Assembly: GCA_950295325.1 (NCBI GenBank)
Contig: OX485807.1
Span: 32,273,666-32,337,665, forward strand
Source of the DNA: Polytrichum commune
Taxonomy: Eukaryota; Streptophyta; Polytrichopsida; Polytrichales; Polytrichaceae
Length of the DNA stretch: 64,000 bases
Reading direction: 5' to 3'
Shown here: piece by piece, positions 1 to 64,000 of the stretch
How the letters are laid out: each line of letters begins with the position of its first letter
How positions within the stretch are numbered: position 1 is the first letter of the stretch
Notes under the pieces: model-generated
Database searches by the model: none
What the model was told of the DNA's origin: nothing
The model's input: the letters and a program-made list of their open reading frames with translations, nothing else
Program-made: the position numbers and the translations under genes

Positions 1-861
1 AATAAATCTAGTTAATTATAGTTATTTCGGCAGTTTTTGATTATTTATTCTAAAAATTTCGGGTGATATCAAAATCCTTGACCTGCATTTGAGAAGAAGG
101 TGCACAAAATCCAAGAAAGGTTTGGTATAGTAAATAGCCATGGATTGGCATGAGCAAAGTGGACAACTATAATTGTAGTCTTTCATAGTAAAGGACAGAG
201 CCTTACGGTTCTACCGTTTTCTTGTTTTCAACACGTACTAATTTTCTAGTAGGAAATTAGTGTGGGCCATGGCATTAGATGTTTTTTTGCTAGGAAATTA
301 ATGTGAGCGATTATTTAATTTTGTGCTATTTTTGTTCTAAAACCAATGTTCAATGTGTTGGTCGGATGTCTTCATGAAGACTTAGGGGAAGACCCATGAT
401 CTTAGATGCGTGTTAATTCCATCTTGATGAGAAAATTAGTGTGACTCAATAACTACTTCCCACTTATTTCCCACCCACACTAATAAGGGTATATAATGTT
501 TACATCTACACAATGGTTACATTGTTTCTCCCCACAATAAATCTTTCAAGAGCGGCCCAATTCCCCTCAAGTAGAGTGCATCGTGAGGACATAAATGGGA
601 ATTATGCCTCACTTGGCATGTAAAGTCCTTTTTGTCAACCATCCACTTGTGTGCACACAAAATGAGATGTTTGTCTAGAGTTAGTCTACGGCCCCGCCTA
701 GTCCCTTTCAACACGACTACGTATTTGTGGGGTTTTAGTGTCTTGCTTGTATTGTGTTTCTCAAAAATTAGAATGTTTCATTGCCATCGATCAATGGGCT
801 CCATTGGCCCCCCACACGGCCGTCTACATAAGTAGAGTTCAAGCCCGTGCCCAAACAAATG

Positions 862-1414
862 GGAGAGAGGGGATTATCACATACAATTGTATCTCTCATT
901 CATCCAACATCGAAGCTTGACTTTCTATAGGTTTGTGGCTGATTCATCACTCATGATTTGGAGACTAGAATGATCCACAGTCTTTAAGGCCAATTCCAGT
1001 GTCAACCCGACTAAAAATAGCAACTTCCATGATGCGTGTTACTTCAAGACTTTTCTGTTGGATGAATGAGAGGTACACTCATATGCAATAGTTTCTTCTC
1101 CCATACAAATGAGTTTTCCATTTGTCTCATTGAATTGTCAAGCCTCTTTACACCTCATTAATAATCTCAACCACTAACTTAGGAGAGAGGGAATTATCAT
1201 ATTATTTGAGCGTATAGACACTTGACCCCCTGTAGGTTTGTTGTCATTTCATCTTAATTGACCTCGAGGAAACCAATTTGAGGTTTTAAAGTTGATTTTA
1301 GTATCAAATCATCTATAAGAAGGAGCATTTGAGATGCATTCTAATTCATGCTTTTTTATGTTGGATGCATGAGAAGTATCCTTGTATATGTTAATTTCCT
1401 CTCCCAACTAACTA
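862..1414. repeat. Diverged tandem duplication, two units of about 230-245 bp
   Basis: Two blocks can be read side by side. Each opens with a GGGAGAGAGG-like string followed by ATTATCA, continues through CTTGAC and TAGGTTTGT, and closes with GTTGGATG, ATGAGA and a CTCCCA string. The first runs about 862-1105 and the second about 1183-1414, offset by about 310 bases. They are clearly related but heavily diverged. No coding potential or terminal repeats were seen. Confidence 0.5.
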
Positions 1415-3382
1415 ATCAACATCACAACTCAATCACGGGTTAAAGTTGAAAACACCTACTGTGGAAAAGGCCAACCAAGAGATGAAAGGGTGAAAATGTT
1501 GGTCATCAATGTAGAGCATGTGTTTCTATTTGTAGATATTATATATTGAGATGAGAGTTAGTGTAGTAAGTTTAAATTAGGTCGAATCAACAATCAACAT
1601 GTAAGGGGCATTTTTTTGCTAGTAATCCCTAGGTGGGTGCTAAGAAATCAAACTACTTGCTATATTATTCAATCGATATGAACCCAAAATCATCACAAAT
1701 AAAGCTTGAGGTAGTCCTAGAGAGAATCTTAACTTAGATGTCAAGAGTTTGAAGCCAATGACAACATATGTTTTTGATATATAGTGGATTGTCAAAACTT
1801 TAGATATCGGCACCAACAAGTTTAGTGTGCATGATTGCATTGTTATGGTTTCTTGTTGTTTCAACCAAGTACAAGGTTGTTTGCTTTATTATTGTTGTTA
1901 GATTCACATTGGCAAATTGTGGCAACATGACAAATGTTATTTTCATACAACTTTACTTGCACTTTATCCTTTGCCACTTTCTCTAATTCATTGTCACATT
2001 GTGTAATCGTTGCCAAAAATAAGTATAGCATACATTTTGATAACATAGTAGCCATTCCACCCCCCCCCCATTGGTGCATGTTGTTAAATACCAAAATTGA
2101 CATTTCTTTGGAAAAGTTTATGTCACACGGTGCCAACATAATCTAAATAAAGTATGTAGTTGACGTCACATCAATTTCCATGATGATCGGATTCACATGC
2201 CAACAATAAATGGTACAAATATGAACTTGGGGTGTTGCATCATTTTTGGAACTCTTCAAATTTGTTGAATTACATGAACAATCCACATTATAGTATGCAA
2301 TAACTCATTGGTTAACACTTCTGCTTTACACAAACTCCAAACATGTAACCGAAAAAACTAACCAAACATGGAAAGTATTATATTCAAAACACCCAACTTC
2401 TAAACAAACTCTAGTTGAATCAAAGGATGACTCTATTGTCAAAGTTGCCGTGGTACTATGCTAGTGAACATTTGAACATGGTACATGCAAACAACATTTA
2501 AGGTATCAACTTGGTAACAAGTTAAAAATCTTCTATGTTTTTGGGTGAGGCATTTGTTGAGGAGGTTTGAATCCAAACTGTTGATATTGTACCAAAATAC
2601 TAGTGACCACCACATCTCCAAGTTCCTTCTTTCTTGGGAGTACAATGCCACAAAAAGCCAAGCGGTGGAGATCGATCATATCGTAGTACCTAGGCCATTT
2701 TATACCATGGTACCTTTGCCATGTCAAAACACATTGGTTTCCTAACACCTACCAAGGCGGTAATAGTTAAAACTTGTACCATATAGGTTGGTTGAATATT
2801 CATCCCGAGTTGAGCTCAATGTATTGATTCAGAGTCTCTAACCTTGATTTAAATGTTTAGTTTGCTCAAAACACGAATCATTGTACTCTACAATAATATG
2901 CAACGATTACATTCTCTCCATGCTCCTCATGTTCATTGTCCCCCTTGGCAGGTGTTGTGAACATTTACCCATTTCAAAACAAGGTCGTATGTTTGCTTAT
3001 TTATCTTAGATTCATTCAATGTCGTTCGACGTCGATTATTTAAACAAAACTGGAGATTTGTTCTCTAAGATTTTGACAAATTGTAAGAATAAAACTCCTC
3101 GACGTTGAAATGATCCAAGTACAATAGTACATAAAGGTACATAGCCGAGGGAATTCACTACATGTAACTTATTACAATAGATATGATTGAATAACAATGA
3201 ACAACATGATTGTGGTGAGGCCATCACCCCACTGTTCCGGAAAGGTGGGGATCACTTGTGCGTGGACCATGAGGGTACATGTCAAACAAATAATATAGTT
3301 GGACTACGAAATTTCACAGATAACATGAAAACCTAAGCTTAGACACCTACACAATGTGAAACAACCGTGCTATGTCCAGGGA

Positions 3383-3575
3383 GAACCGGCGGTTAGTTAT
3401 AGATAAACCGGTTGAGTTTGAGAAATAACCGGTTGAAGTTGGAGACTTCAAGAGAGTTACTGATCATTATAGAAGAATATACCTCCAATGAATAGAGCAA
3501 AACCGGAAGATGTCAACATGTAACCGGTTGGATTTAGAATCACTAGGATCTTGACCGACTATGCCCAAAAACTAA
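3383..3575. repeat. AACCGGTT-rich dispersed repeat, copy 1
   Basis: This block carries three AACCGGTT palindromes plus related ACCGG strings. It is repeated in the same orientation at about 44600-44795 with the three palindromes in the same order and nearly the same spacing, joined by shared text such as TATGCCCAAAA at the right edge. It is probably part of a transposable element. No coding content was recognised. Confidence 0.55.
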
Positions 3576-3816
3576 TTTCCCGGGCACTGAACCGTGTATT
3601 GATGTGTGTTGTCAACTAAATTTACGTGATGTTGCAATATAAATATACATTAAGAATGTCAAATTCTTGCATTGTAGGACATGAAATGTCCATGATGACA
3701 ACATTTGATACTATTAGTAGATCGTAGGAATACTAATAAACCACATTGAGTATCCTAATTTATTTACAAAGTATATCATGTAAGCAAATGGCACGGGGTG
3801 TGTTGTTTGACGTGTA

Positions 3817-4155
3817 CTACATTGAATATGAACATGATATTTAGTGTCACCAATTCTAATTGTCTGGTTCAATACTAATTGTAAACCATGGTATAGTGTC
3901 ATCAACACTAAATGTTAACCCAACATTAATTGTCATTCCTTGTAATGGAATTACTATCACTTACCAAGTGATTTTTTCATGTAAATTTCAAGCATCCGTG
4001 ACAATTTTTCATCACAAGTCGGTGACAAGAGAGCTAGAGTTTTGGCCAATGGATGAAGTCATCCATCATCCATGACCAACATTTGTTCACTTATTCATAA
4101 GAGGTGTCATCTGACATAAAATACCATATGACACTAACTATCATATTTAGTGTAG
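3817..4155. mobile_element. CACTAAAT-type MITE, copy 1
   Basis: A non-coding element of about 340 bp belonging to a family with five copies in this window. Its right end reads ATATTTAGTG followed by TA, and its left end is a degraded mirror of that. Internal landmarks shared with the other copies are a TAGTGTCA box near the left end, CACTTACCAAGTGATTTT, and a paired CATCCATGACAA motif. The size, the inverted ends and the lack of an ORF fit a non-autonomous DNA transposon. Confidence 0.6.
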
Positions 4156-4324
4156 TTACTATACTTGATTTCAAACAATGTGCACATTGTGTTTATCGTA
4201 TAGGGTCATATGTAAAGCATATCATTTACCGATCCACTTCTCGAGCTTGACACGTGGCTCTTGGCAATGACCCAACATGTCAACATGCAATGTATTTACA
4301 CCCCTCCCCTCTTCCACAATAAGC

Positions 4325-4530
4325 ACTACACTAAATAGCATATAATTAGTGTCACTTACTATTTGGAACTACACAATGTTATATCTATTTATTGTATATC
4401 TCATATTGGGTGTTTGGACTTTATAGAACATTGATAGCTTTACTTGATAAAAAGCTGCATCAATAGTAAATATATACATAACACTGTGTAACTCCTAAAA
4501 GTAAGTGACACTAATAATATGCTTTGTGTG
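4325..4530. mobile_element. Short palindromic element with long inverted ends
   Basis: The left arm, starting CACTACACTAAATAGCATA and passing through AGTGTCACTTACTATTTGG, is mirrored by a right arm containing GTAAGTGACACTAATAATA. The inverted ends are about 40 bp with a few mismatches around an AT-rich middle. Related but shorter-armed elements lie at about 51545-51720 and 61847-62030. The outer ends resemble those of the CACTAAAT MITEs, so the two families are probably related. There is no ORF. Confidence 0.55.
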
Positions 4531-5899
4531 TATGAAATTGGGCCTTCGGAAATAGTGTGATATTCCACACTAATAAACGATTGAACTTGTAAGAAGTATG
4601 TCAAATGAAAATGCAAGTAGCACAGATCTGCAAGTAGTACAAGGCGTACAAATGCAAGACTTACCAATTTTAGCACATCTTTTTATATTCTATCAAATAA
4701 GGTGCCATGTGTCACGTATTGGTTGGTTGAAACATGTGAAAAACGACACAGCATGGAACAAGAATTCGATTTTGGCAAGCCAGCTGTCTTATTCAATAAA
4801 GGTAGGTTCTATGGTACAAAGGTCCAACCACACAAACTTTTGAGCTCGGGTTTATATCTTTGATGGGCCAAAGCGAAAATGATTCGAACCCTAACATGTG
4901 CTTAAAACGATGGAGCTCTGTATCTTCATGCATTTGATTTTTTCTTCTCAAAGTTGAAGCCCAAACTTGAACTTGTAGATATGGACTTTGAAGATCCTCC
5001 ACATCGAAACTTGCTAGGGCTTAAACTCAAGAACCAATTCAAAAAAGAAGAAGGAATCAAGGGACAATCTTGAGCCAAAGCTCCACTATGTAAGGGCTCA
5101 TAAGCTTGCAAAGGATTATGGGGCAAGGGCATAAGAGCATGTTCATTGGTTCTCCATATGATACTCTGCAACAAAATAATGTCAGGTTTAGTCCACACGT
5201 TGGATCCACAAGTTAGGCTCAACCATTATTATATCATTGATGGGGCATGGAATAGCAGCCGTGTTTCCAATGTTTTTTAAATTTTTTGCTTCATATTGAA
5301 GTTAGATTTTAACTCAATTTGTTGCCAACGTCAAAAGTTGAGCCTCCCATGCTGGAATAGCTTCGGTACATTATGGTCCAACTTTCAACTCCTTTATGAG
5401 AGAATCAACTATCAATACCTCGTACTGTTTGACCAAATAGGATCGTAGCTTCAACTCCTTCTATGTAAAGCCTTGTGTATTGTAAGATACTAGTTTTGAT
5501 GATGGGACCCGCAACTTATGAAACTCATATCTAGTGAACGTGTAATACATATAATGAGATGACTCCCCTCTTAAAATGATGGTACTTGATTTAGCACCCT
5601 TTGTGTTAGTGTTTGGTGTACACTACAATGTGTGATCATGCTTTAAGAATGAAGTTTAAATAGTGTTGCAACGTTCGGCATATGCACCCCCCCAACCCTT
5701 CTTTTTCCCAACTAAATAACATCTTTTATGTTAGTCAGTGAACCGAAAGTTGGGAATAGAAGGAGCCTCCCCTAGCATGTGGGACCCCATCCTCTATAAC
5801 GAGCGTGGGAAGGCTTGACTCAAAACAAAAACCGTCGAGGAATAATCATAAACAAGAGGGCCCAAACTTGGTCATGGTCTTTGGTTGAGCTCCCCTACC

Positions 5900-7078
5900 A
5901 TAGGGTCCTCCAATGAGGCTCCAGTTCTCTTTCCCTCCTCTTTCCCCCCAGCTTGCCAAAATTAACAAAGGCCGATCCGGTCAAAATCCATGTCCCCAAA
6001 GCCAGGTCGCCAGGTCATTTGGCGCCCGCCCGTACTCTATCCCACGTCCGCAACCTGCCACCCTCCACCTGGGGGCTAACGTCCAAGGCTGGGGACTCCA
6101 CCTGGCGCTAGCCTCCAGAATCCAGGTCCCCATACCGCATTCGTCATCTCGGCCGTGCGGGGAGAGCGGGTTTGACGGGGTCCCGACTTCCCCCCGGCTG
6201 GGCCTACGTGGAGAGGCGGGGCCCACGAAGCATGGGCCCCACTCTACGAGGCTAGAATCGGCATGCGAAAGCCGGGCTCGCTTTTGCCGTCTAACGTTGA
6301 AGTTCTCTTCGCTTGCCTGCTCCGCTCCTGCTCCCCTCTCGGTGGCTGCATCTTTTCCTCCCATCCCAGCATCCACCGACGAGCCCCATAGCTTCTCCGA
6401 ATTGCGTCCCCGCAACGGCTTGAGCTTCACCGACCGACTGGTTTTTGCCGTCTGCAAAATCGTGCACTGTGGAGCGAGTGGCAAGTGTATTAGGGTTCGA
6501 AGGTGGGAGTCGGTGCGCGAGACAAAGAGTTCGAGAGACAGAGAGGAGGGGAGAGAGCGAAAGAGAGAGAGAGAGAGAGAGAGCTGCGGCGGAAGGTTTT
6601 GCGGTGTTGTGGAGTTGGGAGATTTGGTTTCAGTGGTGACAAGCAGAACAGGTTGACGGTCAGGGGAGGGTTTGCAAAGCGGGCAGGAAGGAAAGGAAGG
6701 GAATGAAGGTGTGGAGGCATCCAGGTCTGCGGAGGAGTGTCGGTACAGAGTGCGGGAGGAACATTGGTTGGCATTGAGATGGTATGACCGAGATCACAGG
6801 GCAAACAGCTCGGTGGAGGAGCGGGTTTTTTTCGAGCAGGGCAGCACGAGGATCTAGAGACAGGTTTGGTTTGTGGAAGTTCTCAGGAGGTGGAGGAGCC
6901 GGAAGATTCCTTCTGGTAGGGTTCTTCGTGGCTGGCAGAGAAGCTTGCGCGGTCATCTGAGGAGCACAGACAGATCTGTTGTGGAGAGAGAGAGAGAGAG
7001 AGAGAGAGCTCCTCTGGTCACAAGAGCCTTTGGTGTGGGTAGCAAGAATCAACAGAGATAGAAGGCTTTCTGAAAAAA
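5900..7078 (+). promoter_or_regulatory. GC-rich leader/promoter region of the SAPS gene
   Basis: Composition changes from AT-rich to GC-rich at about 5.9 kb and stays so up to the SAPS start codon. Two long GA dinucleotide runs lie at about 6562-6583 and 6983-7008. GA/CT tracts are common in plant core promoters and 5' leaders, so the transcription start is probably inside this block. Open frames of up to 247 codons exist on both strands here, but they look like by-products of high GC. I cannot place a TATA box or say whether the leader is spliced. Confidence 0.55.
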
Positions 7079-10000
7079 ATGTTCTGGCGAGTAGCTGGCT
7101 TATCGACCACTTCTCCGGTAAGTTTTCGATACGGGCAGTAGCTTAGTCACTCTCTCTCCCCCGGTCTGCATGTATATCTTATGATACAAGCTGCAGCTTG
7201 TCGAGTTTCTAGTCTCTTCACCTTCTGGTTTTATTTTCACCGGAAGAATAGAATCATGTGTCTTTGCAATATGGAATGGCGTAAGTTCAACAGAATTTCG
7301 TTCTTCCAACTTCAAAAAAAATGGTGAACGTTCTGCTGTCTGTGACCCCTGCCCGCGGCCTTAAAGCGAGGCTGGAAACTATTGTTGTTGCGATACCCGA
7401 CTTCTCAGCATCATGTCATGAAGACGGTATCCATTAGCTTGGAGGTTTTTTTTTGATTTGTCAAGTTTTGCTATTTTCTCCGAGTGGCCATCTCTGTACG
7501 CTATCTGCAAGAGCTGTAGCAGAGGTTAGTGTTTAGTGTTCCAAGAGTCCCTTTTTGACCTTCTTCGGTTTGATGTTAAGTATGTACCACTTTTTGTGTT
7601 ACCAAGGTTTCACATTTGGGGGAATTAGTTTTTACATGAAATTATTATCAGACGAAAGGTTGATCTTCGGTCTTAAAATGGTTTCTGCGTCTAAAGTCCT
7701 GTGTCCTTGTTCATCAGCAAAGAACTAAAATGGAATAGCGTAAGTTCGACCGAATCTCGTTTTGAACTTTTCAAAAATATGTTGGTTGCTTTGTCTGTGA
7801 CCCCTGCCCATCGTCTTAAAGCTAGGCTAGGAAACTATTCACTCTGAGATACTTGAGTTCTCACCAGTGAGCTGGTATCATGTCATGAAGATGGTATCTA
7901 TTTGCTTGGAATGTTTTGGGTTATCCGGTTTCTCTATTTTTTTCAAGTGGGCATCGCTCTAGGCTATCTGCGAAAGCTGAAGCAGTGTTTAGTGTGTTAG
8001 AAGTCCCTTTTTGACCTTCTTGGGTTTGATATTAGGTATCTACCTCTTTTTATGGTACCAAAGGTTCCACATTTTGGGGAGTTAGGTTTTTTACATAGAA
8101 TTAGCATAAGTCAAAAGCTTGAACTTCGTCTAGAATGGTTTCTGCGGTTCTGGCTTTTGGTACTGAACTATGCTGCTAGTTGTTTCGGCCTTTACATGAT
8201 TTTGTTAATGTTAAAGATCTAGTCTAAAATCTCTGAGAACCAATTGGCAGAAGAACATGGGGTAGTCCAGATAATCTGGGTTTTATTGCTACTGGGCCAG
8301 TTACACTGCTTTCTGCACAGAGAACGTGGAGAGTGAATGTCTCCTGCTTGATATGGCATTTTGTTAAATTTATTATGTAACAGTATGTAGAAAAATTGCA
8401 CTGAACATGGATTTGAGAGATTGTGCTTTCCTCTACTTCAATTACATTGGTGAAGGTCCAATGTGTGTGGTCAGTATGACAAAGTGATCACTTAGACAAT
8501 TGTTGTGATTAAAAAATAGATTCTGAAGAATTTGACAATGTTTTGTGGAGCCTTGTAGTTTGGAAGTGTGTATTTCGTGGATTGTCCTTGATCCTTTTAC
8601 TTGTCCTGAGGAAATGTCTGTGATGGTGTTTGTCATTAGATTTCCCCCTCCCAGACCTACCTCCTGTACTCCACTACAGAAAAGTATTTTGGGCCATGGC
8701 AGACTGTTCTTTGCAGATTGTTACTGATGATATTGGAAATGCAAGTGCAAATTTGGAAATGCACGCTCTGCATATGCAATTTAGTTATTGTGGAGATCAG
8801 CAGCTGGATGTATACAAAGCAACATTTGCAGATTTGTGAATATGGCTTAAATCATGCTTACTAAGAACTTAATACTGCAATGCTGAGTTTTCAGCATCCC
8901 CCTTACTTTGGATCAGTCTCTTTATTCTACTTATTCTGTCAGACATTGTGTTCATGACAAAAGTTAGGCTTCAGGTTGTTCAACAGTGACATGCCAGCCA
9001 AAAATAGTTTTTTTTGCTCTTGAACTGTGAGAGCATTAACCTACTTAGTTGGGAGACCTGGCATAATATCATTCTCACAAATGAGTGTCTTGCCAGGCAG
9101 ATCTACTTGTCATCCAACAGCCACAAAGACAGGATTGCTCTTGTATGCCATGATTGTACACGTTGGACCAATAACTTTCTATGAATTCCAAAGTGTGATT
9201 TCAGATTTTTCATCCATATATTTTGGATGAATGCAGGTTGAGTCGGTGCTCGATAAGGATGCCTACACCTTGGAAGAGCTCCTGGATGAGGATGAGATTA
9301 TCCAGGAATGCAAAGCTCTCAACAGTCGTCTCATCAATTTGTAAGTTCTGAGAGAAAATGGTACTCAAATAACTGTAAATTAGGCCTCCCTGTCTCTAAA
9401 TTTCTGGATCGCAAGCCAGCAAATCGGCCTGATGATTGCATTCATATAAATATAAGTTTTATGAATTTGTCTCTAGTTTTGAATGCATACCAGTTTTTGG
9501 CATAGATATATGTACTTCCACAGGGTCATTTTATCATAAAGCTAATGTTTGTACATGGACATGTAAGTACGATTTTATATACATATATTTATATGCAGCT
9601 GTACTTTTCAGATCTGCTTCTTCATCTACCACAGAGTCTTGCATAATATTGTTCAGATCTTTATGTATCAACAGGTTAGGACTCTGATTGTTACAGTCAA
9701 TTATGGTAGTCAAGGGGGGTTTGAGCAAGGCACTCCATTTCTAGTTGACTCATAAGTGCACTTGTACACCATCTTGCATGTTGTATTTGAATGATAATGA
9801 AAAGGCATCTTTAATCATTTGTTTGTGTGAAATCCAGCCTTCGAGGCAAAGTGCAAGTGCAAGCCTTGCTACGTTACGTAGTAGAGGAGCCACCTGAAAA
9901 TGCTGATAGCAAGCGAGCTTTCAAGTAAGTTGTTTAAATTGGATTCACAACTTGCTTGATCATACAAAGACAATTGACAGAAGGAGGGTTCGAGTTCAAT

Positions 10001-13000
10001 CATATATTTTTGCTTGATGTGTTGGCTGAGAATGGTTTAGGCATCTGCAACTAATGGTACCCTTTTATGTTCATTGTCTTGCAGGTTTCCATTCATTGCA
10101 TGTGAAGTTTTCACTTGTGAGATAGATGTCATGTTCAAGACATTAGTTGAGGATGAGGAGGTATGGACTCATTTTTGCTGATGAACTTTTGGATACATAT
10201 TATCTCTGTTGCACAATTGTGATTGACTTGGATGTATTTAACCTTTCATGTAGACACCTTTGTAATATTTACACATCAAAGGTTTATGGTCTTCCTTATG
10301 AAGTTTTTAAGACATTGCACATAAAATTCCAAAAGCCATGCACGGAGTATGTTTTCATAATTTAATTCCGGAAAGATTTGGCATCACTTCATTGTTTACT
10401 TACTTTCAGAATGAAGGTGAATGATGCATATTGAATGTTGATCATACATATTGTGTGCAGCTTATGAACTATCTGTTTTGCTTTCTGGATGCTGATCGGC
10501 CACATGGGACATTGTTGGCGGGTTACTTTAGTAAGGTACAAAATTGTTGACAGCTAGTGTTTGTAAAGAATGAAGTGGCCTAGGACTTTTACTATGTTAT
10601 GAGCCCTTAGCAAGGGACACCACATGACCACACAAGCTGGTTGATAAAGATTTCTTAGGGCTTGTTTTTAGATTTCCTAGAAGTTTTTCCTGTGAACATT
10701 TCAAACTCACATAACAGCTTGGATGAGATTGGTTTGTAGGCTGTTTAAGAGAATCCAGTGATCCATTATTATGTTCAAGATGGTCACATTGTTTTCACAA
10801 ACTATGAATGCAGGTTGTCATCTGCTTGTTGCTTAAGAAGACTGTTCCGGTGATGCGATATTTACAAGTATGGCGAGTTGTATACCATCACTTTCTCTGA
10901 TTTGCAGGATGATATTTTACTGTTTTCCTTTAATCTGTAAATGATGGAGTTGCATGAGGATAGCTTGCGTGTGGACAAGTTTGCTGCAGTGCCTTAGAGC
11001 ATGGACTGGGATTTTCACTTTTTTGTGCAAATGCCATCACTAGACCAACCAGATCTAAACTGTTGTTTCAAAAACTGTCCCAGGCTCATCAGGAGATTTT
11101 GAAGAAGTTGGTGGATTTAATCGGCATTACTTCCATTATGGAGGTGAGCTAATCTCATGTATCTGGAACTTCAAAATGTCTCAAAACTTCTGGACAATTG
11201 GGATATAAAAGTGATGCTTCTTTCCTCCTCTTTTATTACATGGTCTCATAATGACTTCTAATGTCAGAGGTTGCCCACAAATGCAGGTTCTTGTGCGATT
11301 GGTGGGTGCTGATGACCACATTTATGCTTTTCATGTGGAATCCCTCCAATGGTTGGCGGACACTGATCTGTTGGAGATGCTTGTAGACAAGCTCAGCCCT
11401 CCGGTATACATATTTTCCTTCTCTTAGTTATGATCTACCAGGAATTTGCTAATTTATTCCTTTTTTACTGGCCATGGATATTGTTCAAGTAATCTGCACA
11501 TTTGTCAAAATTTAGGATTTGCTCTATTTGCATGGGCTTTGAGTCATGGTTTATTTATAAGGGTTTGACTTGGCCAGTTTGTTCCTTTTGGACAGCTTTG
11601 GACCTCATGAAGAGTTGTTGGACTGATTCATGAGGTTGGACAAAAGAAGTTGTTTGTTGCACTGTTGTTACAACAGTTGCATGTCTTTTGGAGTTGAAAT
11701 AGTTATATTAGTAGCTGATCAGCCTTTTTTTATTGATGGTTGCAGAATTCTTCAGAGGTTCACGCAAATGCTGCAGAGACATTGTCAGCTGTTACTCGCA
11801 TTGCTCCTTCTGCACTGGCCTCAAAGCTGTCCAGTCCCAAGTACAGTACCTGATCAATATGCATCATTGATTACTCATTTCCACCTTAAAGGCTTCAATT
11901 TGGATATAGTTTCTATTGTTTCGATTACATCATAGTATATGCTGAGATGTCCTGCACTTGTTTTCATTATGCCTTTTTAACAATGTAGTAGAACAATTGA
12001 GTCTTTCTAGTAGCTTGTGCCTCTAAATTGTGTACAATCTTGGTTTGACAGGTTTGTGGGGCGCCTTTTCCATCATGTGTTGGAAGATCCAGAGTCTAAG
12101 TCTACTCTGGTGCATTCACTGTCAGTTTGCATCTCTCTTTTGGATCCCAAAAGAGCTGCCACTGTAGCTGCTGCAGGAGCAGCTCGTGGCCAGCATATAA
12201 CCGAACCTGTGGCAACTGCAAATCCTGAGACTGTTGAAGGCATGCTTCAAAGATTAGGTATTTACACTTCAATTGTTTTGTTTGTCGTGTATTTTTGATT
12301 CTGTCATTGCATCTCCTAGTCTGAAGCTAAAAATAGTTGTTGTCATAGTGCCTCAGTAAATGCATAAGCAAACCCTACCTCACTATCTTGTCCTGGAGAT
12401 ACATGTTACTGCTGTGTGTTTTAATATGTTGTCTTTTGTACCTTGGCAGGTGACTTGCTTGCAGTATTGGATGTTTCGACTGATGACAAGGTGTTACCTA
12501 CTACTTATGGTCGTCTCCAACCACCTCTGGGCATACACAGACTAAAGGTTGGTTAGGGATCTTGTTGGTTATACAAACTGAGGGACTTTTTATTTACTAG
12601 TCGGCCTTTCCAGCACAGAGTGCAAATCATTTTCTTGCATCAATGATTTTGTACACAGATGCCTTGTTGCCCCTCTCTGAGTTGGGGTAAATTTGTGGCA
12701 GATTGTGGAGTTCATCGCAGTCTTGCTAAGAGCAAACAGTGAAGGGGCTAGACAGGAGTTGGTCAACTCAGGAGCAATTCAATTAGTTCTGAAGCTATTT
12801 TTTGAGTATGTTTCTTCACATTTTATGCAGTTGCATCCCCATAAACTACAAGAGGAAACCAGCTTCTATCATTCTTGTTTCTTTCAGTCATAGAATACCA
12901 CCAATCTTTTCACTTTTTAGAGTGGTTTTGAGTTGTCATATCTATGATATATCATGATTTTCAATGCACTTTGTTTTGAGACATTCATTGTTTTGGGTTC

Positions 13001-16000
13001 TGACTGTGGTGACATCTGGAATGATTCTAGCTATCCTTTCAACAATATGCTGCATCATCATGTGGAGAGCATTGTATCATCTTGCTTGGAGAGCAATAGC
13101 CAAAAATTAATTGACCACTTATTTCAAGACTGCAAATTTGTGGATAAGTTATTGGCTGCCGATGGGCATCCATATGCACCAGATTTTGAACAACACCTGG
13201 AGGTTAGTCTTCGGAGCCAGTTGCAGGGCTAATCTGCTTCTCCTACTGACCTGTCTTGTGAAATGTACTGGTCATCAAATTTGCCATGAGGATTCTTGTG
13301 ATATAGTTGGCCCATTCACCCATCCAGCAGAGTACCTTTTGCACATGCTGTTCCAAGAGGCAAGGTGCAATTGAACTGGAAGCTGAACTTGATGAATTGA
13401 TGCATGAAACAGAATAATATTCTTTTGTATCCTGTGGGTGTCAGATTCTTGACAGAAGTATTATATGCAAGATATTGTTAGAATCCTGATAGTTAGGAAG
13501 TGAGTAGGTGATGGTGGCAGCCTTCTCGGTTCCTTGATTTGCAACATATTTGCAAATTTGCAAATTTTCCTCCTATAATATTAGTTCCTCCTCAGCTACA
13601 TTCAAAGACGTCATTAAACTTGTGTTTGTTTTCAAATGATTTTTTCTAATAGACATTCGGTTGAGCATGTGCAGTCAAAGCCAGCAGTCACCAAAGGGCC
13701 AACAAGGATAGGAAATATGGGGCACTTGACTCGTCTTGCGAATAGGATGATTCAGGCGTCAAACTCAAACCCAGCAATCCAAAGCCATCTTCAGGTGCAT
13801 ATCTAGTGAATCTAGTACACTTATTTCATTCCAATCTATTATGTTAACTTTTCCTGATTATTTCTACCACTATCATTGCAGGCTTGTCCTGGGTGGAGTG
13901 AATGGCAGTCCTCTGTCCTCCAACCACGCAACGATATTGAAAATGTGTATCGGTGGTCGTGCGGGTATGTGATCTCTACATATCTAGTTATACTATCTTT
14001 GGGCCTTATCTTGGCAAAGGTCTTGGAACCTCCCTTCTGAGGAAGGTGCCTGTGTGTATTTCCCAATATGCGGTTTAGATGCCTCTTCAAATTCACTTCA
14101 ATATCGTGGCATTTAGCAACCTGAGTTAAAAAAGTTGGAGAAAATTGACCAGGATCGTTTAATTTTTTGGTTTGCTCTGCAAGTAATTATTATCTTTTTC
14201 TCTGAATTCTCTTATAGAGATTGTTTGTGATTGCAGACGACCTACTGCTGTTCAGGATCGTCCTGTTGATAGTGATGAAGATGATTTCCGTGATAGAGAC
14301 TATGACATCCCTACAATGCATAGTAACTTAAATCGTGAAGTTTATCGTTATGGAGTGTTTGATAATGAAGATGCAGAAGAGGTTTGTTGTAGCCTCCCTG
14401 GGTATAGTTTGGTTAACATTTCGATCAAATTGTTGTACTCTCTAGTTGTTTACACTGATGTGATTAAAATTGCATCCTGTGCTTGTTAACCTTGGACCTT
14501 GTGTATCATTACCAAGGTGTGAAGTGGGATTGGTGAGGTACTTCCTGAAAGTTTTGTAGACTGATCCACTACATGTTGGTATGTTGGCCATTTTAATTAC
14601 AGGGACATGGGGCTATGGAAAGAGACGAGGAGGTATAACTTTTGTTCTGATTGCATCCCTAGTTTGTTTCCTTCTGTTCCGCCATTCCTCCATTCACTGT
14701 CTGTCTTAGAAAGCGCTGTGCTATGAACTCTTTGTAATACCCTGTAGAATGCTGCTATCAGTCATTATTTGGAACCTCTCATAAGAATGGCTTTGATATG
14801 ATCTGCAGGATGTCTTTTTTGATGATGAATCTGCAGAAGTAGTCATTTCATCATTGCGACTTGGTGATGACCAAGACAGGTATTTTCTATAGCATGACCT
14901 TGACTTGTATATATATATGATGTAATGGAATTTATTGGATGGATCCAAACTAATGTTCATACTAGGCAATTTGCGACCTCTTTTCATCTGATTCTTATGG
15001 TGAGCCTGCAGCTTTTGATGTGATTGCTTTAATGGATATTTTCATCTCTGATTTCTATACGAGGCACTTTTCTTGCTTGTAATATACTATTCCTTTAATC
15101 CTCACTGCTTGCTTGATGCTGGTGCGAAGTGTAATGTGATGTGATGTTATTTTTTGGTGCAGTGGACGGGAAAGCATGTTTGCTGCAAATTCAAACTGGT
15201 TTGCTTTTCAAGAGGATTATAGTAGGTCAAAGGAGGATTCTAATCCAACTTTTCTTATCTCATCACCTCCTTTGCATAATGATGATGGATTAGCTGCAAA
15301 TGTTGTCTCTCCCCCAAATAGCAGTGGGGACAGCAGCAGTGATGATGAGGTAGTCTTGGGAGAGGATGAAGATCTTATAGACACTGCGACTTCTGCTCGT
15401 GGCAATTTATCAAAAATACAGCCTCTTGCAAATGGGCCAGAAGAGGGAGCAACCTCTCATTCTTCAGAGGACAAAGAATTAAGCTCAAAGCTGGAAAAAG
15501 TTGATTTATCTGATAATTTGTCGTTGTTCCGTCAACAAGAGGAAGAAGTTGCAGGTTTGTACCTTCTCATGTCTTGAATAGTTGCTCCTTTCCGTGTACC
15601 ATTTGTAAACGACCTGCAGAATATATCCAGTGAATGTTGTCCACCTTTTGCATCAAAATGAAATGTGGAACTGGCCCATTGTAATGTTAGTGGTTCCTAT
15701 CCTGAGTATACTTTGTGGTTTTCCAGGTGAGAATATGCCAGATTGGATGTTGGGGTTGAGGGAGACAGCACCAGGTATGGAAGGAACTTCAGGGAGGGAT
15801 GCGTTTGGTGATACAAATCCATTTGATGTCCACTTTCCAGACCCAGCAGAACCAGCTGGAGAGGCACCTGCATTGCCTGGAGATGAGTCAAATACTGATG
15901 CGGTCTTATCCCCACCTACTGTTCTTCCTGCTGAGTTTGTTCGGGAGTTGGTTCCTGCTGAGGGGCACATGATCAATCCAATGACAGGTGAACCTAAAGA

Positions 16001-16558
16001 CCCCTGTTGTGCCCCCAGAGTGCTTCCTTATCTTGACCTACTTAGCTTGACCTACTACCATTACATTCACCTACTGATTGTCGTGCTGAGTTTGTTCGGG
16101 AGTTGGTTCCTGCTGAGGGGCACATGATCAATCCAATGAGCAGGTGAATGCAAAGACCTCTGTTGTGCCCTCAGAGTTCTCCCTCAGAATGTATACCGTG
16201 GTTCTTTGCTTTTGCTGCTTGGCCAGGTTTTGTCATTTTGAGGTCAGCACATTTATCTGCTTCATTTTTGCACAAGCTCGTAGAGTGATCAGTACTTGCA
16301 CTCGTTGGAATTCCAGGCGAGGAGATTGCAGGTGTAGAACCCGATGGGACCATCAAAGCTATGGAGAAAATGCTGAAGGAAGGGGTGGTAGGAGAGGCCG
16401 TGCCCATGTTCACCAATGAGCATGAACATGAGCATGAACATGAAAATGATGCTGATGTTCATGCAAAGGAAATTCCTAGTGGGGATTCAGATTTCAACGA
16501 CCGCAATTACTGGCGCAGTGATTACTCGCAGTCTGTTGATGAAGAGGAGCATTTATAA
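7079..16558 (+). CDS. SIT4 phosphatase-associated (SAPS domain) protein, 21 coding exons
   Basis: Likely a regulatory subunit of PP6-type (Sit4-like) protein phosphatase; in Arabidopsis such proteins partner FyPP1/FyPP3 and affect PIN auxin-carrier phosphorylation (family knowledge). I read coding exons 7079-7117, 9237-9340, 9838-9924, 10085-10160, 10461-10535, 10814-10867, 11084-11143, 11287-11403, 11746-11840, 12052-12257, 12450-12547, 12702-12805, 13031-13202, 13675-13794, 13882-13964, 14237-14381, 14603-14632, 14809-14879, 15163-15554, 15727-15987 and 16317-16558. All have GT-AG borders and join in phase to 876 codons plus TAA. The start gives MFWRVAGLSTTSP, the usual plant SAPS N-terminus. 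Conserved blocks include LLDEDEIIQECKALN, FPFIACEVFTCEID, HQEILKKLVDLIGITSIMEV, SLSVCISLLDPKR, RIGNMGHLTRLANRM and YFDDESAEVV-like VFFDDESAEVV. The tail is acidic with an EHEHEHEH run. Exon borders are inferred without transcripts. Confidence 0.93.
7118..9236 (+). other. Long first intron of the SAPS gene
   Basis: This 2.1 kb intron follows codon 13 and has a GTAAGT donor and a GCAG acceptor. It is much longer than the other introns in the gene and contains an internal tandem duplication, listed separately. No exon-like frame was identified inside it. Confidence 0.8.
7268..8155. repeat. Tandem duplication inside SAPS intron 1
   Basis: Two units of about 420-460 bp lie head to tail, offset by about 459 bases. 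Landmarks present in both, in order, are TGGAAT then GCGTAAGTTC (7281 and 7740), CTGTGACCCCTGCCC, GGAAACTATT, CATGTCATGAAGA, TTTTTGACCTTCTT, TGGTACCA-like ACCAA then GGTT, and GGTTTCTGCG (about 7680 and 8137). The units are diverged by substitutions and small indels, so the duplication is not recent. Confidence 0.75.
15913..16176. repeat. Direct repeat copying the end of SAPS exon 20 and its splice donor
   Basis: Bases 15913-16020 are repeated at 16068-16176, an offset of 155, with few differences. The first copy contains the exon 20 end at 15987 and its GTGAAC donor. The second lies wholly inside intron 20 and keeps a donor-like CAGGTGAATG. Reading from the first donor to the second in phase meets a TGA at 16125-16127, so use of the second donor would truncate the protein. 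Confidence 0.85.
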
Positions 16559-17030
16559 GGTCTCTTGGTCCTATTTTAGTTTGGTTTGTATATCTTCGAT
16601 GGGTTTGTCTGACCTGTCTGAATGTATTAGAAAAAAGGCTTTGTGAAGCCTGTGGCCTGTAGCTCAATTGTCTGTCCCACTTGTGTGTCTCATTACCCCT
16701 TCATATAAATACCCATTTGCTAGCATCTTGGTGGCCTATTGAGTACAACTACAAACCAAGTGACTTCTTCCTGACTTCCCCCAGCGTCACCAAGTCTATT
16801 ACTACTCACGGCTCTGGATTATTCTGAAATTCTTGAAGGGGCAGGTAATCATTAAAAAGAATGCCTGACCACACTGTGGAATTGTTTACAGAGACTGTTC
16901 TGTAATGGTGTACATAAGTGGTTTACCAATCAATACTCTCACCGCAGTGTAACTGCTGGGATTGTGTATCTGTTCTTCCTAGGATTGTAACTTTGTGCTC
17001 AAAGAGTGTATCACATTAGTAGTCACTTTT
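16559..17030 (+). other. 3' flank and probable 3' UTR of the SAPS gene
   Basis: The stretch follows the TAA and has no open frame of interest. AT-rich signals such as ATATAAAT near 16705 and ATTAAAAAGA near 16850 could serve as loose plant polyadenylation signals, but I cannot choose between them. Nothing else was seen. Confidence 0.5.
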
Positions 17031-17560
17031 CTATTTAGTTTGAAAGAGGATTTGAGTGGGGACATAGTTGTATAGGTAGTTCATTGACTGGGCCTCCCTC
17101 TTGATCTCCACTGTCCTTGTTTGAATCACTGTCTCATATACTTCTACAAACAAGGTCATTAGCAATGCCTTGCACTTGTCTTCATAGTCTTGAATTTCTA
17201 TCTGCCTATCACCTGGAGTAATCAAGTGATTCTCGTCAAAGTTTTTCTTCCCACCCAGTACAATGCATTGCCTCTCATGATATGAGGCAATGGATGTGAG
17301 ATATAGGCCGTCATGAAATGTATGGCACTTTCCATAAATTGCCAATGTTGACCAACCTGAGAAGTGTTTGCAACATCAACTTGTGCATTTGCAGGAATGT
17401 TGTCAGCATTCAAATAAGATCTGATCATTGTATGCCAAATAAAAAGAAAGACCTTATTATTTCATGTAAATCTCTTGCCCTGAGGATACTCTGCTTGACC
17501 ACTCCATCCTGGGAGGCTCTCTTGGCATCAGCTTGCTGGTGTTCGTAATAGAAACACTAA
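17031..17560 (-). pseudogene. Unrecognised coding-like fragment, interrupted
   Basis: On the minus strand a 104-codon frame (17031-17345) contains a coherent-looking stretch, TPGDRQIEIQDYEDKCKALL, ending at TAG. Upstream in another frame, at about 17440-17550, is RASQDGVVKQSILRARDLHE, followed by a stop. A third frame is open in between (17222-17428). The amino-acid composition looks protein-like, and the frame changes suggest either a decayed gene or exons joined by introns I cannot place. I do not recognise the family. Confidence 0.35.
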
Positions 17561-17642
17561 ATGTGGAGAACTAGATAGAACCAATGTGACAATCTATAAT
17601 ATGCCATCTGTCAACTAGTATGGTATAGCTCGTGAGCATAAG

Positions 17643-17996
17643 CTACACTAAATATGATGTTTAGTGTCACCAGTTCTAATTGTCTTGCTCAAAACTAATT
17701 GTAAGCCGTGGTATAGTGTCACTAACATGAAATGTTAAACCAACATTATCTGTCATTCCCTGTAAAATGTTTTTTTGGGATTATAGATTTACAGTGTTGC
17801 AATTACTGTCACTTACCAAGTGGTTTTCATCCAAATTTCAGTCATCCATGACAATATTTCATCACAAGTTAGTGACAAGAGAAGATAAGATTTTGGCCAA
17901 TGGATGAACTCATCCATGACAACATTTGTTCACTTCTTCACAAGATGTGTCATCCGAAAAGTAACCATAGTGACACTCAATTTCATTTCTAGTGTA
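17643..17996. mobile_element. CACTAAAT-type MITE, copy 2
   Basis: About 354 bp. The left end is CTACACTAAATATGATG with TTTAGTGTCACC following, and the right end is TTCTAGTGTA. It shares with copy 1 the CACTTACCAAGTGGTTTT and CATCCATGACAA landmarks in the same order. No ORF is present. A TA dinucleotide borders the CACTAAAT terminus on each side, as in the other copies. Confidence 0.65.
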
Positions 17997-18155
17997 ACAC
18001 TGTAGTTGTATTTTTGGATTTAAAAAAAAATACAAATAAATCTATATGGAAAAATAGATTGTCCCTTTAGATCCGGAATTGCATAATCTATAAACAGAAT
18101 AAAATTGTTGTAGTATTAGTCTTAGACAAATGAAGAACAGTCTGATGACTTAGCC

Positions 18156-18425
18156 AGTACAATGTATGAGTGCTGCCGGGTGTCCCGAGGGTACTAGAAG
18201 AGTACACTGTGTGAGCGATCCGGTTATCCCGAGGGTACTAGAAGAGTACACTGTGTGAGCGCTCCGGGTATCCCGAGGGTACTAGAAGAGTACACTGTGT
18301 GAGGGGTGCCGGGTATCTAGATGGTACTAGAAGAGTACAATGTGTGAGTGTTGTCGGGTATCCCAAGGGTACTATAAGAGTTAAGTGAGTTTAGGAGAAC
18401 TTAACCCCGGTTATCCCGAGGGTAT
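18156..18425. repeat. Minisatellite, 44-45 bp unit, about five copies
   Basis: Units begin at 18176, 18220, 18264, 18309 and 18354, giving lengths of 44, 44, 45 and 45. Each has a CCGGGTATCCCGAGGG head and a GTACTAGAAGAGTACA core, itself a GTAC-flanked imperfect palindrome. A partial unit precedes the array, and a degraded one (CCGGTTATCCCGAGGGTAT) follows near 18405. The first three units are almost identical. There are no unique spacers between units. Confidence 0.9.
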
Positions 18426-18429
18426 CGGC

Positions 18430-20990
18430 CATGGTAACCGCCGGTTAAGTATGGCCAGTCCTAAGGTGCTATCAGATGGTGCCATGTGTCAATATACATA
18501 ATTTTATATAATACCTCCTCTACCACATACGCGTATCTCAAGAGGATTGTACCTACATACTGTCCAAAAAAATACCATCTGAATTCCTCTTATAACAACA
18601 ATGAATCTCCTATGAATGACGAAGTGGTTAAGGTACTATGGTATATGAGAGTGGGTCTTGAGCAACACTAATGTCATGGGTTAGTTTTGCTTATCTCCTC
18701 CCCTCCTCTTCTGTCTCTACTTCTACTTCAAAATATAGAGTTCCCAAGTGTCCCCTTGTGTCATTTTCACATTCGGGCCCCTTTTGTATTTTTAGCATTA
18801 AATACATTTATTATTGGTGCTTTACATGTTGCACTCCCACTTTTAAGAAGATGCCAACATTTAAAAAGGTATGTAATCTCAACAATATCGAAATCTCGCC
18901 AATGATTTAGAAATAGAAGCATCTTTACATGGCTTGGCATTCATGGTGTCTGTGTAAACTCATCCATTGTGGTTGAAGGGGCTTCAATATAAAATGTCCC
19001 TTACAAGATTGAGGGTCAATTCATTTCAATTACACTCCTCCAGACTAATTTGGGGATGTTGATTCTATTTTCGTAGTCAATTTGTTTTAAAATAAACATT
19101 TATAGGGTATAATATGACTCCTTGCGTTGTCATCTTTGCAATGGACGAGTTTATGTAGACACCACAAATCCCTAGTTTCCTTATCCTGGACCCTTGGAAA
19201 TGGTCAATTGAAGGATGCATGAGATCGAAATGCTTGGGAATAAGAAGGTAGGGTTTGCAAAACAATTTAGAAATGGAAACAAAATGATGACATCGCTAGT
19301 AATCTCTAGCCCACCTTTTCCTTCATGAATGATAATTATGTATACATTTCCCCAACTTCTACCTGTAAAATAGGTTTCTATAGATTGGAAAACTAAAGCT
19401 TAACCTTTACGCATGCAAATGGCCTAGACTGAACCTCTCCAAGCACAAAAGCATGTATTTGAGCTACATATGCTCATTCTTCGCTAATTATGTCAAAAGT
19501 GACCCTACATAAAATCAACTTTCTTTTCAAAGTACATGTTGAATCGGCTGAACATCTTCGTGTCACTAAAGATTGAAGCTTAAATACGAAACTCGTGTGC
19601 CCTTGAATGCAAATAAATACAACTTATTTTGATCATCGATGACAAGTATAAATATATTTATATTTTCTCCTTGACACAAGACAATACGTACAAGAAAGAT
19701 TCAAACCCATAATCATATGTAAAATACGATTCGTGAACTTGGTGAGGCATGTAAAAATCATGTTATATGGCCGTATATTAAGACCCCACATCCTTTAAGG
19801 GTTAAGCTGTGAAACTATTTACAAAATGCACTACGTTCTCAAAGAAGGTGGTACTATGGTAACATCCTTGTTTCAAAAATTACGATTCTCAATGGAAATC
19901 GCACCCCTTTGGAAATGGTCAGTCAAAGGATGTCCAAGATGAGCTCTTCACGTGGTAGAATGTGAGACCTTTTCTAAACCCACATCATCACATGGCCACT
20001 CATCAATATCAATTTATAGGAGGACCAAGTAAAATTGAGAAACTTTAAGATGGCCCCATAAATCACGGATCATGGAATGGACGAAGTCTTGATATACATT
20101 TTAGTAGTACATAGTACATATAAAGGGCCCATAACAAAGATGAAAAATGTACATATATACATGTATGAGAAAGTGCGTAAATTATGCACACTTCTTTTTA
20201 GGCCCTTTAAGCCTACCTCTATGAAAGATCATGTCAATGGGGATCCATGGGAACTAAGGTATATACCCCTATTGTAGGCACTTCCAACTCCGCAAAGATT
20301 TATGGCCGTTGGATCAGCTCGGAAATTGTCTCATTTTAATATTTGTGATTTGTGAATCACAAAGGTCGTAATTTCAAGGTTCAAAGCTGAAGTAGAGATG
20401 CAAAGATATAAGAGGTTTGAATAAGGATTGTGTACTCTTCAAACGATTACGTAAGCCCTTCCAATTATGTTCATTATGGTGTTTATATTTTCAGCACATA
20501 GCCCAATCTCATCGTAACATGTGTCTTTGTTGTTTTATTCTTGACTACAACACTTGTTGTATATCTCTAACATCAAATAGAGGCGTGTCCACATAAGGCC
20601 ACAAACATTATATTAATCATGCATGACAAATAGATGCCGCACCGGTAAACCCCGGGTGTATAGGCGGATCCAATGACACCAACCAACACACAATCGGCTA
20701 GGAAAAATAAAAATAAAAATAAAAGGAGGATTTTAGGAGTCCTACATTTTTTATGTAAATTCTAGTTGATTAAGTGGTGTGTAATGCATCGTTCTTATTG
20801 ACAGAGGAAGATTGCCTCAGACTATGATGGTAGTGTGACTACAACATCCAATGTTGTGCAACCCAATGTTTGGACAATGTCTCTTATGGAGAATGAATTG
20901 AATAAAATGAAATTCCTAAACGCACGTCATGTGATATTATATTGTATGTCAAGCCAAGTCTTTGCAAATAAATAAATAAATAAGTAAATA
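18430..20990. other. Intergenic AT-rich DNA, no gene seen
   Basis: Only short frames are present and none is recognisable. A CCTTTGGAAATGGTCA-like string occurs near 19905 and a variant near 19190, suggesting an old small repeat. An AAAAATAAAAATAAAA run lies near 20705. Nothing else was found. Confidence 0.6.
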
Positions 20991-20997
20991 ACCAACA

Positions 20998-21245
20998 TCG
21001 GGCAATCTGATGTGAATTTGAGCCCGTTGGCCTTACCTTGCTCAAGTATCCTCTTGGTGCAGGGTGGGGTTTACTGCCTACCTTGCGGTGGGTGGACTCT
21101 TGGATTCCTACCCACCTAACTAGTTTTTTTCATCAAGTAGAGAGAAGATTTCATAGCGAGAATCGAACCGCCAACCACTCCATCCAGAAATGGGTACCTC
21201 TTTACTATCACCCAATAGTTTAGGGTCATCTCAGACCAAGGTCTT
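20998..21245 (-). mobile_element. tRNA-like SINE, copy 1 (minus orientation)
   Basis: Read on the minus strand it contains a good polymerase III B box, GGTTCGATTCT (21159-21169), preceded by GGTTGGC and a tRNA-like GGGTGATAGTAAAGAGGTA string, then a body shared with 22810-23045. An (AAAT)n run on the plus strand near 20970-20995 abuts the element where a 3' tail would lie. There is no acceptor-stem pairing, so it is not a tRNA gene. Assignment as a SINE is inferred from the B box, the size of about 240 bp and the second copy. Confidence 0.55.
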
Positions 21246-21249
21246 TGCA

Positions 21250-22810
21250 TTTAATCGATTATGGTGAAGTTAACATCCGCTTGGTTTTCTAACCCCTAAC
21301 TTCTCAAGCAACCACTTTTGGGTGGATGGATGATTTTTATCCTCCATTCACCCCACCTAACTCAATTCCTGCTGTGAAATCTTCTCAATCATTGGGAATC
21401 CAGTGGGAAATCGAAAACATGACCATCTGCAATCGGAAATACCCTAAACATCAAGCCAACACGGCGAACTACCTAGGGACGACTTCACATGTGCAATTTG
21501 GAGATATTTAGAATATGTAAACATTTATTCAAAGATGTTGTGATGAAATGAAGGGGCTTCACACCCGATTATTGGACTGGGACAATTGCCCTAGCAATTT
21601 GAGTATTATAAAAAGATCCACTCTCTTCTCAAGAGGGAATTGATAGCTCTATATAGGTAAACTTGTGAGTTTTTTGTCCCCCCCCCCCCCCCCGGCCCCC
21701 TTACTACTATGTTTTTCATATATAAATATATATGAGAGGGCCAGTGATGCCTCTTTCAACAATGTGTACTACGTCCATAGTCAAGTCAACCAAGAGTTTT
21801 CTTGTTAACACATTTTACACATGTCCATTGTCCCTCTTTAATGACCCTCTAGCTCACGTCTATGGTCGGGCGATGAAAAAACCATTTTCATATTGTTTCA
21901 ACTAAATAAGTACTAATTTCCTATTTCCTCACTATTTCGGAGTTCGAACTACAATTCTAAACGTCGGTTCCATCAAAATTCAAAAATGGAATTATTCTAT
22001 CCAAAAACTTGGATGACACTTATGTTCTAGAATCGCCATAAGAATATAAACATGTTGAGTTGGAAAGGTCCACCTTCTTGAGTTTCTATATGTTGCGATG
22101 AGCCCCCACAACTACCATCTAATGCTAAACTAAAATATGCTTACCATCACAGTGTTTGCCATGAATCATCCAAGAATAATCCAAGAATGGTGCCATGTAC
22201 AAGAATACCATATTATTAGGATGCTAGAAATATCCCATTGTCAAAACATCCATCTTAATTTGCATGTGAACCTATTGATCCAACATTGGTAATAATGTAC
22301 ACTCTAATCTCCGTAATATCAACCTCCTTAATGTCACTTCTTCTCTTGTATCCCAAAACCATAGAGTATGGATGTACTCAGTCTAAATTCACTCCTTGTT
22401 GTCACGTTTTCCTCCCACATAACATGGGTTCTAACATTACAATAAACCAACAGAGAATTCAAACCACACGTCCACACACATCACATTGTCATCATTGTAA
22501 TTATTGTCATTATTGCAATGTTGATTTTGTGTTATTCCATAATGTTACATGCTACACTAATCCTCTTTTATCACACATCCATGTTAACATAACATAGCCC
22601 ATTAATATCACGTACACTGTGGTTGCCACAAGCATGATGTTATGAAGTTTACAATGTATATGTTTGTGTAGGTAGTTGCTAAATGTTTTGTCACATAGAA
22701 GGATTGTGCACTACTCTATATTTTGTGAGGCTATTGGTGCATTTGACATGCCCGACCCTTGAACATTTCTGGGTTTTTGGATTTGTGGATGTTTAGCATG
22801 TGACGGTATA
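21250..22810. other. Segment between the inverted SINE-like pair
   Basis: No gene was recognised. A run of about 16 C residues lies at about 21678-21693. A degraded third relative of the SINE body may lie at about 21330-21450 (shared CCCACCTAACT and AAATCGAA strings). The remainder is AT-rich, with a CA/CAT-rich patch near 22470-22520. Confidence 0.5.
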
Positions 22811-23045
22811 GTGTAACTCCACGTCAGGTCCAAGATGACCCTAAACTACTGGATGACAATGAAGAGGTACCCAAATTTGAACGAAGGGGTTGGCGGTTCG
22901 ATTCCCGACTGCAAAATCTTCTCTCTACTTGATACAAAAACTAAGAGCCCACCCACCGCAAGGTAGGCATTAAACCACACCCTACATCAACAAGATCCTT
23001 AAGCAAGGTAGGGCCAACGGACTCAAATTCACATCAGATTGCCAA
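22810..23045 (+). mobile_element. tRNA-like SINE, copy 2 (plus orientation)
   Basis: It carries a B box GGTTCGATTCC at 22895-22905 preceded by GGTTGGC, then CTTCTCTCTACTTGAT, CCCACCCACCGCAAGGTAGG and GGCCAACGG. All are matched in reverse orientation at 20998-21245. A recognisable A box is weak: the GGATGACAATGAAGAGGTA region is the best candidate. The two copies form an inverted pair about 1.6 kb apart. Confidence 0.55.
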
Positions 23046-23410
23046 ACGTTATATATTATTAACTCCACATCTTTTTTTTCATGGAGCTTGGTTTTGCTAC
23101 ATTGCACCTTGGGCATGTTAACCTTGAGTAAGCATTGGTGAGGTTTTCTTGGGTATTTGACATGCCGGGTGCATGTGTCGCTTCCAAATTTGGAACCACC
23201 ACCAAAATCGTTATCATCTTTGTTGGAATCCTCGTTGCCTTCATCTTCACATTCTTCACAACTCTTTTTGAAGCTCTTAAAAGTGCTATTCATCTCGTAA
23301 TTTTTGGATCATCCATACAAATAACCATGCATTCATGGTCTCATTAGATTCCAAGTTGTTCAATCACTCTACTTTCTACCTAATAATTAACCAAAGGTGT
23401 CCAAACAACC

Positions 23411-23816
23411 ACACTACATATTGTATTTACTGTCACCAATTATGTTTGTCTTGCTCAATACTATTTGTAAACCGCATGTGTAGTGTCACCAACACTAATT
23501 GGCAAATATAACATTACTTGTCATTCCTTGCCTCTTTTTTTCTTCCTCTTTTTCCACATTATAAATTTACAATGTTGCAATTTCTGTCACTTACTAAGTG
23601 ATTTTCACCCAAATTTCAATCATCCATGACAATGTTTCATGACAAAATTGTTAGGATACAGAATGTACCAAACTTTATTTCAATAATTGGCGTGGATTCA
23701 TCGAAATTCCAATCATCCATGAGAGTACTTGTAAACTTATTAAGAAAAAGTGTCATTAGAAAGTTACCACAGTGACATAAAATACCATATGGCACTAAAT
23801 ACAATGTTTAGTGTAG
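23411..23816. mobile_element. CACTAAAT-type MITE, copy 3
   Basis: About 406 bp. The left end is a degraded CACTACATATTGTATTTA and the right end is CACTAAATACAATGTTTAGTG followed by TA. Compared with copies 1 and 2 it carries an extra internal segment (around TTGTTAGGATACAGAATGT) also present in copy 4, so copies 3 and 4 form a subfamily. No ORF was seen. Confidence 0.6.
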
Positions 23817-23819
23817 CAA

Positions 23820-24950
23820 CAAGTCCCAACATAATGCCAAATATTGGATAATTGGATCTGCTATGATGCTCGAATATTGCCCTTCATGATCCTTCTGACA
23901 CCGTGCCCAATCCAAGGTTCTGTTAATCCACTCTTCAATGGTTTATGAAAATTCAACAATATTGATATGCAATGGCTCTCACATTTTGATTTGGAACCTG
24001 ACCTCCTCTACATACACCGCAAACTCATAGTTGTAGTAACAATTCTAGCTATCATACACATTAGAAACTAAAAAATAACATTCCAACGAGACACATTTTC
24101 CATCCACGAGGCAGCATTCTTTCACAAAGCCCAATATTTGTTTTCCACTCATTGTTATGCTCCTTTTGGCAACACCTAAATTTCATCTCTAAATGTCAAC
24201 AAGTGCGTGCAACAATGCAACTAAATAAGCCATTGTTAGAAGCTACTAATCATATGCGACAAGAAGTACATAATGCGGCAAGATTTTGGCCCATCATAGT
24301 GCTAGTGTAAGGACTTAAGAACGCTTTAAGAAGAGCACCAACTGTGGCCAATCACAATTGCTAATCTAGGATCTATCTCCTCAGTGAGGCGGTGTAAGAA
24401 GTGGTCAACAAATGGGGACCAACACCTTCATTTAATAGAAGATTCCCACCTGCAATAAGGCTCATCTTACGATGATTTTTACCTAAAAATAAAATGTTAA
24501 TGCCCCCCTCCCAAAAAACAAAAAGTTCATAGTAAAAGGCATATTTCTTATAAAAACTTTGCAAATTTCTGTAGGTTGCATATGGTTTTTTTAATTGATT
24601 TTTAATTTAAGAAAATTAAGGCATCAACATGGTGCAAAGACATGGCAACTATATCCAGAAAACATCCTTACTGTACACACAACGGAAGTGTCTATTAGAT
24701 CACAACTAAGAAACAAAACTACAATGCTTTTGATGGAAGAATATATACTCAGCTATTCACTTTAAGGCGTCTTAAACAGTACTGCAGGTTCTTGATCCCT
24801 ATTCACAGGTAGAATGTTGACAACTAGGTAGTGCTTGAAGAATATAAGGGACTAAATCAATACACCACACTTCCACTGCTTGCAAACACATGGACGCTTG
24901 CAACAACTCCATTAGAATTTCACCAACACCTCCAACAAGTATATACTCAA
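23820..24950. other. Intergenic DNA 3' of SLY1 copy A
   Basis: No recognisable gene. Short frames only. This side of the boundary at 24951 no longer matches the corresponding flank of SLY1 copy B closely. Confidence 0.6.
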
Positions 24951-27011
24951 AATGTCAACATTTCTCCCTACCTTTCTCAGTACATGCCAAAATATGGCGT
25001 CTTCAATTGCAGACTTACATAGTGACTGAGCATCCTTCTTCCACTACATTCCTACATTTACTATAAGATGAGCTCGGCCACTGCTAAAAAAAATGTAACA
25101 AACGCTACCAAACTAAGGGCTGGGGGTGATGAACAAAGGAGGTATTTTACAATCACCCCTCCATGGCTAAGAGGAAGGCGTCGCCGTCGTTGAACCCCCC
25201 ACCCCCATCTTCCTTCCCAGCACGGCCAGCTGCTCTATGAACTCCCTTCCTGATAGAATTTCTGTAGCCCCATATATGATGTTCTTGACTGGTTGTTGCC
25301 GCTGCCCAAATTCTTGTAGACTTCCGTATTCCAAATAGTTCCCTCCCCCTATCATGAACACTATGGCCTCCTTGAACGGCCCTTTTGACACGCTCCCTGC
25401 TCCCGCTGACCCCTTCGGTGCTCGTGGGTCCAATACCAAATATGTCTCCGTCTCCGGGATTGCCTTCGCCTCCATCAGGGCTTCCACAACCCGTGTCAGA
25501 GCTGCTTGCCTTCCTCCTGACAGCAAGTTCTTCACCCCCGCCGTGATGGAGCTCAGCGCCTGTTCGTAAAATCTCTCTCCCCACACCCCCAGGCTCCTGC
25601 TCGCAGCCTGGGCGGATGACAAAGATACGTTCAGAGACTTTATTCTCTTCACATACAAAAACGCCGAAAGGTCTACTTCCGACTCTCGGAGCGCTGCTTC
25701 CACAGCCTCCACTTCTGCAGGAGGGCTGCTCTCCACTGCTAGCAGGTAAACCACGGCTAGCCGCAGTTTGTCCTCCTTCGTTCCCTTTCCTTTCAGTTGA
25801 GTCAGAAGACCTCTTTCCACGCTGCCCTTCGACAGCATCTCGTCTTCCATGGAGCAGAAACTATCCAGAGAACGCTCTTTGATCTCCCCTAGCAGAGACG
25901 TCGCTATGTTTGTATGCTTATCGATCATGCGTTTCCTCTCCGTCAGCTCTGGCAACGAGTTTACGGCACTCATCAAATGCTTTGTGTTACCCATCAACTC
26001 ATTTTCGTCGAAATCTTCTGCCGTGCCCCCGGTTCTCTTGTTTACTTCCTCTATGTCTTGCTTGTACCTGGACACCCAGAACCGCCTCTTAAGTAAGCAC
26101 TACAGGAAATACATAACAATGTCACAATTCACAACCCTACCGCAAGCCGTGGACGATATGCACAAGACCAGGAGGAAACAGAGCCAGTCCCACACACACA
26201 CACACAACCTCTCATCTCAACAGCACGTTGGCCTGCAATGCAAATGTACCCTGTGCTGTGCTTAAAATATCAATTGCAAAGTGCTCAGCATGTTTGATTA
26301 GGTACTTATCACATCCACATAGCCCCACACTTGTGGCACCATAGCCCTCCTTCCCAGTGCACATGGACACCTACAGTGCTTTAATCCCCAACTCACCTGG
26401 TCAACTGGACTTCCACTTCTTGAGCTACAGCTGGGAACAGAGCATTTCCGTTGGCTACCCAAAACGAATCCCCGTCGTCCAGTTCGTATGCTTTCCCGCC
26501 ACTCTTTCCCTTCAGCCCAACCGTGCCTCCTTCTCCTTGTACATTCACACGATTTAACTTCATATTCAAAACATCATGTACCAGTGGCCGATAGCTCCAA
26601 ACGTGCTGTACTGCCACAGAGAGTTCAAAGTTCCGATCGAATAGGCAAAGCACGGGTCGTTGAAACGATGTTCCCATATGCCCTGCCTCTGTGAAAAGGT
26701 TGTTTCGTGAAACTAGGTGGTCCCGAATCCGTGAATCTAGCATACCTGCCACCATCTCTGCCGGTCCACCTCTGCCCAGAGACAACCACTTCCATCAGGT
26801 GAGCTACAGAATGTCGTCCATCCAGGTTAGACCCCAATCACACATGGCCATTGCAAAAGGGCTCCATGCCATGACCTCATTCTTACAGCCATCTTTCACA
26901 CACGTAAGTAATACGCCGATATACAGGCTTGCAAGTATACAACCTTTAGGCTTTTAAATTCACCTCACTTCAAATCAACATGCCTCCATAAATCCAGGTA
27001 ACCTCACCATC
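24951..27011 (-). repeat. Inverted repeat arm A: high-identity part of the SLY1 duplication
   Basis: This tract matches 38780-40840 in reverse complement at about 98 percent over exons 3 and 4, with intron 3 somewhat lower, by hand comparison. Similarity drops sharply at both borders: in intron 2 at 27011, and past the gene at 24951. Outside it the copies are clearly more diverged. See the finding on gene conversion. Confidence 0.85.
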
Positions 27012-28968
27012 GCAACTCTGTTACCTCAACCCCACTTCTCTGCGGTCCATAAGTTGATACACAAACTAGTGTGTACACACTGAGCACAAAATAAGCAGGC
27101 ACCAAACTGGAAAACATAAAATACCTAGCACATCGAATTACGGGAACAACACCCAATGTTGCAAGGACAGAGAAGAGTCCATTCACAATATTCTCCACCA
27201 CAGCTTCCACATCTTGGTCTTGTGCAGCAGGATCGTTCAGCTGCACATATGTAAGGGGCTGGCCCAGAGAGAACATCCCATTCTCCAGGGTTATGAACTC
27301 CAGATATTGGTCATAAACCTTTGCAATCTTCTGCAGACAATCCGTCTTTAATGTCCCTGTTGCAAGCTCCTCTAGCAGAGGCCGAGGAAGGGATGAAGAA
27401 AAGTTCAAGTGGAGAGCTTCATAGATGCCCCGAGATGCATCCATCACAATTCTTTGAATGTTAGTTTGCAGCGACTGGACGAAGTATATGGCTGGAACAT
27501 CCGAAATGTTCTGCCTCTCATTCTCAAGCATCAGGTACAATGTAATGCCATGCTTGCGCAGGTCAGGGACACGAATCAGAGGGGAGAGAATGTCCCGGCA
27601 GAATTTGTCCAGAATGAGGACCTTGTATACTTCTTCGTCTGCTGTGCCCCCACTCATCACCGGCTGATTCAGATTCAACATCCGAACCACCGCATCTGCA
27701 CCAGTCCATGAAAGATCACAACACCCATGAATAAGCACAGTAGAATTGATCTACTCCGTTGGAACAGAACAAAGGACCCATTTAAATTGAAGTGTAAGGG
27801 ATAAGTCCAGGAATGTCTGGAAAGACACACACTTGGATCCTATCACCTTGCCCACTCTCGTGCAAGAAAGCTTGCATTTCACCACACCATGAGTTCAGAG
27901 TCTGTACAGGTGCATAATATGAACTCCGTGCTGTCTTTACCTTGAAAACATTGAATTCGAATTCTACGGACTTTGGTAGGAGAATATTCACAGAATTTAC
28001 TCCACCAGTGTGAAGCTCAACGCCAACACTAGCTAGTATTCATTCAGCTAGTAGACCAAAACCAATCCAAGAGTAAGCCTACTCTCAGATATTGACGCCC
28101 ATTTCTTACTCCAAGCCAGTTGCTAAGAAATCTTAAACCAGTTTAAAGTAAGAGGATGATAACTTAGCAATGACCAATCCATCACTTTCTGAAGAGTATC
28201 ATCTGTCAACACAATCAGATGCACAGCATCCAAAATGACAATGTGTGTAACAATCGAGAGATGTAACACTAAATTGCGCAAGCACATTCAACCAGAGGAA
28301 GATCCTAGCCATATGTTGTCATCCGCCTTGTTGCTCAATAATCCCTCATTCAATTCTGCATTAACCCTGCTTAGCTGCCCTGATCTCCACACATTCACCT
28401 TCTCTTCCACGACCATGCATGCCATCTTTCTTCCCCTCCCACGTGCAACACCATACACACATAAAGTGCATGGCATTTCCATAGAAATTCACCATGTACC
28501 CGGCTTCCCACTCCGTAAACCCTAGACCTAAACAATTCCCTTCCGTCTTCCACATCCCTCCCACACACTGCTCCACTCCAAAAACCAAAACCACGCCATC
28601 GCCCCTGCTTAACCCTAACCTCGTCTTCAAACCAGCCCAGAACCCACCACCTTCACCTACAAACTCCTTCCAGAATCGTCCCCTGCATTTACCAAAGGAA
28701 CATACACATGTATGTGCATACGATTTCCTAAATTGACATCCAGCTCCTGGAAAGCTCCGTGTGCTCCATGTGTTCCATGTTGCTCCGGATTCTTCACATA
28801 GCAGCCGCATTTCGAGCTCTCCCAAAAGATTGGCATGTGAGGGCAGGTCAAAGAGAGAAAAGGAGTGAGGAGGAGAATGGAGCTGGATGTGAGAATGGAT
28901 GGAAAAAGGGGTAGATCTGGGATGATTGAAGCCATACCAATTTGTTTTTGACGAAGTGAGAGCGCCAT
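25167..28968 (-). CDS. SLY1: SLY1, Sec1/Munc18-family protein for ER-Golgi SNARE fusion, copy A
   Basis: SLY1 binds the Sed5/SYP31-type syntaxin and promotes SNARE assembly in ER-Golgi traffic (family knowledge). I read four coding exons: 28968-28938, 27695-27125, 26771-26397 and 26067-25167, with lengths 31, 571, 375 and 901. All have GT-AG borders and join in phase to 625 codons plus TAG, about the length of Arabidopsis SLY1. The start gives MALSLRQKQIDAVVRMLN. Diagnostic blocks include VPDLRKHGITLYL, LNFSSSLPR, RPVLCLFDRNFELSVAVQH, LTERKRMIDKHTNIATSLL, LKGKGTKEDKLRLAVVYLL, ITAGVKNLL and FKEAIVFMIGGGNYLEYGSL. The SM fold spans the whole chain; no signal peptide or membrane segment was seen. 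No frameshift or stop was found, so the copy is potentially functional. A CT-rich tract (about 29037-29058) lies upstream of the ATG. It is paralogous to 36961-40623 on the other strand. Confidence 0.96.
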
Positions 28969-29560
28969 GATTGTCTCCCACCGCCGCGCAGCGATCGCCT
29001 TGCTTCCCCGAGCTTGTTGCCACTCCTAAGTGGCTCTTTCTCTCTCTCTCTCTTCCTGCCTTGGTTGCGATCCTTCAAAGGGAAACCTATGCATCAGCAG
29101 CAACGAGGAATCGATGGAACCGAGACCGTCTGACAGCCTCTGCGCAACCCATCTGCGCCCGATCCTGCCCGCTGCTCCTGTGTCGTGCCAGCAACCGAGC
29201 TCCCCTCCTGCGCTCGGAGCTCCAAGAGCTTCATCACCCTTCTCGCTCTTCCTCTCCTCGCCACCTCGGTTTAGATTTACGAGTAATCCGTAGATTTGGC
29301 GTGATGGGGCTGAACATCTGGTGTTCTGGTTTGGTAGATGCGTGACATGGCACGTGTTCACGGCCTGATTGGGTGGGTGAGGTGGTATCATACACTCCTC
29401 CTTTCCTTTTCTTTTCAGCCTGTCCCTTTCTTTTTCCACTCTTCCCCCTTCTGTTTTTTTCTTTTCGGTCTTTACCTTCTTTTCTTTTGCTGGAGTTGTT
29501 AGCACCCGCAATATTTATCCAGTGGTTTGTGTAGTTCAATCCTGCATTTATCTCACAAAG
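28969..29560 (-). promoter_or_regulatory. Upstream region of SLY1 copy A
   Basis: It is GC-richer than the spacer beyond it. A CT run on the plus strand at about 29037-29058 reads as GA repeats on the gene's strand. The bases just before the ATG (GCAAGGCGATCGCTG and GACAATC) partly match those before copy B (GCAAGGTAATCGCTG and GGCAATC), so the duplication extended at least into the leader. Farther upstream, similarity is lost. No TATA box can be assigned. Confidence 0.5.
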
Positions 29561-30885
29561 GCTACTGCACTCCACCACTCTAAGAAATTAGCTAGTTTGA
29601 AAGCACTCTGATGCACTTTCAGTCCCATCAGCCTTTTGGCTCCTAAACTTTAAAATGAATTTCATTTCATTCAAGGGTTTCAAGCCGATTTATTGCAGCA
29701 CTAAGTTAGGCGACTGTGGAAAATGTGACTTTGGGAACTGTGAATTTATATGATGTGTATAAGTGGATTTTTAGTTTCAAATTTTTCTTTAAAAGATGAG
29801 CATTGGCTACAATCATTGGAGTGACGAAGCCACATGTGGATGATTATACAAATTTTCAAACGTGTATATATTAATCCTAAAGTTAGCAATTGCATCCAAT
29901 CATTATGATTGAGAGGGTTTTTTTGACAATTTCATCCCAGGGTGGACTCTTCATATCATGCACGAACTAACATGAGCTTAGAAAGGGGTATTATCTGAGG
30001 CATTAGTGCACACAATATACACAAGGAGGAGGTATTTCTTTTCTTTGGTGCGTGCATTTGAAAAGGCTATTAATTTTTTTGAAGTAAAGATAGATTTACA
30101 AAAGGAGCCCTAAGGTTTAGAGATCAAATTGAATGTTAATGTGCTAGTTTCATCTAATTTACTTAATTATGATGCTCATCCAAATGACGTGTATTTTAAG
30201 ATCCAATAGTTATGAGTTACATCCTATGGATGAGAAAATGTCCATGACTTTCTCATTGGAAAGTGACAATGAATTGAATGTGTAATAAATGCCTACTTAT
30301 TTCATGATCTATAGTTTGTATATGTAGTGGAGCCATTCATCATATTAAACTAAAAAACTTATTACAAACACATGAGTCCATTTTCTAGCCTACCATTAGC
30401 AAGCATACACTTTGGTTTTTTTCTCTATGAATTCCTCATATATAGGGGGTTCCATTTCATAATCACCCACGCATGACATTTAGGCATCCAATGATGAGTC
30501 CACCCCCTAGAGATTTCATCCATCAAAGAACATGAAAATTTCATCCACCCCCTAGAATATTTATTTCTTTATTTATTAAAATCAAGAGTTAGAGATAGAT
30601 TGCCAAATTCAAAATCATGGTTGTGTATTGTGTGCTTGAGATTGATCATTTTGACAATGCGGATAATTTTTGAAAAATGAAATAGACAAATTGGATAGTG
30701 ATCAAAAATCACATGATTTTCTAAATAATATAATTGTGTAGGTGAACATATAAATAAATAAATTTGTACTAAGATTAACAAACTGTTCAACACTCATATC
30801 CTTAAAAATAAGGAAATACATTAAAACTAAAGAAACAAAAAAAGTGTCATAGTCGTTTAGAGTGGGTTTCTTGGGCAACTAAGAT
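29560..30885. other. Spacer DNA between the SLY1 copies, first part
   Basis: No gene recognised. Bases of about 29565-29700 are a dispersed repeat also found, diverged, at about 47025-47160; shared strings are CACTCCA, AGCCTTTTGGCT and TCATTTCATTCAA-like CTTCATTCAA. The rest is AT-rich with no long frame. Confidence 0.55.
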
Positions 30886-30888
30886 TTA

Positions 30889-31387
30889 GGGCCACTTCAC
30901 ACACAAGACTGAGAGCCCGTGACCATTACATTTCAAGCACTCTCATTGGTGGAAAAGGCGGAGCCTATCCAAGTTCGCTTCACACTATGCTTGAGGGACC
31001 AACAGAGTATGTGAATGCCGGATGGATGTAAAGTTTGCATGGATTCTTACATGGCATCAAATGGGATCATGTTTCATGGTCACTTGGGTTATTTTCAAAC
31101 ACCACCTCTTGGAGGTAGGCCTAACACAAAACCAAGAGACCATGGTACTTTGAACGCTCACAACCATTAATTTATTCTATTTTACCATGTGTGAGGACCC
31201 ACATGAATAGAAATTCATTGAAATAGCATTTGGTTGAGAGCCGGTCACATATGACTTCACACTACACTTGAGGGTCCATGACCACACTACATGATTTTGG
31301 AGGTGTCTTGGGACGGCCTTTGGACACTTTCTTTTGGGCTCTCACAATTTCATGGTCACGGCTCTTGGCTCATGTGTGAAGTGGCCC
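30889..31387. mobile_element. MITE with GGGCCACTTCACAC inverted ends, copy A
   Basis: 499 bp flanked by TA on both sides. The ends are GGGCCACTTCACACA and, at the right, the complement TGTGTGAAGTGGCCC; the inverted similarity extends inward about 35 bp through GAGCC and GTGACC. It has no ORF. Copies B (45009-45501) and C (52469-52977) are in the opposite orientation. The TA flanks fit a Tc1/mariner-like target duplication, but I cannot assign the superfamily firmly. Confidence 0.8.
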
Positions 31388-31389
31388 TA

Positions 31390-33390
31390 CGTTTTAAGGT
31401 GAGAGGGGGTTTGGTTTCAACAATATCCTAATTCATACACATGTGTTTTTTGTGCTAGTAAATGTCAGAAGTGCAATCATAATGTGGCCACTTGTGATGA
31501 TATTCTAAGAATGATAAACATACCTCATTATTTTAATTAGAGCAAAGTCAACAAGTTCAAACATGCTTAATACTACAAAAACATTCTTCATTTGGGTTGA
31601 AGTGTTTGGTTACTATAAAAATAATGATTGGAGCATGGCTAATACTAGCCTTCATATGGCTACATGCAGTTGGACCCTAACCAATCCCGAAATTAGTTGT
31701 CATTCTTCAATTAGACGTAGCATTATTTATCTTCCCTTGTGCCCAGAGTTCGGGAAGTTTTTGAAGCCTTAGTGGCTAATTGCCGGTAGTTGCTACGAAG
31801 GGTCGGATTTTTTTCCAATTTACATCGGCAAGAGCCGGTCTTTTGTAAAATCAATCGGCCAATTGCCTATATTTTCATATTTTCATTGGCCAATACCCGA
31901 TTAAATGGAATTCATATCGGCACTAATTGTTTAAAAAATGTATGAAAAGTTATTAGAAATAATTTCTTAGTCCTCGCATTGGGCGGAGCACTCTGTGGAG
32001 CAGCGGAGGATGGAGGCGCAGTTCGCAGAGCAAGTTGCCGTTTGTCTTTGAAGCCCTAACATGCATCCCTCGATACATGTCTACACTCAAATATACATGC
32101 TCATGACCTGGAGGGTATCGGCCAGTATTTGAATATTTCTTCCGGCTAAAATCCAGTAACTCACAAGAAGAATCGGTTACATTTCCGGGATATTTTCTGG
32201 TCCGTCGGCTAATTGCCGGAGGATTGAAATTACAGTCGGATTGCCATCCGATGGTTGGAAATTTGGACCTGCCATGAGGGGAAATCCATCGGCCGATAAT
32301 GAACTAGCCGTCGGTTTTCCCCGACCATTGCTTGTGCCTCTATTTTTTCTTATTAAGTACCCCATGTCAACATCCCCCATAGGGAATGCAACACATAAGA
32401 ACTAGGATTTTGGAAGCACGTGTATGAGGTCCCGGCCCCATTGAACATATATAAAGGGCCAAGGAATGTTATGCACTTGTAACGGGGCTCCTCATACATC
32501 CATGAAATAAAGCACGGAACCTTCACATTAGAATTCCAGAAACGTTTCACATGACCTTAAGAAATTATGATTCTTTCACTTGCATCACATTACAACATAA
32601 ATAGTTTATCTACAATTCTCATTACAAATACTCTTAAATACTTTATCTATTTATGTCCTCTCAATCCCCCCTACTTGAACATACATGGCAACTATGATTG
32701 TTGTGTTCTCTCTAGGACATACCCACTATCTAGACCGTAGTTGTCCCTGGTCTTGGAGTTGCTCTCTTTATCGCAGGGTGTGTAGAGTCACAAGACATGT
32801 ACATGTTCCTCCCCCCAACAACATCACCGACCACCAGTGTGTCACCCATCCTAACGAAGTGCTACTCAACATGGGAGCAAGCATGCATGGATCTAACACT
32901 GATGGATCCATTTAATGTAGTGATGACATCACCATCCTCAACAACCCCAATTTTATGGCACCATCACAATTGTAATGTGGTTCTTCAATCCCACCTTTCC
33001 AAATTTGACGTATTCAATTTCCCATTGTTTATATTTAGAAATTTGATATTATAAGATAGGAATATGAATTGTTCCTCCCTTCTTTCTTTTTTGCAATATG
33101 TAGCGATTCCCTCGTTTTTGTGTGTCTTGCAATGCTCCACAAAATTAACACGAGAGTTGAACTCCCTAGACACCAAGGTTGCTTTGATTTTTTACGTGCA
33201 TAGTATGTATGCTACTAAAGTTGCTTTTGAATGCCATTTGGAGGTACTTGTGAGTGGCACCTCTCTCAATTGCATAGGACCCCAATACACTCATGTTCCC
33301 AAAATATTTCATGATAAGAATGCTACATATATCAATGTTGTAGGCCCATGTACCAATTGTCACGTTAGCTTCAAGATACTCGAGTCCAAT
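31390..33390. other. Spacer DNA, including a TCGGC/GCCGG-rich block
   Basis: Between about 31770 and 32340 the strings GGCTAATTGCCGG (at about 31773 and 32208) and many TCGGC/GCCGA words recur, suggesting a decayed repeat or retroelement piece. A 136-codon plus-strand frame (33064-33474) has no family I recognise, and its end lies inside the MITE that begins at 33394. No gene is supported. Confidence 0.45.
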
Positions 33391-33393
33391 CTT

Positions 33394-33805
33394 AAGGTAG
33401 GGGTGGTAATTTCCGTCCAAATTTCAGATGTGCCTAGTTGGGATGCTGAAACTATTTTTTTTTTAAAATTTTGAGCGCTCCGCAAAGTTGGTGCAAGAGC
33501 AACTATGAAAAAATCAAAATTTTCCAGCATGTTTATGATTTCCTACAAAATTTTAAAGGAAACCTTGTAGAGTGACCAACACTCGCACATAGGGTACGCG
33601 TGGTATATTCACAGGGTGGATTTCTAAAACCGACCGTTGGCAGCATTAAACCGACCGCTAGCAACCAATGAAATGATGGCAGTGCTATGAACGGTAAAAG
33701 CACATTGATAGGTGCTTTTGTAAACCCAGGTAAAAGCACCTAGATAGGTGCTTCCGACATAGGGGTCGACTTTAGGACCCGCACGGAAATTGCCACCCCT
33801 ACCTT
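33394..33805. mobile_element. MITE with AGGTAGGGGTGG inverted ends
   Basis: About 410 bp. The left end AAGGTAGGGGTGGTAATTT is mirrored at the right by AAATTGCCACCCCTACCTT, an inverted match of about 23 bp with one mismatch. A TTA lies at both edges (33392-33394 and 33804-33806), as expected of a 3 bp PIF/Harbinger-type target duplication. The interior holds two small hairpins built on AAAAGCAC and GGTGCTTTT (33695-33753). It inserted into an open frame that starts at 33064. Confidence 0.7.
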
Positions 33806-33809
33806 ACTT

Positions 33810-35900
33810 GTTCCAAAGTGCATGCTCCCCAACATTGTGTGCATTCCAAATTGCTTTGAAGCAAGGCATCGGTTATACGCATAATGTTACAACGTAGAAG
33901 GTCGCCGAAGCTGTGTTTCATCGATTCAAAGCCAAATAATTACCACCGATTAGATTCTCCGTGCCTTTGCACATAGATTTAACCTTGGGCAAACACACAA
34001 ACTTACCCAACGCCATGATTGCATTTAGGGTGAGTTTCCATGTAGGCCGCTCACCCAACAAATTCTAGTGTGAATAAGGACAAACCCGCCCAAATGTAGA
34101 GGGAATCTAGTGGAGGTAGGGTTCATATGTGCCAACTAGCTACTCCCATCTTCTCAAATCCAGGCCCACCTATTAACCTCCTCCTACCGGTTACCAAGGA
34201 TGGAGTTCTAGACAATCATTGATGCTCTCGAATCTTCAACTGGTCTTAATCCTTTGGTGAACGATACTTGTAGATCAAAGATTATTCAGTGGGTGCATTG
34301 AAATCTAGAGGGCCGTGTCCACAACCCTCCACATTCTAGCAAACCATTAGAATGTGGTTGGATGGTGACTTGTGCTTAACTACACCTCTGACCCGCTGCT
34401 ATCTAGAATCTAGGGGGCGAACGGCCTACATAGAAACTCACCCTTACACACACATTTAACTACAATTGACGTTTGGATAAGTGGCGCAAACAATTGCCAC
34501 ATGCATCCGCAAACCCTAGAGGAAGCGGCCACCCGGCGTGCACACCGCTATTATAGACCCCCCACCACAAAACAATCCCACAACCCAATTAAAGGATTGG
34601 ATTCTCAAAGCAATTAGTTCCCAACACCACGTGGGTGAGGGAGACCCCCATGATGACAACAAGTCATAAGGTGAGGCGCAAATGGAATCTGAGCCATTGG
34701 AGGAGCCCCCTAAGATGGACGACATCTAGTTGAGGTGGGGGTCTTGTCCCACATCACTGAGATGTTGTGAACGCCTCTCGTGGGGTCCGGGGCTAGGAAG
34801 AGCTTGGCCGTCGATTGCGATGTGATAAATCTAAATGCTCCCATACTTTTGGCTTCTCTCTCCCTCAGGTAGAGCTAAAAAAACTTCACGTTGGATGAAA
34901 TCCCCACCTCCATCCACTCATGAATCTTGGATGAAAACTTTCAAACTAAGTCCTTCCTTAAAAGGACTTGCGGAGGAGATGATGCCAACAGGGGTTCAAA
35001 CTCCTACCTCTTTTTTCTAAAAGGTGGAACCAAGGGTACTAGCCAGTAACTTCAAGCCCCTTTTGATGACCGACCTTGAAATGAAATGAAATGAGTTCTC
35101 CGGGGAACTCCATTGGAAACTTAAGGAACCCTCTAGGAACCTTCAAAATCCCACACAAATGCTCTCATACGATGGGATGAACAATTAACCCCTTCATCTT
35201 GCAAACATTGATTTTTCATCCGTGAAATTTTCATTCATCGGAAGTTTTTTTCGGGTTGCCCGAGTAGTTTCATATTAAATCATTGAATTGAACTATCATG
35301 TACAATTATTATGGATATGGATTCACTAGAAGGGTATATGATTGTGCATCTTTCTTGTATTTCAAGTGGTTATAGTTGACTCCCTTTCCCAATTTCCACA
35401 TATTGGTGTTCGTGTTGTAAATCTCTACCATCTTCCCAACATAAGAACCATCCATGCCAATTGGACTGGTTCAAGAGTCACCTTGTATAATTATGTTTTT
35501 TTTTTCAATTTTTGGCATTCCCTAGTTTGCTCCTAGTCACACATCAAGTTGCGGTCTCCATATACCCAACGTTTATGATAATATAGTTTTAAAAAGTTGC
35601 ATACGCTTCCACAACCTTGCCAATGAGTGTTGTTGCCAAAGCATTGTTGTTGTTTCGAGTCATGCCCATCCAAAGCTAATTCTTGGTGGTCCTACACACC
35701 ATAGGGCTTAAGAAATTAGCATTGTGTTATTAAATAACAAATTCAAATTGATAATGTAAGTAGCTTGTAAACTATATATCATATAAAAATACTTAATAGG
35801 TGTATGCCATTCAATTGACACTTCATCTTTGTTTATGGGATTGCACGACTTTCCATGTCCAAAACTTATCCTTAACACATTGGCTTGAATTGGCGACCAA
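33810..35900. other. Spacer DNA between the SLY1 copies, middle part
   Basis: No gene recognised. A GGTTCAAACTCC string near 34994-35005 resembles a polymerase III B box, but no second copy or tRNA fold was found. The remainder is ordinary AT-rich DNA with short frames. Confidence 0.5.
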
Positions 35901-35904
35901 TGAG

Positions 35905-35957
35905 ATGTCTTAGAATGCAATGGTCGTGGGCCTTCAATCTCGTGTGTGAAGTGGCCC
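35905..35957. mobile_element. Terminal fragment of a GGGCCACTTCACAC MITE
   Basis: The string from CCAATGAGA through CTCGTGTGTGAAGTGGCCC matches the right ends of copies B and C. The other end is missing, so this is a remnant. The same TTAGAATGCAATGGTC variant occurs at about 44993-45008 beside copy B. Confidence 0.6.
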
Positions 35958-36164
35958 TTATAAGTGTGTGAGTTTCTGCATTATATAAAACAATACCGCA
36001 ATTATGAGATGGAATGCACCGGCCCTAGTGTATCCCACTACCAAAAGGAAAAAGACATAACATTATTTAGGTGAGTGACCATGTTGAGTGGGACCGGGAA
36101 CATGTCATACAAGATGCTAGAATTATACCTGACGGATGCTTGTCAATAAATAAATTAAGCCTGA

Positions 36165-36330
36165 AACTACACTAAATATGATATTTAGTGTTTGGTACAC
36201 TAAATACAAACGCATGCACTAAATATCAACAACCGTATGAAAGTTAGTAACACTAAATGTAAAATCAAACACTAAATGTCAACTATGGTAATATATGGAA
36301 GTTACATGTCTGGATTTAGTGTTGGTAAGG
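36165..36330. repeat. Cluster of CACTAAAT / ATTTAGTG motifs
   Basis: At least seven CACTAAAT-type octamers in both orientations occur in about 160 bp, opening with the perfect inverted ACACTAAATAT and ATATTTAGTGT. This differs from the five MITE copies, in which the motif is only terminal. It may be a subterminal-repeat region or a rearranged MITE end. Confidence 0.55.
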
Positions 36331-36556
36331 ATATGAGAGAAAAAGTAACAATGTTAACAGGAGAATTCTAGCAAATCTTCTAGCATATCTTCTAACAATG
36401 ATTGTCAAAGGATTGAAAATTAGTGTTGAGCAGGGTAGGGTGGTAACAACATTAAATATAATCAAGTGTAGTGAGATTTGGATGAAACACGGTTAGTGAA
36501 TATTATTAGAATGGAATGGCTGATAGCAGCTGAATATGTTAAGGAAGCTGAGGAGA

Positions 36557-36597
36557 GAAAGAAAAGAAAAGAAAAGAAAAGAAAAGAAAAGAAAAGC
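36557..36597 (+). repeat. (GAAAA)n microsatellite
   Basis: About eight GAAAA units in a row, roughly 360 bases upstream of the SLY1 copy B start codon. It makes the overlapping short frames here low-complexity and not credible as genes. Confidence 0.9.
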
Positions 36598-36599
36598 AT

Positions 36600-36960
36600 G
36601 GCGGCAGCATTTGTTCATGTCCAATCAACCAATAAGAGTCGGATACTTTGCCACGAGTGGAATCTACGAAACACAACTCCCCAGATCTACCCAATACCAC
36701 CACAATCTACCAACTTCCTGTAAATCTAAGATGGCCTTCCCCTTTCAACGTACGAGAGGAGGAAGAGACGGAGAAGAACCTCGAAGGCAAGCTCTTCAAT
36801 CAAGTCAAGCCTCGGTGCAGGGCAGGGTGGCGCAGATTGGGATGCTGCCAGACGATCACGGATTCATCGATGTGTGTAAGAAATTTGATCTTAGGTGATG
36901 TGTGGGGCTGGTGCATTTCCGTTTGAGGGGTGGTGAGCAAGGTAATCGCTGCTGGCAATC
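36600..36960 (+). promoter_or_regulatory. Probable promoter/leader of SLY1 copy B
   Basis: A moderately GC-rich stretch between the GAAAA array and the ATG. The last 35 bases before the ATG are partly shared with copy A. A frame of 92-120 codons overlaps it but shows no recognisable protein. Transcription start and TATA box cannot be placed. Confidence 0.45.
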
Positions 36961-39900
36961 ATGGCACTCTCACTTCGTCAGAAACAGATGGGTATGGCTT
37001 CTTAGCTTTGCTCCAGATCTGCTCCTTTTCCATCCAGCTCACAATTATTTTTTCTTTTTCCTGTCCTCCCATGTAATCCCTCGATAGCCGCCGAAATGCA
37101 ATCTCTGTGAAGAATGCGTAACAACATAAGAGCGCTGGGAGTTTTTTTGGAGCTGGGTTTTGCTTTGCTTTGGCAATTCGCTTCGGGTCCACGTGGCTCT
37201 ATGAAATACAGGCTAGGATTCAAAACGAATACGTGTAGAGCACAACGAGGGTGCGATTTGAAGGAGAAAAAGATTCAGCAGGCACAATGCCATGATGTAT
37301 TATCGGACAGTTTGGTGTAGGATGTGGAAGATAGAGCTGAATTGGTTAGGTTTAGGGTTTAATTTCAGGAACAGGCCACAATTGGTGGTGTTTTGCATAC
37401 GAGGCTCCATGCATGAGCATGGGAGAGAAGATGAATGTGTGGGGGATCAGGGCAGCCAAGTGGAATATTGGACGTGGGATTATTGGTGCAGCAATTTATG
37501 TATAGTAGCCTTGGCTAGGATCATCCTCTGCTCCTGGACGCTGGTCTCAGTCTTGAAGGTGCTTCGGAGTTTAGGTTTGAGCAATGGCGTAGCGCTCGAG
37601 AAGTACATTGTCAATTTGGAGTGCGTGCAGTCCATTTTGTTGACAAGGATCGTCTTCAAAAGATGGTGGGGTTGGTTAGTGGAGTGGAGGAGGATCTCTG
37701 GTCCTATCTTCAGATTTTTCATAGCGATATCCTCAGAATGGCCATGTCTGGTTGTTGAATGCTGCAACATCACTGTTAAGCTTTAGCTCTTGCTGCAGGG
37801 AGTGATTCTGTGCAAATTCTCCAGAAAATGAGTTTACTGTAATAGTGGAAATACAGCACATTTTACAAGTTGTAACTTGGGATAGACTCCAGATTCATTG
37901 CAGGGGTGAAGTGATTAGAAACAGAAGCTCTTACAGATGTAGCGTGCATGAGTTCATGGTTTGACATTTTTGTAATGAAGTGTCACACTGGACCTGGACT
38001 GAGTGTCCCATGCACCTCAGTTTATGTGAGTCTTGGATTTTATTGCTGTGTAAAATATATCAAATTCCACTACGCTGATTCATGGGCGTGGCAATCTTTC
38101 ATGGACTGGTGCAGATGCGGTGGTTCGGATGCTGAATCTGAATCAGCCGGTGATGAGTGGGGGCACAGCAGACGAAGAAGTCTACAAGGTCCTCATTCTG
38201 GACAAATTCTGCCGGGACATTCTCTCCCCTCTGATTCGAGTCCCTGACCTGCGCAAACATGGCATTACATTGTACCTGATGCTGGAGAACGAGAGGCAGA
38301 ATATTTCGGACGTGCCAGCCATTTATTTTGTCCAACCACTGCAAACCAACATTCAAAGAATTGTGATGGATGCATCTTGGGGAATCTATGATGCTCTTAA
38401 CTTGAACTTTACCTCGTCCCTTCCTCGGCCTATGCTGGAGGAGCTCGCGACAGGGGCACTGAAGACGGATTGTTTGCAGAAGATTGCCAAGGTTTATGAC
38501 CAGTATCTGGAGTTCATAACTCTGGACAATGGGATGTTCTCTCTGGGCCAGCCCCTAACATACGTGCAGCTGAATGATCCAGCTGCACAAGACCAAGATG
38601 TGGAAGCTGTGGTGGAGAATATTGTGAATGGACTCTTCTCTGTCCTTGCAACATTGGGTGTTGTCCCCGTTATTCGCTGTGAAAGGTGTGTTGCATTTTC
38701 CAGTTTTGCATTAACTCATTTTGTGCACACTAGTTTGAGGCTTGCTATTAAATTATGGAGCACAGAGAAGTTGGATTGTGATGGTGAGGTTACCTGGATT
38801 TATGGAGGCATGTTGATTTGAAGTGAGGTGAATTTAAAAGCCTAAAGGTTGTATACTTGCAAGCCTGTATATCGGCGTATTACTTACGTGTGTGAAAGAT
38901 GGCTGTAAGAATGAGGTCATGGCATGGAGCCCTTTTGCAATGGCCATGTGTAATTGGGATCTAACCTGGATGGACGACATTCTGTAGCTCACCTGATGGA
39001 AGTGGTTGTCTCTGGGCAGAGGTGGACCGGCAGAGATGGTGGCAGGTATGCTAGATTCACGGATTCGGGACCACCTAGTTTCACGCAACAACCTTTTTAC
39101 AGAGGCAGGGCACATGGGAATATCGTTTCAACGACCCGTGCTTTGCCTATTCGATCGGAACTTTGAACTCTCTGTGGCAGTACAGCACGTTTGGAGCTAT
39201 CGGCCACTGGTACATGATGTTTTGAATATGAAGTTAAATCGTGTGAATGTACAAGGAGAAGGAGGCACGGTTGGGCTGAAGGGAAAGAGTGGCGGGAAAG
39301 CATATGAACTGGACGACGGGGATTCATTTTGGGTAGCCAACGGAAATGCTCTGTTCCCAGCTGTAGCTCAAGAAGTGGAAGTCCAGTTGACCAGGTGAGT
39401 TGGGGATTGAAGCAGTGTGGGTGTCCATGTGCACTGGGAAGCAGGGCTATGGTGCCACAAGTGTGGGGCTATGTGGATCTGATAAGTACCTAATTAAACA
39501 TGCTGAGCACTTCGCAATTAATATTTTAAGCACAGCACAGGGTACATTTGCATTGCAGGCCAACATGCTGTTGAGACAAGAGGTTGTTCTGTGTGTGTGG
39601 GACTGGCTCTGTTTCCTCCTGGCCTTGTGCATATCATCCAGGGCTTGCGGTAGGGTTGCGAATTGTGACATTGTTATGTATTTCCTGTAGTGCTTACTTG
39701 AGAGGCGGTTCTGGGTGTCCAGGTACAAGCAAGACATAGAGGAAGTAAACAAGAGAACCGGGGGCACGGCAGAAGATTTCGACGAAAATGAGTTGATGGG
39801 TAACACAAAGCATTTGATGAGTGCCGTAAACTCGTTGCCAGAGCTGACGGAGAGGAAACGCATGATTGATAAGCATACAAACATAGCGACGTCTCTGCTA

Positions 39901-40623
39901 GGGGAGATCAAAGAGCGTTCTCTGGATAGTTTCTGCTCCATGGAAGACGAGATGCTGTCGAAGGGCAGCGTGGAAAGAGGTCTCCTGACTCAATTGAAAG
40001 GAAAGGGAACGAAGGAGGACAAACTGCGGCTAGCCGTGGTGTACCTGCTAGCAGTGGAGAGCAGCCCTCCTGCAGAAGTGGAGGCTGTGGAAGCAGCGCT
40101 CCGAGAGTCGGAAGTGGACCTTTCGTCGTTTTTGTATGTGAAGAGAATAAAGTCTCTGAACGTATCTTTGTCATCCGCCCAGGCTGCGAGCAGGAGCCTG
40201 GGGGTGTGGGGGGAGAGATTTTACGAACAGGCGCTGAGCTCCATCACAGCGGGGGTGAAGAACTTGCTGTCAGGAGGAAGGCAAGCAGCTCTGACACGGG
40301 TTGTGGAAGCCCTGATGGAGGCGAAGGCAATCCCGGAGACGGAGACATATTTGGTATTGGACCCACGAGCACCGAAGGGGTCAGCGGGAGCAGGGAGCGT
40401 GTCAAAAGGGCCATTCAAGGAGGCCATAGTGTTCATGATAGGGGGAGGGAACTACTTGGAATACGGAAGTCTACAAGAATTTGGGCAGCGGCAACAACCG
40501 GCCAAGAACATAATATATGGGGCAACAGAAATCCTATCAGGAAGGGAGTTCATAGAGCAGCTGGCCGTGCTGGGAAGGAAGATGGGGGTGGGGGGTTCAA
40601 CGATGGCGACGCCTTCCTCTTAG
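36961..40623 (+). CDS. SLY1: SLY1, Sec1/Munc18-family protein for ER-Golgi SNARE fusion, copy B
   Basis: Paralogue of the minus-strand gene at 25167-28968, with the same inferred role in syntaxin-5-type SNARE assembly. I read exons 36961-36991, 38115-38685, 39020-39394 and 39723-40623, identical in length to copy A, joining in phase to 625 codons plus TAG. The start gives MALSLRQKQMDAVVRMLN. By hand alignment the proteins differ at 14 positions (A to B): I10M, S85P, R99W, E103D, H106N, S110T, L117M, T125A, E148D, A200E, T235I, A461S, V586A and T620M. Ten of the 14 fall in the first 200 residues. R99W changes an arginine in a DASR motif that Arabidopsis SLY1 also has. No disabling change was seen, so both copies look functional; expression is unknown. 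Confidence 0.96.
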
Positions 40624-40840
40624 CCATGGAGGGGTGATTGTAAAATACCTCCTTTGTTCATCACCCCCAGCCCTTAGTTTGGTAGCGTTTGTTACATTTT
40701 TTTTTAGCAGTGGCCGAGCTCATCTTCTAGTAAATGTAGGAATGTAGTGGAAGAAGGATGCTCGGTCACTATGTAAGTCTGCAATTGAAGACGCCATATT
40801 TTGGCATGTACTGAGAAAGGTAGGGAGAAATGTTGACATT
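38780..40840 (+). repeat. Inverted repeat arm B: high-identity part of the SLY1 duplication
   Basis: Partner of 24951-27011. It starts inside intron 2 at the shared GATGGTGAGGTTACCTGG and ends about 217 bases after the stop codon at the shared TGTTGACATT. The two arms have the same length of 2061 bases by my coordinates, allowing for small compensating indels. Confidence 0.85.
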
Positions 40841-42050
40841 ATGAGTATATTCTCATTGGAGTTGTTGAAAGCTTTGTAGGTGCCATTTGTCTACATTGGG
40901 AGAAGGGTATAATCTTGCACTCCACCATATTCTCCTGGTCAAGTTTCTGAAACATGTCGATTTTCCTTGTATGAAATAGGTCAGGAAGCTACAGTGCTTC
41001 TGAATATGGTGAGTGTACTCCACTCTGAAATGTGATTTTACTGAGTTTGGTAATTTAGAAAATAAGGTGAAGCATCCAAGTTTTTACTGTGGAATAAGCA
41101 AACTTAGCATAACAGTTTGAGGTGTTCAGTTTGACATAGCAATATTACAGTTGTATTGAAACTCGTTTAATTGCAAGTGAGCAACTTTAGAAATGTAGGT
41201 TATCACTGGGTTGCTTTGAAATTAATGAATTCTCAATTTTATCTTGTGGACAAGATCTCTAGAAACTAATTTCACTTTCATTGTTATGTGCAGAAAAATT
41301 GATATTAAATGGCATCCTATATATTGAATCATTTTGTTTACTCCAAAGTGGAATTGAGATGACTCAAGTTTGAGTATTGGGAAATACTAAGTTGGTGATT
41401 TTGGCTCGTCAAATAATCTATAGGTGGTCAGAGTCCAGTGGTTGATATTTGCATGTAACATCATAAGTTCTTCCTTATAAGAATTAGTACAAAAGAAATT
41501 CTGGTATTAAAAACCTGGAATTTGTGGTTTCAGTCTTACGTTGCGGTGAACCTGCTGCAGTTCCGAGTAAGAGCACCAATACATTTGTTACAATGAGCAA
41601 TCAAATACACTTTCTGTATCCTGTGAAACCTTGAGATACCGAATCAGTCATGCTTGTAAGACCGCAATGATATCAGTCAATTTTTGAGGTCAATCTTCAT
41701 CCTGTGAGTTGGCCCCACAGCACCAGTTTACCCACAACTTGGACTGGTTTTGGAAGAGACCAAGGTATCAGCGGGTTTCCAAATCGCACACCTTGTGACA
41801 TGGGAATGTTTGAGTGTCTTCTCAAGAGATTGTGCACCACCTGCACTCATTCACAAGGCACAATGAGTGGTGCACAATGGAGTGTATATAGAAGGGCTCG
41901 GTGTTTATATACACTCCATTGGGTAAGCCATTTTTTTTGGTGAGGCATGCAATTGAAAAGGGGGTTTCAATTGGAGTGACAGGACAAGGTTGTGAAAACA
42001 CAGCAGAGCTTCTCTAAGCCTTAGTTTGCCTCAGCTTCTTATTAGTGTTA
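40841..42050. other. Intergenic DNA 3' of SLY1 copy B
   Basis: No gene recognised. A small inverted match lies at about 41878-41920, where GAGTGTATATA reappears as TATATACACTC; it could form a hairpin. The remainder is AT-rich. Confidence 0.55.
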
Positions 42051-42056
42051 GGAATT

Positions 42057-42345
42057 TGCCGATATAGATGCATTTGATGACCTTGGTGATACAGATAGGT
42101 GACCTTGCTGACAACAAATGGCATTGTTGATAACATATGACCTTCGTGATACAGATGCATTGATGACCTTGCTTAAACAAATACATTCGATAATGTCATG
42201 TATGCATTGAGAACCTTGCTGATAGAGATACATTCAATACTGATATAGACACATCAATAACCTTGCTGAAGACAAATGACCTTGGTGATACAAATGCATT
42301 CAAAATTGATACAGATGCATCGATGACCTTGTTGCAGATACATCT
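42057..42345. repeat. Degenerate short tandem repeat (GATACAGATGCATT / GATGACCTTG words)
   Basis: Words such as GATGCATT, GATGACCTTG and TGATACAGAT recur about every 25-40 bases in varying order and with many substitutions. It looks like an old, shuffled minisatellite. It produces short frames but no credible protein. Confidence 0.6.
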
Positions 42346-42532
42346 GTGGGTGGGTGCTATATAAAGGGGTATTTTCAGGAGGGGCTATAAAGTAATGTGC
42401 ATATTGAAAAGATATTTTGTATATTTGTTGAATTTTTGGGATGAACCTAATATATTTTCAAAATAAAATCATAGAACCCTGTATTCATATTGATTGTTTT
42501 ATAAATTTGACTCCTTTGGATTCTATTCCACC

Positions 42533-43030
42533 CTATATTTGTTTGCATGTGATTCTTCCTGGGGTGATACATATGCATTTGATAATGACAAGAAGTGAAG
42601 ATACTGACTTCTTTTTTTGATGGCATCGGTGATCCGAACATCCACGACGTGGGCTTGTACATACATGCCCGGCTATTACATTACGAGGGATGGTGTCCGG
42701 GAACAATTCAATGGGCAATGCTCGTGGATTTATGTCAGGCAATGGTTTTCGAACTTGGGGTCTAACAACAGGCACACTCCCCGTGGAGGATCCACCAAAG
42801 CACCCCTTGCCTCGTGCTCTTCCTCCAGCTTTTCGGCGCCTACTTGGAGAATAAGCAGGGCTGGACGACCTCGAGCACGACAATGAGCGTGGTGTAGACG
42901 GGGCTGACGAGTATGCCTTGCATGCTCTGCAATCCCTCCTTGGGCTCGACCCCGTGCTCCCACTTGACCTAGATCTTGCTGAGCCTGGCCTTCCGCACCA
43001 TGGAAATATCCCTCTCGATTTCCTGGTCAT
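42533..43030 (-). other. GC-rich island with a 165-codon open frame, unassigned
   Basis: GC content rises sharply from about 42630 to 43040 within AT-rich DNA. The minus strand has a 165-codon frame rich in Ser and Arg near its start. Other frames on both strands are also open for 77-89 codons, so the openness may reflect GC alone. A second minus-strand frame reads PKEGLQSMQGILVSPVYTT, which loosely recalls a membrane-protein segment but is broken by stops. It could be a captured gene piece. I do not recognise a family. Confidence 0.25.
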
Positions 43031-43039
43031 TTCACCTCC

Positions 43040-44590
43040 ACTCCTAAACCCTGGCTGAAGAAGAACATGAATAATTATAATAACAATAATAGTCAGCTCC
43101 TTGTCCTAATTGTGACAAGTTCAGTCCCATCATGGTCGTTGTCTTCAGTCTTGGTTTCATTTATGCAGAGTTGTCCCAAACACTCGCCACGCATTCTGCA
43201 TCTGTGAATTTTAGAGGCACAAAAATATAAGGAACGTCTATTCAGACACCTATATTTGAAACCTGAGAATAGACAACAAAAAGACATGTGTTATGGTGAG
43301 ATTGGACATGTGCTCAAAATATAAACACTAGGTATTTTGGGTTCAATTGTTAACATCACAATTGGTAGGGCCTATGTGATCACTTAGAGAAAGAGCATCT
43401 TCACTTAGTTGACCTCCTATAACTTCTGCATTTCAACTTGGAATGACAACCTGCGTAATTCTTGACTGCTAACAGGATGAGACAATACCCAATTTGATCC
43501 AGCAGCCAAAATTGTATGGTTAGATCCACCTACCTTAGGTTCTTGAGATTGTAGGGGACCAACATATAGTTGTGCAATGTTGGCTGTTGAACTGCAGAGT
43601 TAACTTTACGCAGTCACAATCCTGCTGTTTCTTGGAGTTATTTGGACAATAGTGAAGGCACGAATCTCACGAACATGATCCCAGTTTACATGTTTTTCTT
43701 GTGAAATCAGGGTGACAGTGGTAACTCAACCCTGCCACTGTATGATGGTGAGATGATTCATCTCCTCAAACCCATGTGGGTAATATCCATGACAAGCGTA
43801 TGATAATGGAAATTAAAGTAACAGATCTTGTAACTTGATCGAGAGAGCACCAGTGTTGTGTCAAACCTACACAAAGTCATGAATTCCTCCGATTATTATT
43901 GAAACCGATGTACAATACATATTTTATGTTGGCGCCGATACTTTTTGTACAGTAATGGTGTGAGTTCATTTTCACCAGTTCTTCCTGGAACATTCTGTAG
44001 GGCGCCTAACATGTCTGCGGACACGATGAGCAATGCCATTCTCTTTGCACAAAATCAAAGCTTAGGTTGGTGCTTCTGCCTTTGCTGGAAACACGATATT
44101 GACGTCACATCCCAACTATATTTCTGAGGCCAAGCTCTTCCATCCCCTGCGAGTCAATAAAACGAGAGTGCAGCAGATTGCACTCTCAATACGAAACCTG
44201 CAAATTTTGAGCAAATTAGGTCATCAACCCTTGGAGCATGTACATCACTTAGATTACAAAGGGAGGTGCCTCCTGAAGTCTCTCTATCTATCTGTCTCTC
44301 CCTCTGTCTCTCTCTCTCTCTCTCTCTCTCAGTCCACTGAACAATTTCTCATCATCCATTCATTCATCCCCGAGAGGATTAATTTTTTTGTTGGTTTGCT
44401 GTCCAGAAGTGCTTTTCAAGAAATTCAATCACTTCATGTCTTTTCACTTGCATTGTGCATGGACATAACCACCTCACAAAAAAGGACAGGAGACCTACTT
44501 AACTACATGATGCCGAGATAAAGGTGCGGGTCATGCATTTGATGTGGAGACTGCACAAAAACGGAGGCCACATAGCATATCAAAAAGTGT
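43040..44590. other. Intergenic DNA with a (TC)n microsatellite
   Basis: A TC run lies at about 44306-44330 within a wider CT-rich stretch starting near 44279. A 140-codon plus-strand frame (44099-44521) runs through it, but its low-complexity SLSLSLS core makes it unconvincing. No other feature was seen. Confidence 0.55.
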
Positions 44591-44599
44591 GGATTGAGC

Positions 44600-44795
44600 A
44601 ATGAACCGGGAGAACTGACCGATTGATACAGATGAACCGGTTGAGTTCAGAAATAACCGGTTGAAGTTCAAGACTTCAGGAAAATTACCCATCATTTTAG
44701 AAGAATCGATGGAATATACCTCAAATTAACAAAGAAAAACCGAAAGACGTCAACATGTAACCGGTTGGATTTGACCGATTATGCCCAAAAATCTC
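44600..44795. repeat. AACCGGTT-rich dispersed repeat, copy 2
   Basis: Same orientation as 3383-3575. The three AACCGGTT palindromes, the GTCAACATGTAACCGGTT string and the TATGCCCAAAA edge are shared. Copy 2 lacks a short segment (AATCACTAGGATC) present in copy 1 before its right edge. Confidence 0.55.
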
Positions 44796-45008
44796 CCTGC
44801 ACATGGTTTGCTGGAATTTGCGCCATGGAGGTAGGCAAATTTCGGGAGACCATGAAACAATATTTATACTTTGTCATATAAGAATCCATGTAGACAATTC
44901 AATCATCATAATTTCTTTGAACCCTTAGGCCTTAATCTTCTAGCGTGAAGTAATCTTGGACTAGTTTCGGCCTTTTCGATTAATGAGTGATGTTAGAATG
45001 CAATGGTC

Positions 45009-45501
45009 ATGAGCCAAGAGCTGTGACCATGAAATTGTGACAACCCAAAAGAAAGTGCCCAAAGGCCATCCCAAGACACTTCCAAAATCATTTAATGTGG
45101 TCACAAATCCTCAAGTGTAGTGTGAAGTCACATGTGACCGGTCCCTCAACCAAATGCTATTTCAATGAATTCCATTCACGTAGGACCACACACATGATAA
45201 ACTAGAATAAATCAACAGTTGTGAGCGTTCGAAGTGCCATAATCTCCCGGTTTTGTGTTAGGCCTACCTCCAAGAGGCAGTTCTCGAAAATAGTCCAAGC
45301 GACCATGAAACATGATCCATTCGATGCCATGTAGGAATCCATGTAGACCTCACGTCCATCTTGCATTCCATCCACCTACTCCGTTGGTCCCTCGAGCGTA
45401 GTGTGAAGCGAAGTTGGACCGGCTCCGCCTTTTGCCACCAATGAGAGTGCTTGAAGTGTAATAATGGTCACGGGCTCTCAGTCTCGTGTGTGAAGTGGCC
45501 C
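45009..45501. mobile_element. MITE with GGGCCACTTCACAC inverted ends, copy B
   Basis: Its body matches copies A and C (AATTCCATTCACG region, TCCACCAATGAGAGTGCTTGAAG-like right part). The right end is intact (TGTGTGAAGTGGCCC). The left end has lost the outer GGGCCACTTCACAC and joins a second right-end-like fragment at about 44940-45008. It is therefore truncated or rearranged. No ORF was seen. Confidence 0.7.
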
Positions 45502-48100
45502 TTGGGACAACGTAACTTCAAAGCTCAAACGGCAGGAATAGAATCACACTTTTCGGCATTCCGGCTGCCTGCATAAAAGCAGGGCCCGCTTTCTAATTAA
45601 CTCAACAGGTGGCTGTGAAGCCATGCTCCGTGTCCACGGGAGGCATTTGGTAAGGCATTATTTTTGGCATGTTCTAGAAGCCCCAAGTGGACATGGGAGC
45701 GTAAAGTGCTCCCACATAGAGGTACACACAATGACTAACTTGTGACTTTTTACTAAGCCGGCGGGCCCCGCCTTGGGTGGGCCCCGGGACACGGCGGTTG
45801 CTAGGGCTCTTTTTAGGCCCCGGTCAATTTTGTGGCGGACATCTCAACACCAAGTTCGGTCAGGTGGAAAAAGTACGAGCCAAGAGCTTGTGCCTCTTTA
45901 CCAATTTCCTTCCCCAAAAAACACTCCCTACATCATCTTTTTGATTTTGTGTGGCACTAAAATTTGATGTGCCATGTTAATTAGAGTGGCATGGCCACGA
46001 TTTGTCATGTAACAGCAACAATTGTTTCGTATCATGTTTCTTTTTCTAGTTACCAACGATGATGATTGTAAGATCATTTGTGCGAGGTGAGGATGAATAG
46101 CGTGGACCTGGGCTAATTTTACACAAAGTTGTTTTTTTTGGGCATCCCGTGTCCCAAACGTTTCAGTTGTCACAATTTTTAGTTTTTGATTTGAAGTCCC
46201 AAAACCAAAGATTTGAGAATAGTTTACGTCTCGGACATAAAGTCAAGTAAACTTTGCGTCCCGAAGTTGTTCTTGTTCCCCCCCCCCCCCTACTTGTTCA
46301 TGTATTCTTGATAGTGAAGGTACAATATTTGAAGTTTTAAAATATATGTTTCAATAACTCCCTAAACACTAGGGTGTGGAAAATCACCAGTGGCGTGGAC
46401 CACACTACTTATCTCAAATGTATAGATTTATGTTTTAGTAATGAAGTGAAGCTAGGTCGACCATTGTTGTGGACCAATCTTGGTTAAATTATTAGCTCCA
46501 ACTGCACAATTTGTAAAGATGTTGGTGAGTGGTCTCCACATTCAACCATGCAAAAGGCATCATGGGGTTTATCTCGTGATGGGAAACCCATGACAACGCA
46601 ACAACATCAAAAACCGCATTAGATGAAAAGAGGAGGCTTCTCTTGCTAAAGAGTGGAATTCTTTTCATCTTTTAGGGAAGAAACTAGATTACCTCCACCT
46701 CAAAGGTTTCTCAAATAGGAATGTGAATTGTAATTGAAGCAACCATTGATACCGCCACAATGCAAGATCATTATTGCTTTCCACACCTCGACCCATAGAC
46801 TTGTAATTGAAATTGGATGGGGGTCGACTATCCCTATCTCTTGAGATAATAGACAACACCACTTTTGCTTTTGTAATGCTCAAGGCACACGTTGTGTTGG
46901 AGTGTCCTTTATACAACCCCATTTAAGATGAGCTTCCATCATTATTTGAGAATGTAGTATTAGGGAACCCCAAGTCCGTCTTTCAATCAGCTCATCAAGT
47001 TGACATTAGTCTCTACCTCACGCAGGTTACCCCACTCCACTCTAAGGAATCAACCAGTTTGAAACCATCCAATGTACTTTCAATCCCATTAGCCTTTTGG
47101 CTTCCCATACTCTAAAATCAACTTCACTTCATTCAATCCTCAGGATCGATTGTTTCCAGACTCCAACCAAGGTCCAAAAGCGCCATTCTTCTTCACAACC
47201 ATTTGTTCTCTAAAACAACATTTTCTTTTCCCACACTACCAGCACACACAACCTGCTTCAACAGACACTGCAACACGTATCATGCACACAACTGCACTGA
47301 ACCTATTGTGCAAACTAAATGTGAAAAATGGGTCGCACAAGACATCACAGTATGAGGTGGCCATACTATCAGTTGCGATCGATGTTGCATGTGCTCAGTC
47401 ATTTTGGGTCAATCTCAGTTGCAGAGGCAATACCAAAACCTCGTGAATCGTGTTTCAGGTGAAAGCTGTGAAGACATTCCATGGGCACTCTGAAGGAAAA
47501 CACGATGAAGAGGTGACAAAAACACAAGTGCAATCTGTCAGTTCATGAATATGATGCGCACCACAACATCAACAGACAAATATACAATCACTTCGTGCAC
47601 CTGGAACTTGGCGTGGTGACAGAACATTCACGTTGTTAATTATACGGCAACAATTAAGGTTTCACCCAATTTCTGGCTCTGCATATGTGACACACAACAT
47701 TCACGTAGAACGTCAAATGCAGTTCATTGTCGATAGTTTGCAAAAGCAACATGTGTTTGCAATTTCCACACATGCACGTCAACATGAAGGAGATGAACAT
47801 TTTGGCATGAGACAAGAGTAAACAGATGCAAATGGGGGAAAGAACGACTCTTATTCATGATTGAAATGTCATTGACACATGTGTCGTAGTTCTCCCATTC
47901 TGAACCTATTGAATTCCCTCGACCCACTATGGGCACAATCTGCATCGCCAAAGAAATCCACTCCTCGAACTTTGCGTCACAATCCTGATCGGAGGCCGAG
48001 TCCAACTCCTCCGAGGACCACCTCCCCTGCGGGGGTTGGCCCTGACATGAGCATGTTCATGTTAGACCCCTCGGTTATAGGGGTTATAGGGTTTTGACCC
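45502..48100. other. Intergenic DNA, no gene seen
   Basis: A GC-rich patch lies at about 45760-45810 and a C run at about 46279-46290. The dispersed repeat at about 47025-47160 is a diverged copy of 29565-29700. Short frames of up to 98 codons are not recognisable. Confidence 0.55.
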
Positions 48101-48169
48101 TTGATTATAGGGGTCTAAGGATTCAAGGGCAGAGGTGTCCACCAAAAACAATTTAGCAACCTTGAACAA

Positions 48170-48840
48170 AAAATATTCATACATGCAAATTTTGGTGTTC
48201 ACATTTCATGGGCAGGTCCGGAAAAGTTGGTGATAGGGCTTGCTCATGCTCATGCTCATGTCCTAGCTTCACTCCCTCCCCTGCCATTGCGCTCTTGGTC
48301 CGCAATGTGCACCAATCCCGCATGGCCATGTGCTTCACCATCGTTCCCCACATTGCCTCACACATTGCGAGTCGTTTCCAAATCAACATTCATTGGGCCA
48401 ACGCCAAGGGTTCCACCTTCCAACTTTAACGTTCTTACAATTGCTTTGAAGAACCACCTTCCACCCTTCCTCCATTGGGTCGTTTGCAAAAAATATTTGC
48501 TCCACCTATGCCAGGATTGTGTACAATTGTTGGCTTGCTCTTTGCTTTCTTTGAAAATTGGCCATCCGGAAACCGGAGTTGTCACGTTTCATGGTTGCAT
48601 TTCCATGCTCATTGGAAGGCACCTAAGACACACGAGAACATAATGACATGGGTTTGTTGGTACGTTGCTTGTAAAATTTCCCAAAGCACATCCACATATG
48701 AAAGAGTGCCCTCCACAATGTGTAGATCTGCTATATGCCCGATCGTCACGGCTCCAAGCATGTCAACGCAATCTTGGGGGGTGCACCTTTCATTAAAACC
48801 TAGAATCACGTGCGTTCACTGCATACTCTAAAAACCCCCT
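48170..48840 (-). other. Run of consecutive short minus-strand frames, unassigned
   Basis: Three minus-strand frames (48609-48809, 48358-48585 and 48177-48389) follow each other with little gap but in different frames. Plus-strand frames also overlap. This is the pattern of a decayed coding sequence, perhaps transposon-derived given the CACTA relic about 1.3 kb away. I found no motif that identifies it. Confidence 0.25.
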
Positions 48841-49499
48841 ATATACAAGTTATTTTTTGTGAAATGAAGTAATACACATACAATTGCAACAATAAATATA
48901 CAAGTGACAATATGTATACACAAAAAACATCCATTCGTATATAGTCATTAACATAAGTATACAAATATACTTTTGAACAATAATCAACCCCTATAATATG
49001 TATAACAAAATATCCTAGCTTTCATCAGCAAAGTCGTTGAAAACTTTTTCATCTCCCGGATGTAACTCATAAACATTTGATTCACCAATATATGTCATTG
49101 TAGCCAATGCAATTATTGTCTCTAAGTCTACCATCAAATGATCAGTAAGATCATATGTCCACTTGTTGTTAGCCCCTTTTTGATATTAACATAAACCAAT
49201 CTCCTTGCTACTTTGAGTTGAACGAATCATTTCAAAACCCTAATATTGCCTCTTTTCCCGATATTACCTTGACACCGTGTACATGGTTCATACTACCCTA
49301 TAAGGTTGCTAACGAAAATCGTTAATCCTAGTTAATCCTAATTTCATCCAATATGAAAATTTATGATATGTAGTATAGTAACAATACCATACAAGTACAA
49401 TTATTGTATACTTTTTAAAGGCCTTTCATATATGTACATAATTATAAATTATAACATGTATACCATATGTATACGTAATACGGCAAGGTCCAAATCAAT

Positions 49500-50345
49500 A
49501 CCCCTCCTGTGCACTCACGTATACTCGTACATGTTTAGTACAGTGCACCCCCCGAGAACGCAATACCATAGTCGTAATTCTTGAAGCCTTCACATGTGTC
49601 CATTTTAGCAGCTCCGTAGTGATACCCAAATGTAGTGCAATTGTGGAAAGTTAGAATGTGAGAGTCCATGGAAAGTGGAATTGTAGCCATGTTGTTAATG
49701 GCGCGCGTCTTTGCCAAATCTCTTTGCATTCTAGTTTGCATCCATTGCGCAAACTCTAGAACCATTGCCAAATCAAGAGGGTACTCTATTTGTAACCAGC
49801 CTTGCCTCCGGCCCACATGTGATGTGCGGAACGCAACCCTCCTGTCACGAGACTCCTTCTTAGCAACAACTCATTCCTTGCACACCACAATGTAATCAAG
49901 AAAAGAAATTCATCAAAGGTTCACAACATTTCCACCTCCAAACCAAATCACGCTCGCATGTGGTACGGCTACATGGCTATGGAGTTTGTTATCATGTATA
50001 GATGTGCGGCCCTCAATTCCACATATGTCATCCTCTCGGCTTCCCTATGCCATGCAATTGCACACAACTCATGCCAGCCTCTTCTTCGTCATCCCAAACA
50101 TGTCAACGTGTGTATGGATAGCCTTGTAAGTATTCATTGCACAACCCAAGAGCTTCATCTACAATGTAACCCTTTGACACTAACCCCTCTGGCAAAAGAC
50201 CTATTCCTCACTATTCATCTCTCCACACGATACATCCACTTGCACCCCATTGGTCCATAAATTGCAAGTTCATCCACTAGATGGATTACCAAATGCGACA
50301 TAATGTCCCAGAAACTAGAGGTAAACCAACACTTCAAGATACATA
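49500..50345 (-). mobile_element. Decayed CACTA (En/Spm) transposon, TNP2-type DUF4218 relic
   Basis: On the minus strand from about 50345 the translation reads FTSSFWDIMSHLVIHLVDEL, then GP, KWMYRVER and a TGA stop near 50217, then VRNRSFARG. After a frame change comes GYIVDEALGLCNEYL, ending near 50103. This order (FF.IM.HL..HL.DE, GP, WMY..ER, VRN, G.I.E, C..YL) is that of the DUF4218 domain of plant CACTA transposases. The stop, the short deletion after ER and the frameshift show that it is dead. A 93-codon frame just downstream (49535-49816) may be more of the same element but was not recognised. No intact ends were delimited. Confidence 0.65.
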
Positions 50346-51120
50346 GCGTCTTTGCAACATATTGCTTTAGCCAAACTTATTCACATAGGTTCACCTCCTT
50401 CACACAAACTTTCTGAAGCACAATACTCAACCTAATAATCCTAGCCCAAGCCAACGGATGGAGGACATGTCGAATTGCCATGGGCAATATTTGTCATGAC
50501 AAAACATGCATTGGTGGGTCTTTTGATACCAATGTAGATGTTGATTATTGATGCACATGCATTCACCTACAAACCATCCCAGTGTGGATGATAACATGGC
50601 CCCCTTACACCTATGCATGTGAACTAATATCTTTGGCCAACTTAACCTCTATGCCCATGCAACCAATTCTCCATGCCCATGGCTACCACCTCCCCCATGT
50701 TACCCTCACCATATGCACTTGTTTTGCACCCATGGTCTCCCCACCTTTCCAACTTTCTTTCCTCTTTTTGTTTGTCATAAGTTTTTATTCTTTTCTAGAA
50801 TAGTGGGGAATGGTGGGGTGACAGCCTCACCATGACCACGTTGTTCGTTGTATATAGATGTTCCACATGGGATTTGAATGGTCTCAACCAATGTAGGAAT
50901 GACATGTGGTAGAATTGAAGATAGAAGTCTTTCATTTTGATTTATTGAGTATATAACCCTCTATGGTAGTCAAGTTTGTGTAACATATGCAATCAACTTA
51001 ACTCTTAGGTCAACTTATACAAATTCGAGTGACATACTAATCTTTTCCTAATGGAAATTACGGCCACATGCCACTTGGCCAAGTTCACCCAATGGCAATT
51101 ATCTAGCATTTTGGCCCAAT
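50345..51120. other. DNA flanking the CACTA relic, no gene seen
   Basis: If the transposase was once complete, its catalytic TNP2 part should lie here on the minus strand, but I could not recognise it. Only frames of 63-73 codons are present. Confidence 0.4.
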
Positions 51121-51122
51121 CA

Positions 51123-51516
51123 CTACACTAAATATTGTATTTAGTGTCACCAAATCCTTTTGTCTTGCTTGTTACTAATTGTAAACCGCTTGTGTAGTGT
51201 CACCGACAACAAATGTAAAACTAACTCTTTTTTGGTCATTTCTTGTATTTGGGCATTATACATTTACAATGTTGCAATTACTATCACTTACTAAGTGATT
51301 TTTCATCCAAACTTCAACCATCCATGACAATATCTCACTACAAAATTGTTAGGATGCAAAATATACCAAACTTTGCTTTAGCAATTGGCATGGATTTCAT
51401 CCAAATTTCAATCATCCATGACAATACTCATAAACTTATACATAAGAGGTGTCATCAGACAAGTTACCACAATGACATAAAATATCATATGACACTAATT
51501 ACAATATTTTATGTAG
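51123..51516. mobile_element. CACTAAAT-type MITE, copy 4
   Basis: The left end CACTACACTAAATATTGTA followed by TTTAGTGTCACC is intact; the right end, CACTAATTACAATATTTTATG then TA, is degraded. It shares with copy 3 the internal AAAATTGTTAGGATGCA segment. No ORF was seen. Confidence 0.65.
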
Positions 51517-51544
51517 TCATAGTACATTGCTTATCCCATTTAGT

Positions 51545-51720
51545 GCATGTTACTATTCGGAGTTACACAATGCTATAACTATCTAATGAGAATGTAATAT
51601 TTTACCAAGCAAAGTCATCTATATTCTATAATGTCCAACAACCTATTAAACCTTCATTAGTGAATATTAAACTCATGCATAAGACGTCATTGCACTGTGT
51701 GACTCCAAATAGTAACACCA
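51545..51720. mobile_element. Small inverted-end element, S1
   Basis: TTACTATTCGGAGTTACACA at the left is mirrored by TGTGTGACTCCAAATAGTAA at the right, about 170 bp apart. It sits directly beside MITE copy 4. It is related to 61847-62030 and, more distantly, to 4325-4530. No ORF was seen. Confidence 0.65.
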
Positions 51721-51729
51721 ACAGTGAGA

Positions 51730-52465
51730 CTGGGAGGTCATGGAGTGCACCGCAAGGCTTCCGAGCCGCCTGTGTGAATGGGGTTTAAGTAGGGCTTTAG
51801 GGTTCGTGTTTTTTTGGGGAGTTCTTGTAGTTCCCAAAAGATTGCTTGATCCCGAAGCTTTCTTATCAGTTGACCTCCTGTGTAGGTAAATATAGAGCAG
51901 TCAATACTATATTACTATAGCTTACCTCCAAAGCTTATTATGCCCCCCCCTTCCCACCTAACTTTACCAAATTACCAAAGTCTTTCCTAAAAACCGGGTA
52001 AAGCTCTCTCGGTTATAGCGGAGGCATCCGGCTATCCCAATGCACCTACAAGAACTTGCTTTGGAGATTGTCGAGTAGGCTTTAATTAAGTAATTTTCAC
52101 AAATGTTCATTGTTTTGTCTACCAAGCAATGAATATTGGATAGTTTTTGTCCCATCCCCATATGCCTTACTACTCATCTATCTTATCATCGGGTTTTGTT
52201 AATGAAGCTCCTCATGCCTTCACAACTAAGACTAAAAGCAACCAATCACAAGGGCGGGAGGCGACACTCTTAAAGGCCATACATTCTTGCCTCATGTCTA
52301 GCTACCGATGCAAGGGTCAGTGCTTGAGGCTTAAAACCTCCACTTTTTAAACCGTGCCACATCATTTGCCACCTAGGCTCGAGACTAGATAGTGTTGATG
52401 GTGTGAAGGCCGTGTTTTTAGAACCAACTTTTAGGCCTTAACTAAAGTCAAGTGGGAAGGGGGGA
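51730..52465. other. Intergenic DNA, no gene seen
   Basis: Only short frames are present. No repeat structure was noted apart from a CCCCCCC tract near 51942. Confidence 0.55.
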
Positions 52466-52468
52466 TTA

Positions 52469-52977
52469 GGGCCACCTTCACACATGAACCAAGAGCCGTG
52501 ACCATGAAATTGTGAGAGCCCCCAAAAAAGTGTCCAAAGGTTGTCCCAAGACACCTCCAAAATCATGTAGTGTGATCACGGAGCCTCAAGTGTAGTGTGA
52601 AGCCATATGTGACTGGTCCCTCAACCAAATGCTATTTCAATGAATTTCTATTCATGAGGGTCCTCACACATGATAAAATAGAATAAATCAACAGTTGTGA
52701 GCGTTCCGAGTGCCATGGTCTCCCGGTTTTGTGTTAGGCCTACCTCCAAGAAATGGTTTTTCAAAATAGTCAAAATGACCATGAAACATGGTCCATTCGA
52801 TGCCATGTAGGAATCCATGTGGACTTTACATCCATCTTCCATTCACGTACTCCGTTGGTCCCTCAAGCGTAGTGTGAAGCGAACTTGGACCGGCTCCGCC
52901 TTTTCCACCAATGAGAGTGCTTGAAGTGGAATGGTCACGGGCTCTCAGTCTCGTGTGTGAAGTGGCCACTGTGGCCC
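52469..52977. mobile_element. MITE with GGGCCACTTCACAC inverted ends, copy C
   Basis: 509 bp flanked by TA on each side. The left end is GGGCCACCTTCACACATGA. The right end contains TGTGTGAAGTGGCCACTGTGGCCC, carrying an extra short duplication of GTGGCC. It has the same orientation as copy B and is inverted relative to copy A. The interior is over 400 bp of non-coding sequence alignable with the others. Confidence 0.8.
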
Positions 52978-52979
52978 TA

Positions 52980-54365
52980 ATATTATTAGGGAGTCGTACA
53001 TGCATAAGAATGTTCAGCTGGGGTGGGTGGGTTCGGTGGGGCCAGCAATTAGACCCCTAGATGCTTGCATCAAGCAAATAATACTTGAATATTGGCTGAA
53101 ATTCATATTGATTCCAAAAATGAAGAGGGCGTGTAATTATTGTGAATGAGAAACCCAACAATGCACATGTAGTACATAAACATCAATCACCTACTCTTAA
53201 TGTCCAACAACGACACAATGAAATTTCATAACCTGACTAAGTTTGGGACTTTGGGTTGTAAACAAACAATGGGTGTGATTAATGTTATGTGCTCCTCCTA
53301 ATAAAATGGTTTTTTTTGTTAGGACACTAAGCAATGGTAGTATGATCATAGGCAACCTTACAATATATACCGGTATGTTGAAAAAATATGTTGCATTTGG
53401 AGGTTTGATGCATAAGGCTTCAAGCGGCAAGCTTTGCGCTTTACATTGAACATTCATCATGCTTAGGGTGGGCATTACACTAGAATCCAAGAGAAAAGCA
53501 ACTTTCAAACTAAGTGATCCTATTGACCGAGACCAAGATTCTAGACCCAAAGAGTTTACATTAGGGTTTGGGTCCAAGGTATGGCAAGATGAAGTGACAA
53601 TTATGTACCATCACTTTCAGGTCGATTCTCATCAGTCCCAACTTAGAAACATGTTCCTCGTAGCTCGAGTATCCAATCTTCAAGCTTGAAAACTCAATAT
53701 CAAGTTAAAAAATAAGGTCCATTACAGGGTGTTTTGGACCCCAAGTTTCTTACACTTGGACCCTAATATACACCCATCCGTATTGTAATGTAACATGGAG
53801 GGTGCTTGAACCAACACTTTGAGTGATTTGGCCTATTTTTGGAGCATGTATGGATTAGTGGTATGCACAAATGGCTTAGCAAATTGGCTTAGACATAGTG
53901 GAAACAAAATAAATTGCACGTCACATGAATATACTACAAATAATTGAAGTCACTTATCCTAAATCCATCCCTAGATTCCCCCACTTTTTCCCATTGAAGA
54001 TGGCTCCCAAAACCATCACGATACTTGCCCAAAATCGCTACCATTTCCGCCCAAATTAACCCTGCTATCCTAAAATTGCCCCCACCTTTTGCCTACACCA
54101 TCCCCGCACTAAAGCCAATTTTTCATGCAATTAAAAAAAAATGTTTTCTTATAAGTTTTGCATGTGAGATCTTAATAAATACATATAAGCAAGCCACTCC
54201 TTAGCTACGTCCCGATGCTTGCACAAATCCAATCCCACTTTTGCCCAAAGTCAACCCCATATTCACCCGAAACCACCCCCATGCCTCACTTAAATTTGCC
54301 CACGCTTTGCATCCTTGGAGACATTTAGACGATTTAAGGTGTAAGGTTGAGGCATCTATAACTGA
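52980..54365. other. Intergenic DNA, no gene seen
   Basis: Frames reach 126 codons (53197-53577, minus) but match nothing I know. A C-rich stretch of repeated GCCCAAA/CACCCC words lies at about 54025-54310. No gene is supported. Confidence 0.5.
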
Positions 54366-54369
54366 TAAA

Positions 54370-54840
54370 ATAAGAGAATTAGCATTTGTTTAGAAGGAGT
54401 AATAGCATAGGATTATCATTCTTGCGAAGATAAACTAATTCTAAGGACAATGAAAACTTTTAAATCTTGTTTTCATGAATATGAAAATTGCTACAAATGT
54501 TGAAGCAATAAACTCTACTAAACACATAGTCAATCTATAGGTTAACCAATAACCGCCTTTCTAAATGCTAATTCTTTGATACATCAATTGTCAAAACCCT
54601 TACAAGGGTGATCAATCACATGCCGCCACCACATAAACCCTAACTCCGTCCGCCTCAAAACCATAGATTTGATCCATGTCGCCATTACATGTAACTTATC
54701 CTAGTGAGCGGTTAAATGGACTTGGTCGATTATGGATGCCTCAACCTTGTTCCATATACATGACTAGAAGACATGCATAGGGGTTGCTTTGGGTGGGGTG
54801 TCTTGGGAGATTTTGGGACATGATTGGTCGAGATCCTAGT
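54370..54840 (+). repeat. Dispersed repeat of about 460 bp, copy 1
   Basis: It aligns in direct orientation with 58940-59400. Shared strings in order are GGAGTAATAG, AAATTCTAAGGA-like TTCTAAGGA, ATCATGAATATG-like CATGAATATG, CATAGTC, CTATAGGT, TTGTCAAAAC, AACCATAGAT and TAAATGGAC. The pair is strongly diverged. No coding content or terminal repeats were recognised. Confidence 0.6.
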
Positions 54841-54844
54841 GTTT

Positions 54845-56070
54845 CCAAGTCCAATTGGTCACATCTTGACAACCTTTGGTGGTTCATTAGTAATTTGGGG
54901 TATATTTGCTTAATTATTCTAAAACAATTAGTAATTTTCCTAAATTCTTTGAACTTTAATTGGTTATTTTTCAAACTCTATTGGTTCATCTATAACTAGC
55001 GGCCAATTATTCCCGTTCATTGATACAACACCCTCTACCTTAAGTCAAATATAGTATAGTGAAACGGCTCATTTTGATCATGTGATGGCATGCCAAAGTT
55101 TTGGCTTGCTATTCACCTACCCACGTGTTTGAGAATGTGTTAACATCAATATTCCCAATCCAAGCATGCTTAACATCATTCAACTACTATCGGCCGTTCC
55201 ACTCTAAACTATACCAATACACTCCTTCACCTGAGTTTTTTCAACCCAAATATGCTAGTGCAATACCCTACTATAAGAATAAACATAGTATAACCCCGAA
55301 TATAATCTAGCTCATTCCCGACCCCACCCAACGTACAGACTCAACTTAGCAATGCGACATGACTCATCTCGTGCAAGTGAAATAAACAAATGTCGATTCT
55401 TAACATTCTTAACCTTGCCACACACCAACCCCATCACATATGAGGGTCCGACTAAGCTCAAAGAGCGACTCAACCACACGAGGCTCCCACATACACAAGT
55501 TAATGCATATGCACACCTTCCACAAGAGCCGCTCTTGCATAAACGAGGTGAAGTGGGTCGAATCCATTCACAAAATGGGTTGAATCCATTTCCAAAATGG
55601 GTCGAATCCATTCACAAAGTGGGTCGAATCCATTCATGACGGACCTCAAGGTATAGTGGCCTCCAAGCAAAGGATCTAAAGAGTGTAGGCATCTATCTAT
55701 CTTGCTAGACCCTCGCCCACTCCAAGAATATGGATCCCCTCCCCCCCCCCTCCTCCCTTCTAGAAGTCCGACACTCTGGCCATGAAGTATACGGAGCTTA
55801 AGTAGTTATAATCTAACTTAATGGACAGGTGGCCCTAGTGTATTCTATTGAGCATCATGTGCTCTCTCCACGAAGCTGCTCAAGTGGCGGCCGGTAGGTA
55901 TAATAGACCAAAATCACTTCCGTATAGCCAATCGGAGTGTGTTGCCATGTTAGTATATTGAGGTGAAAATATACCATTAGGCATGCGGATCAACTTATAA
56001 TATGCGGCATCGTTATGTAAGAAGGCATAGGGTTTATGAGGCTTACTAGACTTTGGGGAGATGATTAAAA
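54845..56070. other. Intergenic DNA with a 22-bp tandem array
   Basis: Apart from the array at 55554-55641 (listed separately) and a C run at about 55739-55750, nothing gene-like was seen. Confidence 0.5.
55554..55641. repeat. Tandem array, 22-bp unit, four copies
   Basis: The unit is TGGGTCGAATCCATTCACAA plus two more bases, repeated four times with one to three changes per copy. Because 22 is not a multiple of 3, each copy reads in a different frame and the array does not encode a periodic peptide. Confidence 0.9.
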
Positions 56071-56075
56071 ATTGG

Positions 56076-56463
56076 GCTACTTGTGCTCCCTCCCCAAGGC
56101 CCCGGGCTAGATCGCATCTTTCATTCGGCTGGGGCCCGTCCCTCTCGCGTCTCCTATATTACCCGGTCTTTCTGCCGCATCTGTGTGGGAACTCTTCCTT
56201 GTTGGGAACCAACGTGACAAGTCTTGGTCAAAATTACAAATATTCAAGTTGGCATCACTTTCGTTATTCTCAAGTTCTCAACTGATGGGGTTCCTTCACA
56301 TGCCAAAGGAGGTTAATGGCTTAAGTGACTGGGTATTGTCATGTTAGTTCCCAACATGGAAGAGTTCCCACGCAAGTGTGGGCAGGAAGACCGGATAATG
56401 AAAGAGGTGTGGGAGGACAACCGAATGAAGATGTGATCTAGCCCGAGGCCTCCCCAAGCTACT
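56076..56463. mobile_element. Foldback element with about 120-bp inverted arms
   Basis: The left arm (about 56076-56215) contains GGGCTAGATC, CATTCGG, CCGGTCTTTCTGCC, GTGGGAACTCTTCC and GTTGGGAAC. The right arm (about 56340-56463) contains their complements in reverse order (GTTCCCAAC, GGAAGAGTTCCCAC, GGCAGGAAGACCGG, CCGAATGAAG, GATCTAGCCC). A spacer of about 125 bp separates the arms. There is no ORF. A transcript would fold into a long hairpin. Confidence 0.8.
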
Positions 56464-56469
56464 TTATCG

Positions 56470-58930
56470 ACATTCCACACTATTTTTGAATGTTTATTAC
56501 CTCCATAGCATAATACAAGAGTTTTGTGTTACTGTGGTTGTTATATGGATGAATAAGCATAGTTAAAATTATTTGTAAATTGATTTTGACCCAAGGTGAT
56601 TTGCATGAGGAAATGTTTATTGTTGTTCCTCTATTTCTGAACGTAAAAGATATTGCAACAAAAAAGAGAGGAAAGAACACCGAAGTATCACATTATTCCC
56701 TATAAATCTCAACCCATCCAATGACCATGTACCTACCCCATGATGCTATGATATGATAAACCAAAAAAGCAACACAAAAGCATTAGACATAGTGTATACT
56801 ACACGAACGTGCATGATATGTAGGGAATGTGGACCCATGCACACGGTCACCATTCCAAGTCCATGGCTCCTTCCGAAAGGAAAGTCATGTAGGGTCGGAT
56901 GAGGGATTGTGGCTCTAGGGGGGGGGGGTGGAGGGCCCAAGGCATGCATGGCACAAACTCACCAAGTCTTCAAGATCTTTTCAAGTTTCTTTATACTTCT
57001 TGAGAATGGATTAGATTTTTTAAAAATAAAATATAAAATTGTCTCGTCAAACCATAATATCTTTTTTCTTGAGAAAATTTGAGATTCCTTGACTCCTTAA
57101 CATAATTTAGTGGTAAATGCATGTATCCCTTATAGGAATGGGAGAGAGTGTTTATCCAACCACAACACTTCATACTACAAGAGAGATACTGGGAGGGTGG
57201 GTGAGGTCACCCTCTTTTGAGGCACTACTTTCTTGCACAATTTTTTGCTTCTAGAAATGTGATTCATAATCAAATTTGTCCAAGTAGTTCACATGCCCCA
57301 TTGCACAAAAAAAGAGTGTGAGGTTTATCCGGAACTTGCTATGTCATGCAAGTTGTTTGTCCTCTATGATAGCAAAGAAAACCAACTATCACCACTGGAT
57401 TGTTTTGTGGTTCGGACATCAAATGCTAATCTCAATAGCATGCAAACATGATTTGTCTACTTTGTGTACACACGAAAGACCTTACTATTTGCCAAAAAGT
57501 ATTGTATCTACATACTCCCATCATGGCAAAGTCTTCTCCACTAGTTTAGCATAATACATGATACCACACAACATACACATAACATCCTTTCTCCAAACAA
57601 CAAGCTCTTATGACTACATCCATGAAGGAAATGCCTCACATGTGCCCATCCAACCAACACCACAAAAAACAAGGTTAGTTGTGTACACCAAGTGTCCGCA
57701 ACATTATAACAAGATTCCACATGTTATAAATGTCACAAATATACAAACATAGAGGTAAACTTTGAAAGCAAGAAGGAAACATGTTTTTTAATGTGTCATG
57801 TCATTGTGATTATGCTCTACAAGTGGAAGTAAAAAAATCTATGCACCTTGAGTGTTGCCATCATATGTAACATCTTGATTGTTTTGCGGCACCAATGCAC
57901 AACTCAGCAAACTCTTGATAGCACTTACCTCTATAAACAAGTGACTACTCATTGTTTAATGGTAAATAATGGGTTAAAGTTTGCCTAACCCTAATCCCTT
58001 TGATTAGGAACCAAAGGCCAAATTTCTTTTAGCTTAGGTTACTCCTATCTAGACATACCGGATTAAGCAATATTGTACCCATATTGGTTGCCTTTATGTG
58101 GCTCTTTTCTCAAGTGCTTCTAGGGTTTGCGGGTAGGGGGATGAGGTATGGCCCTCACCTTTTCCCATATACTCCATAGGTACTTACCAAGTCTAATAGT
58201 ATAACCAACCTTATGTGCGTTGTATGGTAATTCCTCATTTTCAAATGTATCCACAATTGTATACTGTGAGGGCTTAGGTATCAAAGGGCTATATTGAGCT
58301 TATATACTCACATATCTTGCTCATAAATATGGCAATATTCATTTATGAAATCTCTCTCTCTCTCTAGAGACAAAGAGAAAGAGAGCTCAATTGTGGTCGG
58401 TTATGGTGGTTAACCACAATCACAACCACATGAAGTACCTTTCACCAATAGAAACACATGGGTCCAAATAACATATGTGTCAAAATATACATGACCATCA
58501 TTCAGAATATGATATTTTGGTATAATTTGGAACAAATTGTAAGTTGTTATGATAATTTTTTTTTGCTATCAAGAATTGTGTTGTTAAGACCCCCTATTCT
58601 ATAATCTTTCAAGTTGGGTTTGTGTGAGCGAAATTTGGGTTGTAAGTCAACATCTTTGGAGAGCATGTTGCCCCACTCTCCATGATCTTCACTTCAAGGA
58701 TCATGGGTTGTTGCCACTACAAGATAAATTTTCGGTACATGATACTATTATACTGATAAATTAACAACTATCTGTTGATTATATAATTGGAGACCTAAAA
58801 ACAACCTTGTGGTGACAAAGAACCCATGCCAAGTGGCAATTACTCTTCATCTTTGCAGTGTTTGTCCAAGCCTTTGAAGACCGTTCATGAGTTTGGAATT
58901 TGGACTCCAGGTAGAGTGAATGAATAGTGA
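56470..58930. other. Intergenic DNA, no gene seen
   Basis: A G run (about 56919-56929) is present. A CT-then-GA hairpin lies at about 58350-58393. Short frames only. Confidence 0.55.
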
Positions 58931-58939
58931 TCTATATAT

Positions 58940-59400
58940 CTATATCTAAATGAGAGGAGTAATAGTGGAGAATTATTTCTCATGCAAAGAGAAACAAATT
59001 CTAAGGAGAATGAAATCATTTAAAAAATAAAATCATGAATATGGAAATTGCTAAAAATTTCAAAGCGTAAATTATAGGGTTACACATAGTCGATCTATAG
59101 GTCAACCCATGACCGCTCATCTCCATGCTACTCTTTGGTTACGATAATTGTCAAAACTCTTATGGGAACAACCAATCACAAGGCACCACCACGTAAACTT
59201 TAACTTTGTTCGCCTAAAAACCATAGATCTCATCTATGTCAACATTACATGACCCTAGTGAACGATTAAATGGACCTGGTCCACTATATGCCTTGACCTT
59301 ATATGGATGGAATCCCTTTGAGTTTGACACAATGTCTAGGGAGATTTCAAAACACAACCCCATCAAGACCCTAGTGTTTCCACGTCCAACCGGTTATGTG
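58940..59400 (+). repeat. Dispersed repeat of about 460 bp, copy 2
   Basis: Direct-orientation partner of 54370-54840. Its right part ends just before the poly(T) tract at 59413, so the poly(A)-tailed insertion that follows may have landed in or beside it. Confidence 0.6.
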
Positions 59401-59412
59401 TTGGCATCTTTG

Positions 59413-59790
59413 GTTTTTTTTTTTTTTTTTTTTTTTTTTGCCCTCATTGCTTGGAGGTATATTCTCTACATTCCTCCAAAACGAAGGGTAAATTTCCCTT
59501 GAAGTCTTGAACTCGAACCGGTTCATTGTGTAAGTTAATGAGCGGCCGGCTCTCTCCATTCATTGCTTTGAGATGCTTTACCGCATTCATGCCGCAATCT
59601 TTGACCCGGACCCAAGAAGAAGCTTCTGATTTGTCAGTTGTTGTGGTGGTGCTTGTCCGGTTTTCTCGTTTTCTTTTTAAGGGCACAAAAACGGAAAGCT
59701 TCCCATTGGGCGAGGTACTCGGGCAGGCCGAAATTTTGAGGTCCCACCGTCCTTCACGAAACTGCACATTCAAACCCTGTCAACTGTGAG
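59413..59790 (-). mobile_element. Poly(A)-tailed insertion with a 109-codon minus-strand frame
   Basis: A run of about 27 T residues (59413-59439) reads as poly(A) on the minus strand. Five bases upstream of it on that strand is the TGA (59446-59444) of a 109-codon frame starting at 59773. The segment is more GC-rich than its surroundings. A frame ending almost directly in poly(A) suggests a retroposed transcript or the tail of a non-LTR element. I do not recognise the protein (it contains VPLKRKRENRTS and SEASSWVRVKDCG), and no target duplication was identified. Confidence 0.35.
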
Positions 59791-59799
59791 TCCTTCTCT

Positions 59800-61840
59800 T
59801 TCTTTCTTTTCTAACTTAAAAAGCTTTCGTGGAGATCACACGTGCAATGCTTTGGTCTTGTGATGTCCGACCATGCCTTTCCAAGAAGTCCGTCCGATGA
59901 ACCCCTCAAAGCCCGAGCCCAAGTCTCCCCAAAATTGTCTAATAAACCCCACCTCAATATAGCAACTTAATAAAATAAAATGTGTACTTCGAATAGTGGA
60001 TCTAACTATACGGGTGACATAGTTGTAGAGTTTGAATCGTTCACATGTCTACATGTTTCAATGGAAATGATTATGCCACACATTGTACATTCACATGGAC
60101 ATGCACATGTGATTGCTTGGACTGAAAAATAGGTCTTCTCAACTTTCAGGGGTCAATGTAGATGGTTCTAAAACTAGCACTTTTAGCATCGAGCATGTGT
60201 ACTACTATTGTATTTAAAAGTTTTTAAAAATGTTCGTCGTTGGCATTCGACAGGCGATCCCATTGTACCAGATAATGTGTTACTGAGTTTGCGTGTACAA
60301 AAGCTATAAAGGTTGAGAGTTGTATTGAGACATGACCCCCAAAACCAACTTTGGAGCATGATGTCAAGGTGCTGGACATTTTGATAATCAATATGTATAT
60401 GTTGTGCAAATTCTCAAGGTGTTGGTTTCAACATTTTATTTATTCAAAAAAAAAAAAATCAGACCGCTTCTGCAAGGATATTAAATGCACGCCTAGGCCC
60501 AAATGATCTAGCAAATTCAATCAAGACCATAGCCATTCTCCTCACAAATGTTGGAGTTTTTTTTAAATATCCTATTCATTGTAGGGTTTAAATTATCTAT
60601 TTCCTAAGTGATCATATAGGTCCTCTCAATTACATTGACTATTGAACCAATGTAGCTATTTTGAACACATAGTCCAGCCTTCTTTTTGGTGTGTGTTCTT
60701 AGACTCACACCCAACCACATCCCACTTATATATATAGAGAGAGAGACTTTCTCTCTCTAAGAGTTGTGATTGTTTTAGGTCCCTTTACCTTAGTCATAAA
60801 TCAAAGTAAGCATCTAGGACCCATGGCATCGCTTTGTGGAGGTTGTTTAATTTGTGCCGTTGTGGATGACAAGACTCTAGTAACAACAAACATCCCACAA
60901 ATTGAAGGCCGGTTCATTCCAACTAGACCCCACTTAACTAATATGAGGTGCCTAATGTCATTTTGGGAGACTTTAATCAACTACATATAGGAATGTTTTG
61001 AATTGGGTACAAAATATCTTGCTTCGCCTTCCCCCGTAAACGATTTTACCTAAACACCACAATAGCTTGGGCCCTTTTATCTATTCAATCAAGGTTTAAA
61101 CACCTTTATGGTATAACGTATTTACTTGTATGTGTGTGGTAAAAGCTACCATAGCTTTCTCATGTGCTTCATACTAGGAGGCCAAGGAAGGTGAAAACCT
61201 TGGAAATAGTTGTTTTAAAGCACGTTGGACTTGATATTTGAATTAAGATACCCTAAATACGTACGGTGAGCTTAAATTATAATAAGTTAACCATAAACTC
61301 TACAGAAGTTAAGTGTGGACAAGAACCCCAACACGGCTATGACAAATCTTAGGTCATAAGGTAGATATATGGAAAAGGGTGAAAATAAGCTGACTCGGCT
61401 AGAAAGCTTGGCTTGAAATTTGTGCAATATTTTTCAAAGATGGAGTAGAGGAAACAATGAGGATGCAAGTTGTTCCATAATATTATTCCATGTAAATAAT
61501 TAGTTATAGTCTCCCAAAGAGAGAAGTCAAACCCCTTACTTGTATAGTAGAGTCTCCCTAATTTGAGCATCAAAATATCCTACTCTACATACAAATGCAC
61601 ACAAAACAACTAACTCAATGGCACCTGAAAGTGATCGCAAGTGGTGTGAAGCAACACATGTTCGGCCAATCACTGCACCCCACCTATCACTACATCCATT
61701 TCAGGCCATCAATTTTGTATTCAACGATTTTAGGTCCACACAAGAATCATCCTACCCCTAGTCATAGTGCACCAATAGTGGTCATTCACCGTTTTTAGTT
61801 TTTCCCTACCTTGCTAGGACGACGACTACACTATTTACCC
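59800..61840. other. Intergenic DNA, no gene seen
   Basis: A run of 12 A residues near 60449-60460 and a GA/TC hairpin (about 60733-60765) are present. Frames of up to 74 codons are not recognisable. Confidence 0.55.
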
Positions 61841-61846
61841 CAATCA

Positions 61847-62030
61847 GTGCGTGTAACTATTCAGAGGTATGCAATGCTATAACTATTGGACGAGAATGTA
61901 ATATTTTACCAGGGAAAATCATGTATGTACGTTACATAAAGTCCAAACAACCTATTGAACTTTCATTGATCAAAACTGAACTCCTGAGTAAGACGTTATT
62001 GCACTGTGTAACTCCATATAGTAACACACA
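61847..62030. mobile_element. Small inverted-end element, S2
   Basis: GTAACTATTCAGAGGTATGC at the left is mirrored by GCACTGTGTAACTCCATATA then GTAAC at the right. Its internal text (GAATGTAATATTTTACCA, AACAACCTATT, AAGACGTTATTGCACTG) matches S1 at 51545-51720 in the same orientation. Confidence 0.65.
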
Positions 62031-62484
62031 CTCATTGGGATAATCAAGACAATGATACATACGAGCTACAACCCTTGAGAAACAAAGTCACGTTGATTCA
62101 ATGGCTCGTGCTTGCACACCAAAGCACGTAAGGTATGTGTGCCTAAAAGTAACACCAACCTTAAAGCGACACCTTTATGTAGGTGACGTGGTGGGACTCC
62201 AAACTGGTTTCGCATGTGCACCAATGGACTTTAGGTGTCTCCAAGAGTCTTTTGTTGTCAATTTGGTTACCTTTACCGTTTTTCGACTCATGGATCCCAT
62301 TTGAATTCTTCCACATTAAAGTGGTGCATTTGTTTCACCTCTCATTGTCCGGGTATCTAGAAATAACAACTTTCTAGGGGTGTGAAGTGTTTTCTTAGAT
62401 TTTGTCACCTTTTCCATTTAAGACTATTTAAAAAAGGGATGGCCACTTACATGGATGTTGCAACATCCATGTCCAACATAATAG

Positions 62485-62849
62485 CTACACTAATTATGAT
62501 ATTTAGTGTCACCGATTGTAATTGTCTCGCTCAATACTAGTTGTAAATTGTGGTATAGTGTCACCAACACTAAATGTTAACCCAACATTATTTGTCGTTC
62601 CTTGTAATTGTTTTTGGGATTATGGGTTTACAGTGTCGCAGTTACTGTCACTTAACAAGCGATTTTTCATCCAAATTTCAATCATCCTTGACAGTGTTTC
62701 AATCACAAGTTGCTGACAAGAGAAGGTAGGGTTTTGGTCAATGGATGAACTCATCCATCATCCATGACAACATTTGTTCACTTATTATTATGAAAAGTAA
62801 CCATAGTGACATATAATACTCTATGACAATAAATATCATGTTTAGTGTA
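62485..62849. mobile_element. CACTAAAT-type MITE, copy 5
   Basis: About 365 bp. The left end is CTACACTAATTATGATATT with TAGTGTCACC following; the right end is AAATATCATGTTTAGTGTA. It lacks the extra segment of copies 3 and 4 and is closest to copies 1 and 2. S2 lies about 450 bases away, echoing the MITE 4 plus S1 arrangement. Confidence 0.65.
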
Positions 62850-62854
62850 CCATC

Positions 62855-63438
62855 AATAACTCTTTTAATAAAATATCTCCACATGTTGATTTACAAAACT
62901 CCAATGGAATATCATTACGTAGAGTCCACGTTTTCTCCCAACTAATACTAAGGTGCCTTTTTTTTTTTTTTTTCTCTCCGATAGTAGTGTGTCTTGGCAT
63001 TAAGAGGAACGTTGATGTCGTTTTGGTGCCCTTTTCTCAAAGTAGGCAACAATAGTTCTAAGCGGTTCATAGGAACCCCTGAAAGCCAAAGTGAAGTCTT
63101 CCTACAACAATTTGGTCCAATTCAACAACTTCTTATTGAATAAAATTCTACCTTTTGTGATAGAGAGTCCGACCATAGGGATGGAATCTTTGCAAAGTTA
63201 GGATAGTTGACACAGTTCACCACCTGTCCACATGTTAAAAAATAAGAAAATATGACGTAAACATGTACGTTACTACGGTCGGGCACATGTGACTGCCCGG
63301 ACAAAAAACTTTTGCCTTGGCCTTAAGGGGTTAAAACCTTTCGATTTTTCCTTGTAAACCACATTACAAGGCGGAAGGGGTCGTTGAAAAGTCTAGAATC
63401 AAGCTGCAACTGCCATAATTTCTCAAATGACATCATCA
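62855..63438. other. Intergenic DNA, no gene seen
   Basis: A run of about 17 T residues lies near 62958-62974. No gene or clear repeat was found. Confidence 0.55.
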
Positions 63439-63440
63439 TA

Positions 63441-63726
63441 CTCCCTCCGTCTCAAAATTATTGTCCTACTCCCCGGAGTTTAATATCCCAAAATGTTAGG
63501 CTTCTCAATGCAAATGCACTTTAAACTATGGTAGATGACATCATTCCATATTTGGATGATTTAATTAAATTAATTTGATGATTTAAAATGGCTTAAGAAA
63601 TCCACGAATAAACTTGCCAGATCACAACTTCTCAATTCCAGAGAAAAAATCCCTGACTGCCCGCCAATTCGTTAAAGATTTCGTACCGGGCAGCGGGCAA
63701 CGGGCAGAAACGTTATACAGAGGGAG
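63441..63726. mobile_element. Stowaway-like MITE
   Basis: 286 bp. The left end CTCCCTCCGTCTCAAAATTA matches the classic Stowaway terminus, and the right end is the complement ACAGAGGGAG. TA lies directly outside both ends (63439-63440 and 63727-63728), as required for a Tc1/mariner-type target duplication. There is no ORF. The right inverted end matches for only about ten bases. Confidence 0.85.
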
Positions 63727-63951
63727 TATACGATACATATACGATGCACGCATATAATACACAGCACGGTAAAGGACGTAAGTACAGGGCGTTGACTCGT
63801 CGCATGTGGCCGAAATACCCGATTACTTACCAGGGTACTCCCGGGTAGGGTATTAACCGGACGTCGAGGTGGCCGCCTTAAGGCCCAAAAAGGCTCCTCC
63901 GTTGGAGAGGAAGCTTGAAGGAGTTTCTTCTTCTTCGCATTGATCCGAGCG

Positions 63952-64000
63952 ATGGGAGGAATGTTGCATGCATCCCGGAGCAGTTGGCCGAACAGGATGA
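63952..64000 (+). CDS. Possible 5' end of a gene cut by the window edge
   Basis: Composition rises in GC from about 63830. A TTTCTTCTTCTTCGC pyrimidine-rich leader precedes an ATG at 63952, and the frame stays open to the last base (about 16 codons, starting MGGMLHASRSSWPNRM). This resembles the leader and start of a plant gene, but 16 codons cannot identify one. It may be chance. Confidence 0.2.
   Translation, partial: MGGMLHASRSSWPNRM

Follow-up and report, generated by a model that had tools for sequence, protein, structure and literature searches.

Two linked SLY1 genes in head-to-head orientation

The window, the whole 64,000-nucleotide stretch of Polytrichum commune DNA analysed here, contains two intact SLY1 genes lying head to head as an inverted pair, each encoding 625 amino acids. 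Their exon models are predictions that combine open frames with splice sites and homology. The exons measure 31, 571, 375 and 901 bases in both copies, all introns are bounded by GT..AG, and the two proteins differ at 14 of 625 residues.

36961-40623, + strand: SLY1 copy A (arm A), with GT..AG splice sites and an open frame free of internal stops
36961-36991, 38115-38685, 39020-39394 and 39723-40623, + strand: exons of copy A, from splice sites and open frame
25167-28968, - strand: SLY1 copy B (arm B), from open frame and splice sites
28968-28938, 27695-27125, 26771-26397 and 26067-25167, - strand: exons of copy B, from splice sites and open frame
28969-36960, no strand: spacer between the two SLY1 start codons, about 8 kb, from the exon coordinates

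Copy A matches the Pfam Sec1 family with 390.2 bits over residues 35-605. For copy B, the best PDB match is 1mqs (Sly1; 363.7 bits, E 1.6e-107), which we take to be the yeast protein and which aligns over nearly the full length. The N-terminal domain of SCFD1 (1y9j, Sec1 family domain containing protein 1; 120.2 bits, E 9.4e-34) aligns with residues 1-142. Among the 15 PDB matches listed for copy B, the best chain from the other SM families is 4cca with 65.9 bits, Vps45 reaches 61.2 bits and no chain is named Vps33. Judged by these similarities, we assign the pair to SLY1, with a full-length Sec1 domain that resembles Sly1 more closely than it does other SM families. What the pair shares with the SLY1/SCFD1 family of Sec1/Munc18 (SM) proteins is the near full-length match to 1mqs and the match to 1y9j, while here there are two linked copies; nothing unusual was noticed in the protein itself. 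The name SLY1 is also used for an unrelated gibberellin gene.

Divergence between the arms changes in a step within intron 2

The two arms align as a single block (38063-40867 with 27747-24924), in which copies A and B differ at 4/31, 45/571, 6/375 and 16/901 bases of exons 1 to 4, respectively. The recount reproduces the figures of the initial annotation for exons 2 and 3, and corrects the one for exon 4, given there as 15/901. Intron 2 is divided at position 38780: on its left 31 of 94 aligned bases differ, with another 19 gap columns, against only 2 of 240 on its right (Fisher p 4.5e-17), where 38783-38951 (169 bases) carries no difference. In sliding windows of 60 columns that begin at 38697, 38727, 38752, 38774 and 38798, identity reads 0.58, 0.53, 0.67, 0.85 and 1.00, which is a step rather than a slope, as would follow from the abrupt left border proposed in the annotation.

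The position of this border was also recovered from 1576 aligned silent or non-coding sites (38098-40845, 109 differences). The best single change point falls at 38779/38780 with a log-likelihood gain of 52.9, a value reached by none of 10,000 permutations, the largest of which gave 12.7, and it agrees with the border at 38780 that had been read by hand. The longest difference-free run (172 sites) starts from 38780 as well and was matched in 0 of 3000 permutations. Silent or non-coding differences number 40/1259 over 38780-40845, compared with 69/317 over 38098-38779. Homologous and collinear exon 2 sequence lies beyond the border at 38779/38780.

Both parts of the gene are under the same constraint but differ in age

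Silent-site divergence by exon, a comparison suggested in the annotation, proved unequal, with dS of 0.317 for exon 2, 0.057 for exon 3 and 0.063 for exon 4, while dN/dS is 0.07, 0.06 and 0.07, respectively. In rounded counts, 36/137 silent sites differ in exon 2 versus 18/307 in exons 3 and 4 together (Fisher p 7e-9), and none of 20,000 codon permutations gave a result as extreme. At four-fold sites, the middle of exon 2 (15/46) also stands apart from exons 3 and 4 (10/216; p 5e-7). Intron 3 (17/328) is as divergent as exon 4 is at four-fold positions (8/149; p 1.0), which fits the neutral expectation since a reset. Thus, silent and intronic sites appear to have been reset in the tract, as well as the protein, as dS by exon and the introns show, and the two parts of the gene are under equal selection but of different age. 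Equal constraint together with two ages at collinear homologous positions is the pattern expected from gene conversion.

Uneven purifying selection or mutation rate, acting without any exchange, could be invoked for the early clustering of the amino-acid changes, since 10 of the 14 fall at codons 10-200 and non-synonymous differences separate exon 2 from exons 3 and 4 (Fisher p 0.002). However, dN/dS is equal over the exons, silent sites have changed in proportion, and the step falls at a single position within an intron, so that we give this explanation next to no weight. The earlier argument that protein constraint cannot explain the tract is upheld by the same facts: dN/dS stays at 0.06-0.07 throughout, silent sites show a step and the step of intron 2 coincides with it. 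The accompanying statement that introns and 3' flank are as similar as the exons, or close to it, needs qualifying for intron 3, whose raw divergence (17/328) is about three times that of exon 4 (16/901), though equal to that at four-fold sites.

A consequence is that dating the SLY1 pair from complete coding sequences would mislead: the whole-gene dS of the pair, 0.137, mixes values of about 0.5 and about 0.06 and dates neither event.

Extent and internal heterogeneity of the tract

38780-40840, + strand: converted tract in arm A, running from within intron 2 through exon 3, intron 3 and exon 4 to 217 bases past the stop
24951-27011, - strand: the same tract in arm B, positions from the alignment

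Downstream of the stop codon, 2 of 216 aligned bases of the 3' UTR differ up to 40840, followed by 5 of 25 with 14 gap columns over 40841-40865, in keeping with the near-identity for about 217 bases past the stop and the subsequent falling off that had been described. Beyond 40867, arm-to-arm blastn gave no match at E 0.01, and the best match between the 3' flanks of the arms has E 0.063. The right edge falls where homology between the arms stops being detectable, so it does not count as a proven border of the conversion, nor as an independent one; the conversion may have extended as far as the duplicated unit reaches. Of the two sharp borders originally claimed, therefore, the left one stands, while the right one is also where detectable homology ends.

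Similarity varies within the tract. Intron 3 has a higher share of differences (17/328) than either the portion of intron 2 inside the tract (2/240; Fisher p 0.004) or the 3' UTR (2/216; p 0.008), which points either to several events of different age or to some constraint on intron 2 and the 3' UTR. Given this heterogeneity and a right edge at the end of detectable homology, the tract need not be the product of a single event. We considered a separate later event at 38780-38951 and did not retain it: 233 of 10,000 permutations attained the corresponding change point (38951/38952) and 364 of 3000 attained the difference-free run inside the tract, so that the signal is suggestive only. GC-biased conversion was also set aside, since GC3 shows no consistent rise in the tract (0.53-0.56 in exon 2, 0.46-0.47 in exon 3 and 0.61-0.62 in exon 4).

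Older homology and a possible mosaic to the left of the tract

36820-38097, + strand: old upstream homology (5' UTR, exon 1 and intron 1) in five collinear patches of 72-85% identity
38098-38283, + strand: possible further patch of conversion, of smaller size, comprising the final 17 bases of intron 1 and the 5' part of exon 2
38284-38779, + strand: old stretch left unconverted, from the middle of exon 2 to its end and on through the first 94 bases of intron 2, with 65/238 silent or non-coding sites differing

The five upstream patches, whose collinearity was judged by eye, and the 31/94 differences with 19 gap columns at the start of intron 2 bear out the patchy alignment reported for both introns. 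A recent partial duplication is disfavoured, because exon 1 and intron 1 show homology that is old and extends beyond the left border.

Exon 2 itself is heterogeneous. Its codons 57-168 have a dS of 0.507 (bootstrap 95% 0.307-0.806), against 0.092 (0-0.220) for codons 11-56 and 0.054 for codons 169-194, and an identical run of 76 bases (38589-38664) lies inside the old stretch. The interval 38098-38278 has 4 differences in 79 silent or non-coding sites, and 9 of the final 36 aligned bases before 38098 differ. Four-fold sites also separate the middle of exon 2 (15/46) from its 5' part (2/28; p 0.012), in a comparison picked post hoc. The split between 38098-38278 and 38284-38779 was found at the mildest of three penalties and was absent at the two stricter ones, and when blocks of exon 2 were permuted, 47 of 500 rounds attained the observed value. 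Together, these data are only suggestive of a mosaic exon 2, with an old middle beside a younger 5' part.

The similarity of 5' exon 2 and of the 76-base run, about as close as within the main tract, would also allow the old part to be the inserted one. In that case the pair would be young, with a silent divergence of about 5%, and the divergent stretches (intron 1, the middle of exon 2 and the start of intron 2) would have been patched into one copy from a third, divergent SLY1 gene that has since been lost. We searched the genome (408 Mb, 64 contigs) with DNA and with protein, and found no third SLY1 copy: in each search, the two scored candidates were the two arms, which also tells against a third copy as donor for the conversion. 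A missing match is no proof, but exon 1, intron 1 and the 5' UTR are old too, so the patching would have had to involve several pieces or a single long one, and we consider a lost third copy very unlikely. A genome search for the Sec1 family scored 24 candidates; the six strongest of the 15 matches listed are the SLY1 arms, and the remaining nine are weaker exons on contigs C5, at 21.4 Mb (six), and C1 (three). In the search for an outgroup, viral contigs were scanned with the protein encoded by exon 4, and none of the 11 pattern matches was a relative.

Codons 57-168 make up a large part of domain 1 and carry 8 of the 14 amino-acid differences; likewise, 8 of the 14 fall within positions 85-148. 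In Sly1, Munc18 and Vps45, the N-peptide of the SNARE binds a groove on the outer face of domain 1 (PMC3693963, PMC7470827). It is tempting to speculate that selection keeps the exon 2 island distinct, the copies serving different Golgi/ER syntaxins while conversion homogenises the rest of the protein, and the 25-codon window 101-125 does have a dN/dS of 0.25, the highest among windows with dS >0.2. Against this, dN/dS over codons 57-168 is 0.06 and the rise in amino-acid changes tracks the silent rise. We thus regard such selection, proposed from sequence, as unlikely, and chance placement of the tracts explains the exon 2 pattern.

Probable non-allelic gene conversion between the arms

Taken together, non-allelic gene conversion between the inverted SLY1 arms is very probably the best explanation of the pattern. 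An old inverted duplication would have produced the two head-to-head genes, whose copies then drifted to a silent divergence of about 0.5 while their introns became barely alignable. Later, one arm would have served as homologous recombination template for the other, in an intrachromosomal conversion that replaced the last two thirds of the coding sequence, with everything between 38780 in intron 2 and the point downstream of the stop codon where homology ends. With inverted arms about 8 kb apart, we infer a strand-invasion repair intermediate. Since the conversion, exon 4 and intron 3 would have gained about 5% silent divergence. There may have been more than one event, and the heterogeneity of the tract (p 0.004 and 0.008) counts against conversion in its simplest form, as it does not fit a single event followed by uniform drift.

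A spliced cDNA or RNA template is unlikely because the introns were retained. We also attempted to read the direction of the conversion from the 14 residue differences by comparison with 1mqs and 1y9j, at least one of which agrees by eye with copy B at six sites, with copy A at three and with neither copy at four, one residue (620) lying outside the alignments; these are too few sites to indicate a direction.

The 169 identical bases in the tract part of intron 2 could in principle come from the assembly or its polishing, with reads of one arm correcting the other. Full overwriting would, however, erase the 40/1259 differences that the tract retains in its exons and intron 3, and both reading frames are intact; an artefact of this kind is in our judgement extremely improbable, although local errors of the consensus may be present.

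Gene conversion of this sort is a well-known process, of which the SLY1 pair is a fresh and clean case: a clear, measurable conversion between inverted paralogues in a moss. The titles and opening lines of abstracts in the literature found make no mention of the pair. Partial, within-gene conversion of plant duplicates is reported for poplar and willow homoeologues, in which part of a pair is likewise homogenised while the rest keeps its age (PMC9205023); those pairs stem from polyploidy, whereas the SLY1 genes of this moss are linked, inverted and about 8 kb apart. Inverted duplicates, or palindromes, are also described to undergo conversion from arm to arm, for example on Y chromosomes, where inverted arms on one chromosome exchange sequence as well (PMC3403216). 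In contrast to those palindromes, the SLY1 arms are about one gene long and homogenised in part only. Two further papers describe homologous recombination in the moss Physcomitrella as unusually efficient (PMC3729371, PMC4990234).

Other repeats and open frames

Several repeats accompany the pair. A repeat of about 500 bases is present in three copies that are 86-90% alike (30888-31389, 45008-45502 and 52467-52967), with a further 63-base piece at 35896-35958; it seems to be bounded by inverted repeats, which would suit a non-autonomous DNA transposon, and the spacer of the SLY1 pair contains one of the copies. Another, dispersed repeat (about 325-415 bases) occurs as five direct copies, pairwise 66-82% alike, at 3831-4156, 17641-17996, 23408-23822, 51122-51517 and 62483-62856. 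A direct repeat of about 420 bases in two neighbouring copies (7268-7689 and 7727-8146) is 74.6% alike. Long open frames overlap on both strands at 5904-6793, of 250 and 270 amino acids from stop to stop, with no Pfam match at E 0.001. Elsewhere, the assembly contains chloroplast psaA and psaB. Among the best 60 of 170 PDB matches of its PsaB, the top three are 8htu, 6l35 and 7ksq (1704.6, 1702.4 and 1700.6 bits), which are photosystem I structures of the moss Physcomitrium patens, followed by 9lut (1667.2 bits) and 7wfd (1630.3 bits); this order by itself makes a moss very probable. The adjoining frames of the PsaA/PsaB family, 766 and 740 amino acids long and without internal stops, lie on contig C8 (G000 C8:84758-89123), which is probably the chloroplast genome of the assembly.
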